A DNA stretch of 64,000 nucleotides from Limnochorda pilosa (GTDB taxonomy: Bacteria; Bacillota; Limnochordia; Limnochordales; Limnochordaceae). The first letter of the stretch is position 1; each line of letters starts with the position of its first letter. The position numbers and the translations under genes are program-made. Location: assembly GCF_001544015.1 (NCBI RefSeq), contig NZ_AP014924.1:2356001-2420000 (forward strand), given 5' to 3'. The notes beneath the pieces are model-generated. The model did no database searches and was not told the origin of the DNA. It worked only from the letters and a program-made list of their open reading frames with translations. This document shows positions 1 to 64,000 of this stretch, in pieces.

Positions 1-611
1 ACGCCACCGCGAGAGACAGTCATGTCCTCGAGCGTATTCGTGATGTACATGCCCTTCTTCAGCTGTAGGATGATCGGATGCTCGGCGATCCCGCCGGCCC
101 TGATCGCTCGCGCCTGCTCCAGCAGCTCATGCCAGGTGCGCGCCGGCTCCTCGAATCCCGCCCGTTGCAGGTGCTCCGCGTTGTATGCGAGGACGCGAAG
201 CCCCGAGTAATAGGGCAGACCATAGAGATGGCCACTGTACGAAAGCTGGTGCACCATGGATGCCGGCATGTCGTCGATGTACTTCTGAACTCCCGGCAAG
301 TCGTCGATGGGCATGATCCACCCGGCCGAGGCCCACTCTGCCAGGAAGTTGTCCCGTACGTAGACGACGTCGAACTCCGTTCCTCCCACGAAGCTGGCAA
401 CCATACGGTCGCGGTAGTTGTCACTGGGGAACGGCGTGAACAGTGCGCTGATCCCCGTCTGCTGCTGGAACCTTTGGAGGTTCTCGTTCACGACGTCGAC
501 CTCGTAAGGCCAGCCGGTGACGCGGAGGGTCACCTGCGCTGAGGCCGTGAGGGAACTCGCCAGCAGGACCAGAAACAGCCATCCGACCAGTGCGACGTAC
601 CGACGTCCCAT
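1..611 (-). CDS. Extracellular sugar-type ABC substrate-binding protein (5' part, cut by window edge)
   Basis: Reading the minus strand from ATG at 611 gives an uninterrupted frame to the window edge, about 203 residues. It opens with a signal peptide (basic MGRRY, a hydrophobic stretch, then SLTASAQ) and continues with features of family 1 solute-binding proteins: a segment on FQQQTGI, the FDVVYVRDNFLAEWA region and the GLPYYSGLRVLAYN motif that lines the sugar site. The ribosome-binding site AAGGAGGT at 623-630 sits ten bases before the start, which fixes it. The protein would be exported and deliver a sugar to an ABC permease that must lie to the left. It follows a small XRE regulator gene on the same strand with an 81-bp gap, so local control by that regulator is possible. 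The C-terminal half is outside the window. Confidence 0.85.
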   Translation of the reverse strand, partial: MGRRYVALVGWLFLVLLASSLTASAQVTLRVTGWPYEVDVVNENLQRFQQQTGISALFTPFPSDNYRDRMVASFVGGTEFDVVYVRDNFLAEWASAGWIMPIDDLPGVQKYIDDMPASMVHQLSYSGHLYGLPYYSGLRVLAYNAEHLQRAGFEEPARTWHELLEQARAIRAGGIAEHPIILQLKKGMYITNTLEDMTVSRGG

Positions 612-692
612 GAATCACCAGACCTCCTTCGGCTGAATGTTGTAGAGCACCGCGGTGGAAGCCACCCGCCTCGCGTACTCTGAGAATCACGA

Positions 693-923
693 TTAATCAC
701 GGTTCGACGCGGTAGGAATACGTGGGAAAGCAATCGTCTCGATGGGTACCTGGAATAGTGCAGCGAGCCTGAGCGCTGTCACAAGCGAAACGCGGCGTCG
801 TCCGGTCTCATACTGGCTAACGCAGTGCTTCGTACACTCGAGGAATGCTGCCACATCTGCCTGGGTAAGACCGTTCCTTTGGCGTAACTGCCGCAGCGTG
901 AGCGCCTGGTGCACCACCGCCAT
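693..923 (-). CDS. Small XRE-family HTH transcriptional regulator
   Basis: The 76-residue protein is almost entirely one helix-turn-helix domain: LTLRQLRQRNGLTQADVAAF is helix one and two, CTKHCVSQYETGRRRVS is the recognition region, and LVTALRLAALFQVPIETIAF closes the domain. The frame is open further upstream, but I place the start at ATG 923 because a GGGGGG-rich ribosome site precedes it and the consensus promoter at 964-992 would start transcription between the two. It is divergent from a second XRE gene at 1082 and lies directly upstream of the ABC binding protein gene on the same strand. It probably represses its own promoter and perhaps the transport genes; the target is inference. 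Confidence 0.8.
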   Translation of the reverse strand: MAVVHQALTLRQLRQRNGLTQADVAAFLECTKHCVSQYETGRRRVSLVTALRLAALFQVPIETIAFPRIPTASNRD

Positions 924-963
924 CGCCCGTTCCCCCCCAGCGGCCAAATGGTAACTGAATCCC

Positions 964-1006
964 AGTGTAGTACACGTTCTGTGTATTGTCAAGTCGTAGT
1001 ACACGT
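964..1006 (-). promoter_or_regulatory. Sigma-A-type promoter with duplicated operator-like site
   Basis: On the minus strand TTGACA (992-987) and TACACT (969-964) are separated by exactly 17 bp, a near-consensus vegetative promoter facing the XRE gene that starts at 923. An identical 11-mer, GTAGTACACGT, occurs at 967-977 and 996-1006. One copy overlaps the -10 element and the other lies just upstream of the -35 element. Two copies spaced 29 bp, flanking the promoter, look like binding sites for one of the two neighbouring XRE proteins. The promoter is seen directly; the repressor assignment is inference. Confidence 0.65.
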
Positions 1007-1081
1007 ATCGTTACGGAGGATGGGAAGCCTAGCGCGGTTAACAGAATGTGATACGGAAGAGCTTGGGGAGGTTACCGCGCC

Positions 1082-1459
1082 TTGGGATTCCCCACCCGTC
1101 TCCGCCAGCTGCGTGAGGCGAAAGGGATGACACAGCAGGACTTGGGGGCGCTGATTGGAGTCACCAAGAACAGCATCTCATCGTACGAGCGCGGCGTGCG
1201 GACACCGGAGTTCCACCTGCTCTTGCGCATGGCGGACGTCTTCGGGGTGTCTACCGACTACCTGCTGGGTCACACAGAGCGAGACGTGTCCCCCGACCAG
1301 AGACTCGCTCTCTTGGCCATCGAACTGGGCGAGAATGGAGCGACCGATGAAGACGTACGGCTTATCCTGGAGTTGTTGAAGTGCCGACGGCGCATCTCTA
1401 GCGCGCACCAGGAGATGTCCGCGGCTATCGAGAGAGAGCGGCGCTCGCGACGGAGGTAA
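1082..1459 (+). CDS. XRE-family HTH regulator with short C-terminal tail
   Basis: The 125-residue protein starts at TTG 1082, with GGGGAGG at 1064-1070 as ribosome site. Residues 5-60 form a canonical HTH_3 domain (FPTRLRQLREAKGMTQQDL, then VTKNSISSYERGVRTP, then LLLRMADVFGVSTDYLLG). The STDYLLG ending is typical of Bacillota XRE repressors of the SinR/immunity type. The tail of about 60 residues is charged and helical, perhaps for dimerisation. It is transcribed away from the smaller XRE gene at 923, and the two share the intergenic region with the repeated GTAGTACACGT site. No protease or phage gene is next to it, so a phage origin is not shown. Confidence 0.85.
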   Translation: MGFPTRLRQLREAKGMTQQDLGALIGVTKNSISSYERGVRTPEFHLLLRMADVFGVSTDYLLGHTERDVSPDQRLALLAIELGENGATDEDVRLILELLKCRRRISSAHQEMSAAIERERRSRRR

Positions 1460-1624
1460 GGTCGGACCTGTTACCGACGAAAGATCGCACACCAGAGTCA
1501 GGCCCTCCTCGAGTGGCCGACAAGTCGGCCCCCCGATCGTCCCGGGCGGCCAGGCTCCGTGGGAACTTCTAGGTTGGCCGTGCTCCCTTAAGCGGTTCAC
1601 CCACGAGGGTCGGTGCTTTGGCAC
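1460..1624. other. Intergenic gap with a short palindrome
   Basis: No gene is visible here. A perfect palindrome, GGCCGAC-AA-GTCGGCC, lies at 1515-1530 after the XRE gene. The two-base centre is too small for a good hairpin and no T-run follows, so it is either a weak terminator or a protein-binding site. Confidence 0.4.
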
Positions 1625-2959
1625 CCTGGGGTTTTGACATAGGCCTTCCCGCAGTGTGGCGGAGCGGCGAGAAAAACCTCGAGTCGGCGCCAGTGGGAGG
1701 CAGGAATTCGGCGACGGGGCGTGAAGTTGTCGGAACACTCTCCGGCAGGTGGCAGGGAACGCAGGCCGTGGCCGATTCGAGCTGGCTCCGGAAAAGGAGA
1801 GGGCAGATGAAGCAGGCCCTTTCGAGCGCCTCGACTGGCAGGTCGCCGAGCGGGACGACGCCCGGCTCGCCCGTGCCGTCGCCGAGCACCGGGAGCTCGA
1901 TGCGGTCCACAACCTCGAGGAGGGTGGGCTTCTCGACGGCTTCATGGCCTTCCTCAGAGAGATCGGCTTCCTCGCCTACCTCGAGCGCCTGCGCCCCAGC
2001 CGCCGGGAGCGCTTCATGGTCGAGCCGCCTCCCTCATCCTTCTCACTCACATGATCAAGACGCTCCTGGGCATCGAGCACCTCTATGCGATGCCCGCCCT
2101 GCTCTTCAGCGACCCCTCAACCGTGAAGCTCATGGGCTTCAACGCCCGCTGGTTGGAAGAAGGGCTCAGCCGGCGATCTGAGGAGAAGCGAGGCGAGGAC
2201 AAGGAACGGCCGAAGCCCTTCAGCGCCCAGATGGTGGCCAACTTCCTCGCCGACCTGGTCCTCCGGGAGGCCGCGGCCTGCTTCAATCAGGCCATCCAGT
2301 GCCTGGCCCGCTTCGGTGTCTTCCCCCGGGAGGTTACCTTGGTGCTGGACGGGACCGACGTGGAGACAACCGGCAGGTGCCGGGGCGCCGGACGGGCGAA
2401 GCGGGAGAAGAAGGTGACCGATCGGGCGGGACGCCCGAAGGTTGTGGAGGTGCTGGTCTTCGGCTTCAAGGTGGTGGTAGCTTTCGATCTGGCCACCCAG
2501 ATCCCCGTTGCCGACATCGTCGTCAAGATCCAGCGCCACGAGACGCTCTGCACCCGCAGGCTGGTGCGCCAAGCCCAAAGCAACCTCTCGCCCGGCGGCG
2601 CCCGAGTCGCCAAGGTCCTCGTCGACCGGGGCTGCCTGGACGGTGCCACCCTTCACTGGCTCGACCAGCAGGGCATCGCCTTCGTCGTCCCGGCGAAGAA
2701 GAAGATGCTCGTCCACAGGCTCGCCTGCTCGGAGGCCCAGGGGAAGAAGGGCCACGTCCAGTCCCGGACCCGAACCGTCACCCACGGCCATGGCAAGCAC
2801 AAGATGGAGGCTGAGGCCTCTTCTCCTCTGGAAGCCCTCGCCCCAGGTTCCTCACGGCCGCGACCGTCTCGCCGGACTCCACCCTCGCCTTGCCACGCTC
2901 CCGTGCCACCCCTACCGGCCTTCCTGCTCCCAGCCGCTCTCCTATGTCAAAACCCCAGG
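1625..2959 (+). mobile_element. Insertion sequence with perfect 19-bp terminal inverted repeats, transposase damaged
   Basis: The left end CCTGGGGTTTTGACATAGG (1625-1643) is the exact reverse complement of the right end at 2941-2959. This defines a 1335-bp element. No target-site duplication is visible in the bases just outside (GCAC on the left, ATAT on the right), so either the duplication has decayed or the ends are not those of one insertion event. The only gene inside is a frameshifted and C-terminally truncated DDE transposase on the plus strand. The element is therefore probably immobile unless a related transposase acts on it in trans. Confidence 0.8.
1749..2820 (+). pseudogene. DDE transposase (IS4/IS5-like superfamily), frameshifted and truncated
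   Basis: The 5' part reads in one frame from 1749 (about 95 residues, including LEEGGLLDGFMAFLREIGF). The match then continues in another frame from about 2030 (LLTHMIKTLLGIEHLYAMPA, FNARW), so a frameshift lies near 2024-2030. The second frame carries the first catalytic aspartate in LVLDGTDVE and the second in KVLVDRGCLDG. Homology stops near 2820 after THGHGKHK, before the region that should hold the catalytic glutamate; the frame then runs on through unrelated sequence to 3262. The gene cannot make an active transposase. Family placement below the DDE superfamily level is uncertain. Confidence 0.75.
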
Positions 2960-3173
2960 ATATCGAGCGCCGTGAAGGTATGCGCCAGCCGTTGCAGAAC
3001 ACTATGTATCCCGCCAGATGCCGGCACAGCAGGTCACCTCCTGAACCTCGATCGATCTCACATCAGGGCTGGTTCCGCCTCTCCCGGCACCACGCATCGC
3101 AAGCCGACGTCGTGCGCCCCGCTGCCCAGCCGTCCCGCACACGCTTCTTGCTACCGACCCGCGTACTCACCCC

Positions 3174-6143
3174 CTACGCCACCCTTCCCCGCATCACCGA
3201 GTGCGCGCAGAACGTGCGGAAGTCGCACGATCCACACGTGGTCGGTCCGGGATTGGGGGTGAACCGGGCCGAGCGGATCCCGTCTACCCATTCCTCCAGC
3301 AGAGCCTCGAAAGCCCGCCGGCTGCCGTCGTCCTCCTCCACCCGCAGCCGACCGCCCTGGTCCACGTCCAGATCGTGAATGAAGAGCCCGACGGGGTCGT
3401 AGCCCAGCCGGCGGCAGGCGAGGCCGTAGAGGCGAAGCTGGTTCTGGTGGGCTTCGGAGGGCGGGCGGTTCTCGGAGGTCTTGAAGTCGACCAGTTCCAC
3501 CTGCAGGGGCTCCCCGCCCCGTTCCCCACGCTCCCCGTCCCGTTCCTCACGCCTCGCCTCCCGCCCTGCACCCTCCCCGTCCCTCCGCAGCAGGAGGTCC
3601 ACCCGCCCCCGGACCCGGGCGCCGCTCAGCGGGACCTCGAAACGCATCTCGGGCTGGAGGACCCGGCGGAGCTCCTGGCCGTGGCGTTCCATGTAGTGGG
3701 TGAGGCGACGGACGGCCGCCTGCTGGAGGCGCGCCCTGGGGATCGACCCTGCGAAGGGGAGGTAGAAGGACCGCGCCACGATGGAGGGCACGTCGGCCGC
3801 CCGCGGGGCCGCCCCCGCCAGGGTCCGGCGTCCCAGCTCGGCCACCGCGTGGTGGAGCAGCCGCCCGAAGCCCAGCTCCCGGGCCAGGACAGGCTGGAAG
3901 CCGCAGACCCGGCTCAGCCAGTAGCGGTACGCGCAGCCCTCGTAGAGGAGGAGGCTCGAGAAGTCCAGCACCAAGAGCTGGCGATCGCCGTGCACCGCCA
4001 CCGCCGCCGGATGGACGGAATGGAGCTGCTGCGCCGCCGAGAGGGCCTCGGCCAGGTAGAGGAGGAATCGGGAGGGCTTCGTCCTGCCGCCCTTCTCGTA
4101 CCGGGTGAACGTGCTCAGCACCAGGAGCTCGCGGGCCCGGGAGAGTGCCACGAAGAAGAGTCGGGCCTCGTCGTCCTCACGGCCCTCGTAACGAGCCCGG
4201 TCGAAGAGGGTCTCGGGCACGTACCAGACCTGCCGCTCCCCCATCCGGGCCGACGGGAACCGGCGCTCCACCAGCGACGGCACGAAGACGACGGGGAACT
4301 CGAGGCCCTTCGCCTGGTGGACGGTCATCACCTGCACCGCCTCGGCGGCGGTTGGGAGCGTGTCGGGGGTCTCCTCGGCCGCCCGGCCGACGAACGCCTC
4401 CAGGAAGGCCCTCAGGCGAGCCAGAAACACCTCGCCAGGAGGCAGGCCGAGGCGCACGGCCTTGCCCTCCCTCCCGTCTTCCCCGCCCTCTCCCCCGTTG
4501 TCTCCGCCCTCCCCCGCCTCGGCCTGAAGAAGCCGGTCCTCCTCCGCCTCCTGGGCCTCGACGGTCTCGTAGAGCCAGGCCGGGGCGGCCCGGCGGAGCG
4601 AGTGCTCGAAGGAGGTAAGCAGGGTCGACATGCGCCCAAGCCCCAACTCTTCGTGGGCCCGGCCCGCCCGGGGGAGGTCGAGGAGGGCGAGCAGCTGGTG
4701 GTAAAGGGCGATGAGGTCGCCCACGCCGCGGGTCCGGACCTGGTCCCCCAGGCCGGCCAGGCGAGTGACGAGGGCGGTTGCCTGCTCTGGCGCCATCCCC
4801 GTCACCCCGGCGACCTCGCCGGCCAGCTCCTCGGGGGTCACCGTCTCCGGGGCGGAGTGGGGATCGGGGCGCCAGGAGGCGGGCTCCAGGCCGGGCGTGG
4901 TCCAGAAGACGAAGATGCGGGCGACCAGGGCCATCTCGGGCCGAGAAAGGAGCGAGGTCTGCCCCACCACCGTCACGGGGATGCCCCGACGGCGCAGGGC
5001 GTTCACGAAGGGCCCGGCCGCGGTGCGCACCGAGCGCAGGAGGACGGCCACCTCGGCCGGACGGTGACCCTCGGCCAGGAGACGGTCGATGCGGCCGGCC
5101 ATCCGCTCGGCCTCGTCGGAGGGCGTTTCGGCCACGAAGAACTCCACGGACCCCGGCGGTAGCGGCTCCCGGTGCGTCCGGAGCTCCTTGGGGAGTCGCT
5201 CGCGCAGGCGGCCCGCCACGCCCGCCGCGGTGCGGACGATCTCGGGCCGGGAGCGGTAGTTGGTGGTCAGTTGGATGCGCTCGACCTCCGGGTGGCGCCC
5301 GTCGAAGTCGGTGAAGATCCGCACGTCGCCGCCCCGCCACTGGTAGATGGCCTGGTCGTCATCGCCGACGACGGTCACGGCGGCGCCGAGGTCCATGAGG
5401 TGGCGGAGGATCTCCTCCTGGGCCCGGTTGAAGTCCTGCGCCTCGTCCACCAGCACGTGCCGCACCCTGCCCTCCAGACGCCGGCGCAAGGGCCCGCCGG
5501 GAGCCAGGGCGTCGGCCGCGTGCCCGAGGAGCATGCGGAAGGGCAGGACGCGCATCTCGAGCAGCAAGCGCTCGTAGCGCTGCAGCACGGCCGCGAACTC
5601 GGGCGCCTGGCCCGCCAGGAGGCCGATGGGGATCCGCTCGTTGTGGACCACCTCGGCGCTGCGGAGGAAGCGCTCCACCGCCGGGCTCACCGCCACCTGC
5701 ACCTCGTCCCGATCCTCCGCCGCGGCGAAGAGCTCGAGCACGCCCAGCCGGCGCGCCACCCGTTGGAGCAGGCTCCACTCGGCGGCCTCGTCCAGCACGT
5801 CCACCAGCTCGTAGGGCGCCCCCATGGCCTTCAGCGCCTCCAGGGCCCACGCGTGGGTGGTTCCAACGAACATACCCCGGGAGACGGGCGGGAGCTCGGC
5901 GAAGCCGGGATCGGCCTCGGCCGCGCGCTCCTCGATGCGCTGCCGCAGCTCGCCGGCGGCCTTCTCGGTGAAGGTGAACGCGATGAGGCTTTCCGGCGGC
6001 ACGCCGTGCTCGGTCATGAGCCAGACGGAGCGGCGGGCCAGGACCTCGGTCTTCCCTGCCCCCGCCGACGCCACCACGTGGAGCCGCCGAGCCGGGTGCC
6101 GGATGGCTTCCTGCTGAACAGGGCTGAGCTGAGAACCCTTCAC
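3174..6143 (-). CDS. UvrD/Rep-family helicase with C-terminal Fe-S PD-(D/E)XK nuclease domain
   Basis: This 989-residue protein starts at GTG 6143 with AGGGAGGTG nine bases upstream; the frame extends further but into the preceding gene. Superfamily 1A motifs run in order: motif I ASAGAGKTEVLARR, Ia AFTFTEKAAGEL, II VDEAQDFNRAQ, III VVGDDDQAIYQWRGG, IV TTNYRSRPEI, V VMTVHQAKGLEFPVVFV and VI FFVALSRARELLVLS. The last 250 residues carry a RecB/AddB-like nuclease (GRVDLLL, then VDFKTSE, then HQNQLRLYGLA). A cysteine in LLYEGCAYRYW plus CGSCDFRTFC near the end match the four-cysteine Fe-S clasp of AddB and Cas4-type nucleases. It is a DNA-unwinding exonuclease candidate for repair or degradation. 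It starts 32 bp after the Ski2-like helicase gene, so the two are probably co-translated. Confidence 0.9.
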   Translation of the reverse strand: MKGSQLSPVQQEAIRHPARRLHVVASAGAGKTEVLARRSVWLMTEHGVPPESLIAFTFTEKAAGELRQRIEERAAEADPGFAELPPVSRGMFVGTTHAWALEALKAMGAPYELVDVLDEAAEWSLLQRVARRLGVLELFAAAEDRDEVQVAVSPAVERFLRSAEVVHNERIPIGLLAGQAPEFAAVLQRYERLLLEMRVLPFRMLLGHAADALAPGGPLRRRLEGRVRHVLVDEAQDFNRAQEEILRHLMDLGAAVTVVGDDDQAIYQWRGGDVRIFTDFDGRHPEVERIQLTTNYRSRPEIVRTAAGVAGRLRERLPKELRTHREPLPPGSVEFFVAETPSDEAERMAGRIDRLLAEGHRPAEVAVLLRSVRTAAGPFVNALRRRGIPVTVVGQTSLLSRPEMALVARIFVFWTTPGLEPASWRPDPHSAPETVTPEELAGEVAGVTGMAPEQATALVTRLAGLGDQVRTRGVGDLIALYHQLLALLDLPRAGRAHEELGLGRMSTLLTSFEHSLRRAAPAWLYETVEAQEAEEDRLLQAEAGEGGDNGGEGGEDGREGKAVRLGLPPGEVFLARLRAFLEAFVGRAAEETPDTLPTAAEAVQVMTVHQAKGLEFPVVFVPSLVERRFPSARMGERQVWYVPETLFDRARYEGREDDEARLFFVALSRARELLVLSTFTRYEKGGRTKPSRFLLYLAEALSAAQQLHSVHPAAVAVHGDRQLLVLDFSSLLLYEGCAYRYWLSRVCGFQPVLARELGFGRLLHHAVAELGRRTLAGAAPRAADVPSIVARSFYLPFAGSIPRARLQQAAVRRLTHYMERHGQELRRVLQPEMRFEVPLSGARVRGRVDLLLRRDGEGAGREARREERDGERGERGGEPLQVELVDFKTSENRPPSEAHQNQLRLYGLACRRLGYDPVGLFIHDLDVDQGGRLRVEEDDGSRRAFEALLEEWVDGIRSARFTPNPGPTTCGSCDFRTFCAHSVMRGRVA

Positions 6144-6175
6144 CGATCCGGCACCTCCCTTGCCGGGCTCGCCCC

Positions 6176-8572
6176 TCAGGGCTCCAGCGCTTCCGGCGCC
6201 ACCCGGAAGCGGGCCAGGAGCTCGTCCAGCTCGGTTTCGGCCTCCTCCTGGTCGGCAGCGGCCACCGCCCGGGCCCGCACGATCTCCTGGGCCCGCTCCA
6301 CCCACGGGGCCACGAGTCGAGCGGGCATCCGGCGGGGGTCGGCGAGGGCCTGGGGATCCGACGCAGCCAGCGCCTGGACGTCGGTGACGCCCCGCTCGTA
6401 GAGGAGCCGGGCGCGTGCCCGCCCGAGCTGGGGGAAGCGGAGGGCCATGAGCGGCACCAACTCGGGCCCGACGCCATACTCGACCGCCCCCGCCGCCTCC
6501 TTGGCCGCCCGGGCGACGGCCTCTTTTCCCAGCACCTCCGCCGCCCTCTGGTAGAGGCGCGCCACCCGGGCCAGGTCCTCCAGACGGCGCTCGAAATCAC
6601 CCCGGTAACGCTCCGGCAACCGGAAGCGTCCTAGCTCCACCTCATCCAGCCACGGGTCCAGCGCCTCCAGCCAGCGGGCCTCCTCCTTCTCGTCGGCGAA
6701 GAAGTCGATCACGGCCCAGCGGGCCACGTCGCGGCAGGTGGCCTGGTCCACGGTGTGGATCCGCGTCACCGCTTCGTGGACCAGCAGCAGGTCGAATCCC
6801 GAAGCCGAGGCCATCTCGCCCACGGGTGTCGCCCTCCATCCGGAGGGCGCCCGCTCGATGAGCGACCAGCGGGCCAGGAGGTCGATGGCCATGCTGAGCC
6901 GGGTGCCCAGGTCCAGGGTCCTGGTGAAGAGGTGGCCGCTGGTGTAGACCGCCCGGGCGTACACCTCGGGATCGGCCGCCCCGGGGGAAGCCGAGATGAG
7001 GGTGGCCAGGGCGCACGCCTGGTGCTTGCAGATCTGGTTGCGGAAGAACTTCTGCGCCGCGGGGCAGTCGCACTCGAGGCCCGCCACCGAGAGGGTCACG
7101 TGGTAATCGTGGTCCCCCGACCGCACCACGGCCCGAACGCCCGAGGGAACCGCCCTGGCCTCGACCAGCCGGAGCGAGCCGCCGGCCTTCACCACCTTCT
7201 CGTAGGCGGGGATGTCCTCCAGCAGGTCCTCGGTGAGGGTGCGGTCGAAATGGATGGGCTCCTGCCGCTGGTGGTGGGCTAGCGTGTGCCGGAAGGTCTC
7301 GGCGATGTCGTCGCGGGTGGTCTCGCCCCGCTCGACCACCGTGGAGAGAACGAAACGCATCAGCGCCTCGAAGCTGTCGGGCAGGCGACTCTGAACCTCC
7401 CCGCCCCGCCCCTTCTCGATGGCGGCGACCACTGCCTGAACCTCGGGGTCCTGCCGGTGCCGCTGGTCCAAGAGCGCCAGGCCCCGCCCCCGCCCCACCA
7501 GGCCCGGCCGGGCCGCACGCCCCATCATGTTCAGCAGCTCACCGCTCGAGAGCAGGACGTAGCGGAAACGGCCCCGGAAGGGCTCCGCCCGGAAGACGTC
7601 CCGTACCACCGCCACCTCGGCCGGCAGGTTGACGCCTGCGGCCAGGGTGGGCGTGGCCGCCAGCACCCGCAAGCGCCGGTCCCGGTAAGCGTCCTCCACC
7701 TGCTGGCGCAAAGAGCGGGAAAGCCCGGCGTGGTGGAAGGCCACCCCCGCCGGCACCACCTCCGCCAGGTCCCGGCCGGTTTCGTCGTCCTCGCCGCTGA
7801 GCCGGTCCGCCAGCTCGGCCAGCGCTTGCCGCTCCCGCTCCCCCAGCCGCTCGGCCACCAGCGGCGCGAGCCGGGAGGCAACCGCCTCCGCCCCCCGCCG
7901 GGAGCTGCAGAAGACCAGCGCCTGGGATCCTTCGTCCACCGCCTCGGCGACCAGCTGGCCCAGCGCGCCGTCCATGTCGGGAACCCACCGGCTCGCGAGC
8001 TCCAACTCCACCGGCCGATCCGCCGCCGACCCCAGGAGCAGCGGCACGCCCAGCCACCGGGCCAGCTCGTCTGCGTTCTCGACCACGGCCGAGAGGGCGA
8101 TGAGGGTCGGCGCCCTCCTCAGGTGGAGGAGGCGCGCCACCAGCCCCTCCACCGCCGGACCTCGCGTTTCGTCCGCCACCAGGTGGAACTCGTCGGCCAC
8201 CACCACCCCCGGCCGCAGCGCCGAGCGACGCAGGAGCCCGTCGAAGCTCTCGTACGTGGCGACCAGCAGGTCGCTCTCTTCGGGCCGGATCGCGTCGCGG
8301 TGGTCGCCCGTGGCGATGCGTATCCGGTACGTCGTCGCCTGAAGCTCGTCGAGAAAGCTCTCGTAGATTTCCCGGGCAAGGGCCCGAAAGGGAACCAGGT
8401 AGACCTGGGTGCGCCCGTCGCCCCGATCGAGCACGCGCCGGATCGCCGAGCGACCGATGAACGACTTCCCGGTCGCCGTGGGCGCGACCACGAGCCCGCT
8501 GGCCCCGTCCAGCAGCCCCATCTGCTCCGCCCGCTCGTACAGCGGGAAGCGCGCTCCGGCTCCCACACCCAC
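6176..8572 (-). CDS. Ski2/Hel308-like DEAD-box helicase with SWIM zinc motif
   Basis: The 798-residue protein has superfamily 2 helicase motifs: APTATGKSFIG (Walker A), VADEFHLV (motif II), ALSAVVEN (motif III), an AATPTLAAGVNLPA motif V and MMGRAARPG (motif VI). About residue 490 follows a SWIM zinc finger, ECDCP...NQICKH, of the C-x-C-xn-C-x-H type, which binds DNA or protein. Near the C terminus LRFPQLGRARARLLYERGV resembles a helix-hairpin-helix of the Hel308 type. The start is GTG 8572 or GTG 8566; the latter has better spacing to a GGGGGG ribosome site. It is the first gene of a pair with a UvrD-nuclease. A bacterial Ski2-like enzyme with a SWIM motif beside a helicase-nuclease suggests a DNA repair or defence role, which is inference. 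Confidence 0.88.
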   Translation of the reverse strand: MGVGAGARFPLYERAEQMGLLDGASGLVVAPTATGKSFIGRSAIRRVLDRGDGRTQVYLVPFRALAREIYESFLDELQATTYRIRIATGDHRDAIRPEESDLLVATYESFDGLLRRSALRPGVVVADEFHLVADETRGPAVEGLVARLLHLRRAPTLIALSAVVENADELARWLGVPLLLGSAADRPVELELASRWVPDMDGALGQLVAEAVDEGSQALVFCSSRRGAEAVASRLAPLVAERLGERERQALAELADRLSGEDDETGRDLAEVVPAGVAFHHAGLSRSLRQQVEDAYRDRRLRVLAATPTLAAGVNLPAEVAVVRDVFRAEPFRGRFRYVLLSSGELLNMMGRAARPGLVGRGRGLALLDQRHRQDPEVQAVVAAIEKGRGGEVQSRLPDSFEALMRFVLSTVVERGETTRDDIAETFRHTLAHHQRQEPIHFDRTLTEDLLEDIPAYEKVVKAGGSLRLVEARAVPSGVRAVVRSGDHDYHVTLSVAGLECDCPAAQKFFRNQICKHQACALATLISASPGAADPEVYARAVYTSGHLFTRTLDLGTRLSMAIDLLARWSLIERAPSGWRATPVGEMASASGFDLLLVHEAVTRIHTVDQATCRDVARWAVIDFFADEKEEARWLEALDPWLDEVELGRFRLPERYRGDFERRLEDLARVARLYQRAAEVLGKEAVARAAKEAAGAVEYGVGPELVPLMALRFPQLGRARARLLYERGVTDVQALAASDPQALADPRRMPARLVAPWVERAQEIVRARAVAAADQEEAETELDELLARFRVAPEALEP

Positions 8573-8710
8573 GCCCCCCGAGGCGCGGAGTGAATACCCT
8601 CCATTTCTGGCGATTCGTGATCAGGGGGCGGATTCCTGTGGGGGGAGGGGCCTTACGATGGGACGCAGTCAGTCTGAAGATCCTTCGTCTTGTCACGCGG
8701 CCCGCCCCCT

Positions 8711-9094
8711 TCACCCCTCCCGAGGCACGACGGCCACGGCGTCCACCTCGATGCGGGCGCCGGGCACGCAGAGGCCCGAGACCACCGTGGTGCGGGCCGG
8801 CGGCTCCTCGGGAAAGAAGTGCCGGTAGACCTCGTTCATGGCGTCGAAGTCAGCGGCGTCGACCAGGTAGACGGTGGTCCGCACCACGTCGTCCAGGGTG
8901 AGGCCGGCCTCCTCGACCACACCCTGCAACCGGGCCAGGCAAGCCTCGGCCTGAACCACCATCGCGTCGCTCTCCTGGATGACCGGTCGCGGCGGCGTCA
9001 CCCCCGAGAACCAGACCAGGTTCCCCGCCTGAACGGCCGCCGAGTAGGGCCGGCCGGCCGAGGCGACCCGTACTTTACGAGCTTTGCTTGTCAT
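8711..9094 (-). CDS. RidA/YjgF-family enamine/imine deaminase
   Basis: The 127 residues match the RidA family in length and layout: YSAAVQAGNLVWFSG at the N terminus, the QAEACLARLQGVVEEAG helix, DDVVRTTVYLVD, and PPARTTVVSGLCVPGARIEVDAVAV at the C terminus. The family arginine and the final acidic residue of the active site appear present (PARTTV, GARIEVD). RidA proteins hydrolyse the reactive enamines and imines that PLP enzymes release. Its 5' end overlaps the stop region of the PLP ammonia-lyase gene by 20 bp, so the two are translationally coupled, and that enzyme is the likely source of the imine. It is the last gene of the catabolic operon that begins with the RpiR regulator at 17582. 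Confidence 0.92.
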   Translation of the reverse strand: MTSKARKVRVASAGRPYSAAVQAGNLVWFSGVTPPRPVIQESDAMVVQAEACLARLQGVVEEAGLTLDDVVRTTVYLVDAADFDAMNEVYRHFFPEEPPARTTVVSGLCVPGARIEVDAVAVVPREG

Positions 9095-10250
9095 GGTGGA
9101 TACCTCCTGATGTGAGGCACTCGCCCACCCTTCGGGCCATCACCTCGAGCTGATCGTCCCGTAGCGTCCGAACGTCGAAGAGGATCCGCCCCGAATCCAC
9201 CTGGTGGTTCCGCGTGCGGATACTGGGCGACCCTCCCTCGAGCGCGGCCACCAACTGCGAGGCGGTGAGGGCGCCGGCTGCCGGGTCCAGGTCCAGGGCG
9301 ACCCGGGGAATCGGGCGGGTTGCATCGCCCTGGAGCGATATGCGAGCGTAACGGGCGGCCCCGGCCGTCTCCAGAGCGGATCGGAGCCGGTCTGCCAGGG
9401 CCGCCGCCCGAGCTTCCAGCTCCCGGGTCAGGTCGGCCGGCTCGGTGGCGGCGTACTGCTCCAGAGCCCGCAGAAACCCGGCGATGGCTTCCTTGCTCAC
9501 CTTCATGGGGCGAGCGATGCCCTTGTCCTGCACCCGGCACGCCGCTATCAGATCCGCACGCCCGACCACGACGCCCGACGTGGGCCCGCCGAAGGCCTTC
9601 TGGCCACTGTAGACCACCAACGACGCCCCCGCTGCGAGGTACCGATTCAGGTCCATCTCCGCGGCGGCATCGACCACCACGGGAACCCCCCGCTTCGAGG
9701 CGATCTCCACCACCTGCTCCAGCGAGAGCATCCCGTCCTGCTCCGCATGGTGCGAGACCACGTAGAGAACGGCCGCGGCCGGTTCTTCCAGGGCAACCGC
9801 CATCTGGCTGGGGTCGCAACGCTTGACGCTCCCCACCTCGACCGGGATCGCTCCCGTCAACCGTACCGCTTGCACGATCTCCATGCCGAAGTCGACCGCG
9901 TGGCCTTTCTGCAGCACCACCCGCCGGCGGGCGAACCGCGAGGTGTCGGGAAGGAGGCGCGCCCTTCCCAGATCGGGGCCCGTCAGGCACGCGGCCACCG
10001 CGGTGACGATGCCGGCCGCGGCGCACGAGGTCACCACGGCGTCTTCCGCGCCGGCCCATTGGGCCACCCGCCTGCCAGCCGCACGGTGGAGCTGGGCCAT
10101 GTCCACATACTCACCAGCCGCCCGTCCCATCGCTGCCACCGCCGACGGGTCGAGCGTCGACGCGCCCAGATACGTCATCTTCCCCGCCGCGTTGATCAGC
10201 GGGGGCAGACCCAGGGCTTCCTGCCAGTAGCTCACACGTCTCTCCCCCAT
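9075..10250 (-). CDS. SelA-fold PLP-dependent ammonia-lyase, DgaE-like
   Basis: The 391-residue protein resembles the DgaE/SelA-like branch of fold-type I PLP enzymes: PPLINAAGKMTYLGASTLDP at the N terminus, CAAAGIVTAVAACLTG around the phosphate-binding loop, VVDAAAEMDLNRY with the PLP-ring aspartate, and the Schiff-base lysine in VVYSGQKAFGGPTSG. DgaE removes ammonia from D-glucosaminate 6-phosphate to give a 2-keto-3-deoxy sugar acid. Here the substrate is unknown, but an FGGY kinase directly upstream could supply a phosphorylated amino-sugar acid, and RidA downstream would hydrolyse the imine. No KDPG aldolase (DgaF) is in the window, so the analogy is incomplete. Confidence 0.8.
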   Translation of the reverse strand: MGERRVSYWQEALGLPPLINAAGKMTYLGASTLDPSAVAAMGRAAGEYVDMAQLHRAAGRRVAQWAGAEDAVVTSCAAAGIVTAVAACLTGPDLGRARLLPDTSRFARRRVVLQKGHAVDFGMEIVQAVRLTGAIPVEVGSVKRCDPSQMAVALEEPAAAVLYVVSHHAEQDGMLSLEQVVEIASKRGVPVVVDAAAEMDLNRYLAAGASLVVYSGQKAFGGPTSGVVVGRADLIAACRVQDKGIARPMKVSKEAIAGFLRALEQYAATEPADLTRELEARAAALADRLRSALETAGAARYARISLQGDATRPIPRVALDLDPAAGALTASQLVAALEGGSPSIRTRNHQVDSGRILFDVRTLRDDQLEVMARRVGECLTSGGIHHDKQSS

Positions 10251-10275
10251 TCGTTCGGACCGTCGCGCCGTCCCG

Positions 10276-11808
10276 CTACGCCCAGCGCCTGAAGAGGGGC
10301 ATCAGGGCATCGGTGAGTTCCACGAAACGGGCGTAGACCTCGTCGTACGCTCCCGGCCGGCGCGGCTCGAACCGCTCGGGTACGGGCGGGTTGATCTGCG
10401 TTGCCGCTCGCCGCACCGCATCCGCCAAGGCATCGCCGGCGCCGTCGCCGGCCGCGGCCCCCAGGATGGCCGCGCCCCTGAGGGCCTCCAACCCCGGCTC
10501 GGGGAAGCGAAGCAGCGGCAGCTTCAGCACATCGGCCAGGATCTGAGCGATCCGGGCATCGGTGCCTGCCCCTCCCGCGAGCGCCGCCTGCCTGGGAGGC
10601 GGCTGATGCTCCCGAAAAGCGTCCAGGAGCCGGCGCATCGCCATGGCGACCCCTTCCACCGCCGCCCGCACCAGGTGAACGCGCCGCGTGGAGCCGGTCA
10701 GGCCGAAGAAGACGCCGCGCGCCGACGGTTCCCAGAGAGGGCTTCGTTCCCCCGCCAGGTACGGAAGGAAGAGAACGTTCTCCGAGCCCGGGGCAAGGGC
10801 ATCGATCCCTTCGAGGGGCAGGCCGCTGCCGCCGGCCAGGATCCGCGCCAGCCAGTCGAAGACGCCGGCCGCGTTGGCGGTCGCCCCGTTGGTCACCCAG
10901 GCGCCGCCCACGAAGGGGTAGGCGGTCACCCTCGGCGGGCCACCAGGACGCCGGTCGATCAGGGGCTCGGAGGTGACACCCCGCACCACACCGCTGCTTC
11001 CGAGGCTGAGGGCGATATCCCCGGGCTCCATCACGTTGACGCCCAGATTCTGGCAGACCCCGTCGCCCGCCCCCATCAGGACCGGCAGGCCCGCAGGGAG
11101 GCCCAGCCGCCGGGCCAGCTCCTTCCGCATCCCGCCGCCCTTCGCGGTCATCGGGAGGACGGGGGGGAGTTGCTCGGCCCGCACCCCCGCCATCCGGCAG
11201 AGCGCCTCATCCCAGCCGTCAGATTGCAGGTTCCAGAGACCGGTGGCCACCGCGCACGAACGATCGGTACCCGGGCTGCCGGTCAGACGACGGAGGAGCT
11301 CGTCCTTGGGGGAAAGCACCCAGCGGGCCGCGGCGACAGCCCGCCGAAGCTCCTCACCCCCACCGCCCGCGGCGATCCACATCAGCTTCACGGCGGGGTA
11401 GACCGACGACGCATGACACCCGGTGGTCTCGTAGTACCGGGGCCCCATCTCCGCCTGCAGGCGGGTGACGACCGGCTCCGCCCGCCGGTCGCTCCAGGGC
11501 AGCGCTGGGTAGGGGTGGCCCCCCTCCCCGTCCACCAGGACCAACCCCGCCATCTGGCCCGTCACGGCCAGCGAGGCGACGTCACCGCCGCTGATCCCTG
11601 CTGCGAGCAGGTCCCCCATCACCTGCCCCAGGGCCTCGAGGGCCGCCTTCTCCCATTCCTTCGGATCCTGCTCCACCCAGCCCGGTCTGGGTGTTTCCGT
11701 AGGGTAGAGCGCCCGCCGGTGCGCCAGACGACGACCGTCGCCCGTGAAGGCGGCCGCCCGGCAGCCGCTGGTACCCAGGTCCAGCGTCAGATAGACCCTC
11801 TGGTCCAC
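10276..11808 (-). CDS. FGGY-family carbohydrate kinase (xylulokinase-like)
   Basis: I place the start at GTG 11808 (VDQRVYLTLDLGTSGCRAAA), which gives 510 residues, the normal FGGY length; the upstream frame is low-complexity read-through. The N-terminal phosphate-1 motif LDLGTSG and the second-domain motif SLGSSGVVRG are clear, as is PGWVEQDPKEWEKAA, which is common to xylulokinase- and gluconokinase-like members, and ALAGGAGTDARIAQILADVL, the adenosine-site region. It phosphorylates a sugar, polyol or sugar acid in the cytoplasm. The context (ABC importer upstream, PLP ammonia-lyase downstream by 25 bp) points to a sugar acid or derivative rather than xylulose, but the substrate cannot be read from sequence. 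Confidence 0.85.
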   Translation of the reverse strand: MDQRVYLTLDLGTSGCRAAAFTGDGRRLAHRRALYPTETPRPGWVEQDPKEWEKAALEALGQVMGDLLAAGISGGDVASLAVTGQMAGLVLVDGEGGHPYPALPWSDRRAEPVVTRLQAEMGPRYYETTGCHASSVYPAVKLMWIAAGGGGEELRRAVAAARWVLSPKDELLRRLTGSPGTDRSCAVATGLWNLQSDGWDEALCRMAGVRAEQLPPVLPMTAKGGGMRKELARRLGLPAGLPVLMGAGDGVCQNLGVNVMEPGDIALSLGSSGVVRGVTSEPLIDRRPGGPPRVTAYPFVGGAWVTNGATANAAGVFDWLARILAGGSGLPLEGIDALAPGSENVLFLPYLAGERSPLWEPSARGVFFGLTGSTRRVHLVRAAVEGVAMAMRRLLDAFREHQPPPRQAALAGGAGTDARIAQILADVLKLPLLRFPEPGLEALRGAAILGAAAGDGAGDALADAVRRAATQINPPVPERFEPRRPGAYDEVYARFVELTDALMPLFRRWA

Positions 11809-11900
11809 GGCGCCCGCCCCCCTCTCCTCCCCACGCCTGCGGCCCGCGCCCGTTCGTGGGCGCCGGCCGGACCCTCCCCAGCCCTGCTGGCATGCTCGAG

Positions 11901-13028
11901 CTAGAGCTTCTGCCAACCCTTCAGTCCCTTGGCGACCGCGAAGCGCATCAGGTCCCACAGGGCCCGGTTGAGCGCAAGCGGCACGCCGTCCGACATGGGA
12001 TCCACCCGGCTGCTCACGCCCTCCACGGCACCGGCGTCCGAGCAACGCTCGATCACCCGGCCCACGTCGATGCGGTCGAGCACATCCGGCCGCCCGGCGG
12101 CCGCCGCCAGGGACGCCGCGAGCCCGAAGGCCCCCGTGTTGGAGACCGCCGCGGCGATGGCCAGGTCCACCTCGGTTCGTGCGAGGAAGGCTCCCGCCCC
12201 TTCCATCCAGCGGGAGAGGTCCGGGGCCAGGTTTCCCATGCCCAGTTCGTTACCGCCGTCACCGATGCCCACCGTGAGAACGCCCCTCTTCCGAGCCTCG
12301 GTGAAGAGCACGTGGGCGGCAGCCACCAGACGGGGCGGCACCTCCCGGCCCGAAACGTTGTGGTAGTTCCCGTCGGCGGCCCGGTCCGGCGTCTCCACCG
12401 AGAGAGCGAGCGCAGGCACCACCTGCTCGAGCAAGGCTTGCGCCTCGCTCACGGCGGACTCCTGGTTGGAGGTGAAGGGGACCACCGCCGTCGCCGCAGC
12501 CGCAGGCGGGCCCGGCTTCGAGCGAAGCGCCTGCTCAAGGGTGCCGACGATGAGGCCGGCTGACCTCAGGGTGGCGGCCACGACCGGGACGAGCTGCCGG
12601 CCCGTCACCACCACAGGGACGACGCCCCAGGCCTCCTCCAGCACCCGGGCCAGGACCGCGACACCCACGGGGCCGTCGGTCTCGGTCAGATCGTCGAACA
12701 TCCAGGAGCGCGAGGGATAGCCGGTGGCCAGGATCGCCCGGGTGCCCGGCCCCGCCTGGCCCAGCCGGCCGGCGAGGGCGCCGGCGACCGTGGCCAGCAG
12801 GCTGGGAGGCGCTTGGCCGGCGGCCGGCTCCTGCCGCGCCCGTGGGTCGGACTGAGACCGCGCCAGCGCATCGGAACGGGCGGCTTCGAAGAGCGCGTCA
12901 ACGACGCCCCGGGCCGTCAGGTCGGCGGCAATCAGGTGGTCCAACGTGCGTCCGATGGTCTGGAGCAGCGTCTTCTCCACGCTCACGACGGCATGCATCC
13001 TTCCAAGAATCGTCTCGACCGCGTCCAC
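11901..13028 (-). CDS. DUF4392 protein, D-glutamate cyclase-like
   Basis: The protein matches the DUF4392 (D-glutamate cyclase C-terminal) family: a helical N-terminal region, TRAILATGYPSRSWMFDDLTE, VVVTGRQLVPVV, and above all VGIGDGGNELGMGN, the family signature, followed by DLAIAAAVSNTGAFGLAA. Mammalian DGLUCY converts D-glutamate to 5-oxo-D-proline; bacterial members are poorly studied and often stand in transport or catabolic operons. The frame is open to TTG 13076, inside the permease gene. I prefer GTG 13028, 13 bp after the permease stop, although its ribosome site is weak. It suggests that the imported compound contains, or yields, a D-amino acid or lactam. Confidence 0.8.
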   Translation of the reverse strand: MDAVETILGRMHAVVSVEKTLLQTIGRTLDHLIAADLTARGVVDALFEAARSDALARSQSDPRARQEPAAGQAPPSLLATVAGALAGRLGQAGPGTRAILATGYPSRSWMFDDLTETDGPVGVAVLARVLEEAWGVVPVVVTGRQLVPVVAATLRSAGLIVGTLEQALRSKPGPPAAAATAVVPFTSNQESAVSEAQALLEQVVPALALSVETPDRAADGNYHNVSGREVPPRLVAAAHVLFTEARKRGVLTVGIGDGGNELGMGNLAPDLSRWMEGAGAFLARTEVDLAIAAAVSNTGAFGLAASLAAAAGRPDVLDRIDVGRVIERCSDAGAVEGVSSRVDPMSDGVPLALNRALWDLMRFAVAKGLKGWQKL

Positions 13029-13041
13029 CGGTTGCTTCGGG

Positions 13042-13932
13042 CTAGAGCTTCCGCCCCCGGGTCGCCGTCGGGTCAAGCCGGTCGCGCAGAGCGTCCCCGG
13101 CCATGTTCAGCCCCAGCACCAGAAGGGCGATGGCCAAGCCGGGGAAGAGCATCATGTGCGGCGCCAGGTGGACGAACCCCCTGGCCTGGCTGAGCATGGT
13201 GCCCCACTCGGGCGCAGGTGGCTGGACGCCCAGCCCCAGGAACCCCAGCGCCGCCGAGAGGAGCACCGCCTGGCTCAACTCCAGGGTGACCTGGACGATG
13301 AGCGGCGAGGCCACATTGGGAACCACGTGTCGGACGAGCACCCGGCGATCGGGCACGCCAAGGGCTCGGCACGCTTCGAAGTACTCCTTGTTCTTCACGG
13401 CCAGCGTGGCGCCCCGGGCGATGCGGGCCGGTCCCGCCAGGGCGCCGGCCGCGACGGCTACCACCAGCGCCCTTTCGCCCACACCGATCACCGCGACGAT
13501 GGCCACCGCCAGAACCATGGAGGGGAACGTGAGGACCAGGTCGGTGATCGACATGAGCACCTGATCCGCCCACCCACCCCGGTAGCCACTTACAAGCCCG
13601 AGCAGGATCCCCACCGAGGCCCCTAGAGCCACACCGGCCATTGGAATGACGATCGTCCGGCTGACTCCGTACAGAATGCGGCTCAGAATGTCGCGTCCCA
13701 GCTCGTCGGTCCCCAGCCAGTGCGCCCGCGATGGGCCCTCCAAGGCGTGCAGGAGGTCCTGGCCCGCGGCATCGTACGGTGCGATCCAGGGTGCCGCCAC
13801 ACCGAGGAGAACGATGCTCACCAGCAGCCAGAGGGCCAGGCGCCCGCGCCAGTCCCGCCGCCTGGCCGCCCGGAGGTTGGGGGCTACTGGAAGCTTGCCA
13901 GCAACCGACGCTCCCGTCCTTCCGTCCATCAT
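13042..13932 (-). CDS. DppC/OppC-type ABC transporter permease
   Basis: The 296-residue membrane protein has the short N-terminal OppC segment with one membrane helix (LALWLLVSIVLLGVAAPW), then APYDAAGQDLLHALEGPSRA and HWLGTDELGRDILSRILYG, which are diagnostic of DppC-type permeases. The EAA loop is EACRALGVPDRRVLVRHVVP, the site where the ATPase docks. About six membrane helices are visible. It pairs with the DppB-type gene upstream (19-bp gap) and with the family 5 binding protein. No DppD/DppF ATPases are in the window, so ATPase subunits must be borrowed from elsewhere in the genome. Confidence 0.93.
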   Translation of the reverse strand: MMDGRTGASVAGKLPVAPNLRAARRRDWRGRLALWLLVSIVLLGVAAPWIAPYDAAGQDLLHALEGPSRAHWLGTDELGRDILSRILYGVSRTIVIPMAGVALGASVGILLGLVSGYRGGWADQVLMSITDLVLTFPSMVLAVAIVAVIGVGERALVVAVAAGALAGPARIARGATLAVKNKEYFEACRALGVPDRRVLVRHVVPNVASPLIVQVTLELSQAVLLSAALGFLGLGVQPPAPEWGTMLSQARGFVHLAPHMMLFPGLAIALLVLGLNMAGDALRDRLDPTATRGRKL

Positions 13933-13951
13933 GATCGGCCCCCGTCCCGAT

Positions 13952-14881
13952 TCACTGGTACTGAATCCGTGGATCGATGGCCGCGTACGCCAGGTCCACC
14001 AGAAGGTTGATCGCCAGGAAGGCCGCCACGTACACCAGAGTCAGGGCCTGAACCACCGCGTAGTCCCGCACCCCGACGGCGTTGATCAGCAAGAAGCCGA
14101 GCCCGGAGTAGGAGAAGAGGGTCTCCACCACCACGGACCCCCCCAGGAGGTACCCCAGTTGCAGACCCACCACCGTCACCACGGGGATCAGCGCATTTCG
14201 CAGCCCGTGCCGGAGCACCACCCGGCGGGAGGCGATCCCCTTGGCCACCGCTGTGCGAATGTAGTCCTGGCCTAGTACGTCCAGCATCGCAGACCGAGCC
14301 GTGCGGGCAAAGACCGCGGCGAGACGGGCCGCGACGGCCACCGCCGGCAGCACCAGGGCCCAGGCCGAACCGCTGCCACCGGCCGGCAGCCAGTGCAACT
14401 GCACCGCGAAGAGGCTGATGAGCAAAAGACCCAGCCAGAAGTTGGGGATGCTCAGGAGGGCGACGGTACCCGCCGCGGCCACCTGATCGATGACGGACCC
14501 CGGCCAGACCGCCGAGGCGATCCCCGCCGGGAGCCCGATCAGGAGCGCCAGGCCCAGAGCCGCCGCCGCCAGCCCCAGGGTGCGCGGGACGTGCTCGGCG
14601 ATGACGGCAGCGATGTCCTTTCCATACAGCACCGAGCGACCCAGATCCATGTGGAAGAGGCCCTGGACGTAGCTCACGTACTGGGACACGAGAGGCCGGT
14701 CCAGCCCCATCTCCGCCCGAACCGCCGCCACCGCCTCCTCCGACGCGCCGAGACCCGCCACCAGCCGGGCCGGATCCCCCGGCGCCATGCGGAAGACGAA
14801 GAAGACCGCGGTCACCACCACCGCCAGCACGATGATGGCCCGGAGGGTTCGGCGTATGAGGAACCTGGCCATGCCAGCCAT
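13952..14881 (-). CDS. DppB/OppB-type ABC transporter permease
   Basis: The 309-residue protein begins MARFLIRRTLRAIIVLAVVV and shows the DppB hallmarks: FRMAPGDPARLV, the periplasmic MGLDRPLVSQYVSYVQG...MDLGRS segment, and the EAA loop around RTAVAKGIASRRVVLRHGLR. GGSVVVETLFSYSGLGFLLINAV is the conserved last-helices region. It forms the heterodimeric channel with the DppC-type protein encoded next. The start is ATG 14881 or an internal ATG close by (MAGM). It lies 89 bp after the binding-protein gene on the same strand. Confidence 0.93.
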   Translation of the reverse strand: MAGMARFLIRRTLRAIIVLAVVVTAVFFVFRMAPGDPARLVAGLGASEEAVAAVRAEMGLDRPLVSQYVSYVQGLFHMDLGRSVLYGKDIAAVIAEHVPRTLGLAAAALGLALLIGLPAGIASAVWPGSVIDQVAAAGTVALLSIPNFWLGLLLISLFAVQLHWLPAGGSGSAWALVLPAVAVAARLAAVFARTARSAMLDVLGQDYIRTAVAKGIASRRVVLRHGLRNALIPVVTVVGLQLGYLLGGSVVVETLFSYSGLGFLLINAVGVRDYAVVQALTLVYVAAFLAINLLVDLAYAAIDPRIQYQ

Positions 14882-14970
14882 CGGACCGGCCCTCCCATCC
14901 CTGATGCCCTGCGACGGGTCGCACCGGGCCCCACCGTCGTTGGGTCGGCGGGGCCCGATGCGTACCCAGA

Positions 14971-16563
14971 CTAGCGCCCGGCCTGCCTCAGGTCGGTGAA
15001 GAGGGTCGGCAGCACCACCAGCCCATTAACGTCGCTACGGGCAGCCACAAGACGCATCTCGGCGTAGAGCCAGATGTAGGGGTTCTCCTCCATCAGGATC
15101 CGCTGAACTTCACCGAGGAGTTCGTTTCGCCGGGCAGGATCCACCGTCTGGTCCGACTGCGTCAGCAACCGGTCCACCTGCGGGTTGGCGTACCTGCCGA
15201 TGTTCCAGACGGTCGGCACCCCCAGGGGATCCTTGTTCGAGAGGAAGAGGGACGAGAGCGCGTATCCGCCGTCGCCGTTGGAGGGGTTGAAGGCCCAGAT
15301 GAACAGGTCGAAACCGGCATCCTCGGCCGGTACCTTCAGGTAATCCCAGTACCCCGCCCGATCCACCTTATGGATGTTGACGTCCACGCCCACCTTACGA
15401 AGCTGGTGGGTGACCGCCTGCACCACCACCAGGTCGTTCGGGTAGGAGCCTTCCGAGGTGATGAAGGTAAGGGTCAGGGTCCGGCCGTTCTTTTGCACCA
15501 TACCTGACGGCCCCGGCGTCCAGCCGGCCTCGGCCAGCAGCGCCCGGGCCCGGTCCGGATCATACGCACGCCTGCCGATGTCCCGGTAGCCCGTGGCGTC
15601 GGGCGCCAGCGGCGATTCCAGGACCTGCGCCTGCCCCATGAAGATCGCCCGAGCGATCCCTTCCTTGTCCACCGCGTGGTTCAGGGCCAGGCGGACCCTG
15701 GGATCCTGCAGATCCGGGTTGAGCACGTGAATGCCGATGCCCACCGTCCGAAGGGTCGGCTGGGAGATGACCTGTACCCGGCGATCGCTCGCCAGCCGAA
15801 CGGTGTCCTGCGGGGTAACGGCTGCCGCCACGTCCACCTGCCCGGCGAGCAGCAGCCCCACCCGGGAGGTGACATCGGGTATGTACCGGAAGGTGATCTC
15901 GTCCACGCCGGCGGCCGGACCCCAGTAGCCGTCGAACCGCTCCACGGTCACCTCGGAGCCGGGGTGGAAGGACCGCAGCTGGAACGGCCCGGTTCCCACC
16001 GGATGCTGGTCGTAGGCTTTACCGTACCGGGCCACCGCCGACGGGCTGACGATGGCCGCCGATCCGTGGGCCAGCGTGTTGAGCAGCGTCGGGAACGGCT
16101 TCTTGGTGGTGATCGAAACCGTATGGGGGTCGATCACGCGCACCGACTCGAGAGGATCCCAGAGCGGCCGGTTGAGAGGGTTCTGCTTCGGATCCATGGA
16201 GCGTTCCAGGTTGAATCGGACTGCCTCGGCATCGAAGGCCGTGCCGTCGTGGAAGCGGACCCCCCTGCGCAACCGGAAGGTCCAGGTGAGCCCGCCGTCG
16301 GAGACGCTCCACTCCGTGGCCAGCGCGGGCTCGAAACGGAGATCGGCGTCGAACCGTACCAGCCCTTCATACAAGACGAGCCCCACTTCGTAGGGCGAGG
16401 GGGCGTTGACGTAGCCAGCCAGCGGGTCGAGCTCGACGACAGGCACTTCCTGCGCGTAGACCAGGCCGGCGGCCTGTGCGGCTCCCGCCCCGGCAAGGAA
16501 GATCGCCGCCGCCGCAAGCACGGCGATCGCCCAAGAACAGCTTCCACGTGCGATGGATTGCAC
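14971..16563 (-). CDS. Family 5 ABC substrate-binding protein (peptide/opine/nickel type)
   Basis: The 530-residue protein has an N-terminal signal peptide (AIAVLAAAAIFLAGAGAAQAA) without a lipobox cysteine at the cleavage point, so it is likely free or otherwise anchored. The SBP_bac_5 pattern is complete: EVPVVELDPLAGYVNAPSP, YEGLVRFDADLRFEPALATEW, LRRGVRFHDGTAFDAEAVRFNLER, VGTGPFQLRSF and AGWTPGPSGM. It delivers peptides, opines or modified amino acids to DppB/DppC. The enzymes downstream (D-glutamate-cyclase-like protein, kinase, ammonia-lyase, RidA) suggest an amino-sugar or D-amino-acid conjugate as ligand; that is inference. A ribosome site, AGGAGGTGC, lies at 16570-16578. Confidence 0.92.
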   Translation of the reverse strand: MQSIARGSCSWAIAVLAAAAIFLAGAGAAQAAGLVYAQEVPVVELDPLAGYVNAPSPYEVGLVLYEGLVRFDADLRFEPALATEWSVSDGGLTWTFRLRRGVRFHDGTAFDAEAVRFNLERSMDPKQNPLNRPLWDPLESVRVIDPHTVSITTKKPFPTLLNTLAHGSAAIVSPSAVARYGKAYDQHPVGTGPFQLRSFHPGSEVTVERFDGYWGPAAGVDEITFRYIPDVTSRVGLLLAGQVDVAAAVTPQDTVRLASDRRVQVISQPTLRTVGIGIHVLNPDLQDPRVRLALNHAVDKEGIARAIFMGQAQVLESPLAPDATGYRDIGRRAYDPDRARALLAEAGWTPGPSGMVQKNGRTLTLTFITSEGSYPNDLVVVQAVTHQLRKVGVDVNIHKVDRAGYWDYLKVPAEDAGFDLFIWAFNPSNGDGGYALSSLFLSNKDPLGVPTVWNIGRYANPQVDRLLTQSDQTVDPARRNELLGEVQRILMEENPYIWLYAEMRLVAARSDVNGLVVLPTLFTDLRQAGR

Positions 16564-16613
16564 CGATCCAGCACCTCCTTGTTCCCTTCAGTCAAAGGAT
16601 CCAGCCAGCCAGG

Positions 16614-17582
16614 CTAGAAGCGCTTGTCCGCGTTCACCTCCCTGACCCGTGCAATGTTGCGCACGGCCTGGTCGTAGCGCTTGAGGGAAACCAGGACGAA
16701 GAGCGTATCGACGATGGCGATCTGAGCCACCCGCGAGGACATCGCCTCCGTGCGGAAGGCCGTCTCCCGGGCCGAGGTAAACAGGTGGATGTCCGCGAAG
16801 CGGGTGATCGGCGATCTGCCGAAACTGGTGATGCAGATGGTGGTCGCTCCGCAGCCTCGGGCCAGCTCCAGCGAGCGGACCGTCTCCCGGGTGCTGCCCG
16901 AATGGCTCACGCCCACGGCAACCGCCCCCGGGCGTAGAAGGGCCGCCTTGGTCGCCTGGGCGTGCCCGTCGTGCAAGGCTTGCGTGGCGAGGCCAAGCTT
17001 GGTGAACCGCTGGGCCGCGTCCGCCGCCACCCACGCCGAGAGCCCGACCGCGAAGAAGACCACTTCCGTCGCCTGGTGGATCGCGCTGGCCGCCTCCTCC
17101 AGCGCCCTTACGTCCACGACCTTTTCGGTGGAGGCGAGAGCGGCTGCCGTGGCGCCGAAAACCTTGGAGCGCACGGTAGCCGCGTCGTCGGTGGGGAGAA
17201 CGTCTTCGTGGATCTGCTGGACCGGCGCCACCAGGTCCTGCGCGATGCGGATCTTCAGCTCCTGGAAGCCCGAGAAGCCCAGCTTGCGGCTGAGGCGCAC
17301 CACCGTCGCCTCACTCGCCTGGCTCCGCTCGGCCAGCTCCGTGATAGAGATCCGCACCACGTCGTCGGGTTTCGCCAGAAGGCATTCGGCGACACGCCGC
17401 TCGGCCGCCCTCAGCTCAGGGAGAATCCCCTGAAGGCGAGCCAGGCCGTTCGCTCCCGACAGAGGAAGGGCGGAGGCGCTTTCTCCTCGCTCTCCGGCCT
17501 CCGCTGGTCGGGCCCGGCCGGACGCGACCCTGGGTCTCCGTTGGGTTGGTTCACGCCGGGCACGCTGCGCCACACTCCTCAC
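16614..17582 (-). CDS. RpiR/MurR-family regulator (HTH plus SIS domain)
   Basis: An unusual Arg/Pro-rich stretch of about 45 residues precedes the real domain, so the start (GTG 17582) may be too far upstream. From LARLQGILPELRAAERRVAE an HTH_6 domain follows, with ITELAERSQASEATVVRLSRKLGFSGF split as helix-turn-helix. The second half is a SIS sugar-phosphate-binding domain: VVFFAVGLSAWVAADAAQRF, then VAVGVSHSGSTRETVRSLE with the SHSG sugar-phosphate loop, and TTICITSFGRSPI. Such regulators sense a phosphosugar made by the pathway they control. It is the first gene of the operon that runs to RidA, and the FGGY kinase product is the natural effector candidate. Confidence 0.88.
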   Translation of the reverse strand: MRSVAQRARREPTQRRPRVASGRARPAEAGERGESASALPLSGANGLARLQGILPELRAAERRVAECLLAKPDDVVRISITELAERSQASEATVVRLSRKLGFSGFQELKIRIAQDLVAPVQQIHEDVLPTDDAATVRSKVFGATAAALASTEKVVDVRALEEAASAIHQATEVVFFAVGLSAWVAADAAQRFTKLGLATQALHDGHAQATKAALLRPGAVAVGVSHSGSTRETVRSLELARGCGATTICITSFGRSPITRFADIHLFTSARETAFRTEAMSSRVAQIAIVDTLFVLVSLKRYDQAVRNIARVREVNADKRF

Positions 17583-18142
17583 ACCCCGTCCACGTTACCC
17601 TTCCCGAGCTCGCGGCTCCGAGGCTCGCTGGAGGCGATCCGCCGCCGGCTTGACGCAGGCACGGGCTGCCACCAGGTCCCTCGCTCAATGGGATGGTTCA
17701 CCGGACGAAGGAAAACTCCTTCTTTTGACCTCAGAAATGAAGATGCTCGTCATCGCAGGGGGCGGGGGCTGCCTACCGCCGGAGATCGAGCGATCCGCTG
17801 GATGGGCTCACCCCCCGGCGGTCAGCCGCTCGCTCAGGCCTCACGGGATGGGGATCTCAAAGAAGGGCGGCTTTACAGGGCGTCAGCGTCCGTCGTCAGG
17901 GAATCGACGACCGTGGGGGGCTACCGGTGACAGTTCGGTAGCGCCCGGGGGTGCAACTACAGGTCGACCACCGGTGAGAACGACCGATGCGCTCGTCAGC
18001 GGCTGACGTCCCAGCTGATGTCGCCGTCGGTTACCCCGGCGATCTTCCACAAGCCTCCTGTTTGGCGGAGAACGAAGGCGTGACCCGGCCCGCCCGAACT
18101 CCGCGCGAGTACCGCGCCGGGCACGCTCCTCCAGGGTCTTGC
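17583..18142. other. Intergenic region without a recognisable gene
   Basis: This 560-bp stretch separates the RpiR operon from the FkbM gene and holds only short frames with no coherent protein signal. It must contain the promoter of the RpiR operon, but I see no convincing -35/-10 pair. Confidence 0.5.
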
Positions 18143-18892
18143 TTAGGATCTGGGCACGGCCATCAGGTGGCCCTTCATCCTGTCGACCGCGTAACCTCGC
18201 TCCGTAAGCCACGAAACCAGGCCTGTCTCACGGTCGTGGTGTTCCAGGACCAGGGCCGGGCGGCATGCTTCGATAAGCCGCGCGCCTCCGCGAAGCACGT
18301 TGATCTCGTGCCCTTCGACATCGACGAGCATGAGGTGAACGGGCGTTTCACCCAGGATGGTGTCAAGCGTGGACACCTGCACGACCGTCGTATCGCTGGC
18401 CGTCCGGTCCACGGTCAAGGCGTGCGTTCCACTGGTAGTGCCTGCGGCCATGGCTGCGGTGCCGGTTCGGTCCGACAGGGCGAGCTGCATGGGCACGACG
18501 TTCCGCATTCGATTCAGCTCGACGTTGACGAGGAGCTGCCGGTGATTGGCTGGCCAGGGCTCGAACGCGTACACCCTGCCGGTCTCGCCCACCAGGCGGC
18601 CGAGGTAGACCACGTGAACGCCAACGTGGGCCCCGATGACCGCGACCGTCATCCCTGGCCGTACCGTTCGCGTGAGCCATTCGGTCACGTGCGGTTCGTA
18701 TGAGCCATGCAGGAAGACCCTGAAGATCCTCTTGCCCTCGCGCAGTTGAGGCGAGAACGCGAAATGCAGACCCTTGTAGCGACCGACCAGGACTCGCAAC
18801 ACCCTGAGCTCCTCTCCACCGAACGGGCACCCCTCGGCCGCCTGGCGGGACACCCTTCGCATTCCAGCCAGAACGATGTCCGCCCACTTCAT
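18143..18892 (-). CDS. FkbM-family methyltransferase
   Basis: I start the gene at ATG 18892 (MKWADIVLAGMRR), ten bases after the stop of the upstream gene; the longer frame is read-through. The 249-residue product has SAM-binding Rossmann features of the Methyltransf_21/FkbM family: VRPGMTVAVIGAHVGVHVVY (motif I, with the usual DVGA acidic residue replaced, here VIGAHVG), VYAFEPWPANHRQLLVNVELN (motif II) and LMLVDVEGHEINVLRGG (the family's D-x-EG motif). FkbM enzymes often O-methylate sugars in glycans. It is last in an operon with a glycosyltransferase and an LpxB-like protein. Confidence 0.82.
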   Translation of the reverse strand: MKWADIVLAGMRRVSRQAAEGCPFGGEELRVLRVLVGRYKGLHFAFSPQLREGKRIFRVFLHGSYEPHVTEWLTRTVRPGMTVAVIGAHVGVHVVYLGRLVGETGRVYAFEPWPANHRQLLVNVELNRMRNVVPMQLALSDRTGTAAMAAGTTSGTHALTVDRTASDTTVVQVSTLDTILGETPVHLMLVDVEGHEINVLRGGARLIEACRPALVLEHHDRETGLVSWLTERGYAVDRMKGHLMAVPRS

Positions 18893-18902
18893 TCGCCAAG
18901 GT

Positions 18903-20204
18903 TCACGGAGCAAAGCGTTGAACGATCCTCCGAGCGATGGTATCGGTTGCCCCCGGTGGCCCCATGAGGCGTTTCCCAGCCTCAGACATGGACCGATACC
19001 GTTCCGGGTCGAAGAGGATGGCGAGCGCCTCGCGGGCAACCTCCTCCGGGCTCGGCTCTGCCAGTGCGATCGCACCCCGTAGCAGACGCTCCTGCACGGT
19101 GAGGAACCGCGGGGTCACCTGCATGCCGGCGCCCTGAAAAGTCACTGCCGGCTTGCCCAGACCCACCGCCTGCTCCACGGCAGTGCCCGCCTGGCCGATG
19201 ACCGCCGAGCACAGCGCGAGGATCTCGGCAAAGGCGCCCCGCAGGATCGGCACCGCAAGGCCGGGCGAGGTCGGGTCGACCGGTATGGCCACCCCTTCTG
19301 CCGATCCACCCTGCCAGCGATCCGAAGCCGGCTCCGTAGCCTGCAGCCTCCAACCGGCCCGGGCCAGAGTCTCCGCTAGAGCACCGGAGGGGTCCGCTGG
19401 CGCCCACGCGACGGCGCCACGGACTCGTCCGGCCGTCTCGGCATGAAGCGTCCGAAGCACTTCGAGCTGACCCGGCAGGTTGAGGAAGGCGTCCTTGCGG
19501 CTCCCGGGCAAGAGAGCCACCACCGGGCTGGCACCATCCCAACCGGCCGCTCCCAGGGCGGCCTCAACCCGTCGGAGGGTGTCGGCGTTCGGCGCGAGCG
19601 CATCCCGCATGGCATTCCCCACGTACTCGGTACGGTAGCCCATCTCCTTCAGTGCCGCTTGGGTATCCGGGTCCCGCACGAAAGCGTCGATGCCAGGATC
19701 GCGTAGAGGCCGCCACCTCCTGGGATTCCCGAATCGCTTTCCCGGCGGCACAACTCGGACCGAGTATGCGATGGCCACCCAGACCATGGGTTTCTTGAGG
19801 ATCAGGTGGTTCAGCTGGAGGCTGACGCGGTCACCCACGCCTACGACGGCATCCCATTGGTGCCGATGGCGCCGCGCGAAGCGGAGCTGCCGCACGGCCA
19901 GACCGGCGCCACCGGCCAGAAGGTCTCTCAAGGTGTTGCGGAGACTGAGGTAGGCGAACCCTCCGCTGGGGAGCTCGGCCTGGGGCCCCACGACGGGGAT
20001 GCCGGCCCTCCGGTAGGAGTCGCCCGCACCCACGAGCGGGAAGGCAAGGAGCCGCAACCGGTCACCCGCCAGGGCCTGAACCCTCTGCGCGATCTGCGCG
20101 CCGATGGCGTCCTCGCCGTGGCCGTTGCTGAGGAACAGAACCGCCTTGCTGGGGTCACGCGGCCGCACGGGCCTACCCTCGGAGCTCCCTGTGGCTCCCG
20201 TCAC
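18903..20204 (-). CDS. Lipid-A-disaccharide synthase-related glycosyltransferase
   Basis: The 433-residue protein belongs to the LpxB-related family recognised by SNGHGEDAIGA at the N terminus, rather than to true LpxB. GT-B features follow: VVGVGDRVSLQ, the acceptor-domain end, then VVALLPGSRKDAFLNLPGQL and the nucleotide-sugar region GQAGTAVEQAVGLGKPAVTFQGAGMQ. Members occur in cyanobacteria and Deinococcus-type bacteria and are thought to glycosylate a lipid-like acceptor; the exact reaction is not known. The gene overlaps the glycosyltransferase gene upstream by 32 bp and is followed by the FkbM gene ten bases downstream, so the three likely work on one glycolipid or glycan. Confidence 0.85.
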   Translation of the reverse strand: MTGATGSSEGRPVRPRDPSKAVLFLSNGHGEDAIGAQIAQRVQALAGDRLRLLAFPLVGAGDSYRRAGIPVVGPQAELPSGGFAYLSLRNTLRDLLAGGAGLAVRQLRFARRHRHQWDAVVGVGDRVSLQLNHLILKKPMVWVAIAYSVRVVPPGKRFGNPRRWRPLRDPGIDAFVRDPDTQAALKEMGYRTEYVGNAMRDALAPNADTLRRVEAALGAAGWDGASPVVALLPGSRKDAFLNLPGQLEVLRTLHAETAGRVRGAVAWAPADPSGALAETLARAGWRLQATEPASDRWQGGSAEGVAIPVDPTSPGLAVPILRGAFAEILALCSAVIGQAGTAVEQAVGLGKPAVTFQGAGMQVTPRFLTVQERLLRGAIALAEPSPEEVAREALAILFDPERYRSMSEAGKRLMGPPGATDTIARRIVQRFAP

Positions 20205-21387
20205 TCCGGGCGGCGCGGCGTGTGGCCGCCAGGCTCTCCAGGTAGGCCTGATTGATCACACCCGCCAGCCACATCTTCTCCAGGGCAACGCGCCCCCTCT
20301 TCCGGGCCCGCTCCACCCAGGAGAGCACATTGTCCTCCCGGACGAGGCCCCCCATGCGGAAGATCCAGTTCAAAGCACGGTGGAGCGCCGTGTCCTGGGC
20401 CGCCAGGCGAGCCGAAAGGCCGGGGTACTTCGCCATGAAGTAGACGGCCGACACGCCCCGCTCGCGCTCCTTGTTCATGCGGGCGACGAGCTGCTCCTGG
20501 GTCTGGATGAGCGGCTGGATGTGGTAGCCCACGGCCTCGGGCACCGCCACCCGGGTGAGCCCATGTCGCTTCAGCCGCCGGCCGAGGTCGATGTCCTGCC
20601 ACCCCATGCCCTCGAAGCCCTTGTCGAAGGCGCCCACGGCTTCCAGGTGTTCCTTCCGGACCGCGGCGTTGGCCGTGTCGAGGGTCGCGCTGGAGAAGTC
20701 CCACACCGTGGCCTCCGTCCTCGCTTGCGCAGCCTCCAGCGAAGGAACGGAGATCAGCTTCCCCACGGTGAAGACCTGGGATCCCGAGGCACGGTGGGCT
20801 GCCACGTGGGCTTCCAGGAAATCCTCTTCCACGATGACGTCGCTGTCGACGAAGACGATCAGCTCACCCGTGGCCGCCTCGATGGCCGCGTTGCGCGCTC
20901 GGCCGGGTCCTTGCCGTGTTGAGAGGGTGACACACCGCACTGGGACAGAAGCCGACTCCGCCACGCGCTCCACGACCTGGGGTGTCTCGTCGGTGGAGGC
21001 ATCGTTCGCCACGACGATCTCCGCCTTGACACCCATCCGCGCCAGGGGCTCGACCGCGCGAAGGAGGCTCTCCAGGCAAGGCTCGATGAGCCGGGCGCGG
21101 TTGCGCGCCGGGATAACAAGGCTAAGAGACCGCGGACCCGGGGAGGAGGCCTCACCCGAGCGGCGGTGCCCCTCGCCTGGCTCACCCCGTGGCACCGGCT
21201 TGGACCGAGCCGGGGGCGAAGGAGGGTGAACTGATCGTTCGACCACGCCCCGGCCTTGCGAAGACTGTGGTTTGTCTACGTCGTCCTGTGCGCGACGCTT
21301 GGCCCCGGCGAACCCCATAGTGGATCCCATCTGCATGGTGGAAGACCCCCGTCGGAGGCGATCGTTTCGAGAGACCGCACATCCCAT
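20173..21387 (-). CDS. Family 2 glycosyltransferase
   Basis: The first 85 residues are basic and proline-rich without domain character; the enzyme proper begins at RSLSLVIPARNRARLIEPCL. The GT-A fold is clear: EIVVANDASTDETPQVVE (UDP-sugar aspartate), GPGRARNAAIEAATGELIVFVDSD (D-x-D) and GFEGMGWQDIDLGRRLKRHG, where the W-x-D-IDLG motif holds the catalytic base region. A later start near 21180 would give a tidier protein, but I cannot choose one. It heads an operon with the LpxB-related and FkbM genes. No membrane helices are apparent. Confidence 0.85.
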   Translation of the reverse strand: MGCAVSRNDRLRRGSSTMQMGSTMGFAGAKRRAQDDVDKPQSSQGRGVVERSVHPPSPPARSKPVPRGEPGEGHRRSGEASSPGPRSLSLVIPARNRARLIEPCLESLLRAVEPLARMGVKAEIVVANDASTDETPQVVERVAESASVPVRCVTLSTRQGPGRARNAAIEAATGELIVFVDSDVIVEEDFLEAHVAAHRASGSQVFTVGKLISVPSLEAAQARTEATVWDFSSATLDTANAAVRKEHLEAVGAFDKGFEGMGWQDIDLGRRLKRHGLTRVAVPEAVGYHIQPLIQTQEQLVARMNKERERGVSAVYFMAKYPGLSARLAAQDTALHRALNWIFRMGGLVREDNVLSWVERARKRGRVALEKMWLAGVINQAYLESLAATRRAARSDGSHRELRG

Positions 21388-21580
21388 TCGGCGCCCTCGG
21401 GTAACCCAGCCCTCGGATAACCCGCTTCCCCCACTAGATTCGTTCCCTACCGTGCCTGACCTGCTCTCCAGTTCATCACAGGCGGGTTGCCGACTCCTGA
21501 CTGGGCCAGGAGACCTCCTTCACGCGTTATCCCAGCGTTGCTCCCGGCATCTTCCTAAAGGAAATGGCGGAAGACTACCG
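21388..21580. other. Intergenic gap next to IS remnant
   Basis: This short region holds no gene. It should contain the promoter of the glycosyltransferase operon on the minus strand, and it ends at the inverted repeat of the ISNCY-like remnant. Confidence 0.4.
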
Positions 21581-22067
21581 AGTTCCCGCTGAAGAAGCCG
21601 GTTCTGGCTCAGGGTGAGCGGACGAAGAAACTGGGCGGCATCGTGCGAGGAAGGAGGGCGTGATCGGTGGGACCCTTCCGAGCGATCCGGGTGTCAGATG
21701 CGAGCCAACTGCTTCAGGTTCTGGGCGAAAACCCCCGCCCCGACCCACCAGCCGATCGCTCTCTCTCCCCTGACCCGGGCCCTTCCCAACCCATGGGTTC
21801 GCTTCAGGACGCTGATCCGGCCTTCGGCCCCGGCACGCCAGTCTTGCAAGCAGGCTCGGGTGTATCTTGCCCCGCACGATGGGACGGGCGTCCGGATCGA
21901 AGAGGCTGACCAGCCGGTCCGGGATCGAGCGGACTCCTTCCTGCACCTGCCAGGTCTGCCCCACCACCCGCTCGATCCAGACGAGCATCTCTTCGAGGGC
22001 CGCCACCGCCTTCTGCTTCTGGGCGAGGAAGCTTGGCCATCAAGCCTACCGTTTTTCAGCGGGAACT
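21581..22067 (-). mobile_element. Internally deleted ISNCY-like element (both ends present)
   Basis: The left end AGTTCCCGCTGAAGAAG (21581-) and the right end TTTTTCAGCGGGAACT (22052-22067) are inverted repeats with one mismatch over about 15 bases. Between them, on the minus strand, are two separated parts of one transposase: VVGQTWQVQEGVRSIPDRL with LFDPDARPIVRGK from the start of the catalytic domain, and a C-terminal tail ending FAQNLKQLARI and stop. The DDE core between them has been deleted, and the element is only 487 bp. It is a deletion derivative that could move only in trans. A partial copy lies at 27500. Its right end abuts and supplies the stop codon of the XRE gene at 22066. Confidence 0.75.
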
Positions 22068-22467
22068 ACTCGGGCTCCACGAGACGTAAGAACTCCCTGG
22101 CCACAGCCAGCAACGCCCTGAGCTGCGATGGCGTCAGATGAGGAGCCGCCTCAAGCAGCTGCCTGGCTCCCTCGTTGCCTGCGAGTCGCTGCAAGAACTT
22201 CTCGGCCTCGATGTCGGCAACATCGCGGCTTACGGTTGCGGAGAGATCTTGTGGCGGGACGAGCAGATCAGTGAAAGTCACCTCTAGGGCGCGCGCGATC
22301 GCGTCGTAGGTCTCCAACTTCCCACTCTGGCCTCGCTCTACGCGATAGATCTGCTGTTTGTGAAGACCCACCGCCCGGGCTAGCTCCGCCTGCGTTAGGC
22401 CGCGCACCCGCCGCAGCTGCTTGATATTAGCACCGATGATCTGGCGGGCCTCTCGGACTGAAGCCAT
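22066..22467 (-). CDS. XRE-family HTH regulator whose stop codon lies at an IS junction
   Basis: The 133-residue protein starts at ATG 22467 (MASVREARQIIGANIKQLRR) with GAGG as ribosome site. The HTH spans residues 10-65: RRVRGLTQAELARAVGLHKQ, IYRVERGQSGKLETYDAIAR, LEVTFTDLLVP. The tail (VADIEAEKFLQRLAGNEGA, LTPSQLRALLAVAREFLRL) is helical. The last codon and stop (TAG at 22068-22066) use the end bases of the ISNCY-like remnant, so the original C terminus may have been longer. It is divergent from the nucleoside hydrolase and ABC operon at 22713 and is a candidate regulator of it. Confidence 0.8.
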   Translation of the reverse strand: MASVREARQIIGANIKQLRRVRGLTQAELARAVGLHKQQIYRVERGQSGKLETYDAIARALEVTFTDLLVPPQDLSATVSRDVADIEAEKFLQRLAGNEGARQLLEAAPHLTPSQLRALLAVAREFLRLVEPE

Positions 22468-22646
22468 AGTGTACGCCTCGCCCCATCTCCGCGCTTGATG
22501 TAAACACAAGCATCTGGCTGGCGCAATACACATTACATGCATATCTGGCGCCGCGGCAGGGCGCAAAAAGAGGAGATTTCCCGAGAGAGACAACCGTATC
22601 CTAGGGAAAAACACCACCAGAAGTAGTCACCAGATGCTGAGCACCC

Positions 22647-22675
22647 TTGCACGATATACATAAAATGTGTAGTCT
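22647..22675 (+). promoter_or_regulatory. Candidate promoter for the nucleoside/ribose operon
   Basis: TTGCAC at 22647-22652 and TAGTCT at 22670-22675 are spaced by 17 bp and lie 38 bp before the start codon at 22713. The -35 box is good and the -10 box is weak, which would suit a regulated promoter. Confidence 0.4.
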
Positions 22676-22712
22676 TCCCTTGAAACGCTGCATTGAAGGA
22701 GGTCAAGCTTCC

Positions 22713-23807
22713 ATGCGACGGGTTTCACGAGTCGTTCTTGTGATGGTAGTGCTCGCGGTGCTGGTGCCAGGATTCGCCGCAGCAAGGGAAAAGGTGATCG
22801 TCGACGCCGATATGGGGATCCTCAACGACGACGCGGTCGCCCTCTTCATGTTGCTGCAGTCGGGGGAGGTCGACGTACTTGGAGTCACGATTGTCGCAGG
22901 CAACACCTGGGTCGAAGAGGGAACCGCCTACGCCCTCCGGCAGTTGGAGCTGATCGGGCGGACCGATGTCCCAGTGGTGCCAGGTGCCCCAGAGCCGCTC
23001 ATGGGTAACCGCCAGCCGTGGCTAAGCGCCGAAGAGCGGCTGTGGGGGAACAGCGAGTATCTGGGAGCCTTCAGCCGGCCGCGACCCCGGTCTTACCTTG
23101 AGCTTGACGGGGAACCGTACGGAGGGTACCCGCAAACCAAGCCCTTCTCGGAGCACGCGGTCGACTTCATCGTTCGGATGGTCAAGGCGAATCCGGGTCA
23201 GGTGACGATCTTTGCCCTTGGGCCGGCCACCAACTTGGCGCTCGCCGTGCGGAAAAACCCGGAGATCGTCCCCCTGGTCAAGCAGGTGATCTACATGGGT
23301 GGAGCCATCGATGTTCCGGGTAACACAACAGTAGCCGCTGAGTTCAACTGGTGGTTCGACCCGGAGGCGGCCCAGATTGCGCTCCGGACGCCCTTCCGCA
23401 AGCAAATCATCGTTCCCCTCGACATCGCCGAGCGCGTCTTCTATACCAAATCCGAATTCGACCGCATCGTCAGCCGCGCGGAGACACCCATCGTGAAGAT
23501 GTTTAAAGACCTCCATGGGCCCCGTTTTGCACAGGATCCCGACCGCACCTCCTTTGTGTGGGATGCGCTGACCTCAGCCATATTCCTGCGTCCAGAGATC
23601 GTTGTACGGATGGAAGAGCGATTCGTGGACGTCGACACCAGCTATGGCCCCAATTACGGCCGCTCCCTCGGCTATTACGAGTCCCGGCGACGCTCCTTCG
23701 GTGCTCCGGAGAACTTCCCCGCCGGAACGCAGAAGGCGAATGTGCTCTTCGATATCGATCGGCAGGCCTTCTGGGACCTCTACGTCGAGCTCATAGCCAA
23801 GCGCTGA
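22713..23807 (+). CDS. Secreted inosine/uridine-preferring nucleoside hydrolase
   Basis: ATG 22713 is chosen because AAGGAGGT lies at 22695-22702 and a signal peptide follows directly (MRRVSRVVLVMVVLAVLVPG, then FAAAREK). The mature protein is an IUNH-fold hydrolase. The calcium-binding DADMGILNDDAVALFML motif is the family's DxDxGxDDxxA with an N in place of one D, followed by VLGVTIVAGNTWVEEGT, FALGPATNLALAV and VIYMGGAIDVPGNTTVAAEFNWW. It hydrolyses the N-glycosidic bond of nucleosides outside the membrane to give base and ribose. The ribose-type ABC importer encoded next would take up the sugar. The NDD change is tolerated in related secreted members, so I expect activity but less certainly. 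Confidence 0.88.
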   Translation: MRRVSRVVLVMVVLAVLVPGFAAAREKVIVDADMGILNDDAVALFMLLQSGEVDVLGVTIVAGNTWVEEGTAYALRQLELIGRTDVPVVPGAPEPLMGNRQPWLSAEERLWGNSEYLGAFSRPRPRSYLELDGEPYGGYPQTKPFSEHAVDFIVRMVKANPGQVTIFALGPATNLALAVRKNPEIVPLVKQVIYMGGAIDVPGNTTVAAEFNWWFDPEAAQIALRTPFRKQIIVPLDIAERVFYTKSEFDRIVSRAETPIVKMFKDLHGPRFAQDPDRTSFVWDALTSAIFLRPEIVVRMEERFVDVDTSYGPNYGRSLGYYESRRRSFGAPENFPAGTQKANVLFDIDRQAFWDLYVELIAKR

Positions 23808-23821
23808 ATCCCACCCTAAGC

Positions 23822-23856
23822 GGGCGGTGTACGGGTGCAGCACGCGTGCACCGCCC
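23822..23856 (+). promoter_or_regulatory. Intercistronic hairpin
   Basis: GGGCGGTGTAC (23822-23832) can pair with GTGCACCGCCC (23846-23856), ten of eleven positions Watson-Crick or wobble, with a 13-base loop. It sits between the hydrolase stop and the ATPase start and has no T-run, so it fits an mRNA-stabilising or processing hairpin that adjusts expression of the hydrolase relative to the transporter better than a full terminator. Confidence 0.5.
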
Positions 23857-23872
23857 GACCAAGGAAGGACCT

Positions 23873-25384
23873 ATGCAGATGGACAGGCCCATCCTCGAAC
23901 TCCGACGGATCACCAAGCGCTTCCCTGGAGTCCTGGCCTTGTCCGATGTCTCCTTCGACCTCCACCCGGGTGAGGTGCACTGTATCGTGGGCGAAAACGG
24001 TGCCGGAAAGTCGACGCTCATCAAGGTGATGAGCGGCATCCATCTCCCGGACGAGGGCGAAATCCGCATCGACGGCCGCTCCGTAGTGCTTGACTCGCCG
24101 AGAAGGGCTCGCGAGAGCGGGGTAGCAACGATTCACCAAGAGCTGCAGTACGTGCCTGGCCTGAGCATCGCTGAGAACTTGTTCCTGGGGCGCGAGTACA
24201 CGACGCGGTGGCGCACGATCGACTGGACCCGTATGTGGCGAGAAGCTGGCGCCGTGCTGCAGCAAGTGGGACTGACCCACTCGCCCCGCACGCCCATGGC
24301 CGCGTTGAGCATCGCTCACAAGCAACTCGTGGAGATCGCCCGGGCGGTAGCGATGAACGGGCGTGTCCTCATCATGGACGAGCCCACCTCGTCACTGACG
24401 GCCGCCGAGATCGAGGAGCTCTATCGGATCATCGAGTCCATGCGACAGGCGGGAGTGGGCGTGGTCTTCATCTCGCACCGTCTGGAGGACGTGCGGCGGA
24501 TCGCCGACCGCGTCACGGTGCTGCGAGACGGGAGGCGCGTCGTAACCGTGGAGGACGGGCGGTCTGTCCGGAGCGACGACCTTATCCGCTGGATGGCGGG
24601 TGAGACGCTCCCGCTTTCGAGAACCGCGGCCGGACGTCGCATTGGACAGGCTGTCCTCCGAGTCGAGAACGTGACCCGGCGGGGACTTGTGCACGACGTC
24701 AGTTTCACCCTGAAGCGGGGTGAGATCCTGGGCTTCGCCGGATTGGTCGGCTCTGGTAGGACCGAGTTGATGCGCTCCATCTTCGGGGCGGACCCCATGG
24801 ACTCCGGACGCATCGAGCTCGACAACCGCACCCTTCGCTTGCGCGGCGCGTGGGACGCCGTCCGTCACGGCATCGGCTTTCTGCCCGAGGATCGCAAAGG
24901 GCAGGGGCTGATGCTCGATCTGCCGGTTCGGTTCAACGTCACCCTAGCCGGCCTCAGGCAACTGGCAAAGAGCGGGCGGATTGACCTACAACGGGAGCGG
25001 CGTATCGTGGACCGCTTCGTGGGGGAGTTGAGGATCAAGACCCCCGGGGTGGAGTGGCCGGTACGCTATCTCAGTGGAGGAAATCAGCAGAAAGTGGTGA
25101 TTGCCAGGTGGCTCCTAACCGAGTCCAGGGTCCTGATCTTCGACGAGCCCACCCGCGGCGTTGATGTGGCCGGCAAAGCAGAGATTCACCGTTGGATCCT
25201 CCGGCTTGCCGAGCAGGGTTTGGGTATCATCGTGGTTTCATCAGAGATTCCCGAGCTGCTGGATATATGTGACCGGATCCTGGTCATGCGCGACGGGCGC
25301 ATCGCCGGTGAGCTGAAAGGCCAGAACGCGACCAAGGAAGACATCCTGCGGTTGCAGATGGGTGAAGAAGGGTATGTGGGATGA
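23873..25384 (+). CDS. Ribose/monosaccharide-type ABC transporter ATPase (two ATPase domains)
   Basis: The 503-residue protein starts at ATG 23873, with AAGGAAGG upstream. Domain one has VGENGAGKSTLIKVMSG (Walker A), an ABC signature in the form LSIAHKQLVEIARA, and VLIMDEPTSSLT (Walker B). Domain two has the degenerate Walker A GLVGSGRTELMRSIFG, the full signature YLSGGNQQKVVIARWL and LIFDEPTRGVDVAGK. This one-good, one-degenerate layout is that of RbsA/MglA-type ATPases. It energises the permease encoded next, whose ATG overlaps its stop. The gene set could import ribose freed by the secreted nucleoside hydrolase, or whole nucleosides. Confidence 0.93.
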   Translation: MQMDRPILELRRITKRFPGVLALSDVSFDLHPGEVHCIVGENGAGKSTLIKVMSGIHLPDEGEIRIDGRSVVLDSPRRARESGVATIHQELQYVPGLSIAENLFLGREYTTRWRTIDWTRMWREAGAVLQQVGLTHSPRTPMAALSIAHKQLVEIARAVAMNGRVLIMDEPTSSLTAAEIEELYRIIESMRQAGVGVVFISHRLEDVRRIADRVTVLRDGRRVVTVEDGRSVRSDDLIRWMAGETLPLSRTAAGRRIGQAVLRVENVTRRGLVHDVSFTLKRGEILGFAGLVGSGRTELMRSIFGADPMDSGRIELDNRTLRLRGAWDAVRHGIGFLPEDRKGQGLMLDLPVRFNVTLAGLRQLAKSGRIDLQRERRIVDRFVGELRIKTPGVEWPVRYLSGGNQQKVVIARWLLTESRVLIFDEPTRGVDVAGKAEIHRWILRLAEQGLGIIVVSSEIPELLDICDRILVMRDGRIAGELKGQNATKEDILRLQMGEEGYVG

Positions 25385-26367
25385 GCAGAATGGCCACTGA
25401 AGGTGCTGCGACAACGTCCCGCGCCGGACGCAGTCAGCGGTTGCGTTATATGGCGCTAGGGATCGGGCTGGTCCTGATGGGCCTGTGCGTCCTGCTAGCT
25501 CTGATCAGCCCGTACTTCCTCACGCAACAGAACCTGACGAACGTCCTGCTGCAAAGCTCCATCAACACCATCGTAGCGGTCGGGATGACCTTTGTGATCC
25601 TCACAGCGGGTATCGACTTGGGCGTAGGCTCGGTGGTCGCACTCTCGGGCGTCGTACTGGGCGGTGCAATGAAGGCGGACGTCCCGATACCGGGGGCCTT
25701 GGCGGTGGGATTGGGAGTAGGGGCGCTCACGGGGTTCATCAACGGCGTGCTGATCACGAAGGGCGGGGTACCGCCGTTCATCGCCACGCTCGGGATGATG
25801 AGCGTCGCCCGCGGGTTGGCCCTGGTCTACACCAAGGGCCAGAGTCTCTACGTCTTCCCTGCCACCTTTCTTGAGTTCTTCGGCACCGGCTCCCTCGGCC
25901 CCGTGCCCATGCCCGCCCTTATCGCGGCCGCGACGGTTGCTGCAGCCTATTTTCTCCTGGGGCACACCCGTTTCGGGCGCTACGCCTTCGCGATCGGGGG
26001 GAACCTCGAGGCGGCTCGGCTATCAGGGATCCGGGTCGACGCAGTCCTGATCGGGGTGTACGTCCTAGCCGGGGTCACCTACGCCTTGGGTGGAGCCGTA
26101 CTCGTGGGCCGTCTCAACTCGGCACAACCGATTGCCGGGATGGGGTACGAGCTCGACGCCATTGCGGCGGCGGTGATCGGCGGGACCAGTCTTTCCGGTG
26201 GAAGGGGGAGTGTGGGAGGAACGGTCATCGGCGCCTTGATCATGGGCGTCGTGCGAAACGGCCTGAACTTGATGAACGTGTCGTCCTACGTCCAGCAGGT
26301 GGTAATCGGCAGCGTGATCGTGTTGGCGGTGCTCGTGGACCGCGTGCAGAAGGCGCACCGGGATTAG
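25381..26367 (+). CDS. Ribose-type ABC transporter permease
   Basis: The ATGA overlap at 25381-25384 couples it to the ATPase gene. The 328-residue protein has eight or more hydrophobic helices and the BPD_transp_2 hallmarks: VAVGMTFVILTAGIDLGVGS, GALTGFINGVLITKGGVPPF, IATLGMMSVARGLALVYTKG, FGRYAFAIGGNLEAARLSGI (the ATPase-docking loop) and AIAAAVIGGTSLSGGRGSV. It would act as a homodimeric channel in the membrane, as RbsC does. Confidence 0.94.
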   Translation: MSRMATEGAATTSRAGRSQRLRYMALGIGLVLMGLCVLLALISPYFLTQQNLTNVLLQSSINTIVAVGMTFVILTAGIDLGVGSVVALSGVVLGGAMKADVPIPGALAVGLGVGALTGFINGVLITKGGVPPFIATLGMMSVARGLALVYTKGQSLYVFPATFLEFFGTGSLGPVPMPALIAAATVAAAYFLLGHTRFGRYAFAIGGNLEAARLSGIRVDAVLIGVYVLAGVTYALGGAVLVGRLNSAQPIAGMGYELDAIAAAVIGGTSLSGGRGSVGGTVIGALIMGVVRNGLNLMNVSSYVQQVVIGSVIVLAVLVDRVQKAHRD

Positions 26368-26421
26368 ACACGGCGCCAGCCTTGCGGGGAAAATGCCATT
26401 CACAAGGAGGGTGTCTATAAT

Positions 26422-27378
26422 ATGCGCGAAGCTGGACGACGGTTGGTGTTGGGGCTGTTGATCGTTGCCCTGACGCTCATGGTTGGTGGCAGCGCCCTTG
26501 CGGCATCGCAACCGCCTCGTGTGGCGCTGATCATGAAGACGCTCACCAACCCATTCTTCTTGTCGATGGAGGAGGGGGCGAGAAACGCCGCAGCGGAGCT
26601 TGGCGTAAGGCTAGAGGTGGTGGCGGCCGAACGGGAGACCTCCATCACGCAGCAGATTGCCCTCATCGAGGATATGACCACCCGCCGGGTCGACGCCATC
26701 GTGATCGCACCCATTGACTCCAAAGCGGTGGTGCCTGCGCTCTCCCAGGCCAAGCGTGCCGGGATCCCCGTGGTGAACCTCGACAACCGCATCGATCCCA
26801 TCGCCGCCCAGGAGAGCGGGCTTCAGGTCGACATCTTCATTAGCGCCGACAACGACATCGGGGGGCGCCTGGCTGGTGCCTACCTCGCAGCCCTCATGGG
26901 CGGCGGGGGTAAGGTGGCCATGCTGGAAGGGATCCCCGGCGTTGAGAACGCCGAAGGGCGCAAGCGGGGCTTCCTTACCGCCATGAGCCTCTTCCCGGAC
27001 ATCCGGGTGGTGGCCTCTCAGACGGCCAACTGGCAGACCGAGGAGGCCCTCAACGTGTTCACCAACATCCTGCAGGCCCATCCCGACCTCGACGGCCTCT
27101 TCGCCGCCAACGACATGATGGCCCTGGGGGCCATTCAGGCCATCGAGGCCGCTGGGAAGATGGGGAAGGTGTATGTGACCTCCTACGACAACCTGGAGGC
27201 CGCCCAAGCGGCGATCCTGGAGGGCAAGATGCACGCCACCATCGAGCAGAACCCTGCCCTGATGGGCTACTACGGTGTCAAGTTTGCCCTAGACCTGATC
27301 CAAGGGCGGAGCGTCCCCAGCGAGTACATGGTACCCCTCCAGGTGGTGGATCGTGCGCTGTTGGAGAGGAAGCGGTAG
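26422..27378 (+). CDS. Ribose-type periplasmic/extracytoplasmic sugar-binding protein
   Basis: AAGGAGGGTG upstream and ATG 26422 give 318 residues. A signal peptide (LVLGLLIVALTLMVGGSALA) is followed by a Peripla_BP_4 fold: VALIMKTLTNPFFLSMEEGA, the ligand-site segment DAIVIAPIDSKAVVPALSQA, GIPVVNLDNRI, and DGLFAANDMMALGAIQAIEA. The order nucleoside hydrolase, ATPase, permease, binding protein is a complete operon. Fifty-five bases separate it from the permease, enough for its own translation signal and the usual higher expression of binding proteins. Confidence 0.93.
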   Translation: MREAGRRLVLGLLIVALTLMVGGSALAASQPPRVALIMKTLTNPFFLSMEEGARNAAAELGVRLEVVAAERETSITQQIALIEDMTTRRVDAIVIAPIDSKAVVPALSQAKRAGIPVVNLDNRIDPIAAQESGLQVDIFISADNDIGGRLAGAYLAALMGGGGKVAMLEGIPGVENAEGRKRGFLTAMSLFPDIRVVASQTANWQTEEALNVFTNILQAHPDLDGLFAANDMMALGAIQAIEAAGKMGKVYVTSYDNLEAAQAAILEGKMHATIEQNPALMGYYGVKFALDLIQGRSVPSEYMVPLQVVDRALLERKR

Positions 27379-27408
27379 ACTCTGGCCGGGCCTCGCTGCT
27401 CCACTGGA

Positions 27409-27440
27409 GGGCCGGCTCCCGGTGGTGGGGGCCGGCTCTT
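27409..27440 (+). terminator. Possible terminator of the ribose-type operon
   Basis: Two GC-rich arms containing GGGCCGGCTC (27409- and 27429-) can pair through their self-complementary GCCGGC cores with one mismatch and one wobble, followed by TTCTCCT. The T-tract is poor, so this is only a candidate. Confidence 0.35.
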
Positions 27441-27499
27441 CTCCTGTACCCCTAGAGAAGCGCACTCGCCAGATTCCCGCAGAATGGCGCCATTTCGCT

Positions 27500-27770
27500 A
27501 GTTCCCGCTGAAAAAGTCGGCTTTGGATCAGGGTGATTCCGTTAGGAAGAAGGTGGGTGCAGTGGTGGTCGCGGACATGGTCTTGGTGGAGCCCCTGCTC
27601 GGCGTCCGGCCCTCAGACTCGGGCCAACTGCTTCAGATTCTGGGCGAAGGTCCCCGCCCCAAGCCACCAGCGGATCGCCTTCCGTCCCCGTACCCGGGTC
27701 CTTCCCAACCCGTGCTGCCGCCCGCATTCCGCACCCCTCGAACGGGTCGGGCAGGGTTTTCCGGCGGCTT
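27500..27770 (-). mobile_element. Second ISNCY-like remnant (one end plus transposase C terminus)
   Basis: AGTTCCCGCTGAAAAAGTCGG at 27500 repeats the end of the element at 21581. On the minus strand the sequence 27610-27710 encodes the same transposase tail, GRTRVRGRKAIRWWLGAGTF followed by AQNLKQLARV and a stop. No opposite end is seen, and homology fades near 27770. The two remnants bracket the nucleoside hydrolase/ABC operon in the same orientation, which marks possible recombination points. Confidence 0.65.
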
Positions 27771-27784
27771 GATCTGGCTCGATT

Positions 27785-28063
27785 TCAGTTTGGAGTCAGC
27801 GGTTCGCAATAGATCTCAGATCCGAATCCGGCCAGTCGAAGGATCTCGAGATGCTCTTCGGGGATGTCGTCGGCAACGTCTGCATAGCGGCTGTAGGCTT
27901 CCGGGGTGAGTCGTCCGAGGATCGGGATGTAGTCGATCTCTTCCATGAGCGTGAGGCTGGTGGGGCTGTCGGTCACCCGTTCACCCCGAAGCAAGCGGAG
28001 TTTCTTCGTCTCTGTCTTCTGGAGTTCCTGCCGCACCCGGTACTCCAGGAAGGCCGCCAGGGG
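27785..28063 (-). pseudogene. Unrecognised small protein, 5' end lost
   Basis: A minus-strand frame encodes at least 83 residues from GTG 28036 (MRQELQKTETKKLRLLRGER then VTDSPTSLTLMEEIDYIPIL), ending IYCEPLTPN. The frame continues upstream (PPLAAFLEYR) into the istB remnant, so the gene was probably cut by that insertion. The even mix of charged and hydrophobic residues looks like real coding sequence, but I recognise no family. Confidence 0.4.
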
Positions 28064-28287
28064 CGGAACTGCTCTTCGCGTTCCTCTCCCTCCGCTACGA
28101 GCGGGGCAGCCTCATGATCACCACCAACCTCGACTTCGCCCGCTGGATCGAGGTCTTCGGCGACGCCCAGATGACCACGGCGCTGCTGGACCGGTTGATC
28201 CACCGGGCTGTCATTCTCGTGACCAACGGGGAGAGCTATCGGTTCCGTGAGAGCATGCGTGTGAAGGAGAGTGAGGCCGCCGGCTGA
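28064..28287 (+). pseudogene. istB: 3' fragment of istB (IS21-family helper ATPase)
   Basis: From 28064 the plus strand reads ELLFAFLSLRYERGSLMITT, NLDFARWIEVFGD, TTALLDRLIHRAVI and NGESYRFRESM before stopping at 28287. This is the C-terminal quarter of IstB, including the sensor-like TTN and the ALLDRL helix. The Walker A part and istA are missing, so it is an inactive IS21 relic. It marks the left border of the polysaccharide locus. Confidence 0.85.
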
Positions 28288-28419
28288 GTTTTGGGGAGGC
28301 GCCGGCCCGGTCCTGCTACGCAGGACCGCCCCCTCCCCCCATGGAATCCGTGCTGGTGGGGTGGTACCCTTCTACGCCATCACGGTGGGACACTCTGGAG
28401 TTGACATCTACACACCGCC

Positions 28420-29937
28420 TTACCGCTTGGCCAGCCTCACCACCTTGCCCGCCTCCTGCCCACCAAGCTGCGCCTTGCCGGCGCCTTCCGTGCTCGGTCG
28501 GACCGTGTCGCTCTGGCTCGTGCCAAGTTCTTGGCGCTCCTCCCCCGCCGCCACCTCCGCGACGCGCACAGCCACCTCCGGCTCCCTCCCCTGCCCCAGC
28601 GCGACTAACGTGGCCCGCAAGGCCTCCAGCTCCCCCTCCCTCACCTGCACCCGCAGCACCTCCAACCCATGCTCCAGCCACGCAGGATCCACCTCCTGGC
28701 CATGGAGGCGGACGATGTCGGGGTGGCTTGTCCCCTCGACGTTCTCGCCGTCGGTGCGGAGCTCCTCGAAGAGCCGCTCGCCAGGGCGGGCGTCGGTGAA
28801 GACGATGGGGATGTCCACGTCGGGCTCGAAGCCCGAGAGGCGGATCATGTCCCGGGCCAGGTCGACGATCCTCACCGGCTCGCCCATCTCCAGCAGGTAG
28901 ATCTCGCCGCCCTGGGCCAGGTGCCCCGCCTCCAGGATGAGCTGCACCGCCTCGGGGATGGTCATGAAGTAGCGGCGCATCTCCGGGTGGGTCACGGTGA
29001 CGGGCCCGCCGGCGGCGATCTGGCGCTTGAAGGTGGGGATCACGCTCCCACGGCTCCCCAGGACGTTCCCGAAGCGGACGGCCACGAAGCGGGTCCGGCT
29101 TCTCCGGTCCATGGTCTGCACGACCATCTCGGCCACCCGCTTGGAGGCCCCCATCGCGTTGGTAGGGTTGACCGCCTTGTCGGTGCTCACCATCACGAAG
29201 CGCTCGGTGCCGAATCGGTCCGCCGCCAGGCAGAGGTTGAGGGTGCCGAAGACGTTGTTGGTCGCCGCCTCGTCGGGGTGGGCCTCCATGAGGGGCACAT
29301 GCTTGTGGGCCGCGGCGTGGAAGAACACCGCCGGCCGGTGCGCCGCGAAGATGGCCTCCACCTTCCGCTCGTCCCGCATGTCGGCGATGGCGGTGACCAG
29401 GACGAGCTGCGGGTGGGCCGTCCGGAGCTCCTCCAGGATCTCGAAGATGCTGTTCTCCCCATGCCCCAGGAGGATGAGGCGCCCGGGGGCGCAGCGGGCC
29501 ACCTGGCGGCAGAGCTCCGAGCCGATGGACCCTCCCGCCCCGGTGACCAGCACCACCTTCCCCTCCAGGTACGAGCGGACGGCCTTGACGTCCGAGGGGA
29601 CGGGGTCGCGCCGGAGGAGGTCCTCGATCCGCACCTCGCGGATCTGGTTGACGGTGATCTGCCCGTCCATCAGCTCGTAGAGAGCGGGCACCGTCCGCAC
29701 GGTGCATCCGGAGCGCCGGGCCTGGTCCAGGGTCCCCCGGATGATGGAGCGGGGGGCCGAGGGCATGGCGATGAGGACCTGCGTGACCCGGTGCTGCCGG
29801 ACCAGCTCCGGGATCTCCTCCCGGCCGCCCAGGACCGGGAGGCCCAGCACCCGCTGCCGGTGCTTCTCGGGGTCGTCGTCCACGAAGCCGACCACGGTCC
29901 AGTTGGTGGCCTGGCGGATCTCGCGGAGGGTCATCAC
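28420..29937 (-). CDS. CapD/FlaA1-type nucleotide-sugar 4,6-dehydratase lacking the N-terminal membrane domain
   Basis: The 505-residue protein starts inside the CoA-binding-like domain (WTVVGFVDDDPEKHRQRVLG) that in full-length WbpM/CapD proteins follows four membrane helices; those helices are absent here. The catalytic domain is complete: VVLVTGAGGSIGSELCRQVA (NAD site), HAAAHKHVPLME, MVSTDKAVNPTNAMGASKR (Met in place of the usual Tyr, as in the FlaA1/PglF group) and AVRFGNVLGSRGSVIP. It makes a 4-keto-6-deoxy UDP-sugar for the glycan. It is the last gene of the polysaccharide operon, 66 bp after the initiating transferase. The protein is probably soluble; whether the truncation is original or recent cannot be told. 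Confidence 0.88.
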   Translation of the reverse strand: MMTLREIRQATNWTVVGFVDDDPEKHRQRVLGLPVLGGREEIPELVRQHRVTQVLIAMPSAPRSIIRGTLDQARRSGCTVRTVPALYELMDGQITVNQIREVRIEDLLRRDPVPSDVKAVRSYLEGKVVLVTGAGGSIGSELCRQVARCAPGRLILLGHGENSIFEILEELRTAHPQLVLVTAIADMRDERKVEAIFAAHRPAVFFHAAAHKHVPLMEAHPDEAATNNVFGTLNLCLAADRFGTERFVMVSTDKAVNPTNAMGASKRVAEMVVQTMDRRSRTRFVAVRFGNVLGSRGSVIPTFKRQIAAGGPVTVTHPEMRRYFMTIPEAVQLILEAGHLAQGGEIYLLEMGEPVRIVDLARDMIRLSGFEPDVDIPIVFTDARPGERLFEELRTDGENVEGTSHPDIVRLHGQEVDPAWLEHGLEVLRVQVREGELEALRATLVALGQGREPEVAVRVAEVAAGEERQELGTSQSDTVRPSTEGAGKAQLGGQEAGKVVRLAKR

Positions 29938-30003
29938 CTCCGGATGGAAGGTCCCTCGACGAAGAGCGTTCCCAGTTCGTGCGTCGTCTGTAGCGACGCG
30001 CTC

Positions 30004-31371
30004 CTATCTGGCTCCCCGCCCTGTGAGCATCACACGAATGGTCTTCAAGGCGATGGAAAGGTCGAGCCAGAAGGACACGTGCTTGACGTAGTAGAGGTCG
30101 TACTCAAGCTTCTCGGTGGTGTCTTCGAGTCCGGCTGCGTAGCCCTGCTGGACCTGGGCCCAGCCGGTGATTCCCGGCTTGACTCGGTGACGCCAGCTAT
30201 AGAACGGGATCTTCCGTTCGAACTCCCGGACAAAGGACACCTGCTCGGGCCTGGGGCCGATCAGACTCATCTCTCCCCGCAGCACGTTCCAGAGCTGGGG
30301 GAGCTCGTCCACCCGCAGGCGCCGGATCACACGGCCCACACGAGTGATTCGGTGGTCTCCATCGAGGGCGAAGCGCGCTCCGTCGCTCTCGGCGTCCACC
30401 CGCATCGAACGGAACTTCACGAGCCGGAAGACCTGGCCCCGCTGCCCGACCCGATCCTGCCAGAAGAGGAGGGGGCCGGCAGAATCCAGCTTGATCGCAA
30501 GGGCGGTCAGGAGGCAGATGGGCACGGTGACCGGCAGGGTGACCAGGACCGCCGCCACGTCGACAAAGCGCTTCAAGGGCAGGTACGTGGCCGGGCCGTT
30601 GAAGAGGTCCCCGACCCACCCGTCGCTGAGGTGGGACAGAGGGACACGCGTACTCGCCGTCTCGTAAACCGCGGCTGCATGGTAAACAGGGAGACCGCTG
30701 GCCGCGCACTCAGCAACGAACCGCTGCCACTCAGGCGGCAGGGCCTCGTGCATGTCCACCACCAGGCCGGCGACGGGCTCATGGAGCCGCGGGCCGCTCA
30801 AGGGCACAAGATCTAAGCCCGGCAAGACGGAGAGCTTGTCCATGATGCTGGAAGGCACTGCAGCCAAGCGGGTAGGGGATGTTCGGGGCCGCAAGAGGAG
30901 AATGTCGATCATCTGCCAGAGGAGAAGAACTACGAGGGAAACCAGCAGGAAGGAGCGGGAGTAATACGACCGGGCGAGGAGGACATAAGCCATCACGGCC
31001 CCGTAGACCGCCCCCACCCAGAGCGTGGCGGCTCGGAGTTGATCCATGGGGGTGCGGTTGGGCCGCCGGAGGAGCCATGCCTTACCAATGACGATCATGG
31101 CCCACAGCACGGCCACGTCAGGCCAGATGAGGCGCTGGCGCCACACTTCGACCGTGTACCATGCCGTATAGGAAGCCAGCATGATGGCGAGCACCGACGC
31201 GGTGCCGTCTCCCGCGATCCCGAGCACGTCGTAGAGCCACCGCTGACGCGCGTTTCGTGTGTACGTCATCCTCCTCGCCTCTGTTACGGGAGGGTAGCTC
31301 ACGTTCTGCCCCTCGCCTTCGTTCTGTTCCCGTATAGCAAGGAAATCTGGCACCCCGTACGACGGTTCCAT
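30004..31371 (-). CDS. Polyprenyl-phosphate sugar-1-phosphate transferase (initiating enzyme)
   Basis: The 455-residue protein has four to five N-terminal membrane helices (about residues 45-165), a linker and a C-terminal bacterial sugar transferase domain beginning PLKRFVDVAAVLVTLPVTV. Diagnostic motifs are KLDSAGPLLFWQDRVGQRGQ, FRLVKFRSMRVDAE, LRRLRVDELPQLWNVLRGEM and SLIGPRPEQ. It loads the first sugar phosphate onto undecaprenyl phosphate and so starts repeat-unit synthesis. A start at ATG 31269 is possible but its ribosome site is too close; ATG 31371 has AAGGAAA upstream. Confidence 0.92.
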   Translation of the reverse strand: MEPSYGVPDFLAIREQNEGEGQNVSYPPVTEARRMTYTRNARQRWLYDVLGIAGDGTASVLAIMLASYTAWYTVEVWRQRLIWPDVAVLWAMIVIGKAWLLRRPNRTPMDQLRAATLWVGAVYGAVMAYVLLARSYYSRSFLLVSLVVLLLWQMIDILLLRPRTSPTRLAAVPSSIMDKLSVLPGLDLVPLSGPRLHEPVAGLVVDMHEALPPEWQRFVAECAASGLPVYHAAAVYETASTRVPLSHLSDGWVGDLFNGPATYLPLKRFVDVAAVLVTLPVTVPICLLTALAIKLDSAGPLLFWQDRVGQRGQVFRLVKFRSMRVDAESDGARFALDGDHRITRVGRVIRRLRVDELPQLWNVLRGEMSLIGPRPEQVSFVREFERKIPFYSWRHRVKPGITGWAQVQQGYAAGLEDTTEKLEYDLYYVKHVSFWLDLSIALKTIRVMLTGRGAR

Positions 31372-31398
31372 TACACCCGGACATTTCCTTCACTCGGG

Positions 31399-32649
31399 TC
31401 AGCTTGGTGCTGCAACGTGAGCGCGGCCCATCATTGCCGCGCGCTCGATCTCTTCGACGTACCGCTCGACAGCCACATCAAGTGTCGCCTCGCGGTTCAC
31501 ATACTCAATCGCCTGGAGAGACATCTCTGAGTAGCGATCAGGATCTGCGGCTGCCTCGACGATTGAACGCGAGAACGCTTCAGCATCGCCGTGATCGACG
31601 CGATACCCAACCCCATGCGTAGCGATGATTCGCGCGACGTCGGACTCCGGGCCGAGAACTGCAATAAGAGGAAGCCCGGCGGCCAGTAGGTTATAGGTCT
31701 TGCTCGGGACTCCCAGGGCTTCCATGCCGGGCTCAAGGGTAATGAGCCCTAGGCTCGCGCGGCGCAACGTCTGGGTATACTCAGCATCTCTGAGGTACGG
31801 ACGAAACACCATGTTGCTCAATCCGCGATTACGAGCCTCATTCCGGAGCCAGATTGCTCGGGCACCATCGCCGGCAATCTCGAAGCGGATCGTTGAGTGA
31901 TCTCGGAGCCGCTCGGCGCCTTCGAGCAATGTGTGGAAATCCTGAAAGCGCCCGATGTTGCCGCTGTACAGCACGACGAACTCTCCATCAGAGGCTGGTG
32001 CCGTTCTTGGTTTTCCAAGACCCATCGTGGTCCAGTTTGGTATTACAGCAATCTTGCCCGAAGGAACCCCGTATTCTTGCACAAGAAAGTCCTTCATGCC
32101 ATCCCCCAACACGACAACGCGCTCAGACCTCTGGAGTGATCGTGCCTGAAGTCGACGAAGCGTGCGCGTGAATCGGGATTCACGCCTCCAAAGGCCCAGT
32201 GCGACCGGTACGTCAGGGTAAAGATCATGGATGAGGTACACGGTTGGTCTGCGAGCAGACCCAAGCAGGTTCAGCACCATAGGCATCAAAGGAGGGTTGG
32301 TCACCACGAAAAGCACATCATACTGCAGTAGTGCGGCTGACAGCGCTGCACTCGCTGAGAACACCAGGTCACTCGCCGCTCTTCGCGCAAATCCATCGCT
32401 CTGGGCGCGAAGCGTTCGGTACCGACGAATTCGGATGTCCTCCCATTCTTCTCGCCGCGGCAACGGGTTGTGGTTTGTGGCTCGGTATGGCCTCCGACCG
32501 GTAACCACATCTACCGTCCACGCCGGCCGACGCTGCTTGATGACAAGGAACAGCTCACCGAGGAGCCGCCCGGTTGAGGCTTCATCTGGGTAGAAGTACT
32601 CGGTGAGAAGAAGGACACGAAGACGGCTGACCAAGGCATTACACCCCAA
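31399..32649 (-). CDS. Family 4 glycosyltransferase (WbuB/fucosamine-type)
   Basis: The 416-residue GT-B protein begins LRVLLLTEYFYPDEASTG, the fingerprint of WbuB-like enzymes, and has YDVLFVVTNPPLMPMVLNLL and VYLIHDLYPDVPVALG. The donor half has VLYSGNIGRFQDFHTLLEGA, RPYLRDAEYTQTLRRASLGL and the C-terminal GVPSKTYNLLAAGLPLIAV, which holds the E/G-type nucleotide-binding region. It adds a sugar to the growing lipid-linked repeat in the cytoplasm. It lies 27 bp before the initiating transferase. Confidence 0.88.
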   Translation of the reverse strand: MGCNALVSRLRVLLLTEYFYPDEASTGRLLGELFLVIKQRRPAWTVDVVTGRRPYRATNHNPLPRREEWEDIRIRRYRTLRAQSDGFARRAASDLVFSASAALSAALLQYDVLFVVTNPPLMPMVLNLLGSARRPTVYLIHDLYPDVPVALGLWRRESRFTRTLRRLQARSLQRSERVVVLGDGMKDFLVQEYGVPSGKIAVIPNWTTMGLGKPRTAPASDGEFVVLYSGNIGRFQDFHTLLEGAERLRDHSTIRFEIAGDGARAIWLRNEARNRGLSNMVFRPYLRDAEYTQTLRRASLGLITLEPGMEALGVPSKTYNLLAAGLPLIAVLGPESDVARIIATHGVGYRVDHGDAEAFSRSIVEAAADPDRYSEMSLQAIEYVNREATLDVAVERYVEEIERAAMMGRAHVAAPS

Positions 32650-32856
32650 AGATCTGCAGTGTGCGTTTCAGCGTGTAGCCGTAACGGTAGATCGAGTACG
32701 CTTGCGCTCTACGATTGGACACCACCGGCCGAGCCCCAGCGGTCGCTACCACAGCTGATTTGCACTGCTTACTGGTTACGACTCTGATTCCATATGCCAT
32801 AGGCTCGGGGATAGCCTTGCTCTGCAGCCCTCTCCGTAGGAGAGGACGTGCACGGA

Positions 32857-33801
32857 TTACGCCATGTTTTGTACGAACCACTCGTACGTCTGCTCGATCC
32901 CCGTTCTCAAGGGAATCCGTGCCGACCAACCGAGCGCTCGAATTCGGTTCACATCCAGCAACTTCCTGGGCATCCCGTCCGGCTTTCTGGGATCGAAGAC
33001 TAGGTCTCCCTGATAGCCAACGACATTCTTGATCAGCTCGGCCAGTTCTCGAATGGAGATGTCCTCGCCGATGCCCACGTTGATCGGGACGGCGTCATCG
33101 TAGTGATCCAGCAGGAAGAGGGAGGCCTCGGCCAGGTCATCCACGTGCAGGAACTCCCGCCTCGGATTACCCGTACCCCAGACCTGCACCGTGGGGCTGC
33201 CATTCACCTTCGCCTCGTGCGTCTTGCGAAGAAGCGCGGCAAGTACGTGGCTGGTCTCGAGGTCGAAATTGTCGCCGGGGCCATAAAGGTTCGTGGGCAT
33301 CGCCGAGATGAAATGAGCTCCGTACTGGCGGCGATAAGAGTTCACCAGTTCGATGCCGGCGATCTTGGCGATGGCGTAAGGTTGGTTTGTGGGCTCCAGA
33401 GGACCGGTCAGTAGGTATTCTTCCTTAATAGGCTGCGGGGCGAGGCGGGGATAGATGCAACTGGATCCGAGGAAAAGGAGCTTCTTTACGCCGTGCTCAT
33501 GGGCGGCTCGTATCACGTTCAGCTCGATCTCGAGGTTCTCCTGGATGAAGTCTACCGGGTAGGTGTTGTTCGCCCAGATCCCGCCTACCTTTGCAGCGGC
33601 CAAGTACACGTACTCGGGTCGCTCGGAGGAGAAGAAGTCATCGACGTCCGGCTCACTTCGGAGGTCGAGCTCAGCACGGGTCCGCGTCAGGACATTCCGG
33701 TATCCCTGCCGTTCAAGTGCGCGTACGATCGCGCTGCCCACCAAGCCGCGATGGCCCGCAACGAAGATCCGTGCATCGAGCGGCACCATGTCCCCAGACA
33801 C
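32857..33801 (-). CDS. fcl: GDP-L-fucose synthase, copy 1
   Basis: The 314-residue SDR enzyme has [20 protein letters not shown] (NADP site), [20 protein letters not shown] with the catalytic Ser and Cys, [14 protein letters not shown] with Tyr-x3-Lys, and [20 protein letters not shown]. It converts GDP-4-keto-6-deoxymannose to GDP-L-fucose. The start is GTG 33801, inside the 3' end of gmd. The product is close to full length and intact, unlike the damaged gmd upstream of it. A second copy lies at 49529. Confidence 0.95.
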
Positions 33802-34837
33802 TAGCGATCCCCCTCAGCGGCACGCTGTGGCCGTTCTCGCGGAGCACCCGCTCCTGACGAGCCAGCTCCAGGTCCTGCTCCACCATCCGCTCGATAAGCT
33901 CCTCGAACGTAACCTGAGGCTGCCAGCCGAGCTTCTTGCGGGCTTTGGAAGCATCACCACACAGGGCATCCACCTCCGCTGGGCGGAAGTAACGCGGGTC
34001 GATCGCAACGTACTCGCGCCAGTCGAGGTCGAGCCGGTCGAAAACACGCTCGACGAACTCTCGGACCGAGTGTATCTGGCCGGTTGCAATCACGTAGTCG
34101 TCCGGCTCGTCCTGCTGAAGCATCAACCACATGGCCTCGACGTAGTCTGCAGCGTAGCCCCAATCACGCTTCGCGTCCAGATTGCCAAGGAAGAGCTTGT
34201 CCTGCAATCCCAGCTTGATCCGGGTCGCTGCCCGCGTGATCTTGCGCGTAACGAACGTCTCGCCCCGCCGCTCAGATTCGTGGTTGAAAAGAATGCCGTT
34301 GCAGGCGAAGAGGTCATACGCCTCCCGGTAGTTCACCGTTTGCCAGTAAGCGTAGACCTTCGCTACTGCATACGGCGAGCGCGGGTGGAAAGGCGTGCCC
34401 TCGGACTGGGGGGGAGGCGACGAACCGAACATCTCCGAGGACCCCGCCTGGTAGAACCGAACCTCGCGCCCTGTAGATGGGTACGCGCGTATCGCCTCTA
34501 GGACCCGCAAGGTTCCCAGCGCGTCCACGTCCGCAGTGTACTCCGGCTGGTGGAAGGACACCTTCACGTGCGACTGCGCGCCAAGATTGTACACCTCATC
34601 GGGCTCGACCTGTTCGAGGAGCGCCCGGAAACCGCTTCCGTCGCTGAGGTCCCCATAGTGAAGAAAGAGCCTCGCACCGGGATCGTGTGGGTCCTGGTAG
34701 AGGTGGTCGATGCGGTCCGTGTTGAACGAGCTCGACCGCCGAAGAACACCATGCACCTCGTACCCTTTCGCCAGCAGCAATTCGGTCAGGAACGAACCGT
34801 CCTGACCAGTGATGCCTGTGATCAGCGCCTTCTTCGT
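33713..34837 (-). CDS. gmd: GDP-mannose 4,6-dehydratase, copy 1, start and stop codons altered
   Basis: The frame carries the whole enzyme, from [20 protein letters not shown] to [13 protein letters not shown], with [16 protein letters not shown] and [13 protein letters not shown] (Tyr-x3-Lys). Two codons differ from copy 2 at 51533. The position of its ATG reads ACG here (34837), and no ATG, GTG or TTG lies between the upstream in-frame TGA (34858) and the Rossmann motif. The copy 2 stop TGA reads TGG here, so the frame runs 75 bp further into fcl. A TTG at 34780 would remove the nucleotide site. Either translation starts at a non-standard codon or this copy is silent. A point-mutated pseudogene is a fair alternative. 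Confidence 0.8.
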
Positions 34838-35011
34838 GCCGCAACTCGTAAGCCTTCACTCCTCCCCTGTGCTCTGCTGTGTACGACGTCGCGTCCTGAT
34901 CGCCGTGGTCCTCCCCAAACCACCAGCCTGCCCAAGTACGTCCCGCGGCCCTCATCTTGGCCGGAACACGAGAGTGACTTTCGTCGTTCGCATTTCCCGC
35001 TAACGCCTCTC

Positions 35012-36040
35012 CTACACCCAATCGAATCGTCCCATAAGCTCGCGTTTCCGCCGGAGCCAGTCGCGTTCTGCGAGAAACATCGAGCTCACAACTGGCCATA
35101 GCGGCACACGGCCACTCATCGCCCTGAATACCATCGCAGCCCAGGCTCCCAGGTGGCCCCACCAAAAGCTCACCGTGAAGTACACTCCCCTGCGCCCATG
35201 TTTCGCCACAAGGTAGTGGTGATTGTAAAGGTACGCATACGCGTAACGAGAGACATCTGGGCGCCCCCCAGGAGCGTGATGGTGCACCAGAACCGCATTG
35301 GGTTGATAAAGAAGCAGGTGGTTCCGTGAAAGTGTCGCTGGAAGGTCTAGGTCTTCCCATAGGTGCGTGCGCCCCAACTCTTCGTCGTACTGAAACGATT
35401 CGAGCACGTTCCGGCGGTACGACGCGCATCCCATTAGGAGACGAACTCGAACCGGGACGTCGACGCGCCGATCAAACGGCATCGCTGGAAAACCTGAGGG
35501 GAGGAAATCACCCCTGCCGTTATCGTGGTTTAGGAGAAACACGCGGCGGATCATCCGTAACACGACAGGCCATCTAGCCTGAGCATCGATCACCTTGCCC
35601 CCAACTCCCACGACACCGCGGTTCAGACGGAACGTAGCGTCGATTTCATCGACGTATGCTGGGTCCAACTCAACGTCGTCATCCAAGAAGTGGACGATAT
35701 CGCAGTTAGCATGCTTTGCTCCAAGATTCTTTTGCAGCGAAGCATTACAGCCATCTGACTCAACGACCTTCAATGCAAAGGGATTCTTCGTAGACCCAAG
35801 GGCGCGCTTGATCCCGACCGCGTCGCGACAGGGCACAACTATTACCTCTTCCGGCACGAGGCGCTGCCTTGCTATAGAAGCCATACACTCAAGCAGCGGC
35901 TCCACGCGCCCCACAGTCGGAATGACTATGGAGTGTGTTAGGCGATCACTCTCGCGCGCATTCTCCGTGACAGATCCCGATGTTACCACCGCACGACGCC
36001 CTCTTCCTTGCACATGCCGCACATAGACGAGGCGATTCAC
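35012..36040 (-). CDS. Family 2 glycosyltransferase
   Basis: The 342-residue protein has a GT-A domain: THSIVIPTVGRVEPLLECMA, EEVIVVPCRDAVG, NASLQKNLGAKHANCDIVHF and LDDDVELDPAYVDEID (D-x-D). The acceptor part contains RTHLWEDLDLPATLSRN, the ED motif typical of the catalytic base, then a C-terminal amphipathic segment (FTVSFWWGHLGAWAAMVFRA) that may hold it at the membrane. It belongs to the polysaccharide operon, between the GT4 gene and gmd copy 1. Its base composition is lower in GC than the flanks, as in most of this locus, consistent with transfer. Confidence 0.87.
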   Translation of the reverse strand: MNRLVYVRHVQGRGRRAVVTSGSVTENARESDRLTHSIVIPTVGRVEPLLECMASIARQRLVPEEVIVVPCRDAVGIKRALGSTKNPFALKVVESDGCNASLQKNLGAKHANCDIVHFLDDDVELDPAYVDEIDATFRLNRGVVGVGGKVIDAQARWPVVLRMIRRVFLLNHDNGRGDFLPSGFPAMPFDRRVDVPVRVRLLMGCASYRRNVLESFQYDEELGRTHLWEDLDLPATLSRNHLLLYQPNAVLVHHHAPGGRPDVSRYAYAYLYNHHYLVAKHGRRGVYFTVSFWWGHLGAWAAMVFRAMSGRVPLWPVVSSMFLAERDWLRRKRELMGRFDWV

Positions 36041-36090
36041 ACCAGCTCGTCACTGACCTGCCCCGATGGCCCGACATACGATCACCGTGC

Positions 36091-37251
36091 TCAGCTTTGA
36101 AACGCCCTTGAAACTCGCGCATTGTGGGCCTCCCGAGCCAGAGCCAGGGCCTCCCAGATCTTTGCTGCATACGTGGCAGGCGTATGAGCCTTACCCCATG
36201 CTGTAATTGACTCACGGTCGAGCCCAGCTCTGACTCGCTCAGTCGCATGAGTGAGCGCCCTTCGAAAATCCACCTCGTCATCCGGATCGAACGCCCTGCC
36301 AACATCGGTCGGTGCCAGCTCAATGAGGTCATGGGTTGCGCCTGCTCGCTTGGAAGCCAACACGTACAGACCCGCTGCCAACGCCTCATTTACAACCAGC
36401 CCCCACACTTCGAGCAGCGACGGCATCACGAGAACGTCTGCCTGGGCATAGTGCTCCGCAAGCTCTTCCAAAGTCCTTGAAGAACCCGCGAAGCGAACAT
36501 TCACGTCACCATGTGAAGCCATTGAACGAAGCTCCGCCTCCAATGACCCGTACCCCACCAAAGTCAGGCGTCCGAGAGAGGGCGAAGCATCTGTGAATAT
36601 CCTCAATAGTTCGCGCACGCCTTTTCGTTCGATAAACTGTCCCACGTAAAGAAATCGGGTTTCCTGTACTGCACCTTCGGTTGTGAGCTGGCCTCGCCTC
36701 CGGTGTACTAGGCAAGCAAGCGTCTCCGTGTTAACGGTGTTTGTTCCCGTCACAACGCGAGCCGGGTCAAATCCCAGGCCGATCACCTGTTGGCTCGCCA
36801 GATGACCATAAGTTACAACGGAATCGACCAAGCGCAGCGCCAGTCGTCGAAGCCCGGTCATGACTCTGCCTCTGGAGCGACTACTTAGGCTGTGGCTACC
36901 CCACCAGAGCGTTAACGGAAGGCGTTGGTGCGTTGCATAAAGCATGCCAGTCCAATGATTCGGCGTAACGTAACCGTCAACCAGCACCTGAGTGGGGCCA
37001 ACTTCCTCTAGTGCATGCCAGAGTCCTGGGCTGAGGTAGATTCCCCAGTCCCGTCGACGAACGAAGGTGCTAAGACCTGGCACTATGTGGATATACAAAC
37101 CAGGCCACCCCTGGCTTGACACCTGCTGAATGCGAGTTGGGTCTCGTCCTGTAGGGGCAAAGACATGAAACTCTCCGCACAGGCTGGCTAGCCTCTCATA
37201 CGTTGGAAGACGGTTTGGTGTAAGGGCACCGGTGACAAGGGCCACCTGCAT
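36091..37251 (-). CDS. Family 4 glycosyltransferase
   Basis: The 386-residue GT-B enzyme starts MQVALVTGALTPNRLPTYER. The N-terminal acceptor domain includes VDGYVTPNHWTGMLYATHQR and the donor domain has TRFLYVGQFIERKGVRELLR, LVGYGSLEAELRSMASHGDV, FAGSSRTLEELAEHYAQADV and LVMPSLLEVWGLVVNEALAA, where the E-x7-E motif of GT4 enzymes (EVWGLVVNE) contacts the nucleotide sugar. It precedes the GT2 gene at 36040 by 50 bp. The sugar specificity cannot be read. Confidence 0.9.
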   Translation of the reverse strand: MQVALVTGALTPNRLPTYERLASLCGEFHVFAPTGRDPTRIQQVSSQGWPGLYIHIVPGLSTFVRRRDWGIYLSPGLWHALEEVGPTQVLVDGYVTPNHWTGMLYATHQRLPLTLWWGSHSLSSRSRGRVMTGLRRLALRLVDSVVTYGHLASQQVIGLGFDPARVVTGTNTVNTETLACLVHRRRGQLTTEGAVQETRFLYVGQFIERKGVRELLRIFTDASPSLGRLTLVGYGSLEAELRSMASHGDVNVRFAGSSRTLEELAEHYAQADVLVMPSLLEVWGLVVNEALAAGLYVLASKRAGATHDLIELAPTDVGRAFDPDDEVDFRRALTHATERVRAGLDRESITAWGKAHTPATYAAKIWEALALAREAHNARVSRAFQS

Positions 37252-37349
37252 TTTGAAGGAACGCCACCTTTCGATCTCCCACGGGTATCACGCGAGATTC
37301 TGCGCGGGAACCCTTCTACAAGAAATGCGAAAGTGCCCGAGAAAGTATT

Positions 37350-38480
37350 CTATGAGTAACGTGAACGAAAGGGGCACCTTCTGGGCCGACTATTCGACAA
37401 CATCGCCCCTGATGTCCTTCCCGGGCCCCGCGGATCGAGGAACGCCTCGGCAAACACGGTCTCATGGTTCAGTCCGTCGAACCTGTTGGTGGACCTCTTC
37501 GAGCACGTCGGGCTGTCCCGAAGCCTGGAGCGTCGCCACCACCACCAAAGTGTCTGTGAGCCGCCGACCTTCGGACCACCGAAGTGGTGGAGTACCTGAT
37601 CCTGGAAGCCGTGTTGGGGATAGGCCGCATCATCGAGACCACCGAGCTGAAGCACGACCCGTTCCTGGCCGGCAGGATACGACTGAAGAAGCTGCCCCAC
37701 CCAGCAACCGGGCACCGGGCGCTGGATCGCTTCGTGGCGCAACTGGAGGGCGTCCACCAGGGCACGCCGGCGGTTGGGCGTGGCCATCCCGGACATCGAC
37801 GACACCGTGGAGGCGGCCCACGCTCACCAGGAGGGCGCATGCGCGGGCTACAACCAGCGCTAACGTGGCAGGCCTGCCTGCCGCCCTTCGTCGCCTTCGA
37901 AGGGCAGAGCCGGGCGCTGTTGTAGGCTGCTCTGCGCTCGGGCAAAACCCCAAAGGCCTGGGAGCTTATCCGCCTCTGCCGCCGAGCCATGAAGCAGATC
38001 CCAGAGGGCCGTCGGGCTCGCTTTGTCCAAGGGAACGTTTAGGCACGGACGCGCTACTGGACGAGCTGGAAGCAGACGACATCCGGACGAGAGTCGATGT
38101 AGGCTACGCCCGCAAACTGAGGCTGAACCGGCGCCTCCAGAGCCCGGCCTTCAAGCGTACCCTGGGGACGAGGGCGTGCGAGCCCCGACGAGACCATGAT
38201 CGAGGTCGTTTCGCTTACCTGCCAGGCCCGCACCCGCAAAGGCAGCAAGTGGGTCGTCTTCATCCTGTGCCCAAAGGGCATCCGAGCGCTGCTTTCAGAC
38301 TGCTCGGCTTCTGCCCTCCGAGGCGTCTACCCAGGGTGATACCGGACGATCGTCATCAACGAACACTGGCACGACCACCCCCTGACCTAACGCGGCGGCG
38401 GGCCTGCCGATCAGATTCCACAAGCCTCGGGACATCCTTCAGGGGTTCGTGGCGCGGCGCACCACGCGGTCTTCTTCAAG
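37350..38480 (+). pseudogene. Decayed IS1380-family transposase
   Basis: The plus strand follows the intact IS1380 transposase at 58056 piece by piece but in changing frames: AACGAAAGGGGCACCTTC (37364-), the NLLVDLFEHVGL-like segment, then VVEYLILEAVLGIGRIIETT (37584-), GHRALDRF, and fragments near 37870 and 38040. Several frameshifts, stop codons and deletions make it inactive. No clear terminal repeats are left. It splits the polysaccharide locus between the polymerase and the GT4 gene, on the strand opposite to the operon. Confidence 0.85.
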
Positions 38481-39126
38481 GCTCTCTCAAGCTTGCCCCT
38501 CACAAGCGGCTTTCACCCCCGCCGCATAACCCTCCACCATGCCCCCAACTCTCTCTGGCTGTCTTGCGCCAGGCCATGCTTACCCCGGCCTTCACGAGAC
38601 GCGCTGCGATCTTCAGGTCAAGCACCCTGTTACCGAAGGCGGCATGCTTCTCCAGCACATCGCTCCGCTCGGCTTCCTGCTGCCGCAAGGGCAGACCAGA
38701 CAGCTTCTCTCGTTCACCCGGTGGTACGCAACTACTTTCGTCACGTAGCGAACTTCCGCTACCAAGCCTTTCATCAACCCAGTGCCCGCCTTGACATCTC
38801 CGACGAAGGATAGTGCGACTGAGGAGCCAAACACTCCCCATGCCGCTACGTGCTCCGACGCTAAGGAGTGGTGCCAGCCTTCCCCGCTGGATGTACGACA
38901 GATGGCGCGTAGGCGCTCTGATACGCCCTCAACCACCTCACAATTGCGAGGTGCCAGGCCAGCTGTGCTCTGGTCTACGATCACGACGCCCTCCGCTGCG
39001 TATTACTGAGAAGCAACGAACTCTAGCATGCCCTTGAGTGACGCGGGGCGGTTCTTCGTGGCCACAAACAGGCAGATTCTCGGCCTTGAGCACCTCGTCC
39101 TCACGCGCTAGCCCCTTCTAGCAGGC
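38481..39126. other. Region without a recognisable gene
   Basis: Two overlapping minus-strand frames (38500-38841 and 38613-38984) share residues of uneven composition and suggest an old gene broken by a frameshift (REKLSGLPLRQQEAERSDVL with LDLKIAARLVKAGVSMAW). I cannot assign a family. The plus strand shows nothing coherent. It is probably debris beside the IS1380 remnant. Confidence 0.35.
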
Positions 39127-40446
39127 TCAGAACACATCACTAGCACCGCCGCTTGCGTCTGGTTTCTTGCTCGCGCATCCCAGTCTCCCCAGATAAAACG
39201 GACTCCTCCAGGGCGCCTGCGTGACTCTATACCAAGAGACATTGGCACATGCCAGGGGGATATAGAAACCCCAGATGACCTTGTTGAACACGTCCGACAA
39301 GAATAGTAACGCAACCACCTGACCAATCAAGCCAACCAATAACAGTCTCTGCACATCAGCTCGACCCCTGAGGCGATGTCTCGCCAGGGACGAAAACACG
39401 GTACCCACGGTGAACAGGAAAGGGCCAACGCCAATCAGACCTGAGCCCAGCATCAACTCAACAAGAGTGTTGTGCGCGTAGAGATTAGGAATGTCCCCAA
39501 ATCCTGCGTAGTATTCCGTAGTAGCGTCGGGCCCAATGCCAGTTATGGGGTGCTCTAGGAATTCGCGTACGCCACGACGCTGCAATTCAATCCTGTAGTC
39601 TATGGACTTCAACGCGGTTACTTCAACAGAATTCCGCGGAGGCGAGCTTACTGCGCGTCTGACCAGTGTTCCATATCGTGCGAGTAGTGCCGAAGTGTCG
39701 ATCTTGCCACTTGCGGACCCCGTCAGCGCTATGAGAAGAGTCGCAATGCTTCCTGCTATAAACATCCCTGTTATAGTTCTACGGAGCTTAGGCGCACCTA
39801 AGTATACAAGTATGGTTTCCAGGATCAGTATTATAAGACCCATTCTTGACCCCAAGAGAACAATGCTTACTGCAGAGGCGAACCCTGACGCCCCATGAAG
39901 ATAGCGCAGACTCCTCAACCTGCTTCTGAGGACGCCGATTAAGGACATGACCAAGTAGAAGCCCAGATTAGCTGCGGCGAAATTGGGCTCGCGAAGCAGT
40001 CCGGGCGACATGGAGTAGTGCTTCTCGTACAACCATCCCTGGACATTTGTCACCCCAACCGCGTCAGTGATGATGCTCAATGCAGCTGCCAGAGCGACTC
40101 CTGAAACGATAGCCAGCGTAGCGTGCCAAGATCTGACGCTTCGGATCGCAAGGATCATAATCAGAACCTGTCCCACGGCGAGCGCAACACGTGTAGGAGC
40201 AGCTGTTAGGCCGATGACTTCTCCTGTGAAGACAGCCGCTACAGTATAGCCACAAGCGAACAGGAGAACCCCAAGAATAGGTGAGGTGACTGGCACCCCC
40301 GGGGCGCGCCGGTGCATCAGAGCATGTATCATGACGGCAACAGCCGTGCCGAGCTGCGCAGCACTGTACGCCGACAGCCCCGGAGCTATAGGTATCCAGT
40401 TGATAATCGGGCCGAGCCCTATGACCATGCCGATCCACCAAGACAT
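39127..40446 (-). CDS. O-antigen polymerase/ligase-family membrane protein (Wzy-like)
   Basis: ATG 40446 (MSWWIGMVIGLGPIINWIPI) is preceded by GGGGGAG at eight bases, so I prefer it to the longer frame. The 439-residue protein has about eleven membrane helices and the large periplasmic loop of Wzy/WaaL proteins between FIAGSIATLLIALTG and the last helices. That loop contains the ligase-type motif RRGVREFLEHPITGIGPDAT and LYAHNTLVELMLGSGLIGV, where HN is the conserved His-Asn pair. It would polymerise repeat units on the outer face of the membrane after flipping. It is the only such gene in the locus. Confidence 0.88.
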   Translation of the reverse strand: MSWWIGMVIGLGPIINWIPIAPGLSAYSAAQLGTAVAVMIHALMHRRAPGVPVTSPILGVLLFACGYTVAAVFTGEVIGLTAAPTRVALAVGQVLIMILAIRSVRSWHATLAIVSGVALAAALSIITDAVGVTNVQGWLYEKHYSMSPGLLREPNFAAANLGFYLVMSLIGVLRSRLRSLRYLHGASGFASAVSIVLLGSRMGLIILILETILVYLGAPKLRRTITGMFIAGSIATLLIALTGSASGKIDTSALLARYGTLVRRAVSSPPRNSVEVTALKSIDYRIELQRRGVREFLEHPITGIGPDATTEYYAGFGDIPNLYAHNTLVELMLGSGLIGVGPFLFTVGTVFSSLARHRLRGRADVQRLLLVGLIGQVVALLFLSDVFNKVIWGFYIPLACANVSWYRVTQAPWRSPFYLGRLGCASKKPDASGGASDVF

Positions 40447-40731
40447 GCCTGTGTCTCCCCCTGTGAGACCAACTGAGGGATGCCTCTTGCAATCTGGCCG
40501 CTTGAGGCCGCTTGAGACCGTCCCCATCCTTTCCCATGCATGCGGCTCTCCCACGCTCAGAGTACTATGAGGGACTCCGCGCCCAGAGGGCACCCGCCCG
40601 GCGCTTCCGCCGCCCTTCGGCTTGGTCTGTCGGGACAGTGCGGAATGTGCGTTTCACCAGTGCCGTTGCGTCACTTTGCGAAGCCCTAGGGTAACGCCCA
40701 CCGGCTAGGTTACACGGCTCGTCGCCTCGCA

Positions 40732-40803
40732 CGCTTACTACTGGTGAGCCTTACTCGCTTACTACTGGTGAGCCTTACTCGCTTACTACTGGTGAGCCTT
40801 ACT
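40732..40803. repeat. Three perfect tandem copies of a 24-bp unit
   Basis: The units 40732-40755, 40756-40779 and 40780-40803 are identical and begin CGCTTACTACTGG. On the minus strand each encodes SKAHQ followed by two stop codons, and the third unit forms the C terminus and stop of the glycosyltransferase gene at 40786. The other two lie just downstream as a duplicated gene end. Slipped-strand duplication explains it. Confidence 0.95.
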
Positions 40804-41667
40804 CGTCACACGGATGCGCCCGCGCGCATGCCATGCGTCTCCGCATCCTCCGATAATCGCACCGAGCTCTCTCCGGCCGCGAGAACTCACAGCTGCTCTC
40901 GCGGAGTACTTCAACAGTCTCGCTAGGATTTGTATTACTACCTGTCCGGCTCCTGCCCGTACATGTTTGGCGTACACATAGTTGCGCGCACGTATGGCGG
41001 CCAGCGCTTGTTTCTCAGAACCTAGTCCGCGCTTGATGCGATGGTTCACTATGATCTTCGGATCGTACCTACCCTTGATCCCAGCTTCGAGAAGCCCCAG
41101 AACCAGATCCAACTCCTCACTGGTTGGGAGCAACGTACCGGCTCCCACGCTTTCGTCAAACCGTGCGTTGCTTCGTTCCAATGCGGCCCGCCTCACGAAG
41201 AGCCCCACTGAATGTGCCATTGGATGCCATAGCGTGATCTCTCGAGGACGGTTCGGGAACGCCGGGTTGGCTAGGCCGGGCTCAGTATAGGCCCCCTGCA
41301 CAAAACCGTATGATGGGTGGTCATCGAACCAACGAACTACAGACTCCAGTACCCATTGATCATACCAGCAGTCGTCGTCCGGGAAGCCCACTATGTCACC
41401 CTGTTGCCGTGCCAACCCAACATTTCGCGCGACCGAGAGTCCAGTACGATCACAACGGAGGTACACAATATCGAAGACGCTTGTGTATGTTTCACAAACG
41501 CGCCGCGTCAGACTTGCCTTCAGGTTGTCGCTCTGGTCAACAACGATCACAGAAAACTGGCGGTGGCTCTGGCCCCTAAGCGAGGCAAAGAGCGTTGCAA
41601 GTTGCTCCGAACGGTTTCGCGTCGCAACAATCAGGGACACGTTCTTCCTTCGGCGAAGGTTACGCAT
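40786..41667 (-). CDS. Family 2 glycosyltransferase
   Basis: The 293-residue protein shows a GT-A fold: NVSLIVATRNRSEQLATLFA, FSVIVVDQSDNLKASLTRR, DRTGLSVARNVGLARQQGDI and VGFPDDDCWYDQWVLE (D-x-D). EELDLVLGLLEAG carries the catalytic acidic residues. The C terminus (residues after TSK) is encoded by the tandem repeat. It follows the GT2 gene at 42723 with a gap of about 114 bp and lies upstream of the polymerase gene. Confidence 0.87.
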   Translation of the reverse strand: MRNLRRRKNVSLIVATRNRSEQLATLFASLRGQSHRQFSVIVVDQSDNLKASLTRRVCETYTSVFDIVYLRCDRTGLSVARNVGLARQQGDIVGFPDDDCWYDQWVLESVVRWFDDHPSYGFVQGAYTEPGLANPAFPNRPREITLWHPMAHSVGLFVRRAALERSNARFDESVGAGTLLPTSEELDLVLGLLEAGIKGRYDPKIIVNHRIKRGLGSEKQALAAIRARNYVYAKHVRAGAGQVVIQILARLLKYSARAAVSSRGRRELGAIIGGCGDAWHARGRIRVTSKAHQ

Positions 41668-41781
41668 TCTACTTAACCCCTTCGACCACCGTTCGATAAA
41701 CTGGTTCCATCACCGCGCGTCTCCTCCTGCCAGTGTGAGGATCAGCTTCGAAAACGGTTTCAACGCCCGTGGGACTGACAA

Positions 41782-42723
41782 TCACCGACGGACGTGTGCG
41801 ACAGCAAGCACTGCGCCTGCCACCGCCTTGCTCTTGATGACTGCGCTTCCCAACACCAAGGATCTTCCGTAACCCTGAACTGCCTCCTGGAACTCGCCCG
41901 TGCGGTGAAAGTAACGCGCAAGGCTGAACCACTGACGACCCAGGGCCTGCCTCGCAGCTGCGCGCAGCTTCGGGTCACTGGAAAGGAGCCACTTCGACGA
42001 GATACGCGTGGTGTCAGCGAAGAATCGGTCCACTCGACTATAGTTCGCTTCATGCTCGTGCCTAGTCAGCATCGCGCTCTGACCCGTCTGCCCCCACACG
42101 AGCTGGCTTGCCACGGCTGCGCGTAGAACGAAGTCATAGTCATCTGATCCGCCACGTAAGCTCTCATCGAGCAGACCCACACTCTCGAACACGGCGCGAT
42201 GAACGAGCATCGTACCCCATGGAACGAAATTGCCTTGCCGCAAAAGGCGTTCCGCTAGCTCCATGCCACTTGGGTTGGTCGCGAGCCACCGACTAACCGC
42301 CGGACGAGGCGTGACTCGACCACGCTCAGCTACGAGCATGCTCCCGAAGATCGCAACGCCAGAACGCCCGCGCGTTCGGACGTATTCCATCTGTCGTTCG
42401 AGCTTATCCCTTGCCCACTCGTCATCCTGATCAAGGAACCCAATCCACTCCGTCTCGGCGGCTCGGATCCCGGTGTTCCTGGCTGCAGGTATCCCGCGGT
42501 TTTGCTCATGGCGGATCACGACGACCTCGACGCCATCTGCTTGGTATGACGTCACCAATTGGAGCGGTATCTGCGACCCGTCATCAACGACGACAACCCG
42601 CCTAGGCAGGACCGTCTGTCGCGTTACCGAATCTAGAGCCCTCTGCATAAACTGGTGCCCGTTATAGAACGGGATCACTACCGATACGTCTGCAACAGGC
42701 TTGCCATTAGCCGAGTTCATCAT
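41782..42723 (-). CDS. Family 2 glycosyltransferase
   Basis: The 313-residue product has DVSVVIPFYNGHQFMQRALD, RRVVVVDDGSQIPLQLVTSY, NRGIPAARNTGIRAAETEWI and GFLDQDDEWARDKLERQMEY, the standard GT2 order with the D-x-D-like DQDDEW. GLLDESLRGGSDDYDFVLRA is the acceptor-side ED motif in the form DDYDF. A C-terminal tail with TPR-like spacing (AARQALGRQWFSLARYFHRT) follows. It lies between the GT4 gene upstream and the second GT2 gene. Confidence 0.88.
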   Translation of the reverse strand: MMNSANGKPVADVSVVIPFYNGHQFMQRALDSVTRQTVLPRRVVVVDDGSQIPLQLVTSYQADGVEVVVIRHEQNRGIPAARNTGIRAAETEWIGFLDQDDEWARDKLERQMEYVRTRGRSGVAIFGSMLVAERGRVTPRPAVSRWLATNPSGMELAERLLRQGNFVPWGTMLVHRAVFESVGLLDESLRGGSDDYDFVLRAAVASQLVWGQTGQSAMLTRHEHEANYSRVDRFFADTTRISSKWLLSSDPKLRAAARQALGRQWFSLARYFHRTGEFQEAVQGYGRSLVLGSAVIKSKAVAGAVLAVAHVRR

Positions 42724-42765
42724 CGCTCACTTCCCGGTGGTGCATAGCATGCTCAGTAAGTGGTA

Positions 42766-43887
42766 TTATCGGACACTATCGATCTCCAGCTTCGCCTGCG
42801 ACCGTGCCTGTTGCATCCAGGCTTCCAGCACATCTGTCGCTCTTTCCCATGTGAAGGTCCGAATCCGTCGGTTACCTTCTCGCGCCAGCTTCATACGCAG
42901 ATCGGGATACTCTAGGAGGGTCCGCAATCGCTGCGCCAGCAGATCTGGCCTCCGAGGTGGCGCCAGGAGCGCGGTCTTATCGTGCTCGGCGTAGTCACGG
43001 GAGCCTCCGTTGTCAGTCGAAACGAGTGCGCACCCGCACGACATGGCCTCTGCAGAAGGCAGCCCCCAGCCCTCCGTCCAACTCGGGCACAGGTAGATGG
43101 AGCTACCGTTGTAGATCTCGCCGACGAGTTCATGCTGACCCGGATTCTCCCTGTACTCGATCCACGCCGGTAATCCGCTCGGCCGCTCCGAAACTCCAAA
43201 GAGAACGGCTTGGACGTCCGGATGGTCGCGCTTCACCAGTTCAAGCGCCGTGATCCCGTCTTGAGCACCTTTCCATTCCTGGTGTGCGAACAGCATCGCG
43301 ACTCGATTCGGCCTGGCCTCGATGGGTTTGAATACTTCGTACTTTTGATGGTCAATTCCGTTGGGTATATGACGCATTTCCGCCCTAGGCACCCCAAGCT
43401 CCAGCCCGAGGTCGTACAGCCACCGAGCGATCACGATCTTGCGTAGGGGGTATCGCCAAGTCGTGTCCACCCGGTCCTTGGGACCGCTCCAAGTTTCATA
43501 ATGTTGAACGAGGTAGAACTGAGTTCCCTTACTCTCCGGGTAGTTGACCACGTAGTCGGCCGTCCACCAAGCGGTGGCCACCACGGCGTCGCCGTCAGGA
43601 ATGTGCCTTGCAGTGAGATCTGGCGCGTAGATCATCTTTACCCGGTCATCGATTGTGTGCCACGTCACCTTGGGGCGGACGAAGCGATCTCGAATCGTTC
43701 CGGCGGTTCTGCGGAGCGAGCGGTAGAGTCCCGTCGAGGCCTTCAGTCCTGGGATGACTCGCTGCCTTGTGTGCACGACGAAAACCTGATGCCCACGACC
43801 AATGAGGTGGTTAGCATACTCGTAGACAACCCGGTATCCCCCCACCGGCACGCGAGGGTACCCCGGTAGCACGAAAGTGATACGCAT
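42766..43887 (-). CDS. Family 4 glycosyltransferase (rhamnan/WsaF-like layout)
   Basis: I place the start at MRITFVLPGYPRVPVGGYRV (43887), giving 373 residues. N-terminal features are GGYRVVYEYANHLIGRGHQV and GDAVVATAWWTADYVVNYPE; the donor domain has HIPNGIDHQKYEVFKPIEAR, VAMLFAHQEWKGAQDGITAL and LCPSWTEGWGLPSAEAMSCG, the E-x7-E nucleotide-sugar motif. The 'GGYRVVYEYAN' opening is frequent in enzymes that build rhamnose-type chains, but sugar specificity is uncertain. It follows the flippase gene by 28 bp. Confidence 0.88.
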   Translation of the reverse strand: MRITFVLPGYPRVPVGGYRVVYEYANHLIGRGHQVFVVHTRQRVIPGLKASTGLYRSLRRTAGTIRDRFVRPKVTWHTIDDRVKMIYAPDLTARHIPDGDAVVATAWWTADYVVNYPESKGTQFYLVQHYETWSGPKDRVDTTWRYPLRKIVIARWLYDLGLELGVPRAEMRHIPNGIDHQKYEVFKPIEARPNRVAMLFAHQEWKGAQDGITALELVKRDHPDVQAVLFGVSERPSGLPAWIEYRENPGQHELVGEIYNGSSIYLCPSWTEGWGLPSAEAMSCGCALVSTDNGGSRDYAEHDKTALLAPPRRPDLLAQRLRTLLEYPDLRMKLAREGNRRIRTFTWERATDVLEAWMQQARSQAKLEIDSVR

Positions 43888-43915
43888 GGGAGCCGACCCC
43901 GTCAGAGTTTGCATG

Positions 43916-45421
43916 CTATCTGTTCCGCCTCAGCGGTCCTGGCTTGCGTCGAGCATGGCCTAGATATGCGACGGAGAGGCCAAGATGCAGCACCGTGAAT
44001 GCTGAACCTTTGAGTATGGCTCCCCACACTCCTTCGATCAGTAGGATCTTAGTGACTCCAAAGCTCCCCACGGCAACGACAAGAACCACGCCAACAGCCT
44101 TCCATGGAATGTCCCAGGGAACGGCAGTGCGTCTGGACAGAATCCAGATGACTACTGCGTAGAGGGCGTAGCTCGAGAGGGTAGTAAAGGCTGCGGCCTC
44201 GATACCGTACAAGGGCACGACCAACAGGTTCGCAGCAACGTTAAAGGTGGCTGCTGCCAACGCAGCGACGAGCATGAGCTTCGTCTGCTCGCTCAGTTCG
44301 AGTGACTTGTGCCCCAGAATGGACGCATTCCAGAACACCATGCCCGTCACCACGGGTAAAGCGATGACCCACCCTGGGCGAAAACTCGGCCCGAGAATCA
44401 TTGCCGCCAGGTCTTGCCCGACAAGAGCCAGCCCGGCGATAAGACCGAATCCAAGCAAGAAGTACCACACCGTCATTTCCGAAAGCACGCGTCTCGTTTC
44501 AACGATCTGACCCTCTGCCCACATGCGCATGATAATGGGGAAGGCCGCGAAGGTAACGGGCCCTGATAACAATCCCGAGATGCCCGATACGACGTTGTAT
44601 GTCGCCGAATACAGTCCTACTGCTTGACTGCCCAAGAAGATACTGATCACGTATCGGTCGCCAACAGCTAGCAGTTGGGAGCTGAAGAACCAACCCATCA
44701 TGGGAAGCCCATATCCTACGAACCGCCCAAACTGCTTTCGGATCTCGTGCTGGCTAAGCGCGAAAGAAGGCCGTTCCACTTCGCCTCTGGGAAGCCTCAC
44801 GTGCGCTCGGACCCTCTCAAGGAGGGGTACTGTCATGATCGAAGCGCCAAGCGCAGATCCCCAGAGGAGTAGGTCAATAGCTGGTTGAAAGGCCCAGACC
44901 AACAGGACACTTAGGGAGAGTTTGAGGACGGAGCGACCGACCTCATACAGTCGATACGACTGTGCATCCAAGCTGGCCGGCAGGATCGGAACTAGGACGT
45001 GCCCTAGCGATTCGACAATCAGCCACAATGCTGCAGCAACAGACGCCCGGGCGCCCCATGCCTGTCGCCCGTACACAAGCATGATAGTCGCTACCACAAC
45101 GGCAACGAGCAGCACCGATTTAGCCAGACGTTTGAGCAGGGTGCGGTAAACCTCACCGTGTCCCGTGACATGGAACTCACTGAAGAAGCGGCCCAGCGGT
45201 TGAGCACCCCACTCGGCTACCAGGATCGTTGCAGGTGTCACGATAGCAACGATTAGGCTGTACGTACCATAGTCTTCAGGTGAAAACAGCCTGGTGAATA
45301 TGAACGCCGATAGGAATCCCGTAAGCGCAGGGATGAGTTTCGCCACGAGGTATCCGATGGCATCAACACCAAAGCGTCGTAGAGCTTTCTGCGTCAAGAT
45401 GGTAGAATCGAGGCTCACCAT
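43916..45421 (-). CDS. Wzx-type polysaccharide flippase
   Basis: The 501-residue membrane protein has twelve to fourteen predicted helices and the MOP-superfamily opening IGYLVAKLIPALTGFLSAFI with FTRLFSPEDYGTYSLIVAI, the usual 'LFSPEDYG' of Wzx proteins. Its middle has YGLPMMGWFFSSQLLAVGDR and YVISIFLGSQAVGLYSATYN. It flips lipid-linked repeat units across the membrane for the polymerase. It sits 13 bp after the APS kinase gene, so the two are probably in one transcript. Confidence 0.92.
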   Translation of the reverse strand: MVSLDSTILTQKALRRFGVDAIGYLVAKLIPALTGFLSAFIFTRLFSPEDYGTYSLIVAIVTPATILVAEWGAQPLGRFFSEFHVTGHGEVYRTLLKRLAKSVLLVAVVVATIMLVYGRQAWGARASVAAALWLIVESLGHVLVPILPASLDAQSYRLYEVGRSVLKLSLSVLLVWAFQPAIDLLLWGSALGASIMTVPLLERVRAHVRLPRGEVERPSFALSQHEIRKQFGRFVGYGLPMMGWFFSSQLLAVGDRYVISIFLGSQAVGLYSATYNVVSGISGLLSGPVTFAAFPIIMRMWAEGQIVETRRVLSEMTVWYFLLGFGLIAGLALVGQDLAAMILGPSFRPGWVIALPVVTGMVFWNASILGHKSLELSEQTKLMLVAALAAATFNVAANLLVVPLYGIEAAAFTTLSSYALYAVVIWILSRRTAVPWDIPWKAVGVVLVVAVGSFGVTKILLIEGVWGAILKGSAFTVLHLGLSVAYLGHARRKPGPLRRNR

Positions 45422-45434
45422 TCTTCACGCCTTC

Positions 45435-46415
45435 TCATGACGGGATCCTCTCATGGGCTGGTACAGTATAGACCTGCCCTTCGGCGATTTGGTCCGCCTG
45501 CTCCTGGGTGACGGCCAGGGTGACGGGGAGGGGCCAGAGGAGCCCATCAGCCAAGCGCATGCTCTCAACCACCAGTTCGTAGTCCAGCTTCCGCATGGAG
45601 CCATTGAGAGGGCTCAGGGCGCCGATGCCGATCATCTCCAGGTCGGCCAGCTCCCGCTCGTCGAGTTCCACCTGCACGAGCGCCTGGGCTCGGGCGATGG
45701 CCCGCTCCCGGGCCTCCGTTCCCCCGTGGGGCTCGATCGGCCCCAGGGTGGGGTGACGGCCGCCGTCACCCCCTGGCGCGTGACCGTCCCCGGTGGCCAG
45801 GGTCGCTGAGGCGGCCTCCGGAACACCGTCTCGGCCAGCTGCCAGCAGGGAGACGATGCCGGCCTCGACCGCGGGTCCGTCGCCTGCGGCCTCCAGATAC
45901 CCCCGCCGCTCCAGGAGGCGGATCACCTGGCCTGCGCAGGCTTCGACGCTACCGCGGTCGGTGTGGAGCACCGGGTCGGGGTTCTCGGGGAGCTCGTAGG
46001 GGTCGTTGACGCCCGTGAAGTTCTGAATCTCGCCGGCCATGGCCTTCTTGTAGAGGCCCTTCACGTCGCGCTCGAGGAGCGTCTTCATGGGGGCGGTCAC
46101 GAAGACCTCCAGGAACTCGCCGATCTCCCGCCGGCTGGCCTCCCGGACGACCCGGTAGGGGGAGATGAAGGAGGAGAGACAGACGACTCCGTTCCGGGTG
46201 AGGAGCTTGGTCACGAAGGTGACCCCCTCGATGTTCTTGTCCCGGTCCTCCTTGGAGAAGCCCAGGTCTCGGGTGAGGCTCTGGCGGACCACGTCGCCGT
46301 CGAGCCGCTCGACGAGAGCGCCTCTCTCCTTCAGGATCGCCTCCACCCACTTTGCGACGGTGGTCTTCCCCGCCCCCGAAAGCCCCGTGAACCAGACGGT
46401 CACGCCCCGCTGCAC
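45435..46415 (-). CDS. cysC: APS kinase fused to a truncated ATP-sulfurylase N-terminal domain
   Basis: GTG 46415 (VQRGVTVWFTGLSGAGKTTV) has AAGGAG upstream; GTG 46493 is an alternative that adds 26 residues. Residues 1-175 are APS kinase: GLSGAGKTT, RLDGDVVRQSLTRDLGFSKE, SSFISPYRVVREASR and the lid KKAMAGEIQNFTGVNDPYEL. After a low-complexity linker, ALVQVELDERELADLEMIGI and GALSPLNGSMRKLDYELVVE match the PUA-like N domain of ATP-sulfurylase, which stops after about 85 residues. The catalytic HxxH part is absent. The protein should phosphorylate APS to PAPS but cannot make APS. Its place at the head of the glycan operon suggests PAPS for sulfation, though no sulfotransferase is visible. Confidence 0.88.
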   Translation of the reverse strand: MQRGVTVWFTGLSGAGKTTVAKWVEAILKERGALVERLDGDVVRQSLTRDLGFSKEDRDKNIEGVTFVTKLLTRNGVVCLSSFISPYRVVREASRREIGEFLEVFVTAPMKTLLERDVKGLYKKAMAGEIQNFTGVNDPYELPENPDPVLHTDRGSVEACAGQVIRLLERRGYLEAAGDGPAVEAGIVSLLAAGRDGVPEAASATLATGDGHAPGGDGGRHPTLGPIEPHGGTEARERAIARAQALVQVELDERELADLEMIGIGALSPLNGSMRKLDYELVVESMRLADGLLWPLPVTLAVTQEQADQIAEGQVYTVPAHERIPS

Positions 46416-46784
46416 GACGACGCCCCGCTCCTTCTTGGACTGCGGCTCTTGGTCTTTATCGGTACAGGTTCCTTTGTTTGGAGCGCGCGGCACACAATTT
46501 TAGGTGTTACGGCATGATGCTGGGCTTGTCCTGCTACCGCAAAGTAACGAGTGGACGCCAATCGGCGCCATCCTGCGGGGAGGGTTACCCTTTCCCGGCC
46601 CCACCGCGCGATCCCCCAATGGATAGAACCGCCGATTCGCCCCGGAATTCGCGGTGCGTCCTGCCCATTCATGCCGATTTTCATGGGTCTCTGGCCCGTC
46701 GACATCCAGATCGTTCCAGGGTACACTCCGATACGAGTGCGGTTACACTCTTGTGGTAGCCTTTCCTGCAAAGGGGTGTGCCCG

Positions 46785-47510
46785 GTGATCCACATCGTCC
46801 TCCTGGCCTTCCTCTGCGAGCTGGTGGACTCCACCTTGGGCATGGGCTACGGGACCACCCTCACGCCGCTCCTGCTGCTCCTTGGGTACAGCCCCCTGCA
46901 GGTGGTGCCCGTGGTGCTCCTCTCGGATCTGGTGACGGGCGTGGCCGCCGCCTTCTTCCACCACCGGCTGGGCAACTCGGACTTCCGTCTCGGCTCCCAG
47001 GACCTGAAGGTGGGCCTGGTCTTCGCGGGCTCGGGGGCGGTGGCCGCGGTGGCCGCCATCGTCCTGGCGGTGAAGGTGCCCGAGTTCTGGCTCACGCTGT
47101 ACATCGGCGCAATGGTCACCCTCATCAGGGTGCGGATCCTCTTGATGGGCAACCGCCAGATCTCCTTCTCGTGGCCCCGCATCATTGGTATCGGCCTCTT
47201 GGCCGCCTTCAACAAGGGTCTGAGCGGGGGCGGGTACGGGCCGCTGGTAACGGGCGGGCAGCTCCTTTCCGGCCAGGCCCGGAACGCGGTGGGGATCACC
47301 TCGCTGGCCGAGGCCGCCATCTGCCTGGTGGCGGTGGTGGGGTATGCCCTCAGCGGCGCCGCCCCCGACCTCGCCCTCGCCCCGTACCTCCTCTTCGGGG
47401 CGCTCCTCTCCACGCCCGTCTCGGCCATGATCGTGCGGGAGCTGCCTCTGAGGGAGTTCCGCCGCTTCGTGGGGGCGGCCACACCTTCGCCCTGGGCGTG
47501 CTCATGCTGA
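46785..47510 (+). CDS. TauE/SafE-family sulfite/anion exporter, C terminus frameshifted
   Basis: GTG 46785 with AAGGGGTG upstream gives 241 residues and about eight helices. Signature regions are LAFLCELVDSTLGMGYGTTL, SPLQVVPVVLLSDLVTGVAA, FNKGLSGGGYGPLVTGGQLL and NAVGITSLAEAAICLVAVVG. TauE proteins export sulfite or related anions. A frameshift near 47482 changes the last residues from the expected FALGVLMLSKLW, which appears in the next frame and in the partial copy at 48640, to SPWACSC. The loss is small, so function may persist. It is divergent from the APS kinase gene and convergent with the SLC13 fragment. Confidence 0.85.
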   Translation: MIHIVLLAFLCELVDSTLGMGYGTTLTPLLLLLGYSPLQVVPVVLLSDLVTGVAAAFFHHRLGNSDFRLGSQDLKVGLVFAGSGAVAAVAAIVLAVKVPEFWLTLYIGAMVTLIRVRILLMGNRQISFSWPRIIGIGLLAAFNKGLSGGGYGPLVTGGQLLSGQARNAVGITSLAEAAICLVAVVGYALSGAAPDLALAPYLLFGALLSTPVSAMIVRELPLREFRRFVGAATPSPWACSC

Positions 47511-47803
47511 GCAAGCTGTGGTGAGGGCTCACCGGATCCCCGCCAGCGGCCAGTAGGTGAGCGCCACCAGGAGGAAGACACCTAAGGCCATCAGGCTCAG
47601 CAGGACCCCGGCCCGCACCGAGTCGGCGATGGAGTAGTAGCCCGAGGAGTAGGCGATGGCGTTGGGCGGGGTCCCCATGGGGAACATGAAGGCGAGCCCC
47701 CCGGCCAGGGCGGTCACCAGGGTGGTGAGCACCGGGTTCACCCCCAGCACCGCCCCCCAGTTGTAGGCCAGGGGCAGCACCGTGGCCACCGCCGCCACGT
47801 TGC
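47490..47803. repeat. Direct repeat A (TauE 3' end plus SLC13 3' end)
   Basis: This stretch is nearly identical to 48644-48956, with one indel and few substitutions. It contains the convergent ends of the TauE and SLC13 genes. The 1.15 kb between the copies holds the rest of SLC13 copy 1, the DUF433/DUF5615 pair and a TauE remnant. Confidence 0.85.
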
Positions 47804-47990
47804 TCACCATCTCCGAGAGGCCCATGGTCATCAGGGCCACCAAGAGCACGAAGAGCATGGGCGGAACCTCCAGCCCCCCGAGGAAGGTGGCCGCCGCCCA
47901 GCGGGCCACCCCCGTCTGGGTCTGGTCCATCCGCGCCCCGGGGGATGCCCCTTGGGTTCTAGCTGCTTTCCTGGACCGCATCGCGTGCAC
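47529..47990 (-). pseudogene. SLC13/DASS-type anion transporter, C-terminal fragment (copy 1)
   Basis: The frame encodes about 130 residues of the transporter's last helices: EVPPMLFVLLVALMTMGLSE, NVAAVATVLPLAYNWGAVLG, LAFMFPMGTPPNAIAYSSGY and VLLSLMALGVFLLVALTYW. The GTPPNAIAY motif is the second sodium/substrate loop. The N-terminal two thirds are missing; sequence to the right belongs to a toxin-antitoxin module. It could once have carried sulfate or dicarboxylates. Confidence 0.82.
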
Positions 47991-48058
47991 CAGCTTATAA
48001 TCGTACCGTGAGGCGCAGTGCCACCTATGCGAAGACGTCCCTTCCTGGGGGTAGAGCG

Positions 48059-48289
48059 ATGGACTGGCGCGATAGGATCGTCGTCGACCCGACGATCCTG
48101 GTCGGGAAGCCCGTCATCAAGGGTACACGGATTGCCGTAGAGTTCGTCATCGACCTCCTCGCCAACGGTTGGAGCGAGAACGATATCCTTACCAACTACC
48201 CGGGCCTGGCACCCGAGGACGTGCGAGCTTGCCTGGCCTACGCGAGCGAGGCTCTGAGGGAAGAGCACGTTTACCCTATAGGGCGGTAG
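48059..48289 (+). CDS. DUF433-family antitoxin
   Basis: The 76-residue protein starts at ATG 48059 and follows the DUF433 pattern exactly: RIVVDPTILVGKPVIKGTRI, AVEFVIDLLANGWSENDILT, NYPGLAPEDVRACLAYASE. Such proteins carry a winged-helix-like fold and pair with DUF5615 PIN-like toxins. The partner begins one base after this stop, at 48291, but is truncated. The antitoxin is intact. Confidence 0.9.
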   Translation: MDWRDRIVVDPTILVGKPVIKGTRIAVEFVIDLLANGWSENDILTNYPGLAPEDVRACLAYASEALREEHVYPIGR

Positions 48290-48290
48290 C

Positions 48291-48407
48291 ATGCGGTTCC
48301 TGGCGGACGAGAACTTTCCTGCCTCGTGCGTCTTGGCTCTTCGGAACGCCGGCCTCGACGTTGCATGGGTGCGAACCGAGAACCCCGGGGATCCGGTTGA
48401 AGCATGA
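48291..48407 (+). pseudogene. DUF5615 PIN-like toxin, truncated to 38 codons
   Basis: MRFLADENFPASCVLALRNA followed by GLDVAWVRTENPGDPVEA is the N-terminal third of a DUF5615 protein, with the first PIN-type aspartate (LADEN). A stop at 48405 ends it where about 75 more residues are expected, and no continuation is seen in other frames; the following sequence is unrelated. The nuclease is therefore inactive. Confidence 0.85.
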
Positions 48408-48571
48408 GGAGACTCCCCACGGAACAGTCCTGAAGCCAGTCTGCGATCCGAAGCGCACCACCCACAGCCGAAATCGCTCGCCTCAGGACTGACCTGGCGA
48501 ACGAGAGCGTCCCGATCGACGACCGGGACGCCGCTGAAGCGTTCTTGACAAAGTGCCGCGGCTTCCGGAAC

Positions 48572-48677
48572 GATGGCCCGGAACGCGGTGGAGACCGCTT
48601 CGCTCGCCGAGGCGGCCATCTCCCTGGAGGCGGTCCCCTTCATCCTGGGCGTGCTCATGCTGAGCAAGCTCTGGTGA
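48572..48677 (+). pseudogene. TauE 3' remnant (copy 2)
   Basis: ARNAVETASLAEAAISLEAV followed by PFILGVLMLSKLW and stop corresponds to two separate parts of the TauE gene at 46785, joined by a deletion. It ends like the full gene should have ended, which confirms the frameshift in copy 1. Confidence 0.8.
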
Positions 48678-48956
48678 GGGCTCACCGGATCCCCGCCACC
48701 GGCCAGTAGGTGAGGGCCACCAGGAGGAAGATCCCCAGGGCCATCAGGCTCAGCAGGACGCCGGCCCGCACCGAGTCGGCGACGGAGTAGTAGCCCGAGG
48801 GGTAGGCGATGGCGTTGGGCGGGGTCCCCATGGGGAACATGAAGGCGAGCCCCCCGGCCAGGGCGGTCACCAGGGTGGTGAGCACCGGGTTCACCCCCAG
48901 CACCGCCCCCCAGCTGTAGGCCAGGGGCAGCACCGTGGCCATCGCCGCCACGTTGC
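48644..48956. repeat. Direct repeat B (TauE 3' end plus SLC13 3' end)
   Basis: Second copy of the repeat at 47490-47803. Its right border is the point where the two halves of SLC13 copy 2 are joined. Confidence 0.85.
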
Positions 48957-49491
48957 GGCGAAGGAGCCCCAGGGTCATCCGGTCGCCCAGCCCCGTGCGC
49001 TGGAGCCCGGCCGAGAGCATCAGCGCGCCCAGGATGAAGAAGACCGCCTTGTTCCCGAAGAGGGCGAAGGCCCGCTCCGCCGGAAGCGCCCCCAGGAGGG
49101 GCACCAGCGCCATCCCTAACAGCCCCGTCACCGGCGCCGGCAGGAGGTTCGTCACCCAGAGGGTGACCGCCGCTACGAAGGCGACCACCGCCCGCTGGCC
49201 CTCCAGGGTTAGCCCTTCGGGCGTGGGCAGGAGCAGGATGACCAGCGCCGCGCCGAGCCCCGCCGCCGCCAGCACGGGCTTGAGGCGGGCCCGGAGGGGG
49301 CGGGCCGGCGACTGAACCTGCGCGTCGCCGGCGCCTTCCTCGAAGGTTACTGAAGGCCGGGGCACCCCGTCAACTCGAGAGGCCACGGGCCGTCCCACGA
49401 CCTGCGCCGGATTCTGATCGCTCACCGCAATCCTTCCATCCACCTGAGCTGTCTGACCCACCTGCCGGCCCCACCGGATCTCCACATCCAA
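48682..49491 (-). pseudogene. SLC13/DASS-type anion transporter with large internal deletion (copy 2)
   Basis: The frame is open for 269 residues but joins the N-terminal third (LEGQRAVVAFVAAVTLWVTN, LPAPVTGLLGMALVPLLGAL, FFILGALMLSAGLQRTGLGD) directly to the last helices (NVAAMATVLPLAYSWGAVLG, MFPMGTPPNAIAYPSGYYS). About 200 central residues, including the first NAT/SNT motif, are missing. The join falls exactly at the edge of the direct repeat, so recombination between two copies produced it. A working transporter is unlikely. Confidence 0.82.
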
Positions 49492-49508
49492 ACGGTTCTA
49501 TGAGGCCC

Positions 49509-49531
49509 TGAGGGTGAAAGGTGAACCCTCA
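49509..49531 (-). terminator. Hairpin at the end of fcl copy 2
   Basis: TGAGGGT (49509-49515) and ACCCTCA (49525-49531) form a 7-bp stem with a 9-base loop that includes the fcl stop codon. There is no U-tract downstream on the minus strand, so termination would be weak or Rho-dependent. Confidence 0.45.
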
Positions 49532-50494
49532 CGCCGAAGGCCCCGGGCGCGCGGTGGCGTTGGCCAAGAACCACTGGTAGGTGTGGCGTATGCCCTCCTC
49601 GAGGGGGATGCGCGCCCGCCAGCCGAGGCGGTGGATCCGGCTCACATCGAGCAGCTTTCGGGGCATCCCGTCCGGCTTCGTGGCGTCGAAAGCCAGATCT
49701 CCCTGGTAACCCACCACACGCCCGATCAGTTCCGCCAGTTCACGGATGGAGACATCCTCCCCGACTCCCACGTTGATCGGGATCGCGTCGTCGTACCGGT
49801 CCATCAGGAAGAGGCACGCCTCCGCCAGGTCGTCCACGTGCAGAAACTCACGCCTCGGCTCCCCCGTCCCCCACACCTCCACGGCTGGGCTCCCACTGAC
49901 CTTCGCCTCATGGGTCTTGCGCAGGAGCGCCGCGAGGACGTGGCTCGTCTCCAGGTCGAAGTTGTCTCCCGGTCCGTACAGATTCGTGGGCATGGCAGAG
50001 ATGAAGCGGTCGCCGTACTGCCGCCGGTAAGCGTTCACCAGTTCGATGCCTGCGATCTTGGCGATGGCGTAGGGCTGGTTGGTGGGTTCCAGCAGCCCCG
50101 TGAGGAGGTACTCCTCTTTGATAGGCTGCGGTGCGACGCGCGGGTAGATGCAGCTCGATCCGAGGAAGAGCAGCTTCTTCACCTGGTGATCGTGGGCGGC
50201 GCGGATGACGTTGAGCTCGATCTCGAGGTTGGTCTGGAGGAAGTCCACCGGATAGGTGTTGTTGGCCCAGATCCCGCCCACTCTGGCCGCAGCCACGTAG
50301 ATGTACTCAGGGCGCTGCGCCGCGAAGAAGGCGTCCACCGCCCGGCGATCGGTGAGATCCAGCTCCTGCCGCGTGCGGGTGAGGATGTTTCGGTACCCGC
50401 GGTGCTTCAGGGCTCGAACGATCGCGCTTCCCACCAGGCCCCGGTGGCCGGCCACGTAGATCCGCGCGTCAAGAGGCACGCCGAACTCAGACAC
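49529..50494 (-). CDS. fcl: GDP-L-fucose synthase, copy 2
   Basis: GTG 50494 overlaps the gmd stop (GTGTCTGA), giving 321 residues and strict coupling. The motifs are as in copy 1: [60 protein letters not shown] and [20 protein letters not shown]. The two copies are highly similar over their whole length, with differences mostly conservative. Together with gmd it makes GDP-L-fucose for the glycan. Confidence 0.96.
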
Positions 50495-51533
50495 TGGCGG
50501 CCCCCCTGAGCGGCACTTCGTGCCCGTTCTCACGGAGAACCCGTTCCTGCTCCGCCAGGCGCAGGTCATGCTCGACCATGCGTTCGATGAGACCTTCAAA
50601 GGTCACGGTCGGATGCCAGCCCAGCTTCTCACGTGCCTTGGTGGCGTCTCCGCAGAGCGCATCGACCTCTGCTGGGCGGAAGTAACGCGGGTCGATCTCG
50701 ACGTACTTCTTCCAGTCCAGGTCCAGACGGGCAAAGACTTGCTCCACGAACTCCCGCACCGAATGCATTTCGCCGGTGGCGATCACGAAATCGTCGGACT
50801 CCTCCTGCTGGAGCATGAGCCACATGGCTTCGACGTAGTCCGCAGCGTAGCCCCAGTCGCGCCTGGCGTCCAGGTTACCGAGGAAGAGTTTCTCCTGGAG
50901 GCCCAGCTTGATCCGGGTGGCGGCCCGCGTGATCTTTCGCGTCACGAAGGTCTCGCCTCGCCGCTCGGACTCGTGGTTGAAAAGGATCCCGTTGCAGGCG
51001 AAGAGCCCGTACGCCTCCCGGTAGTTCACCGTCTGCCAGTACGCGTAGACCTTGGCCGCGGCATACGGAGAGCGGGGATAGAAGGGCGTCGTCTCGGACT
51101 GAGGAGGCGGCGAGGCGCCGAACATCTCCGAAGAGCCGGCCTGGTAGAGCCGTACCTCCCGCCCTGTTTCCCGGTACGAGCGGACCGTTTCCAGCAACCG
51201 CAGTGTTCCCAGCCCGACCACGTCCACGGTGTACTCGGGCTCCTCGAAGGAGACCTTGACGTGGGACTGGGCGCCCAGGTTGTAGATCTCGTCCGGCTGC
51301 ACCCGCTCTAGGATGTACCGAAGGCCGCTGCCGTCGGTCAGATCCCCGTAATGAAGGAAGAGGCGCGCGTCGGGGTCGTGCGGGTCCTGGTACAGGTGGT
51401 CGATGCGGTCCGTGTTGAAGGAGCTTGTCCGGCGGATGATGCCGTGGACTTCGTAGCCCTTGCCGAGCAGGAACTCCGCGAGAAACGAACCGTCCTGACC
51501 GGTGATGCCCGTGATGAGGGCCTTCTTTCTCAT
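50487..51533 (-). CDS. gmd: GDP-mannose 4,6-dehydratase, copy 2 (intact)
   Basis: ATG 51533 ([20 protein letters not shown]) has GGAAGG nine bases upstream and the frame ends with a normal TGA. The 348-residue enzyme has [60 protein letters not shown] and [20 protein letters not shown]. It forms GDP-4-keto-6-deoxymannose, the substrate of the coupled fcl. Since copy 1 lacks standard start and stop codons, this copy is likely to be the active one. Confidence 0.96.
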
Positions 51534-51719
51534 GAGAGACCCGTCCTTCCTGTTCCGAGGGTGCGTGTCCACCTCAACTGAAGCACCGGCGGCAGCTCAG
51601 AGCGGAAGGAGCCCTCCCGCTCCTCGGTTTCCCTCCGCGCCCTCGCCGCGTGCCACGGAGCCGCCGGCGCGCCATCGCCTCGTACCGTTCCATCGGTCAC
51701 CGCAGCTGCCTGCCGCCCC
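51534..51719. other. Intergenic region upstream of gmd copy 2
   Basis: No gene is visible. It should hold the promoter of gmd-fcl copy 2, but I find no strong -35/-10 pair. Confidence 0.35.
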
Positions 51720-51968
51720 TCAATCCAGGTACCCCAGGTTCTTCAGGCGCTTGCGGATGACCTCGATCTCCTCCTGGCTGAGGCCCTCCTCCTCCCGGAA
51801 GGCGGCCGGGGGCGGCTCGGGCCGCTCCTCCCCGCCGGCCGAGGCCGCGAGGTCCCGCAGGACGTAGATGATGAACTCGGTGACGCTGCGGAACCCTGTC
51901 CCCTCCACGATCTGCTGGAGCCGGCGGTAGAGCGGCCGGGGGATCTTGATGGTCACGTCGTCGGTCAT
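51720..51968 (-). CDS. Ribbon-helix-helix (CopG-like) small protein
   Basis: The 82-residue protein opens TDDVTIKIPRPLYRRLQQIV, the ribbon and first helix of a CopG/RHH fold, followed by GFRSVTEFIIYVLRDLAASA, the second helix. A proline-glutamate linker and EEIEVIRKRLKNLGYLD end it; that ending resembles the C termini of alkaline-phosphatase-superfamily partners (RLRALGYL type). Its ATG overlaps the stop of the PHP gene (ATGA at 51965-51968). It may regulate its own operon. Confidence 0.8.
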   Translation of the reverse strand: MTDDVTIKIPRPLYRRLQQIVEGTGFRSVTEFIIYVLRDLAASAGGEERPEPPPAAFREEEGLSQEEIEVIRKRLKNLGYLD

Positions 51969-52946
51969 GGGTGGCTCTCCTCCGGGGCGGCCGGTCCGGG
52001 GCCGCCCGGCGCTCCGTTCCGGGTCGTGCCTGCCTGGGCGGAGTCCGGTCGGGTAGAAGCTGCCTGGGCAGCTTCCCCACGGGCCCGCCCCATTCCTTCG
52101 ATGGCCGCCTTCAGCCCCTCCACGTACCCGTACGGCAGGCGGATCCGGCCCATCATGGGCTCGTCCGCGTTCTCGCCGCGGCAGTCGGACCCGCCGGTCA
52201 CCACTAGGCCCAGTCCTCGGCCAGCTCCCGGTAGTGGCGCACCATCGCCTCGGTGTGGCGGGGGTAGAAGACCTCGACCCCCATCAGGCCCGCCCGGGCC
52301 AGGCGCTCCATGAAGGCGTCCGGGAGCGGGTCGTCCTCGGCCCGGAAGCGCCCGGGGTGGGCGAGCACGGGCACGCCGCCGGCCGAGCGGATGAGGTCGA
52401 TCCCCTCCTCGGGGGTGAGCTTGTAGCGCTCGACGTACGCCCGGCCGCCCACGGCGATGTACTCTTCGGTGAACGCCTCGGAAACCTGCTGGATGTACCC
52501 GGTCTCCACCATCGCCCGGGCCACGTGGGGCCGGCCCACGTTCTCGTTCCCGGGCAGCTCCTGCACCCGCTCCCAGCGGATGGCCACGCCCATCGCGTTC
52601 AGCTTCTCGACCATCCGCCGGGCCCGGCCGAGGGGGGCGTCCAGCACCAGGAGAATCCGCTCCCGGAAGGCCCCGTCCTCGGGATCCACCCCGTAGCCGA
52701 GGATATGGATCTCCTTCTCGCCCTCCAGGCACCGCCGACCTCCACCTCCACTGCAACGCCTCCGACGCGTCCGACGCCCCCGCCCGGATGGTGCAGCGCG
52801 CCCACGCCATGGGCTTCCTGTGCCTCGCCCTGGCAGACCACGACACCGTGGGCCGGCTGGCCGAGGCGGCGGCGGAGACGGCTCGGCTCGGGGTGGAGCT
52901 CATCCCGGCCGTGGAGCTCTCGTGGGTGGTCGCGGTGTACGGGCAT
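51965..52946 (-). pseudogene. PHP-domain phosphoesterase (TrpH/YciV-like), broken by an internal inversion and a frameshift
   Basis: The gene should start at ATG 52946 with AAGGAG nine bases upstream. Codons 7 to about 69 (HLHCNASD, LADHDTVGRL, IPAVELSW) are present but on the plus strand at 52741-52927. Past 52730 the minus strand resumes with EGEKEIHILGYGVDPEDGAF, NVGRPHVARAMVETGYIQ and GGVPVLAHPGRF. A one-base loss near 52205 then creates a stop before LVVTGGSDCRGENADEPMMG, the last metal motif. Relatives hydrolyse 3',5'-nucleoside bisphosphates such as PAP, the by-product of PAPS use. The present gene cannot make the enzyme. Confidence 0.88.
52730..52937. repeat. Inverted 187-bp segment with 10-11-bp inverted repeats at its borders
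   Basis: CACCGCCGACC at 52730-52740 and GGTCGCGGTG at 52928-52937 are inverted repeats that differ by one base. Flipping 52741-52927 restores the PHP reading frame from ATG 52946 into the metal motif (M-P-V-H-R-D-L-H-L-H). The distal junction would still be off by one base. Confidence 0.7.
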
Positions 52947-52969
52947 GGGCGGGTCTCCTTTGCAGGGTC

Positions 52970-53110
52970 GGGGTCGATAAGGCGAAGGCCTGGCTTGTGC
53001 TTAGAGAGCAGGCCGTCCTCGGTCGAACGGCCCTTCACAGGTCGAGCGAAGGCTCCACCGGTCCCTGAGGCCGATGCGCATGTACGGAGTTCGCGGCCTC
53101 GTGTAAGCGG
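52970..53110 (+). other. Structured intergenic sequence, possibly an RNA relic
   Basis: Two strong stems are visible: GGCCTG (52987-52992) with CAGGCC (53009-53014), and GAGGCCG (53067-53073) with CGGCCTC (53094-53100). The second loop contains GATGCGCATGTACGGAG, loosely like the segment near the end of some group II introns, but no reverse transcriptase or domain V can be identified. I can only say that the region is structured and non-coding. Confidence 0.35.
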
Positions 53111-53119
53111 TTCGTGCAC

Positions 53120-53509
53120 TCAGACAACCTGGTGGTCGCGTATCCACTCGGCAAAGGCTTTCCAGTCAGCATGACCTTGAGACAAAGCCACGCCGATCGC
53201 GACCATCTCGTCATCGTCTACGTCTATCTCAACGCCGTCGATATCGCACAGCACCAGAGCCGCCGCGATCCCTGTACGCTTCTTCCCGTCCACGAAGGGA
53301 TGGTTCTGGATGATTCCGGCTCCCGGGACCGCTGCTTTGTCGATCGGGTCCGTGTAGGCGTCATGCCCTCCAAACGAAGCAAACGGCCGGGCCAGAGCGG
53401 ATGAGAGCAGCCCGATGTCCAGGACGCCCGCAGATCCCCCGGTGGCTCGGATCATCTGATCGTGCAGGCGCAGAAGGAAGTCAGGGAGATCGGCGTCACC
53501 GCTGGGCAA
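53120..53509 (-). CDS. Doc/Fic-family death-on-curing toxin
   Basis: The 129-residue protein has the Doc layout: PDFLLRLHDQMIRATGGSAG, LLSSALARPFASFGGHDAY, and the Fic core IIQNHPFVDGKKRTGIAAAL, where the His, Asp, Lys and Arg of H-x-F-x-D-G-(N/K)-K-R are present (Lys replaces the usual Asn). Doc kinases phosphorylate EF-Tu and stop translation. The gene overlaps its putative antitoxin by 14 bp, the normal arrangement. The pair sits between the phosphatase and PHP genes, which would otherwise be neighbours. Confidence 0.88.
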   Translation of the reverse strand: MPSGDADLPDFLLRLHDQMIRATGGSAGVLDIGLLSSALARPFASFGGHDAYTDPIDKAAVPGAGIIQNHPFVDGKKRTGIAAALVLCDIDGVEIDVDDDEMVAIGVALSQGHADWKAFAEWIRDHQVV

Positions 53510-53729
53510 GCTCCTCGAAAGCCTTGCGGTGCTTCTCTAGAATGCGTTCGAAGCTTTCCTGAAGCTCCTTCTCGTCCACGATTCCTTCGTCCACCGCAAG
53601 CTCGCGCAGGATGCGTCGTCTTTTGTCCTTGGGAAGGCTTCGAACTTCCTTGAGCCGTTCATCGAATCCAAGAGCCCCAGGGAACACCTCTCTTTCCCGC
53701 CAGTGCAACGTGTTCGACGGCCCCGGCAT
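53496..53729 (-). CDS. Putative antitoxin of the Doc module
   Basis: The frame from ATG 53729 gives 77 residues (longer if started at 53765), mostly charged helices: GFDERLKEVRSLPKDKRRRI, LRELAVDEGIVDEKELQESF, ERILEKHRKAFEELAQR. It is not a Phd or AbrB type that I recognise. The overlap with the Doc gene, the size and the acidic-basic helical composition support an antitoxin role. The C terminus would be the toxin-binding part. Confidence 0.65.
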   Translation of the reverse strand: MPGPSNTLHWREREVFPGALGFDERLKEVRSLPKDKRRRILRELAVDEGIVDEKELQESFERILEKHRKAFEELAQR

Positions 53730-55255
53730 ACGGCTACCACCGAGCCCGACGCTGTCCGGCCCCATGATACGCGTTCCTTACCCCGTACACCATGCATACC
53801 GCATGTGCTGCTGCCGTGCCTCCTCCGCCTTCGGCTCACCGCCCGGCGCGGCCGCACAACCCGCCCGTGCACCGAAGACGGCCGTGGGACGCCGAGACTC
53901 TCGAGGATGGTGGGTGCCACGTCCATCAGTTGCAGGCCCTCGAGGGGTTCGCCCTTCCGGGCCGGACCCGCCAGATCCTTCCTATCCGCCATGATGAAGA
54001 TGCCGTGCCAGTCGTAGTTGGCACCCTCGATGCCGTCCTCGCCACCCCGGAGGTGGATCTGCCCGCCCCCCACGGCGCCGGACGAGCGCCAGCGCAGGTC
54101 GCCGAAGTCGACCTCCATGTCCGGCGGAAGGTTTCGGACCTCCCGGTACACCTCCTGCGGGATGACCACCCGGGTGCCGATGGGTCTGCCCTCCTCGTCG
54201 CCCAGGGCCTCCAGCTCTTCCCTGAGCTGCCGGCGGAAGCCCTCGTACTCCGACGGATCGACGGTCCCCTGGGGCTCCCGGCCCTTCAGGTTGACGAAGA
54301 GCCGCCCGTAGTACCCGCCCGCGCCCCAGGCCCGGGTGCGGGACCAGTCCACCTCCAGCTCCCCGAAGGGTGTGGGGCGGTCCGGGTAGCGCTTGAGGAC
54401 CAGGTAACCCTGCCGGATCAGCCACTCGTTGAGGGCGACCCGCCCGTCCATCCGCTTGGCGCCGTGGTCGGAGACGATCATCACCCGGGTGCCGGCATCG
54501 ACCACCTCCAGCAGCTCGCCGATGAGCCCGTCCACCAGGATGTAGTACTGGCGGACGGCGTCCTGGAAGGGGTTCTCGCCCGGGTAGAGGACGTGCTGGG
54601 GGTCCATGAACTGCCAGAAGCCGTGGTGCATCCGGTCCGTACCGATCTCCACCATCATGAAGAAGTCCCACGGGCGGATGCGGAGGAGGTGCCTGGCCAC
54701 CCGGAAGCGCCGCACCGTCATCTCCCGGATCCGCTCCAGCAAGCGACCCTTCTCCTCCGTGCGGTAGTCCGCCACGTCGAAGAGGTACTCCCCCACCAGC
54801 TCCTCCACCTCGTGCCGCAGCTCGTGGGGGTAGGTATACTCGCTCCCGGTGCCCGGGGTGAGGAACCAGCTGATCAGGTCGCCCCGCACCGGCTTCACCG
54901 GGTACGAAGGGGGGACCCCAATGACCACCGACTCCTTCCCCGCCTCGCCCAGGTAGTCCCAGACCGTCTTCTCCCCCACGTCAGCCGAGGTGACGATCTT
55001 CAGGTCGTCGTACCCCGTGTCCGAGCGGTTCCGGAACCCGTAGATCCCCAGCTCCCCCGGATCCCGCCCCGTCACCATCGATATCCACGCCGGCACGGTG
55101 ATGGGCGGGGTGCAGCTGAGCAGCGGACCGTACACCCCGGCCTCGACCAGCCGCTTGATGTTGGGGAGGTCGTCCAGCCAGCGGTCGAAGACGAGGTGGG
55201 GGTCCGCGCAGTCGAGGCCGAGGAGGAGGAGCTTGTTGCACGCTCGGACCAGCAT
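53537..55255 (-). CDS. Alkaline-phosphatase-superfamily phosphodiesterase, C terminus frameshifted
   Basis: Residues 1-469 form a type I phosphodiesterase/nucleotide pyrophosphatase-like enzyme: KLLLLGLDCADPHLVFDRWL (metal aspartate), CTPPITVPAWISMVTGRDPG (Thr nucleophile region), VSDHGAKRMDGRVALNEWL (metal His) and DVAPTILESLGVP. After VHGRVVRP near 53850 the frame slips: the expected GGEPKAEEAR lies in the next frame and ends soon after, while the annotated frame continues 103 residues of arginine-rich nonsense across the antitoxin gene. Such genes often accompany sulfate activation genes. The catalytic core is intact, so partial function is possible. A 5' piece is duplicated near 62838. 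Confidence 0.82.
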   Translation of the reverse strand: MLVRACNKLLLLGLDCADPHLVFDRWLDDLPNIKRLVEAGVYGPLLSCTPPITVPAWISMVTGRDPGELGIYGFRNRSDTGYDDLKIVTSADVGEKTVWDYLGEAGKESVVIGVPPSYPVKPVRGDLISWFLTPGTGSEYTYPHELRHEVEELVGEYLFDVADYRTEEKGRLLERIREMTVRRFRVARHLLRIRPWDFFMMVEIGTDRMHHGFWQFMDPQHVLYPGENPFQDAVRQYYILVDGLIGELLEVVDAGTRVMIVSDHGAKRMDGRVALNEWLIRQGYLVLKRYPDRPTPFGELEVDWSRTRAWGAGGYYGRLFVNLKGREPQGTVDPSEYEGFRRQLREELEALGDEEGRPIGTRVVIPQEVYREVRNLPPDMEVDFGDLRWRSSGAVGGGQIHLRGGEDGIEGANYDWHGIFIMADRKDLAGPARKGEPLEGLQLMDVAPTILESLGVPRPSSVHGRVVRPRRAVSRRRRRHGSSTCGMHGVRGKERVSWGRTASGSVVAVCRGRRTRCTGGKERCSLGLLDSMNGSRKFEAFPRTKDDASCASLRWTKESWTRRSFRKASNAF

Positions 55256-55346
55256 ATTCCCATCCTTGGCCGCACTCCTAGGTCACTCACAGATCACCTG
55301 GCGTTCTTGGCTAGATACGGCTAGCGCGCTGTCTTCATGTGACCCC

Positions 55347-56972
55347 CTACCCCGAGAGGTACTCATGCACCGCGGCTATTGCAGCATTACGCATTCGACG
55401 GGAGCGCTTTTCGCCCACGAACTTGACCGCTTGAAGATCCGCTTCAGTCGAACGGAGCACGTCCCCGATCGTGTAGCGGCCGATCTTCCGCAGCGCGTCT
55501 TTCTGCCACTCAGTGATATCCAACACATCTATCGATCGCTCAAGCTGTTCTCGGAGCACATCCGATAGCCGTGCCTCGTCCAAGTCCGGTACGGCCTTGA
55601 TCACAGGATCATATGCCGGGTGGCTTGCTCCGTACTCGCTCATTCGCTTAGGCGTCAGATTTCGTGCGATTGCCAGGCCTGTTGTCACGGGTCTACCTTC
55701 CAAGGCCATCAAGCATCCAAGGTTCACAGCATACCGGGTACCAACGTCTGACCTTGTGGCCCTCATCCCTTCCGAGTCCTTCCTGACAATTCCTGTGTAA
55801 GCGAGTAAGCGCAGAGCCTCCTTGACCTGTTGGGGTGCGTCTCGATGGATCCAGAAGTAGCACGTCGTCTTCTTGTCGTCCTTCATGTACTCGTCGTTCT
55901 TTCGCTTTAGCTCTGGGAGTACCACGTTTTCAATGAATTGCCTTCCCCAATCGATTAGCCCCGCGTACCCTGGTGCCCGTTCCGCAAGAATCGAGTGCTC
56001 TCCCCAGATGTCATTCCGGTAGTACTCTCGTATCGTACTCTCCACGTAATTCACGCGCAACCTACCTACAGAGGCCCTTGCTAGCGACTTGAGCAGAATA
56101 CGCGGGTTACCGCTGGACGCGTACGCAAGAACTTCGAAGTTCTCGCCATGCCTCAGCAGTTCCTCAGTCGCCTTGGTGTCGCTCAACTGCTTCAGTACAA
56201 TCTCCTTCATCCGTTCAACGTAACCTCGAGAGAGGACGTCACGATCCAATGTCAAGACTGTAGCATCATGTTCAGGCTGAAAGGTCGGGCCATACGACGT
56301 GACTCCCGGGTACACTGCTGCATGGCACGTGATGTGCGGGCTTCTCAAGTCTCGAAACAGTGTGAAAAACTGCCTCTGTTGAGCCGCGAGCAGGATGTGT
56401 GCCGCCTCGTCAATGAAGAACACCACGCGCCTTATTCCGAGTTCGTCGCACAAATCCTCGACTGCATCCTTGAAATCCGCGACACTCGGCAAGCCTGCGA
56501 CGTCGACATCTCTCCCTGCGGATTGCCAAGACGACTCAAAGGCATCAACGATCGTCTCTACTCTTGTTTTGCGATTTGGGAAATCAGGCGGCAACTGACC
56601 AGCCAGGACATCCGCGCTTGCTGGCATGACCATGAGTAGCCCACGTTTATTGAGGGCTCGGAGCAGTCTACTGGCGAGCAGGCCAAGCATCCAGTGCTCG
56701 AATTGGTTGGGGTCGGACGTTTGAATCAGCGTGGTCTTGTTGAACGTCACGTAAACAGGAAACACGCGCTCCACCGGAAGCGCAGCCTCAAGCTCTGCCT
56801 GCGCAACCCTAAAGAGAAAGGATTTCCCCACTCCCCTGCTGCCTACGAGTACAACCGGCGTACGACGCTTGAGAGCGTCAACAATGTCTCGGTCCTGCGG
56901 GGTCTCTACAAAGTAGTCTAGGATTTCGCTTCCCGCGATGTCCTCTGTGCGATAAAAGAGCTCCATACTCAC
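55347..56972 (-). CDS. ORC/STAND-like P-loop ATPase with C-terminal helix-hairpin-helix
   Basis: The 541-residue protein has Walker A GSRGVGKS at 44-51, Walker B VVFFIDEAAH at 183-192 (with a conserved acidic-Ala-Ala-His extension) and a sensor-like SSGNPRILLKSLARA at 287-301, as in ORC/Cdc6-type ATPases. A winged-helix-like middle follows, and residues 485-541 (EWQKDALRKIGRYTIGDVLR, VKFVGEKRSRRMRNAAIAAV) form a helix-hairpin-helix like that of the RNA polymerase alpha tail, a likely DNA-binding module. Its ATG overlaps the stop of the HEPN-like gene by four bases. I recognise no named system. Lower GC than the flanks suggests acquisition. Confidence 0.82.
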   Translation of the reverse strand: MSMELFYRTEDIAGSEILDYFVETPQDRDIVDALKRRTPVVLVGSRGVGKSFLFRVAQAELEAALPVERVFPVYVTFNKTTLIQTSDPNQFEHWMLGLLASRLLRALNKRGLLMVMPASADVLAGQLPPDFPNRKTRVETIVDAFESSWQSAGRDVDVAGLPSVADFKDAVEDLCDELGIRRVVFFIDEAAHILLAAQQRQFFTLFRDLRSPHITCHAAVYPGVTSYGPTFQPEHDATVLTLDRDVLSRGYVERMKEIVLKQLSDTKATEELLRHGENFEVLAYASSGNPRILLKSLARASVGRLRVNYVESTIREYYRNDIWGEHSILAERAPGYAGLIDWGRQFIENVVLPELKRKNDEYMKDDKKTTCYFWIHRDAPQQVKEALRLLAYTGIVRKDSEGMRATRSDVGTRYAVNLGCLMALEGRPVTTGLAIARNLTPKRMSEYGASHPAYDPVIKAVPDLDEARLSDVLREQLERSIDVLDITEWQKDALRKIGRYTIGDVLRSTEADLQAVKFVGEKRSRRMRNAAIAAVHEYLSG

Positions 56973-57721
56973 AAGACCTCCACCGACCCGCCGAGTGCAG
57001 AGCGGATGCCAGGAAGATTGCCGAGCTCCTCCTGCACGTGTGCCTCAACCTGCCTGACAGACTCCACCGGCAGGTTTCGGAGCCATCTGAGACTTAGCGC
57101 AAACAGAAGCACAATGCGCGTAGCGTCCGCTTTGTCGTTCCAGGAGACATAGTGCTCCCCGCTAAACGTAAGGTTCCGCGGCAGTTTCCGACGCACATTA
57201 GCATTCCCGTGAATGTACTCAGAGCATTCCCTGTATACTCTGACAGCCAAGCCGCGATAATCGGCGACGTGGTCGAGTAATTCTCCGTTGAAGGCTCGGG
57301 CAAACGTGTGTGAGAAAATACCAGTCTCTGGGTCCATGAACGCGGACCAGTTCACATCCAACTCGCCGGCTGAGAAAAGGTGCAACTCGACTATGTGAGC
57401 TGAGTAGTACACGGACGCGAGGCCCAACTCAAGAAAGAGCCTTAGCTCTGCAAACGCACTGGTGTATTGTCCTTGTAGCAGGGCAAGTAGAGCTGTCTGG
57501 TATTCCCTGAGAGCATCCGATAGTAGTTCCGCTTCTCGTGAGGGTCCGATCGCTTGAATCCAGCGCTCGAAATCGCCGATTGCGCTGTGAGCACGATACA
57601 GACGCCCGTAAGCGTCGAATTGCAACGACTCACTTAGTATCTGGCCGCAGGTGGCGTTCGCTGTTCGATAGTACGAGGCCAATGCTACCTGTGTGTTCTC
57701 TTCAGCCATAATGCTCATCAC
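56969..57721 (-). CDS. HEPN-like helical protein, candidate RNase effector
   Basis: The 250-residue protein is nearly all helix (ALREYQTALLALLQGQYTSA, FAELRLFLELGLASVYYSAH). Residues 164-171, RECSEYIH, fit the HEPN ribonuclease motif R-x4-6-H, followed by GN. The 'SEYIHGN' context recurs in uncharacterised HEPN-type proteins. ATG 57718 with GAGGGA upstream is the likely start (the frame begins at GTG 57721). It is translationally coupled to the ATPase downstream. An ATPase sensor plus HEPN RNase is a common design for phage defence, but no experiment or named family supports that here. A non-catalytic helical partner is the alternative. Confidence 0.65.
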   Translation of the reverse strand: MMSIMAEENTQVALASYYRTANATCGQILSESLQFDAYGRLYRAHSAIGDFERWIQAIGPSREAELLSDALREYQTALLALLQGQYTSAFAELRLFLELGLASVYYSAHIVELHLFSAGELDVNWSAFMDPETGIFSHTFARAFNGELLDHVADYRGLAVRVYRECSEYIHGNANVRRKLPRNLTFSGEHYVSWNDKADATRIVLLFALSLRWLRNLPVESVRQVEAHVQEELGNLPGIRSALGGSVEVL

Positions 57722-57950
57722 CGTTTGAGTCCCTCAAGAGAGGGCATGGTGATTGCGGATAAACTGGCCTTATCGGCCCAGCAATCTCGGTCGTCAGGTG
57801 ACGCTGTCGTTCAGTTGGATGCGCGTCCTGGGCAGCTGATCTCGGGCTGCCGCGATCCGTAAGGGAGTCGTGCCACGCGTGCGGTGGCGGTGTAGTACTG
57901 ATGACGCAGCATTACGTACGTGGCACCCCTACACGCACCAACTCACCAGG
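57722..57950. other. Intergenic region upstream of the ATPase/HEPN pair
   Basis: No gene is seen. The 3' end of the original DUF5615 gene (QPGELVRVGVPRT and stop at 57911-57950, minus strand) lies at its right side, separated from the rest by the IS1380 element. Confidence 0.6.
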
Positions 57951-57955
57951 TTGAA
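57951..57955. repeat. Target-site duplication TTGAA, left copy
   Basis: TTGAA here and at 59654-59658 flanks the IS1380 element. Removing one copy and the element rejoins the DUF5615 reading frame. Confidence 0.85.
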
Positions 57956-59653
57956 CCCGGATTTTGCAGGAGGCTCTGGTAGGAAGGAGGCGGGAAGGTG
58001 CCCCGCGAAGTTGTTTCGATGACCAAATCCAAACAACGAAAGGGGCACCTTCCAGGTGAACGCTTCGACGCCTTCCCCCTTGCTTTCCTTCCCCGCACCG
58101 CAGATCGAGGAGCGCTTCGACAAGCACGGTCTCACGGCCTTCGGTGGAGCGAACCTGCTGGTGGACCTCTTCGACCGTGTCGGGCTCCCTCAAAGCCTGG
58201 AGCGGCACCTCACACCGAAGTCTCTGTGGTCGACCTACTCCCGGACCACCGAGGTGGAGTACCTGGTCCTGAAGGCCGCCCTGGGGATGGGCCGCATCTT
58301 CGAGACCGCCGAGCTGAAGAACGATCCGCTCCTGGCGGCCAAGCTCCGGCTGAAGAAGCTGCCCCACCCCGCCACCAGTTACCGGGCGCTGGATCGCTTT
58401 GGAAGCCGCCGGGACGTGGCGCAGCTGGGGGGCGTCCACCGGGAAACGCTCCACCCTCTCCTCCGGGGGTTCGGCGGGGCCATCATGGACATCGACAACA
58501 CCGTGGAAACGGTCCACGGTCACCAGCAGGGCGCGTTCGTCGGCTACAACCCGCGCTACCATGGCCGGCCAAGCTACCAGCCCTTCGTCGCCTTCGAGGG
58601 GCAGAGCCGGGCGCTGTTGTACGCTGCCCTGCGCTCGGGGAAGACCCCGAACGCCCGGGAGGTCATCCGCTTCTGCCGTCGAGCCAAGAAGCAGCTCCCA
58701 GAGGGCTGTCCGGTTCGCTTCGTCCGGGGAGACGCCCACTTCGGCACGGAAGCGCTGCTGGAGGAGTTGGAGGCCGAGGAGGGCCGAACGGGGCTCAAGG
58801 TGGGCTACGCCCTCAAGCTGAAGCTGAACCCGCACCTCCAGAGCCAGGTCTTCCAGCCTCTCCCATGGCGGCGGCTCGCGAGCGGCGACGATACGATCAT
58901 CGAGGTCGCGTCCCTCGCCTACCAGGCTCGCAAGTGGAAGCGGAGCCGACGGGTCGTCTTCATCCGTCAGAGGGCCTCCTTCGAGCCCGCCCAGCTTCCG
59001 CTCTTCCAAGCCTGCGCCTGGGAGTACCAGGCGATCGTGACCAGCGAGGACTGGGACGAGGAGGACGTCTGGCACTTCTACAACCAGCGCTGCACCGCCG
59101 AGAACGGGATCAAGGAGCTGAAGGACGGGCTCGGCATCGACTCCATCGGCAAGGCCACCTTCTGGCCCAATGCGGCGGACCTGCTGATCAAAGGGATCGC
59201 CTACAACCTGCTGCTCCGACTCAAGGCACTGGCCCCGCCGTCCTATCGCCACTACACCGCGACTCGCCTGCAACGGACCCTGCTGCGGGTGCCGGCCTTG
59301 CTGGTGCGCCACGCCCGGCGGCTCATCCTCCGCCTGCCAGCGCTCTGGGTACACCGGCCAGCCTGGGAAGCCGTTCGGCTTGCACTGAGCACGTAGCGCA
59401 CTCCGAACGCCGTCGGCAAGGACCGGCAGCCACCAATGGGAGCCGGTGGCTTGGGCAGCCGCGTCCTTCCGGCGCCCTCCGCCCCGTTCCTCACGCCGTT
59501 TCACCCATCTCCCTGCGCCGTCCACCACCTTCCTCACGGCGACTCGCGGCTCACATTTCCAACCTGCAGCGCAAATTGCCGTCAACAGCATTGTATTCCT
59601 TACGCTCCCGTGTTCGATCCGCGTCCATCGAAGGGACCCGTGCAAAATCCGGG
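57956..59653 (+). mobile_element. Complete IS1380-family insertion sequence
   Basis: The 1698-bp element has inverted ends CCCGGATTTTGCA (57956-57968) and TGCAAAATCCGGG (59641-59653) and a TTGAA duplication on both sides. It contains one intact transposase gene on the plus strand. It was inserted near the 3' end of a DUF5615 toxin gene on the minus strand. A degenerate relative lies at 37350. Confidence 0.93.
58056..59396 (+). CDS. IS1380-family transposase
   Basis: GTG 58056, with AAAGGGG upstream, gives 446 residues, the normal family length. The DDE_Tnp_1-type core has IMDIDNTVETVHGHQQGAFV (first Asp), GYNPRYHGRPSYQPFVAFEG (an IS1380 fingerprint), VRFVRGDAHFGTEALLEELE (second Asp) and YNQRCTAENGIKELKDGLGI (Glu). 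Nothing is missing, so the element should be able to move. Confidence 0.95.
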   Translation: MNASTPSPLLSFPAPQIEERFDKHGLTAFGGANLLVDLFDRVGLPQSLERHLTPKSLWSTYSRTTEVEYLVLKAALGMGRIFETAELKNDPLLAAKLRLKKLPHPATSYRALDRFGSRRDVAQLGGVHRETLHPLLRGFGGAIMDIDNTVETVHGHQQGAFVGYNPRYHGRPSYQPFVAFEGQSRALLYAALRSGKTPNAREVIRFCRRAKKQLPEGCPVRFVRGDAHFGTEALLEELEAEEGRTGLKVGYALKLKLNPHLQSQVFQPLPWRRLASGDDTIIEVASLAYQARKWKRSRRVVFIRQRASFEPAQLPLFQACAWEYQAIVTSEDWDEEDVWHFYNQRCTAENGIKELKDGLGIDSIGKATFWPNAADLLIKGIAYNLLLRLKALAPPSYRHYTATRLQRTLLRVPALLVRHARRLILRLPALWVHRPAWEAVRLALST

Positions 59654-59944
59654 TTGAAGCTTCTCGAGCACACGCAGTACCTCGGGAAGCAACGGGCGAA
59701 GGGTCTCAAGGCGATTGTTCGGTGCAGCCGGAACGACGACGCTGATTCTCGCCGACCGCAGGTTCTGTTGGTACTGGACATTCTGATCGGCCGTAATGAA
59801 CACGTCGAAGCCAGCCTCAGCCAGGCGAAGAAGCGCGCCATTCTTGGTCCCCGCCCAACCCAATTCCGGTACGGTTGCAGCCTCATGTCCAGCAAAGCCG
59901 TTCTTGAGCTTGCGCGGCAGACACTCGTCAAGAAGCACCTTCAT
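59600..59944 (-). pseudogene. DUF5615 PIN-like toxin, 3' end displaced by IS1380
   Basis: MKVLLDECLPRKLKNGFAGH, EAATVPELGWAGTKNGALLR and GFDVFITADQNVQYQQNL are the DUF5615 family, with PIN-type aspartates in LLDE and TADQN. The frame is intact until LEKLQPG, where the IS1380 end begins, and the tail CTGPFDGRGSNTGA is IS sequence. The native ending ELVRVGVPRT lies across the element at 57911-57950. Most of the domain remains, so residual activity is possible, but about ten native residues are lost. It overlaps the antitoxin gene by ATGA. Confidence 0.88.
59654..59658. repeat. Target-site duplication TTGAA, right copy
   Basis: Pairs with 57951-57955. Confidence 0.85.
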
Positions 59945-60183
59945 GGCTGTTGAGCAAGAACAGCATGCTTCATCTCTTCCAGAGCGGCGATCGCGTGCGT
60001 GCGATCGACACTGGGAAAGTCATCCAGGAATTCGTCGAGCGTCTGCCCCCCTACCAAGTAATCGAACAACGTCTCTACGGGCACACGGGTACCGACGAAG
60101 ACAGGTGTTCCGCCCAGGATATCTCGGTCACGTACGATGACCTTTTGGGTAGCCACAGGGTCCGCCTCCTGAATCTCCACCAT
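59941..60183 (-). CDS. DUF433-family antitoxin
   Basis: ATG 60183 gives 80 residues with the DUF433 pattern: KVIVRDRDILGGTPVFVGTR, VPVETLFDYLVGGQTLDEFL, DDFPSVDRTHAIAALEEMK. It is intact and coupled by ATGA overlap to the DUF5615 gene. It is more divergent from the copy at 48059 than a recent duplication would be, so the two modules were probably acquired separately. Confidence 0.9.
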   Translation of the reverse strand: MVEIQEADPVATQKVIVRDRDILGGTPVFVGTRVPVETLFDYLVGGQTLDEFLDDFPSVDRTHAIAALEEMKHAVLAQQP

Positions 60184-61372
60184 GGACCCATGATAGCATA
60201 CGGCAGCCCCAACCGCTTCTCTCAATCGCGCTCCCTCATCGCTGACGGCGGCCGTCACCCTCCCGGGGCAATACGAGCCCGTACCGCCCCCCTCCCCTCG
60301 TTCGACGGAAGGCGGTCCTGTGGGCTCGCTCGTTCCTGCGCAGCATTGAACGTAGTTTCGCTCCACGTTCCGTGACTCCTCCTGCCAGGCGTGGCAACGT
60401 GTGGGAGTTCACCGGATGCTCACGGTCCGTGGAGGCAGCGGGAAGCTCGCTCCGTTCCCGTCGCCATCGGCCTTCAGGCGAGCCAGGGCTCCGCGTCCCG
60501 GTGGGCCGACCGCAGGATGGACGTTCTTCCCTACGTCCGAGTCGACGGCGATGGGTTCGGATCCGTGTGAAGGCTGTGACGCCCCCTTCACCAAAGGCCT
60601 CTCCACGATCATTGCACGGCCGTCCGAGCACGGGCCATCTTGCTCCATCTATGGAACGCCGCGAGCCATGGTTTTCGCGCCGGCCGGGGAGGTCCTGCGT
60701 GCAGACACCCTCGCGGCGCGGGCGGGCAACCCGGGCGATCCTCCGGGGAAGCCAGGCTCTGCCTGCAGTGCCGTCCTGAACGGTCGCTCGGCGGGCAACG
60801 ATGGGTCCAGAGATCCTACGGGCGTCTCGGGCACCGTTCGAGCGTGTCGATCTGCGGGCGCCGTGGCCTCGGTGCCAGGCAAGGGGCACCGCTTCGGACC
60901 CGGCAAAGTGTTGCTGCCGCAGGCCTGGATCTCCGCCCGCACGCCCTGGGCTGTGCGAGAGGTCTCCTCCTCGGCCAGGGCCTCGAGACCTGGCGAGCCG
61001 GGGCTGGCACCAACCTCCAACCGGGCCTGCAGGGCGCTACCTGAGCGAGCCCGCCGCCCCGTCGTGGTCCTCCTGGGCGCTGTGCCCCTTGCACTGTAGC
61101 CTCGACTCGCAGCGCTAACTGAGCGAGGAAGGTACCGAGTGCTCTAGAGGCTTGTGGCTGCACACTCTGGACCTCCGGGTCGGTGCTCGTCTCACCACCC
61201 CTGTCCGCTCGCGCCCCGCGCCCTTCGGCCGTGCCCCGCGATGCGCGACGGCGGACGGAGTCACCTGGCGTTCGAGCTACTCACTCCCCGGCGCCGTTCG
61301 GCGCCAGGAGACCTGCCGAGACGCCCAGCGTTCGAGGTAGCGTGTTCGGTCCGACATTATGCGAACGTGAGT
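60184..61372. other. Long region without a recognisable gene
   Basis: About 1.2 kb with several overlapping open frames on both strands but no coherent protein. A piece near 60830-61000 (CGRRGLGARQGAPLRTRQSV in one frame, GHRFGPGKVLLPQAWISART in another) looks like one old gene read across frameshifts. I could not name it. A hairpin, GGCGCC-GTTC-GGCGCC, lies at 61290-61305. Confidence 0.4.
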
Positions 61373-61401
61373 TTGCACCCTCGGTGAAGATGTGCTATAC
61401 T
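61373..61401 (+). promoter_or_regulatory. Strong sigma-A-type promoter for the Rpn-like gene
   Basis: TTGCAC (61373-61378) and TATACT (61396-61401) are separated by 17 bp, both close to consensus, and point toward the gene at 61518. The leader would be about 110 bases. Confidence 0.65.
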
Positions 61402-61517
61402 TCCAGCCAGAACCAGTCGGTCCGGCACGGCACGCCCAAAGCCGAGGTCCGTCCGGCTGGCTCTCCCCACCCGCCGCACCTCCCGGGCCATCGCTGCACA
61501 AGGAGCGTGAGACCGCG

Positions 61518-62438
61518 ATGCCCACCGCTCACGACCAGCTCTTCAAGGAGTTGCTCAGGGCCTTCTTCCCGCAGTTCCTCGAGCTCTTCACACCCGACGT
61601 CCTCAGGCTCGGCAGACCGGCCTCGGTCGTCTTCATCGAGCCGGAGGTCTTCCGGGACCTGCCGGGTTCCGAGCGGCGCCGCCTGGACGTGGTGGCCCGC
61701 GTCCGCTTCGCGCCCCAGGTCCCGCGCCAGCCTCAGAGTGCCACCTTCCTGGTCCACGTGGAGGTCCAGTCCCGGCGGAAGCGGGATTTCGACCGACGCA
61801 TGTTCTTCTACTTCTCCCGGCTTTACGAGCGCGAGCTGACACCCATCTACCCCATCGCCCTCTTCACCTACGACAGCGGACGGAAGCGCGAGCCTCACAT
61901 GCACCAGGTACGGCTGGGCCGGTTCCAGGTGGTGCTCCGCTTCGCCTACCGCACCATTGAGCTCCGCGAGCTTCAGGCGTCCCAGTATGTCCGGCGGTTC
62001 AACCCGGTCGCGCTCGCGCTTGCCGCGAAGATGAAGCACGGGCGTGACGAGAGCCCGTACCTGTGGTTCGAAGCGCTCCGGCGGCTGGCGCGCATGGCGC
62101 TCGACGAGAGCCGCAAGCGCATCGTGCTCTCCTTCCTCGGAACCTACCTGCCGTTGGATCGCCGGGAGAAGGTACGGTATAATCGACTCGTGGAGGGATT
62201 GCCGATGGGTGAGAAGCGCGCCGTTCAGGAGCTGACCAACCCTTGGGAACTCGATGGCGTTCGCACCACGTTGCTGCTCCTGGTTCGCCGTCGGTTCGGC
62301 CCCATGCCGGACGAAGACAGGGTCCTAATCGAGTCGCTTGACCGGCCGCGTCTCGACGAGCTTGCCGTCGCAGTGGTCGAGGTGGACTCCTACGCGGCGT
62401 GGCAGGCCCGGCTGAAGGAGCTCGCAGACCGAAGGTAG
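61518..62438 (+). CDS. Rpn-family PD-(D/E)XK nuclease/putative transposase
   Basis: ATG 61518 (MPTAHDQLFKELLRAFFPQF) gives 306 residues, with AAGGAG upstream. The Rpn/PDDEXK-like core has FLELFTPDVLRLG, RRRLDVVARVRF (Asp), ATFLVHVEVQSRRKRDFDRR with the E-x-Q variant of the nuclease motif, and FYFSRLYERELTPIYPIALF. The C-terminal half (LARMALDESRKRIVLSFLGT) is the helical domain of the family. Related proteins promote RecA-independent recombination and occur in many copies in some genomes. Its own strong promoter and location among chimeric fragments are notable. Confidence 0.82.
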   Translation: MPTAHDQLFKELLRAFFPQFLELFTPDVLRLGRPASVVFIEPEVFRDLPGSERRRLDVVARVRFAPQVPRQPQSATFLVHVEVQSRRKRDFDRRMFFYFSRLYERELTPIYPIALFTYDSGRKREPHMHQVRLGRFQVVLRFAYRTIELRELQASQYVRRFNPVALALAAKMKHGRDESPYLWFEALRRLARMALDESRKRIVLSFLGTYLPLDRREKVRYNRLVEGLPMGEKRAVQELTNPWELDGVRTTLLLLVRRRFGPMPDEDRVLIESLDRPRLDELAVAVVEVDSYAAWQARLKELADRR

Positions 62439-62483
62439 GCAGAACTCATCGGGTCCGAAGCCAGCGCTCCGGCTCGCTCGTGG

Positions 62484-62790
62484 TCATGGACGTCTTGGAG
62501 GCCGGCCTCTTCGACTTCTGGTGGAGTCAGGACGCCCTCCGTCATCCCCACCGTCTCGCGCCTCGTTCCCCCTCAGCCTCTCCAGCTTCCCGACGGCCGC
62601 CCGCTTCTGGGTGATGGAGACCTGCGTGTAGAGCTGGGTCGTCTCGGAGCTCGCACGCCCCGCGAGTTCCTGCAGGGTGCGGATGTCCGCCCCCTTCTCC
62701 AGCAGCATGGTGAAGCACGTGGGGCGGAGGGCATGGGGCGTCACCCGGCGCCGGACGCTGGCCAGCTTCCCGATCTGAACCGGAAGCGGG
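62484..62790 (-). pseudogene. C-terminal fragment of a XerC/XerD-type tyrosine recombinase
   Basis: RRRVTPHALRPTCFTMLLEK, GADIRTLQELAGRASSETTQ and LYTQVSITQKRAAVGKLERL match the end of the catalytic domain, including the HxxR box and the Tyr nucleophile in QLYTQVS. The residue after HALR is Pro instead of the usual His, and the LGH-type His reads Arg (LAGRAS). The N-terminal domains are missing; the upstream sequence is a phosphatase fragment. It is an inactive integrase relic, perhaps of the element that built this island. Confidence 0.82.
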
Positions 62791-63355
62791 CGCCCAGCTC
62801 GTCCACGCTCATCTTCAGGGCCCAGATCCCGCCCGTCACCATCGACATCCACGCCGGCACACTGATGGGCGGGGTCGAGCTGGACATCGGCCCGTACACC
62901 CCGGCCTCGACCAGGCGCTTGATGTTCGGCAGGTCGTCCAGCCAGCGGTCGAAGACGAGGTGGGGGTCGGCGCAGTCGAGGCCGAGGAGGAGTCGGTCAA
63001 CATGGCCGCGGCGCTCGGCCGGTCTGCGGCTGTTCTTCCGTCCGAGCTCGGGCATGTGGGTACGCATCTCCGCATAGGCGGGGGACCCCGGAAGACGGGG
63101 GCCGATCGCCAGAACCTCAATTCCGTCCGGCATGCGTCTATAAACGAGCCTCATATCTAGCTCCAGGTGGGTTCTTAGGCCCGATTTCCACTTAAGGCTC
63201 TGGTAGACTCGCAGATTCTTCGCAAGGGTCTTTTGATGACCTTCCGCTGCGACAGCCTGCTTGAGAGCCTGCAACAAGCTTTGCATGAACTGATCCACAG
63301 CAACTTCATCACGAGGAACGTACGCCACTAGGGACGGTAGGTCCACTGAAAGCAC
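62741..63355 (-). CDS. Chimeric ORF: RelE-like toxin joined to phosphatase fragment
   Basis: Residues 1-105 look like a RelE/HigB-type mRNA interferase: FMQSLLQALKQAVAAEGHQK, YQSLKWKSGLRTHLELDMRL then VYRRMPDGIEVLAIGPR, where the RLVYR...IGPR pattern is the family end. The frame continues without a stop through HMPELGRKNSRRPAERRGHV into the phosphatase fragment and then shifted recombinase sequence. The frame is also open upstream of 63355 (LLRFLAEQPVQLHDA) to a CTG that overlaps the stop of the preceding gene, which may be the true start. Whether the fusion protein is toxic cannot be told. Confidence 0.55.
   Translation of the reverse strand: MLSVDLPSLVAYVPRDEVAVDQFMQSLLQALKQAVAAEGHQKTLAKNLRVYQSLKWKSGLRTHLELDMRLVYRRMPDGIEVLAIGPRLPGSPAYAEMRTHMPELGRKNSRRPAERRGHVDRLLLGLDCADPHLVFDRWLDDLPNIKRLVEAGVYGPMSSSTPPISVPAWMSMVTGGIWALKMSVDELGARFRFRSGSWPASGAG
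62838..63000 (-). pseudogene. Duplicated 5' fragment of the alkaline-phosphatase-superfamily gene
   Basis: LLLGLDCADPHLVFDRWLDD, LPNIKRLVEAGVYGPMSSST and PPISVPAWMSMVTG repeat residues 10-62 of the protein at 55255 with few changes. The piece is in frame with the RelE-like gene upstream and is followed by the recombinase fragment, so it was inserted by recombination. Confidence 0.88.
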
Positions 63356-63414
63356 CGCGTCATGGAGTTGTACAGGCTGTTCTGCAAGGAACCGTAGTAG
63401 ATCCTCCGGGGGCT

Positions 63415-63717
63415 TCAGTCAACACGCTTTGCTCCATAGAAGGCCTCGACGAACTCGCGAATGGAGTGCTTCGGCCCCCCATTACGTTCGCGAATGAAAG
63501 CAAGGGCATGATCCCACTCATCCTCATACTCGGCCATCAGGTCTTCCGCCTCGCCTGATGTAATCTTGCCGGTTTCAAGCAGTTGCTGAATGAGCTTCTT
63601 CCATTGTTCAGCCTGTTTCAGCGTCTGCTTGGCTTGTGCGTACTCCACGAGCAGCCGGATACGCGCTACCCCTTCACGGCCGTAGTCTTTCTCAAGCTGG
63701 GCAAACTCGGCAGCCAT
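63415..63717 (-). CDS. Small helical protein, putative antitoxin partner
   Basis: ATG 63717 (MAAEFAQLEKDYGREGVARI) has AAAGGAGGGAGGAG just upstream, which is decisive for the start. The 100-residue protein is helical and charged (YAQAKQTLKQAEQWKKLIQQ, ITSGEAEDLMAEYEDEWDHA), with a short C-terminal part HSIREFVEAFYGAKRVD. I recognise no family. Its stop touches the open frame of the RelE-like gene, so the two probably form a toxin-antitoxin operon with the antitoxin first. Confidence 0.65.
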   Translation of the reverse strand: MAAEFAQLEKDYGREGVARIRLLVEYAQAKQTLKQAEQWKKLIQQLLETGKITSGEAEDLMAEYEDEWDHALAFIRERNGGPKHSIREFVEAFYGAKRVD

Positions 63718-63774
63718 ACCATCTCCTCCCTCCTTTGAGGGCATTATACCTCCCCCCTTCCTGTATCAGCAAGT

Positions 63775-64000
63775 CTATGACCCGTAACCCACAATCGATA
63801 CGCGCCGCACGTGGTCGAAAGAGTGCGGGGCAGCCACACCTATCGTGCCCTCCCTCCCGCCCGCTCGCTTCTTCCAGTGCCGCCAGATCCGCCAGAGACA
63901 CCCTTGCCTCACGGCCGTAACGAAGCGCGCCTCACTCGCGAGGCTGTCGAAGGGGCACCGGTCGACCCGGAGGTCATGGCCCAGAGGGACCCGCTGGTCC
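63775..64000 (-). CDS. Partial open frame at the right edge
   Basis: A minus-strand frame is open from the window edge to a TAG at 63775 (DQRVPLGHDLRVDRCPFDSL, ASEARFVTAVRQG, RIWRHWKKRAGG). It may be the 3' end of a gene that begins outside the window, but it is short and I recognise nothing in it. Confidence 0.25.
   Translation of the reverse strand, partial: DQRVPLGHDLRVDRCPFDSLASEARFVTAVRQGCLWRIWRHWKKRAGGREGTIGVAAPHSFDHVRRVSIVGYGS

What the first reader, a model, noticed from the sequence alone, without database searches (positions are those of the whole stretch)
3174..8572. Ski2-like SWIM helicase paired with a UvrD-type Fe-S nuclease
Seen: a superfamily 2 helicase with a SWIM zinc motif and a Hel308-like end is followed after 32 bp by a superfamily 1 helicase with an AddB/Cas4-like four-cysteine nuclease domain. 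Known: AddAB and RecBCD combine helicase and nuclease for end processing, and Hel308 acts on stalled forks. A bacterial operon that joins both kinds with a SWIM motif is unusual and could be a repair or anti-plasmid machine.
Basis: partly seen in the sequence, partly recalled or inferred. Interest (0 to 1): 0.58.

Follow-up and report, generated by a model that had tools for sequence, protein, structure and literature searches.

The report
Bacterial Hel308-SWIM helicase with nuclease partner
Two neighbouring bacterial genes make a DNA-unwinding enzyme of a kind usually said to be missing from bacteria and a second motor fused to a DNA-cutting domain, and the pair seems to travel together between unrelated bacteria as a small DNA-repair or anti-invader machine.

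Summary
Window 8572-6176 (-) encodes a 798-aa SF2 helicase. Its closest solved relatives are archaeal Hel308, matched over both the motor/winged-helix part and the C-terminal ratchet/HhH part, with a SWIM-type CxCx11CxH motif between them. After 32 bp, 6143-3174 (-) encodes a 989-aa UvrD motor fused to a four-cysteine PD-(D/E)XK nuclease. The second protein is not a stray AddA or AddB: the genome has a separate AddAB-type pair, and in a tree it lies inside the UvrD-Cas4 fusion family (99/99) described in 2017 next to type III restriction-modification and Dcm/Vsr genes. The pair is rare and patchy. I found seven loci. Three carry both genes intact and adjacent; in the other four both are damaged, or the helicase is broken and the nuclease gene is absent. 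Apart from same-genus decayed loci, essentially only these two genes are shared between loci. One intact copy, on a Chloroflexi MAG contig, is 74% identical although the PcrA proteins of the two genomes are 49% identical. I read it as a horizontally moved helicase-nuclease module, somewhat more likely defensive than house-keeping. The parts are known; the combination was not found in my literature searches.

The parts
6176..8572 (-). Hel308-class SF2 helicase with SWIM-type motif (798 aa, P0001); GTG start as read mechanically
7022..7072 (-). SWIM-type zinc-binding motif C501-x-C503-x11-C515-x-H517, between the winged-helix part and the ratchet/HhH part
   Evidence: motif read and conserved; Pfam SWIM below cut-off; coordinates computed from residue numbers 501-517
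6338..6655 (-). Hel308-like ratchet / helix-hairpin-helix C-terminal part (residues 640-745)
   Evidence: profile match to 2zj2 residues 578-682, 36 bits; HHH_5 19 bits
6144..6175 (-). 32-bp intergenic gap
3174..6143 (-). UvrD (SF1A) helicase fused to a four-cysteine PD-(D/E)XK nuclease, UvrD-Cas4 fusion family (989 aa, P0002)
3177..3998 (-). Cas4/AddB-like nuclease region (about residues 716-989) with C737, C970, C973, C979, D849, D886, K888, Q902
   Evidence: coordinates computed from residue numbers
1625..2959 (+). IS element next to the pair: perfect 19-bp terminal inverted repeats and a DDE_Tnp_1 transposase frame starting at 2051; probably not part of the system

Best explanation
A two-gene helicase-nuclease module that moves horizontally and acts on branched or broken DNA. 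Shown by sequence: the first gene is a Hel308-class 3'-5'-type SF2 motor with a SWIM-type zinc motif inserted between its winged-helix and ratchet parts; the second is a UvrD-type SF1 motor fused to an Fe-S PD-(D/E)XK nuclease of the Cas4/AddB type; the two are inherited, kept and lost together. Inferred: the two proteins form one machine. The Hel308-class protein recognises a fork, flap or ssDNA/dsDNA junction (the SWIM motif adding DNA or partner binding), opens the duplex and exposes a single strand. UvrD-Cas4 loads on that strand, translocates and degrades it. The most likely use is defence against incoming or replicating foreign DNA, with host forks as the risk that would explain frequent decay.
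For: Hel308 is the best solved match of the first gene: 280 bits in two stretches, against 80 bits for HamB with the same profile. The second gene sits in the UvrD-Cas4 clade, 99/99, with intact catalytic residues and cysteines. Relatives of that clade sampled here lie by type III-like Mod/Res genes (L180) or by a Dcm-type methylase and a HhH-GPD glycosylase (L183), the kinds of context that PMC5704561 section 8 reads as defence. Co-inheritance: essentially the only shared genes between loci of different genera are these two; three of seven loci have both intact; in G196, G258 and G668 the helicase is broken and no UvrD-Cas4 ortholog was found in the genome, best hits being partial 33% UvrD/PcrA-like matches or none. 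Patchiness: 2 of 72 in the class, 5 of 398 and 4 of 299 in overlapping phylum samples, 1 of 301 in the phylum of L044's genome. Transfer: L044 is 74% identical while PcrA of the two genomes is 49% identical. Purifying selection in intact pairs: dN 0.21-0.42 against dS 0.83-1.60. The broken copy in G196 lies beside a GajA/GajB-like pair.
Against: No functional data. The window's own neighbours are not a defence island: IS element, RidA-type gene, SelA-like enzyme, kinase- and transporter-type genes (the kinase and transporter labels are my reading of the translations). Only one of seven loci lies beside a recognisable defence pair, and that copy is broken. Archaeal Hel308 and HELQ are repair and recombination enzymes (PMC10484726, abstract and passages), so a repair role is the default by homology. 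A complex between the two proteins was not modelled, and the helicase model was too poor to use (pLDDT 46). Most carriers are draft assemblies, so some 'decay' may be assembly error; G258 and G668 are one genus and count as about one event.
Confidence: 0.5

Rival explanations
1. An accessory DNA-repair module: the Hel308-class motor clears or remodels stalled forks and UvrD-Cas4 resects the exposed strand, as a lineage-specific supplement to AddAB.
For: Hel308/HELQ are repair helicases (PMC10484726). The AddAB-type pair is present beside it, which fits a supplementary role. PMC5704561 section 8 itself allows redundancy with RecB-type repair and notes a non-defence UvrD/Cas4 operon in Clostridiales. 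The three intact pairs sit in unremarkable surroundings.
Against: Absent from 70 of 72 class genomes and broken in four of seven loci, which is unlike core repair genes; apparent transfer to a distant genome.
Confidence: 0.36
2. A relative of Hachiman (HamAB) in which the nuclease partner was exchanged for UvrD-Cas4: the Ski2/Hel308-like protein is a genome-integrity sensor and releases or activates the nuclease.
For: HamB models are the best PADLOC matches, 141 bits; Hachiman is a helicase-nuclease pair that senses DNA damage, and its authors note the likeness of HamB to Hel308 (PMC12278908, abstract and passages).
Against: Much closer to Hel308 (280 bits) than to HamB (80 bits) with one profile. 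The partner is UvrD-Cas4, which carries its own motor, and HamA was not among the matches shown for it.
Confidence: 0.08
3. The UvrD protein is simply this genome's diverged AddA or AddB and the helicase is an unrelated neighbour.
For: It has a RecB/AddB-type nuclease with an Fe-S cysteine pattern.
Against: A separate AddAB-type pair exists at G000:C1 about 871,860-878,505 (L042); the tree separates AddA (97/95) from the clade that holds P0002 (99/99); adjacency is kept in L044 and L038.
Confidence: 0.02
4. A degenerating mobile remnant with no present function in this genome.
For: Four of seven loci are decayed and an IS element lies about 215 bp beyond the UvrD stop.
Against: Both window frames are complete, keep all motifs and evolve under purifying selection relative to L044 and L038.
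Confidence: 0.04

Closest known systems
Hel308 / Hjm / HELQ (Ski2-like SF2 DNA helicases of archaea and metazoa)
   Same: RecA1, RecA2 and winged-helix part aligned over residues 9-446 and ratchet/HhH part over 640-745; motif IVa AFHHAGL present (motif as given in PMC10484726).
   Different: In bacteria; carries a SWIM-type motif and roughly 70 extra residues between winged helix and ratchet; scores 314 bits or less against NCBIfam Hel308-type equivalogs with cut-offs of 887-1216. PMC12278908 states Hel308 is absent in bacteria (passage).
UvrD-Cas4 fusion proteins (pfam12705 branch, Hudaiberdiev et al. 2017, PMC5704561; first author's name recalled)
   Same: UvrD motor plus four-cysteine PDDEXK_1 nuclease in one chain; one clade with fusions next to type III-like or Dcm genes.
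   Different: Forms its own branch (100/100) in that clade and its constant neighbour is a Hel308-class helicase, a context not described in section 8 of that paper.
AddAB / AdnAB / RecBCD
   Same: SF1 motor plus RecB-type nuclease; AddB-like Fe-S pattern; AdnB, AddA and RecB are found by the fold search after UvrD, PcrA and Rep.
   Different: Single UvrD-Cas4 chain paired with an SF2 motor; a separate AddAB-type pair is present.
Hachiman (HamAB)
   Same: Two-gene helicase-nuclease system with a Ski2-like helicase (PMC12278908).
   Different: Different nuclease partner with its own motor; the helicase is closer to Hel308 than to HamB.

Membership tests
Hel308 | SF2 core plus winged helix colinear with archaeal Hel308 | tested here: met
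   profile match 9-446 to 2zj2 25-453, 242 bits
Hel308 | ratchet and C-terminal HhH part | tested here: met
   profile match 640-745 to 2zj2 578-682, 36 bits, weak but colinear; HHH_5 in 3 of 5 members at E <= 0.1; structure model unusable
Hel308 | curated equivalog score | tested here: not met
   314, 235, 234 and 232 bits against cut-offs 887, 1200, 1216 and 891; hence 'Hel308-class', not filed as Hel308
Hel308 | 3'-5' DNA unwinding of forks | not testable with these tools
   needs biochemistry
SWIM zinc finger | CxCx(n)CxH motif | tested here: met
   present in 6 of 7 loci; L041, a decayed copy, has CKQ
SWIM zinc finger | Pfam PF04434 gathering score | tested here: not met
   13.2 against 19.6 bits; 2 of 5 members at E <= 0.1
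UvrD-Cas4 fusion family | UvrD motor fused to pfam12705 nuclease with four cysteines | tested here: met
UvrD-Cas4 fusion family | helicase domains form one clade | tested here: met
   99/99 for 7 rows (3 pair, 4 fusion; one of the four, L139, is cut off by its contig end before the nuclease) in an 18-row tree; small sample, whole-chain columns filled in at least 80% of rows
UvrD-Cas4 fusion family | type III RM or Dcm/Vsr neighbours | tested here: not met
   window neighbours are an IS element, XRE regulators, a RidA-type and a SelA-like gene
AddAB | P0002 groups with AddA, or genome lacks another AddAB | tested here: not met
Hachiman | HamA nuclease partner next to HamB | tested here: not met
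   partner is UvrD-Cas4; HamA not among the 25 of 55 PADLOC matches shown for it; upstream neighbour is a RidA-type gene

The most novel reading that the evidence does not exclude
A new two-gene immune system: a bacterial Hel308-class SWIM helicase recognises replicating or branched foreign DNA and feeds it to a UvrD-Cas4 motor-nuclease. This would make Hel308 the sensor in an anti-phage or anti-plasmid machine and UvrD-Cas4 an exchangeable effector shared with type III RM and Dcm-linked systems.
Probability: 0.4. Interest if true: 0.68.

Novelty: new variant of a known kind. Interest (0 to 1): 0.52.

Why it matters
A 2024 paper says in passing that Hel308 is absent in bacteria; here is a Hel308-class protein, with both its motor and ratchet/HhH parts, encoded in a one-contig bacterial genome and in several draft ones. 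It gives UvrD-Cas4, a predicted defence nuclease family, a third kind of partner and a compact two-gene form that can be expressed and assayed. The tie between integrity of the helicase gene and presence of the nuclease gene makes a functional link directly testable.

Tried and rejected
Diverged AddAB was rejected by the tree and by the separate AddAB-type pair. Hachiman proper was rejected because the partner is not HamA and the helicase is closer to Hel308. Gabija was rejected for the pair itself: GajB models match the UvrD motor and the neighbour is not GajA; a Gabija-like pair does lie beside the broken copy in G196.

A viral origin found no support: the viral-contig scan with A1 gave one weak match, 28% over 112 residues; the scan with A2 gave only distant UvrD-type proteins, 22-43% in the best segment. 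No plasmid or phage record covers 80% of the helicase, and no plasmid record covers 80% of the UvrD protein. I looked at haloarchaeal and other plasmid neighbourhoods for a split version of the pair; one Halorussus plasmid has a DEAD/DEAH helicase near separate PD-(D/E)XK and UvrD genes, which I did not pursue.

The AlphaFold model of the helicase was poor (46 mean pLDDT) and was not used. The UvrD model is good only in the motor (68 mean); the Foldseek result shows UvrD, PcrA and Rep first and AdnB, AddA and RecB next. The promoter scan found nothing. Large genome samples scored only the best 2-3 candidates per genome, and the tool warns that the empty answer for the phylum of L045's genome shows nothing by itself.

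Full report
What is there. The window is bases 2,356,001-2,420,000 of a one-contig genome of 3,817,036 bases. I believe this is Limnochorda pilosa from its size and G+C; that name is recalled and comes from no call. The upstream gene ends at 6176 and the downstream GTG is at 6143, a 32-bp gap.

The helicase. With a five-member profile (A1) the best solved structure is 2zj2 ('putative ski2-type helicase'; that this is Pyrococcus Hel308/Hjm is recalled), 280 bits, in two colinear stretches: residues 9-446 (motor and winged helix) and 640-745 (ratchet and helix-hairpin-helix). Two chains labelled Hel308 follow at 250 and 241 bits; HamB scores 80 bits with the same profile. NCBIfam's best four models are Hel308-type helicases, all far below their cut-offs. 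The motif AFHHAGL, described as motif IVa in PMC10484726 (abstract and passages read; conserved also in Ski2 and RecQ helicases by that paper), is present. Between the two Hel308-like stretches lies CDC-x11-CKH. The spacing 446-640 in this protein against 453-578 in 2zj2 implies roughly 70 extra residues there. Pfam's SWIM model is below its cut-off, so the SWIM assignment rests on the motif and its conservation: 6 of 7 loci keep it, the exception being the decayed L041. [quoted passage not shown]

The nuclease partner. P0002 has UvrD motor domains and PDDEXK_1. C737, C970, C973 and C979, and D849, D886, K888 and Q902, are invariant in the four pair proteins and present in the fusion proteins of L180, L183 and L184. 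In an 18-row tree P0002 and its two intact orthologs (100/100) lie within a clade (99/99) with four relatives from other contexts: L180 on an Athalassotoga plasmid, followed by a DNA methyltransferase and a DEAD/DEAH helicase; L183 near a cytosine-5 methylase and a HhH-GPD glycosylase; L184; and L139, a second, contig-truncated UvrD relative in G012. AddA-type and PcrA-type proteins fall outside. This is the UvrD-Cas4 fusion family of PMC5704561 (section 8 read whole; passages of other sections), whose authors infer defence roles from type III RM and Dcm/Vsr contexts. The tree is small, and its alignment flagged odd letter make-up for two rows, P0002 among them.

AddAB. The genome has an AddA-like protein of 1170 aa and, overlapping just upstream, a 1046-aa protein with PDDEXK_1 at 115 bits and an Fe-S cysteine pattern (L042). 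The AddA models are below cut-off (265 against 708 bits) and no NCBIfam model hits the AddB-like protein at 1e-10, so I call it AddAB-type by arrangement and by tree (AddA clade 97/95). Similar arrangements were seen in G012, G196, G060 and G258; none was recognised in the stretch of G348 examined.

Distribution. Full-length matches to the helicase occur in 2 of 60 relatives (the other 58 give only short matches at E >= 1e-16), 2 of 72 genomes of the class, 4 of 299 and 5 of 398 of overlapping phylum samples (these counts include broken copies), 3 of 17 in the class of G060, 1 of 7 in the class of G196, 1 of 301 in the phylum of L044's genome and 0 of 299 in the phylum of L045's genome. Counts include the query genome or the centre genome where it was drawn. 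P0002 orthologs: in the phylum sample 4 of 299 genomes match at E <= 1e-50, of which G000 and G060 are orthologs and G241 and G285 are the more distant fusions.

Seven loci. Intact adjacent pairs: window, L044 (74% and 65%) and L038 (57% and 54%). L039 in G060: helicase residues up to 653 abut UvrD residues from 85 in another frame, as if one deletion had removed the junction, and the UvrD frame has one internal TGA. L040 in G196: the helicase is spread over three frames. L041 in G258: the helicase match ends just after the SWIM region. G668: two helicase pieces on two contigs. Genome-wide, the P0002 query finds orthologs in G348, G012 and G060 only. In G196 and G668 the best are partial 33% matches (G196's is its PcrA), and G258 has none at 1e-30. 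So where the nuclease gene is missing the helicase gene is broken (3 of 3 genomes, two of them one genus), and both complete helicase genes outside the window have a complete partner. Assembly errors in drafts may inflate the decay.

Mobility. Apart from the same-genus loci L041, L191 and L192, only the two genes (and frames overlapping them) are shared among flanks of different loci, with one exception: L040 shares a weak small-protein match, 25-27%, with the G668 loci (ORFs of 80 aa or more; L038 has little flank). PcrA is 49% identical between G000 and G348 while the helicase is 74% identical. A mis-binned contig in that MAG would also explain this; G+C (0.70 for L044, 0.68 for its PcrA locus) does not decide. 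Intact pairs evolve under purifying selection. The broken copy in G196 lies near a GajA/GajB-like pair and an AlbA-domain protein; L044 has an ISL3 transposase and an AlbA-domain protein roughly 4-7 kb beyond its UvrD gene; in the window an IS element with perfect 19-bp ends lies about 215 bp downstream.

Mechanism. Shown by sequence: two complete motors, one nuclease with its catalytic and cysteine residues, and shared inheritance. Inferred: complex formation, loading of UvrD-Cas4 on strand exposed by the Hel308-class motor, the role of the SWIM motif, and use in defence. I give defence 0.5 and repair 0.36.

Literature. My searches for 'Hel308' with 'SWIM zinc finger' or 'SWIM domain', and for 'SWIM zinc finger' with 'phage defense' and 'helicase', found no paper. 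'UvrD-Cas4' is in one paper only, PMC5704561. 'Hel308-like' with 'bacteria' gave six papers, seen as listings only, none on bacterial Hel308 by title or abstract start. The library holds open-licence PMC papers only, so absence there is weak evidence.

Noticed in passing
window 55347-56972 (-): 541-aa AAA protein matching Pfam ORC-CDC6-like (54 bits, cut-off 27), unexpected to me on a bacterial chromosome; next to a stretch whose G+C falls to 0.555 (56-58 kb).
   Followed up: no
window about 30000-46500: Mostly low-G+C stretch (0.58-0.63 against about 0.67-0.73 at 2-22 kb); the three genes checked are a sugar transferase, a glycosyltransferase and an O-antigen ligase, suggesting an exopolysaccharide locus.
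   Followed up: partly
window 1625-2959: IS element with perfect 19-bp terminal inverted repeats and a DDE_Tnp_1 transposase frame, directly beyond the UvrD-Cas4 gene and next to two XRE-type regulators (693-1459).
   Followed up: partly
L183:7675-13619 (G241): UvrD-Cas4 fusion near a cytosine-5 methylase and a HhH-GPD glycosylase with an Fe-S motif: a variant of the published Dcm/Vsr context with a glycosylase in place of Vsr.
   Followed up: partly
L191 and L192 (G668): The two contigs carrying the helicase pieces share nearly identical 5' ends (91-98% protein identity over the first 1.1 kb), so a repeated element may lie at the break.
   Followed up: no
L175:5858-15221 (Halorussus plasmid): DEAD/DEAH helicase near separate PD-(D/E)XK, UvrD, 3'-5' exonuclease and second PD-(D/E)XK genes: possibly a split, archaeal counterpart.
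   Followed up: no
L172 and L173 (plasmids), L041: NYN-domain genes lie near Ski2-like helicase genes in three unrelated records.
   Followed up: no
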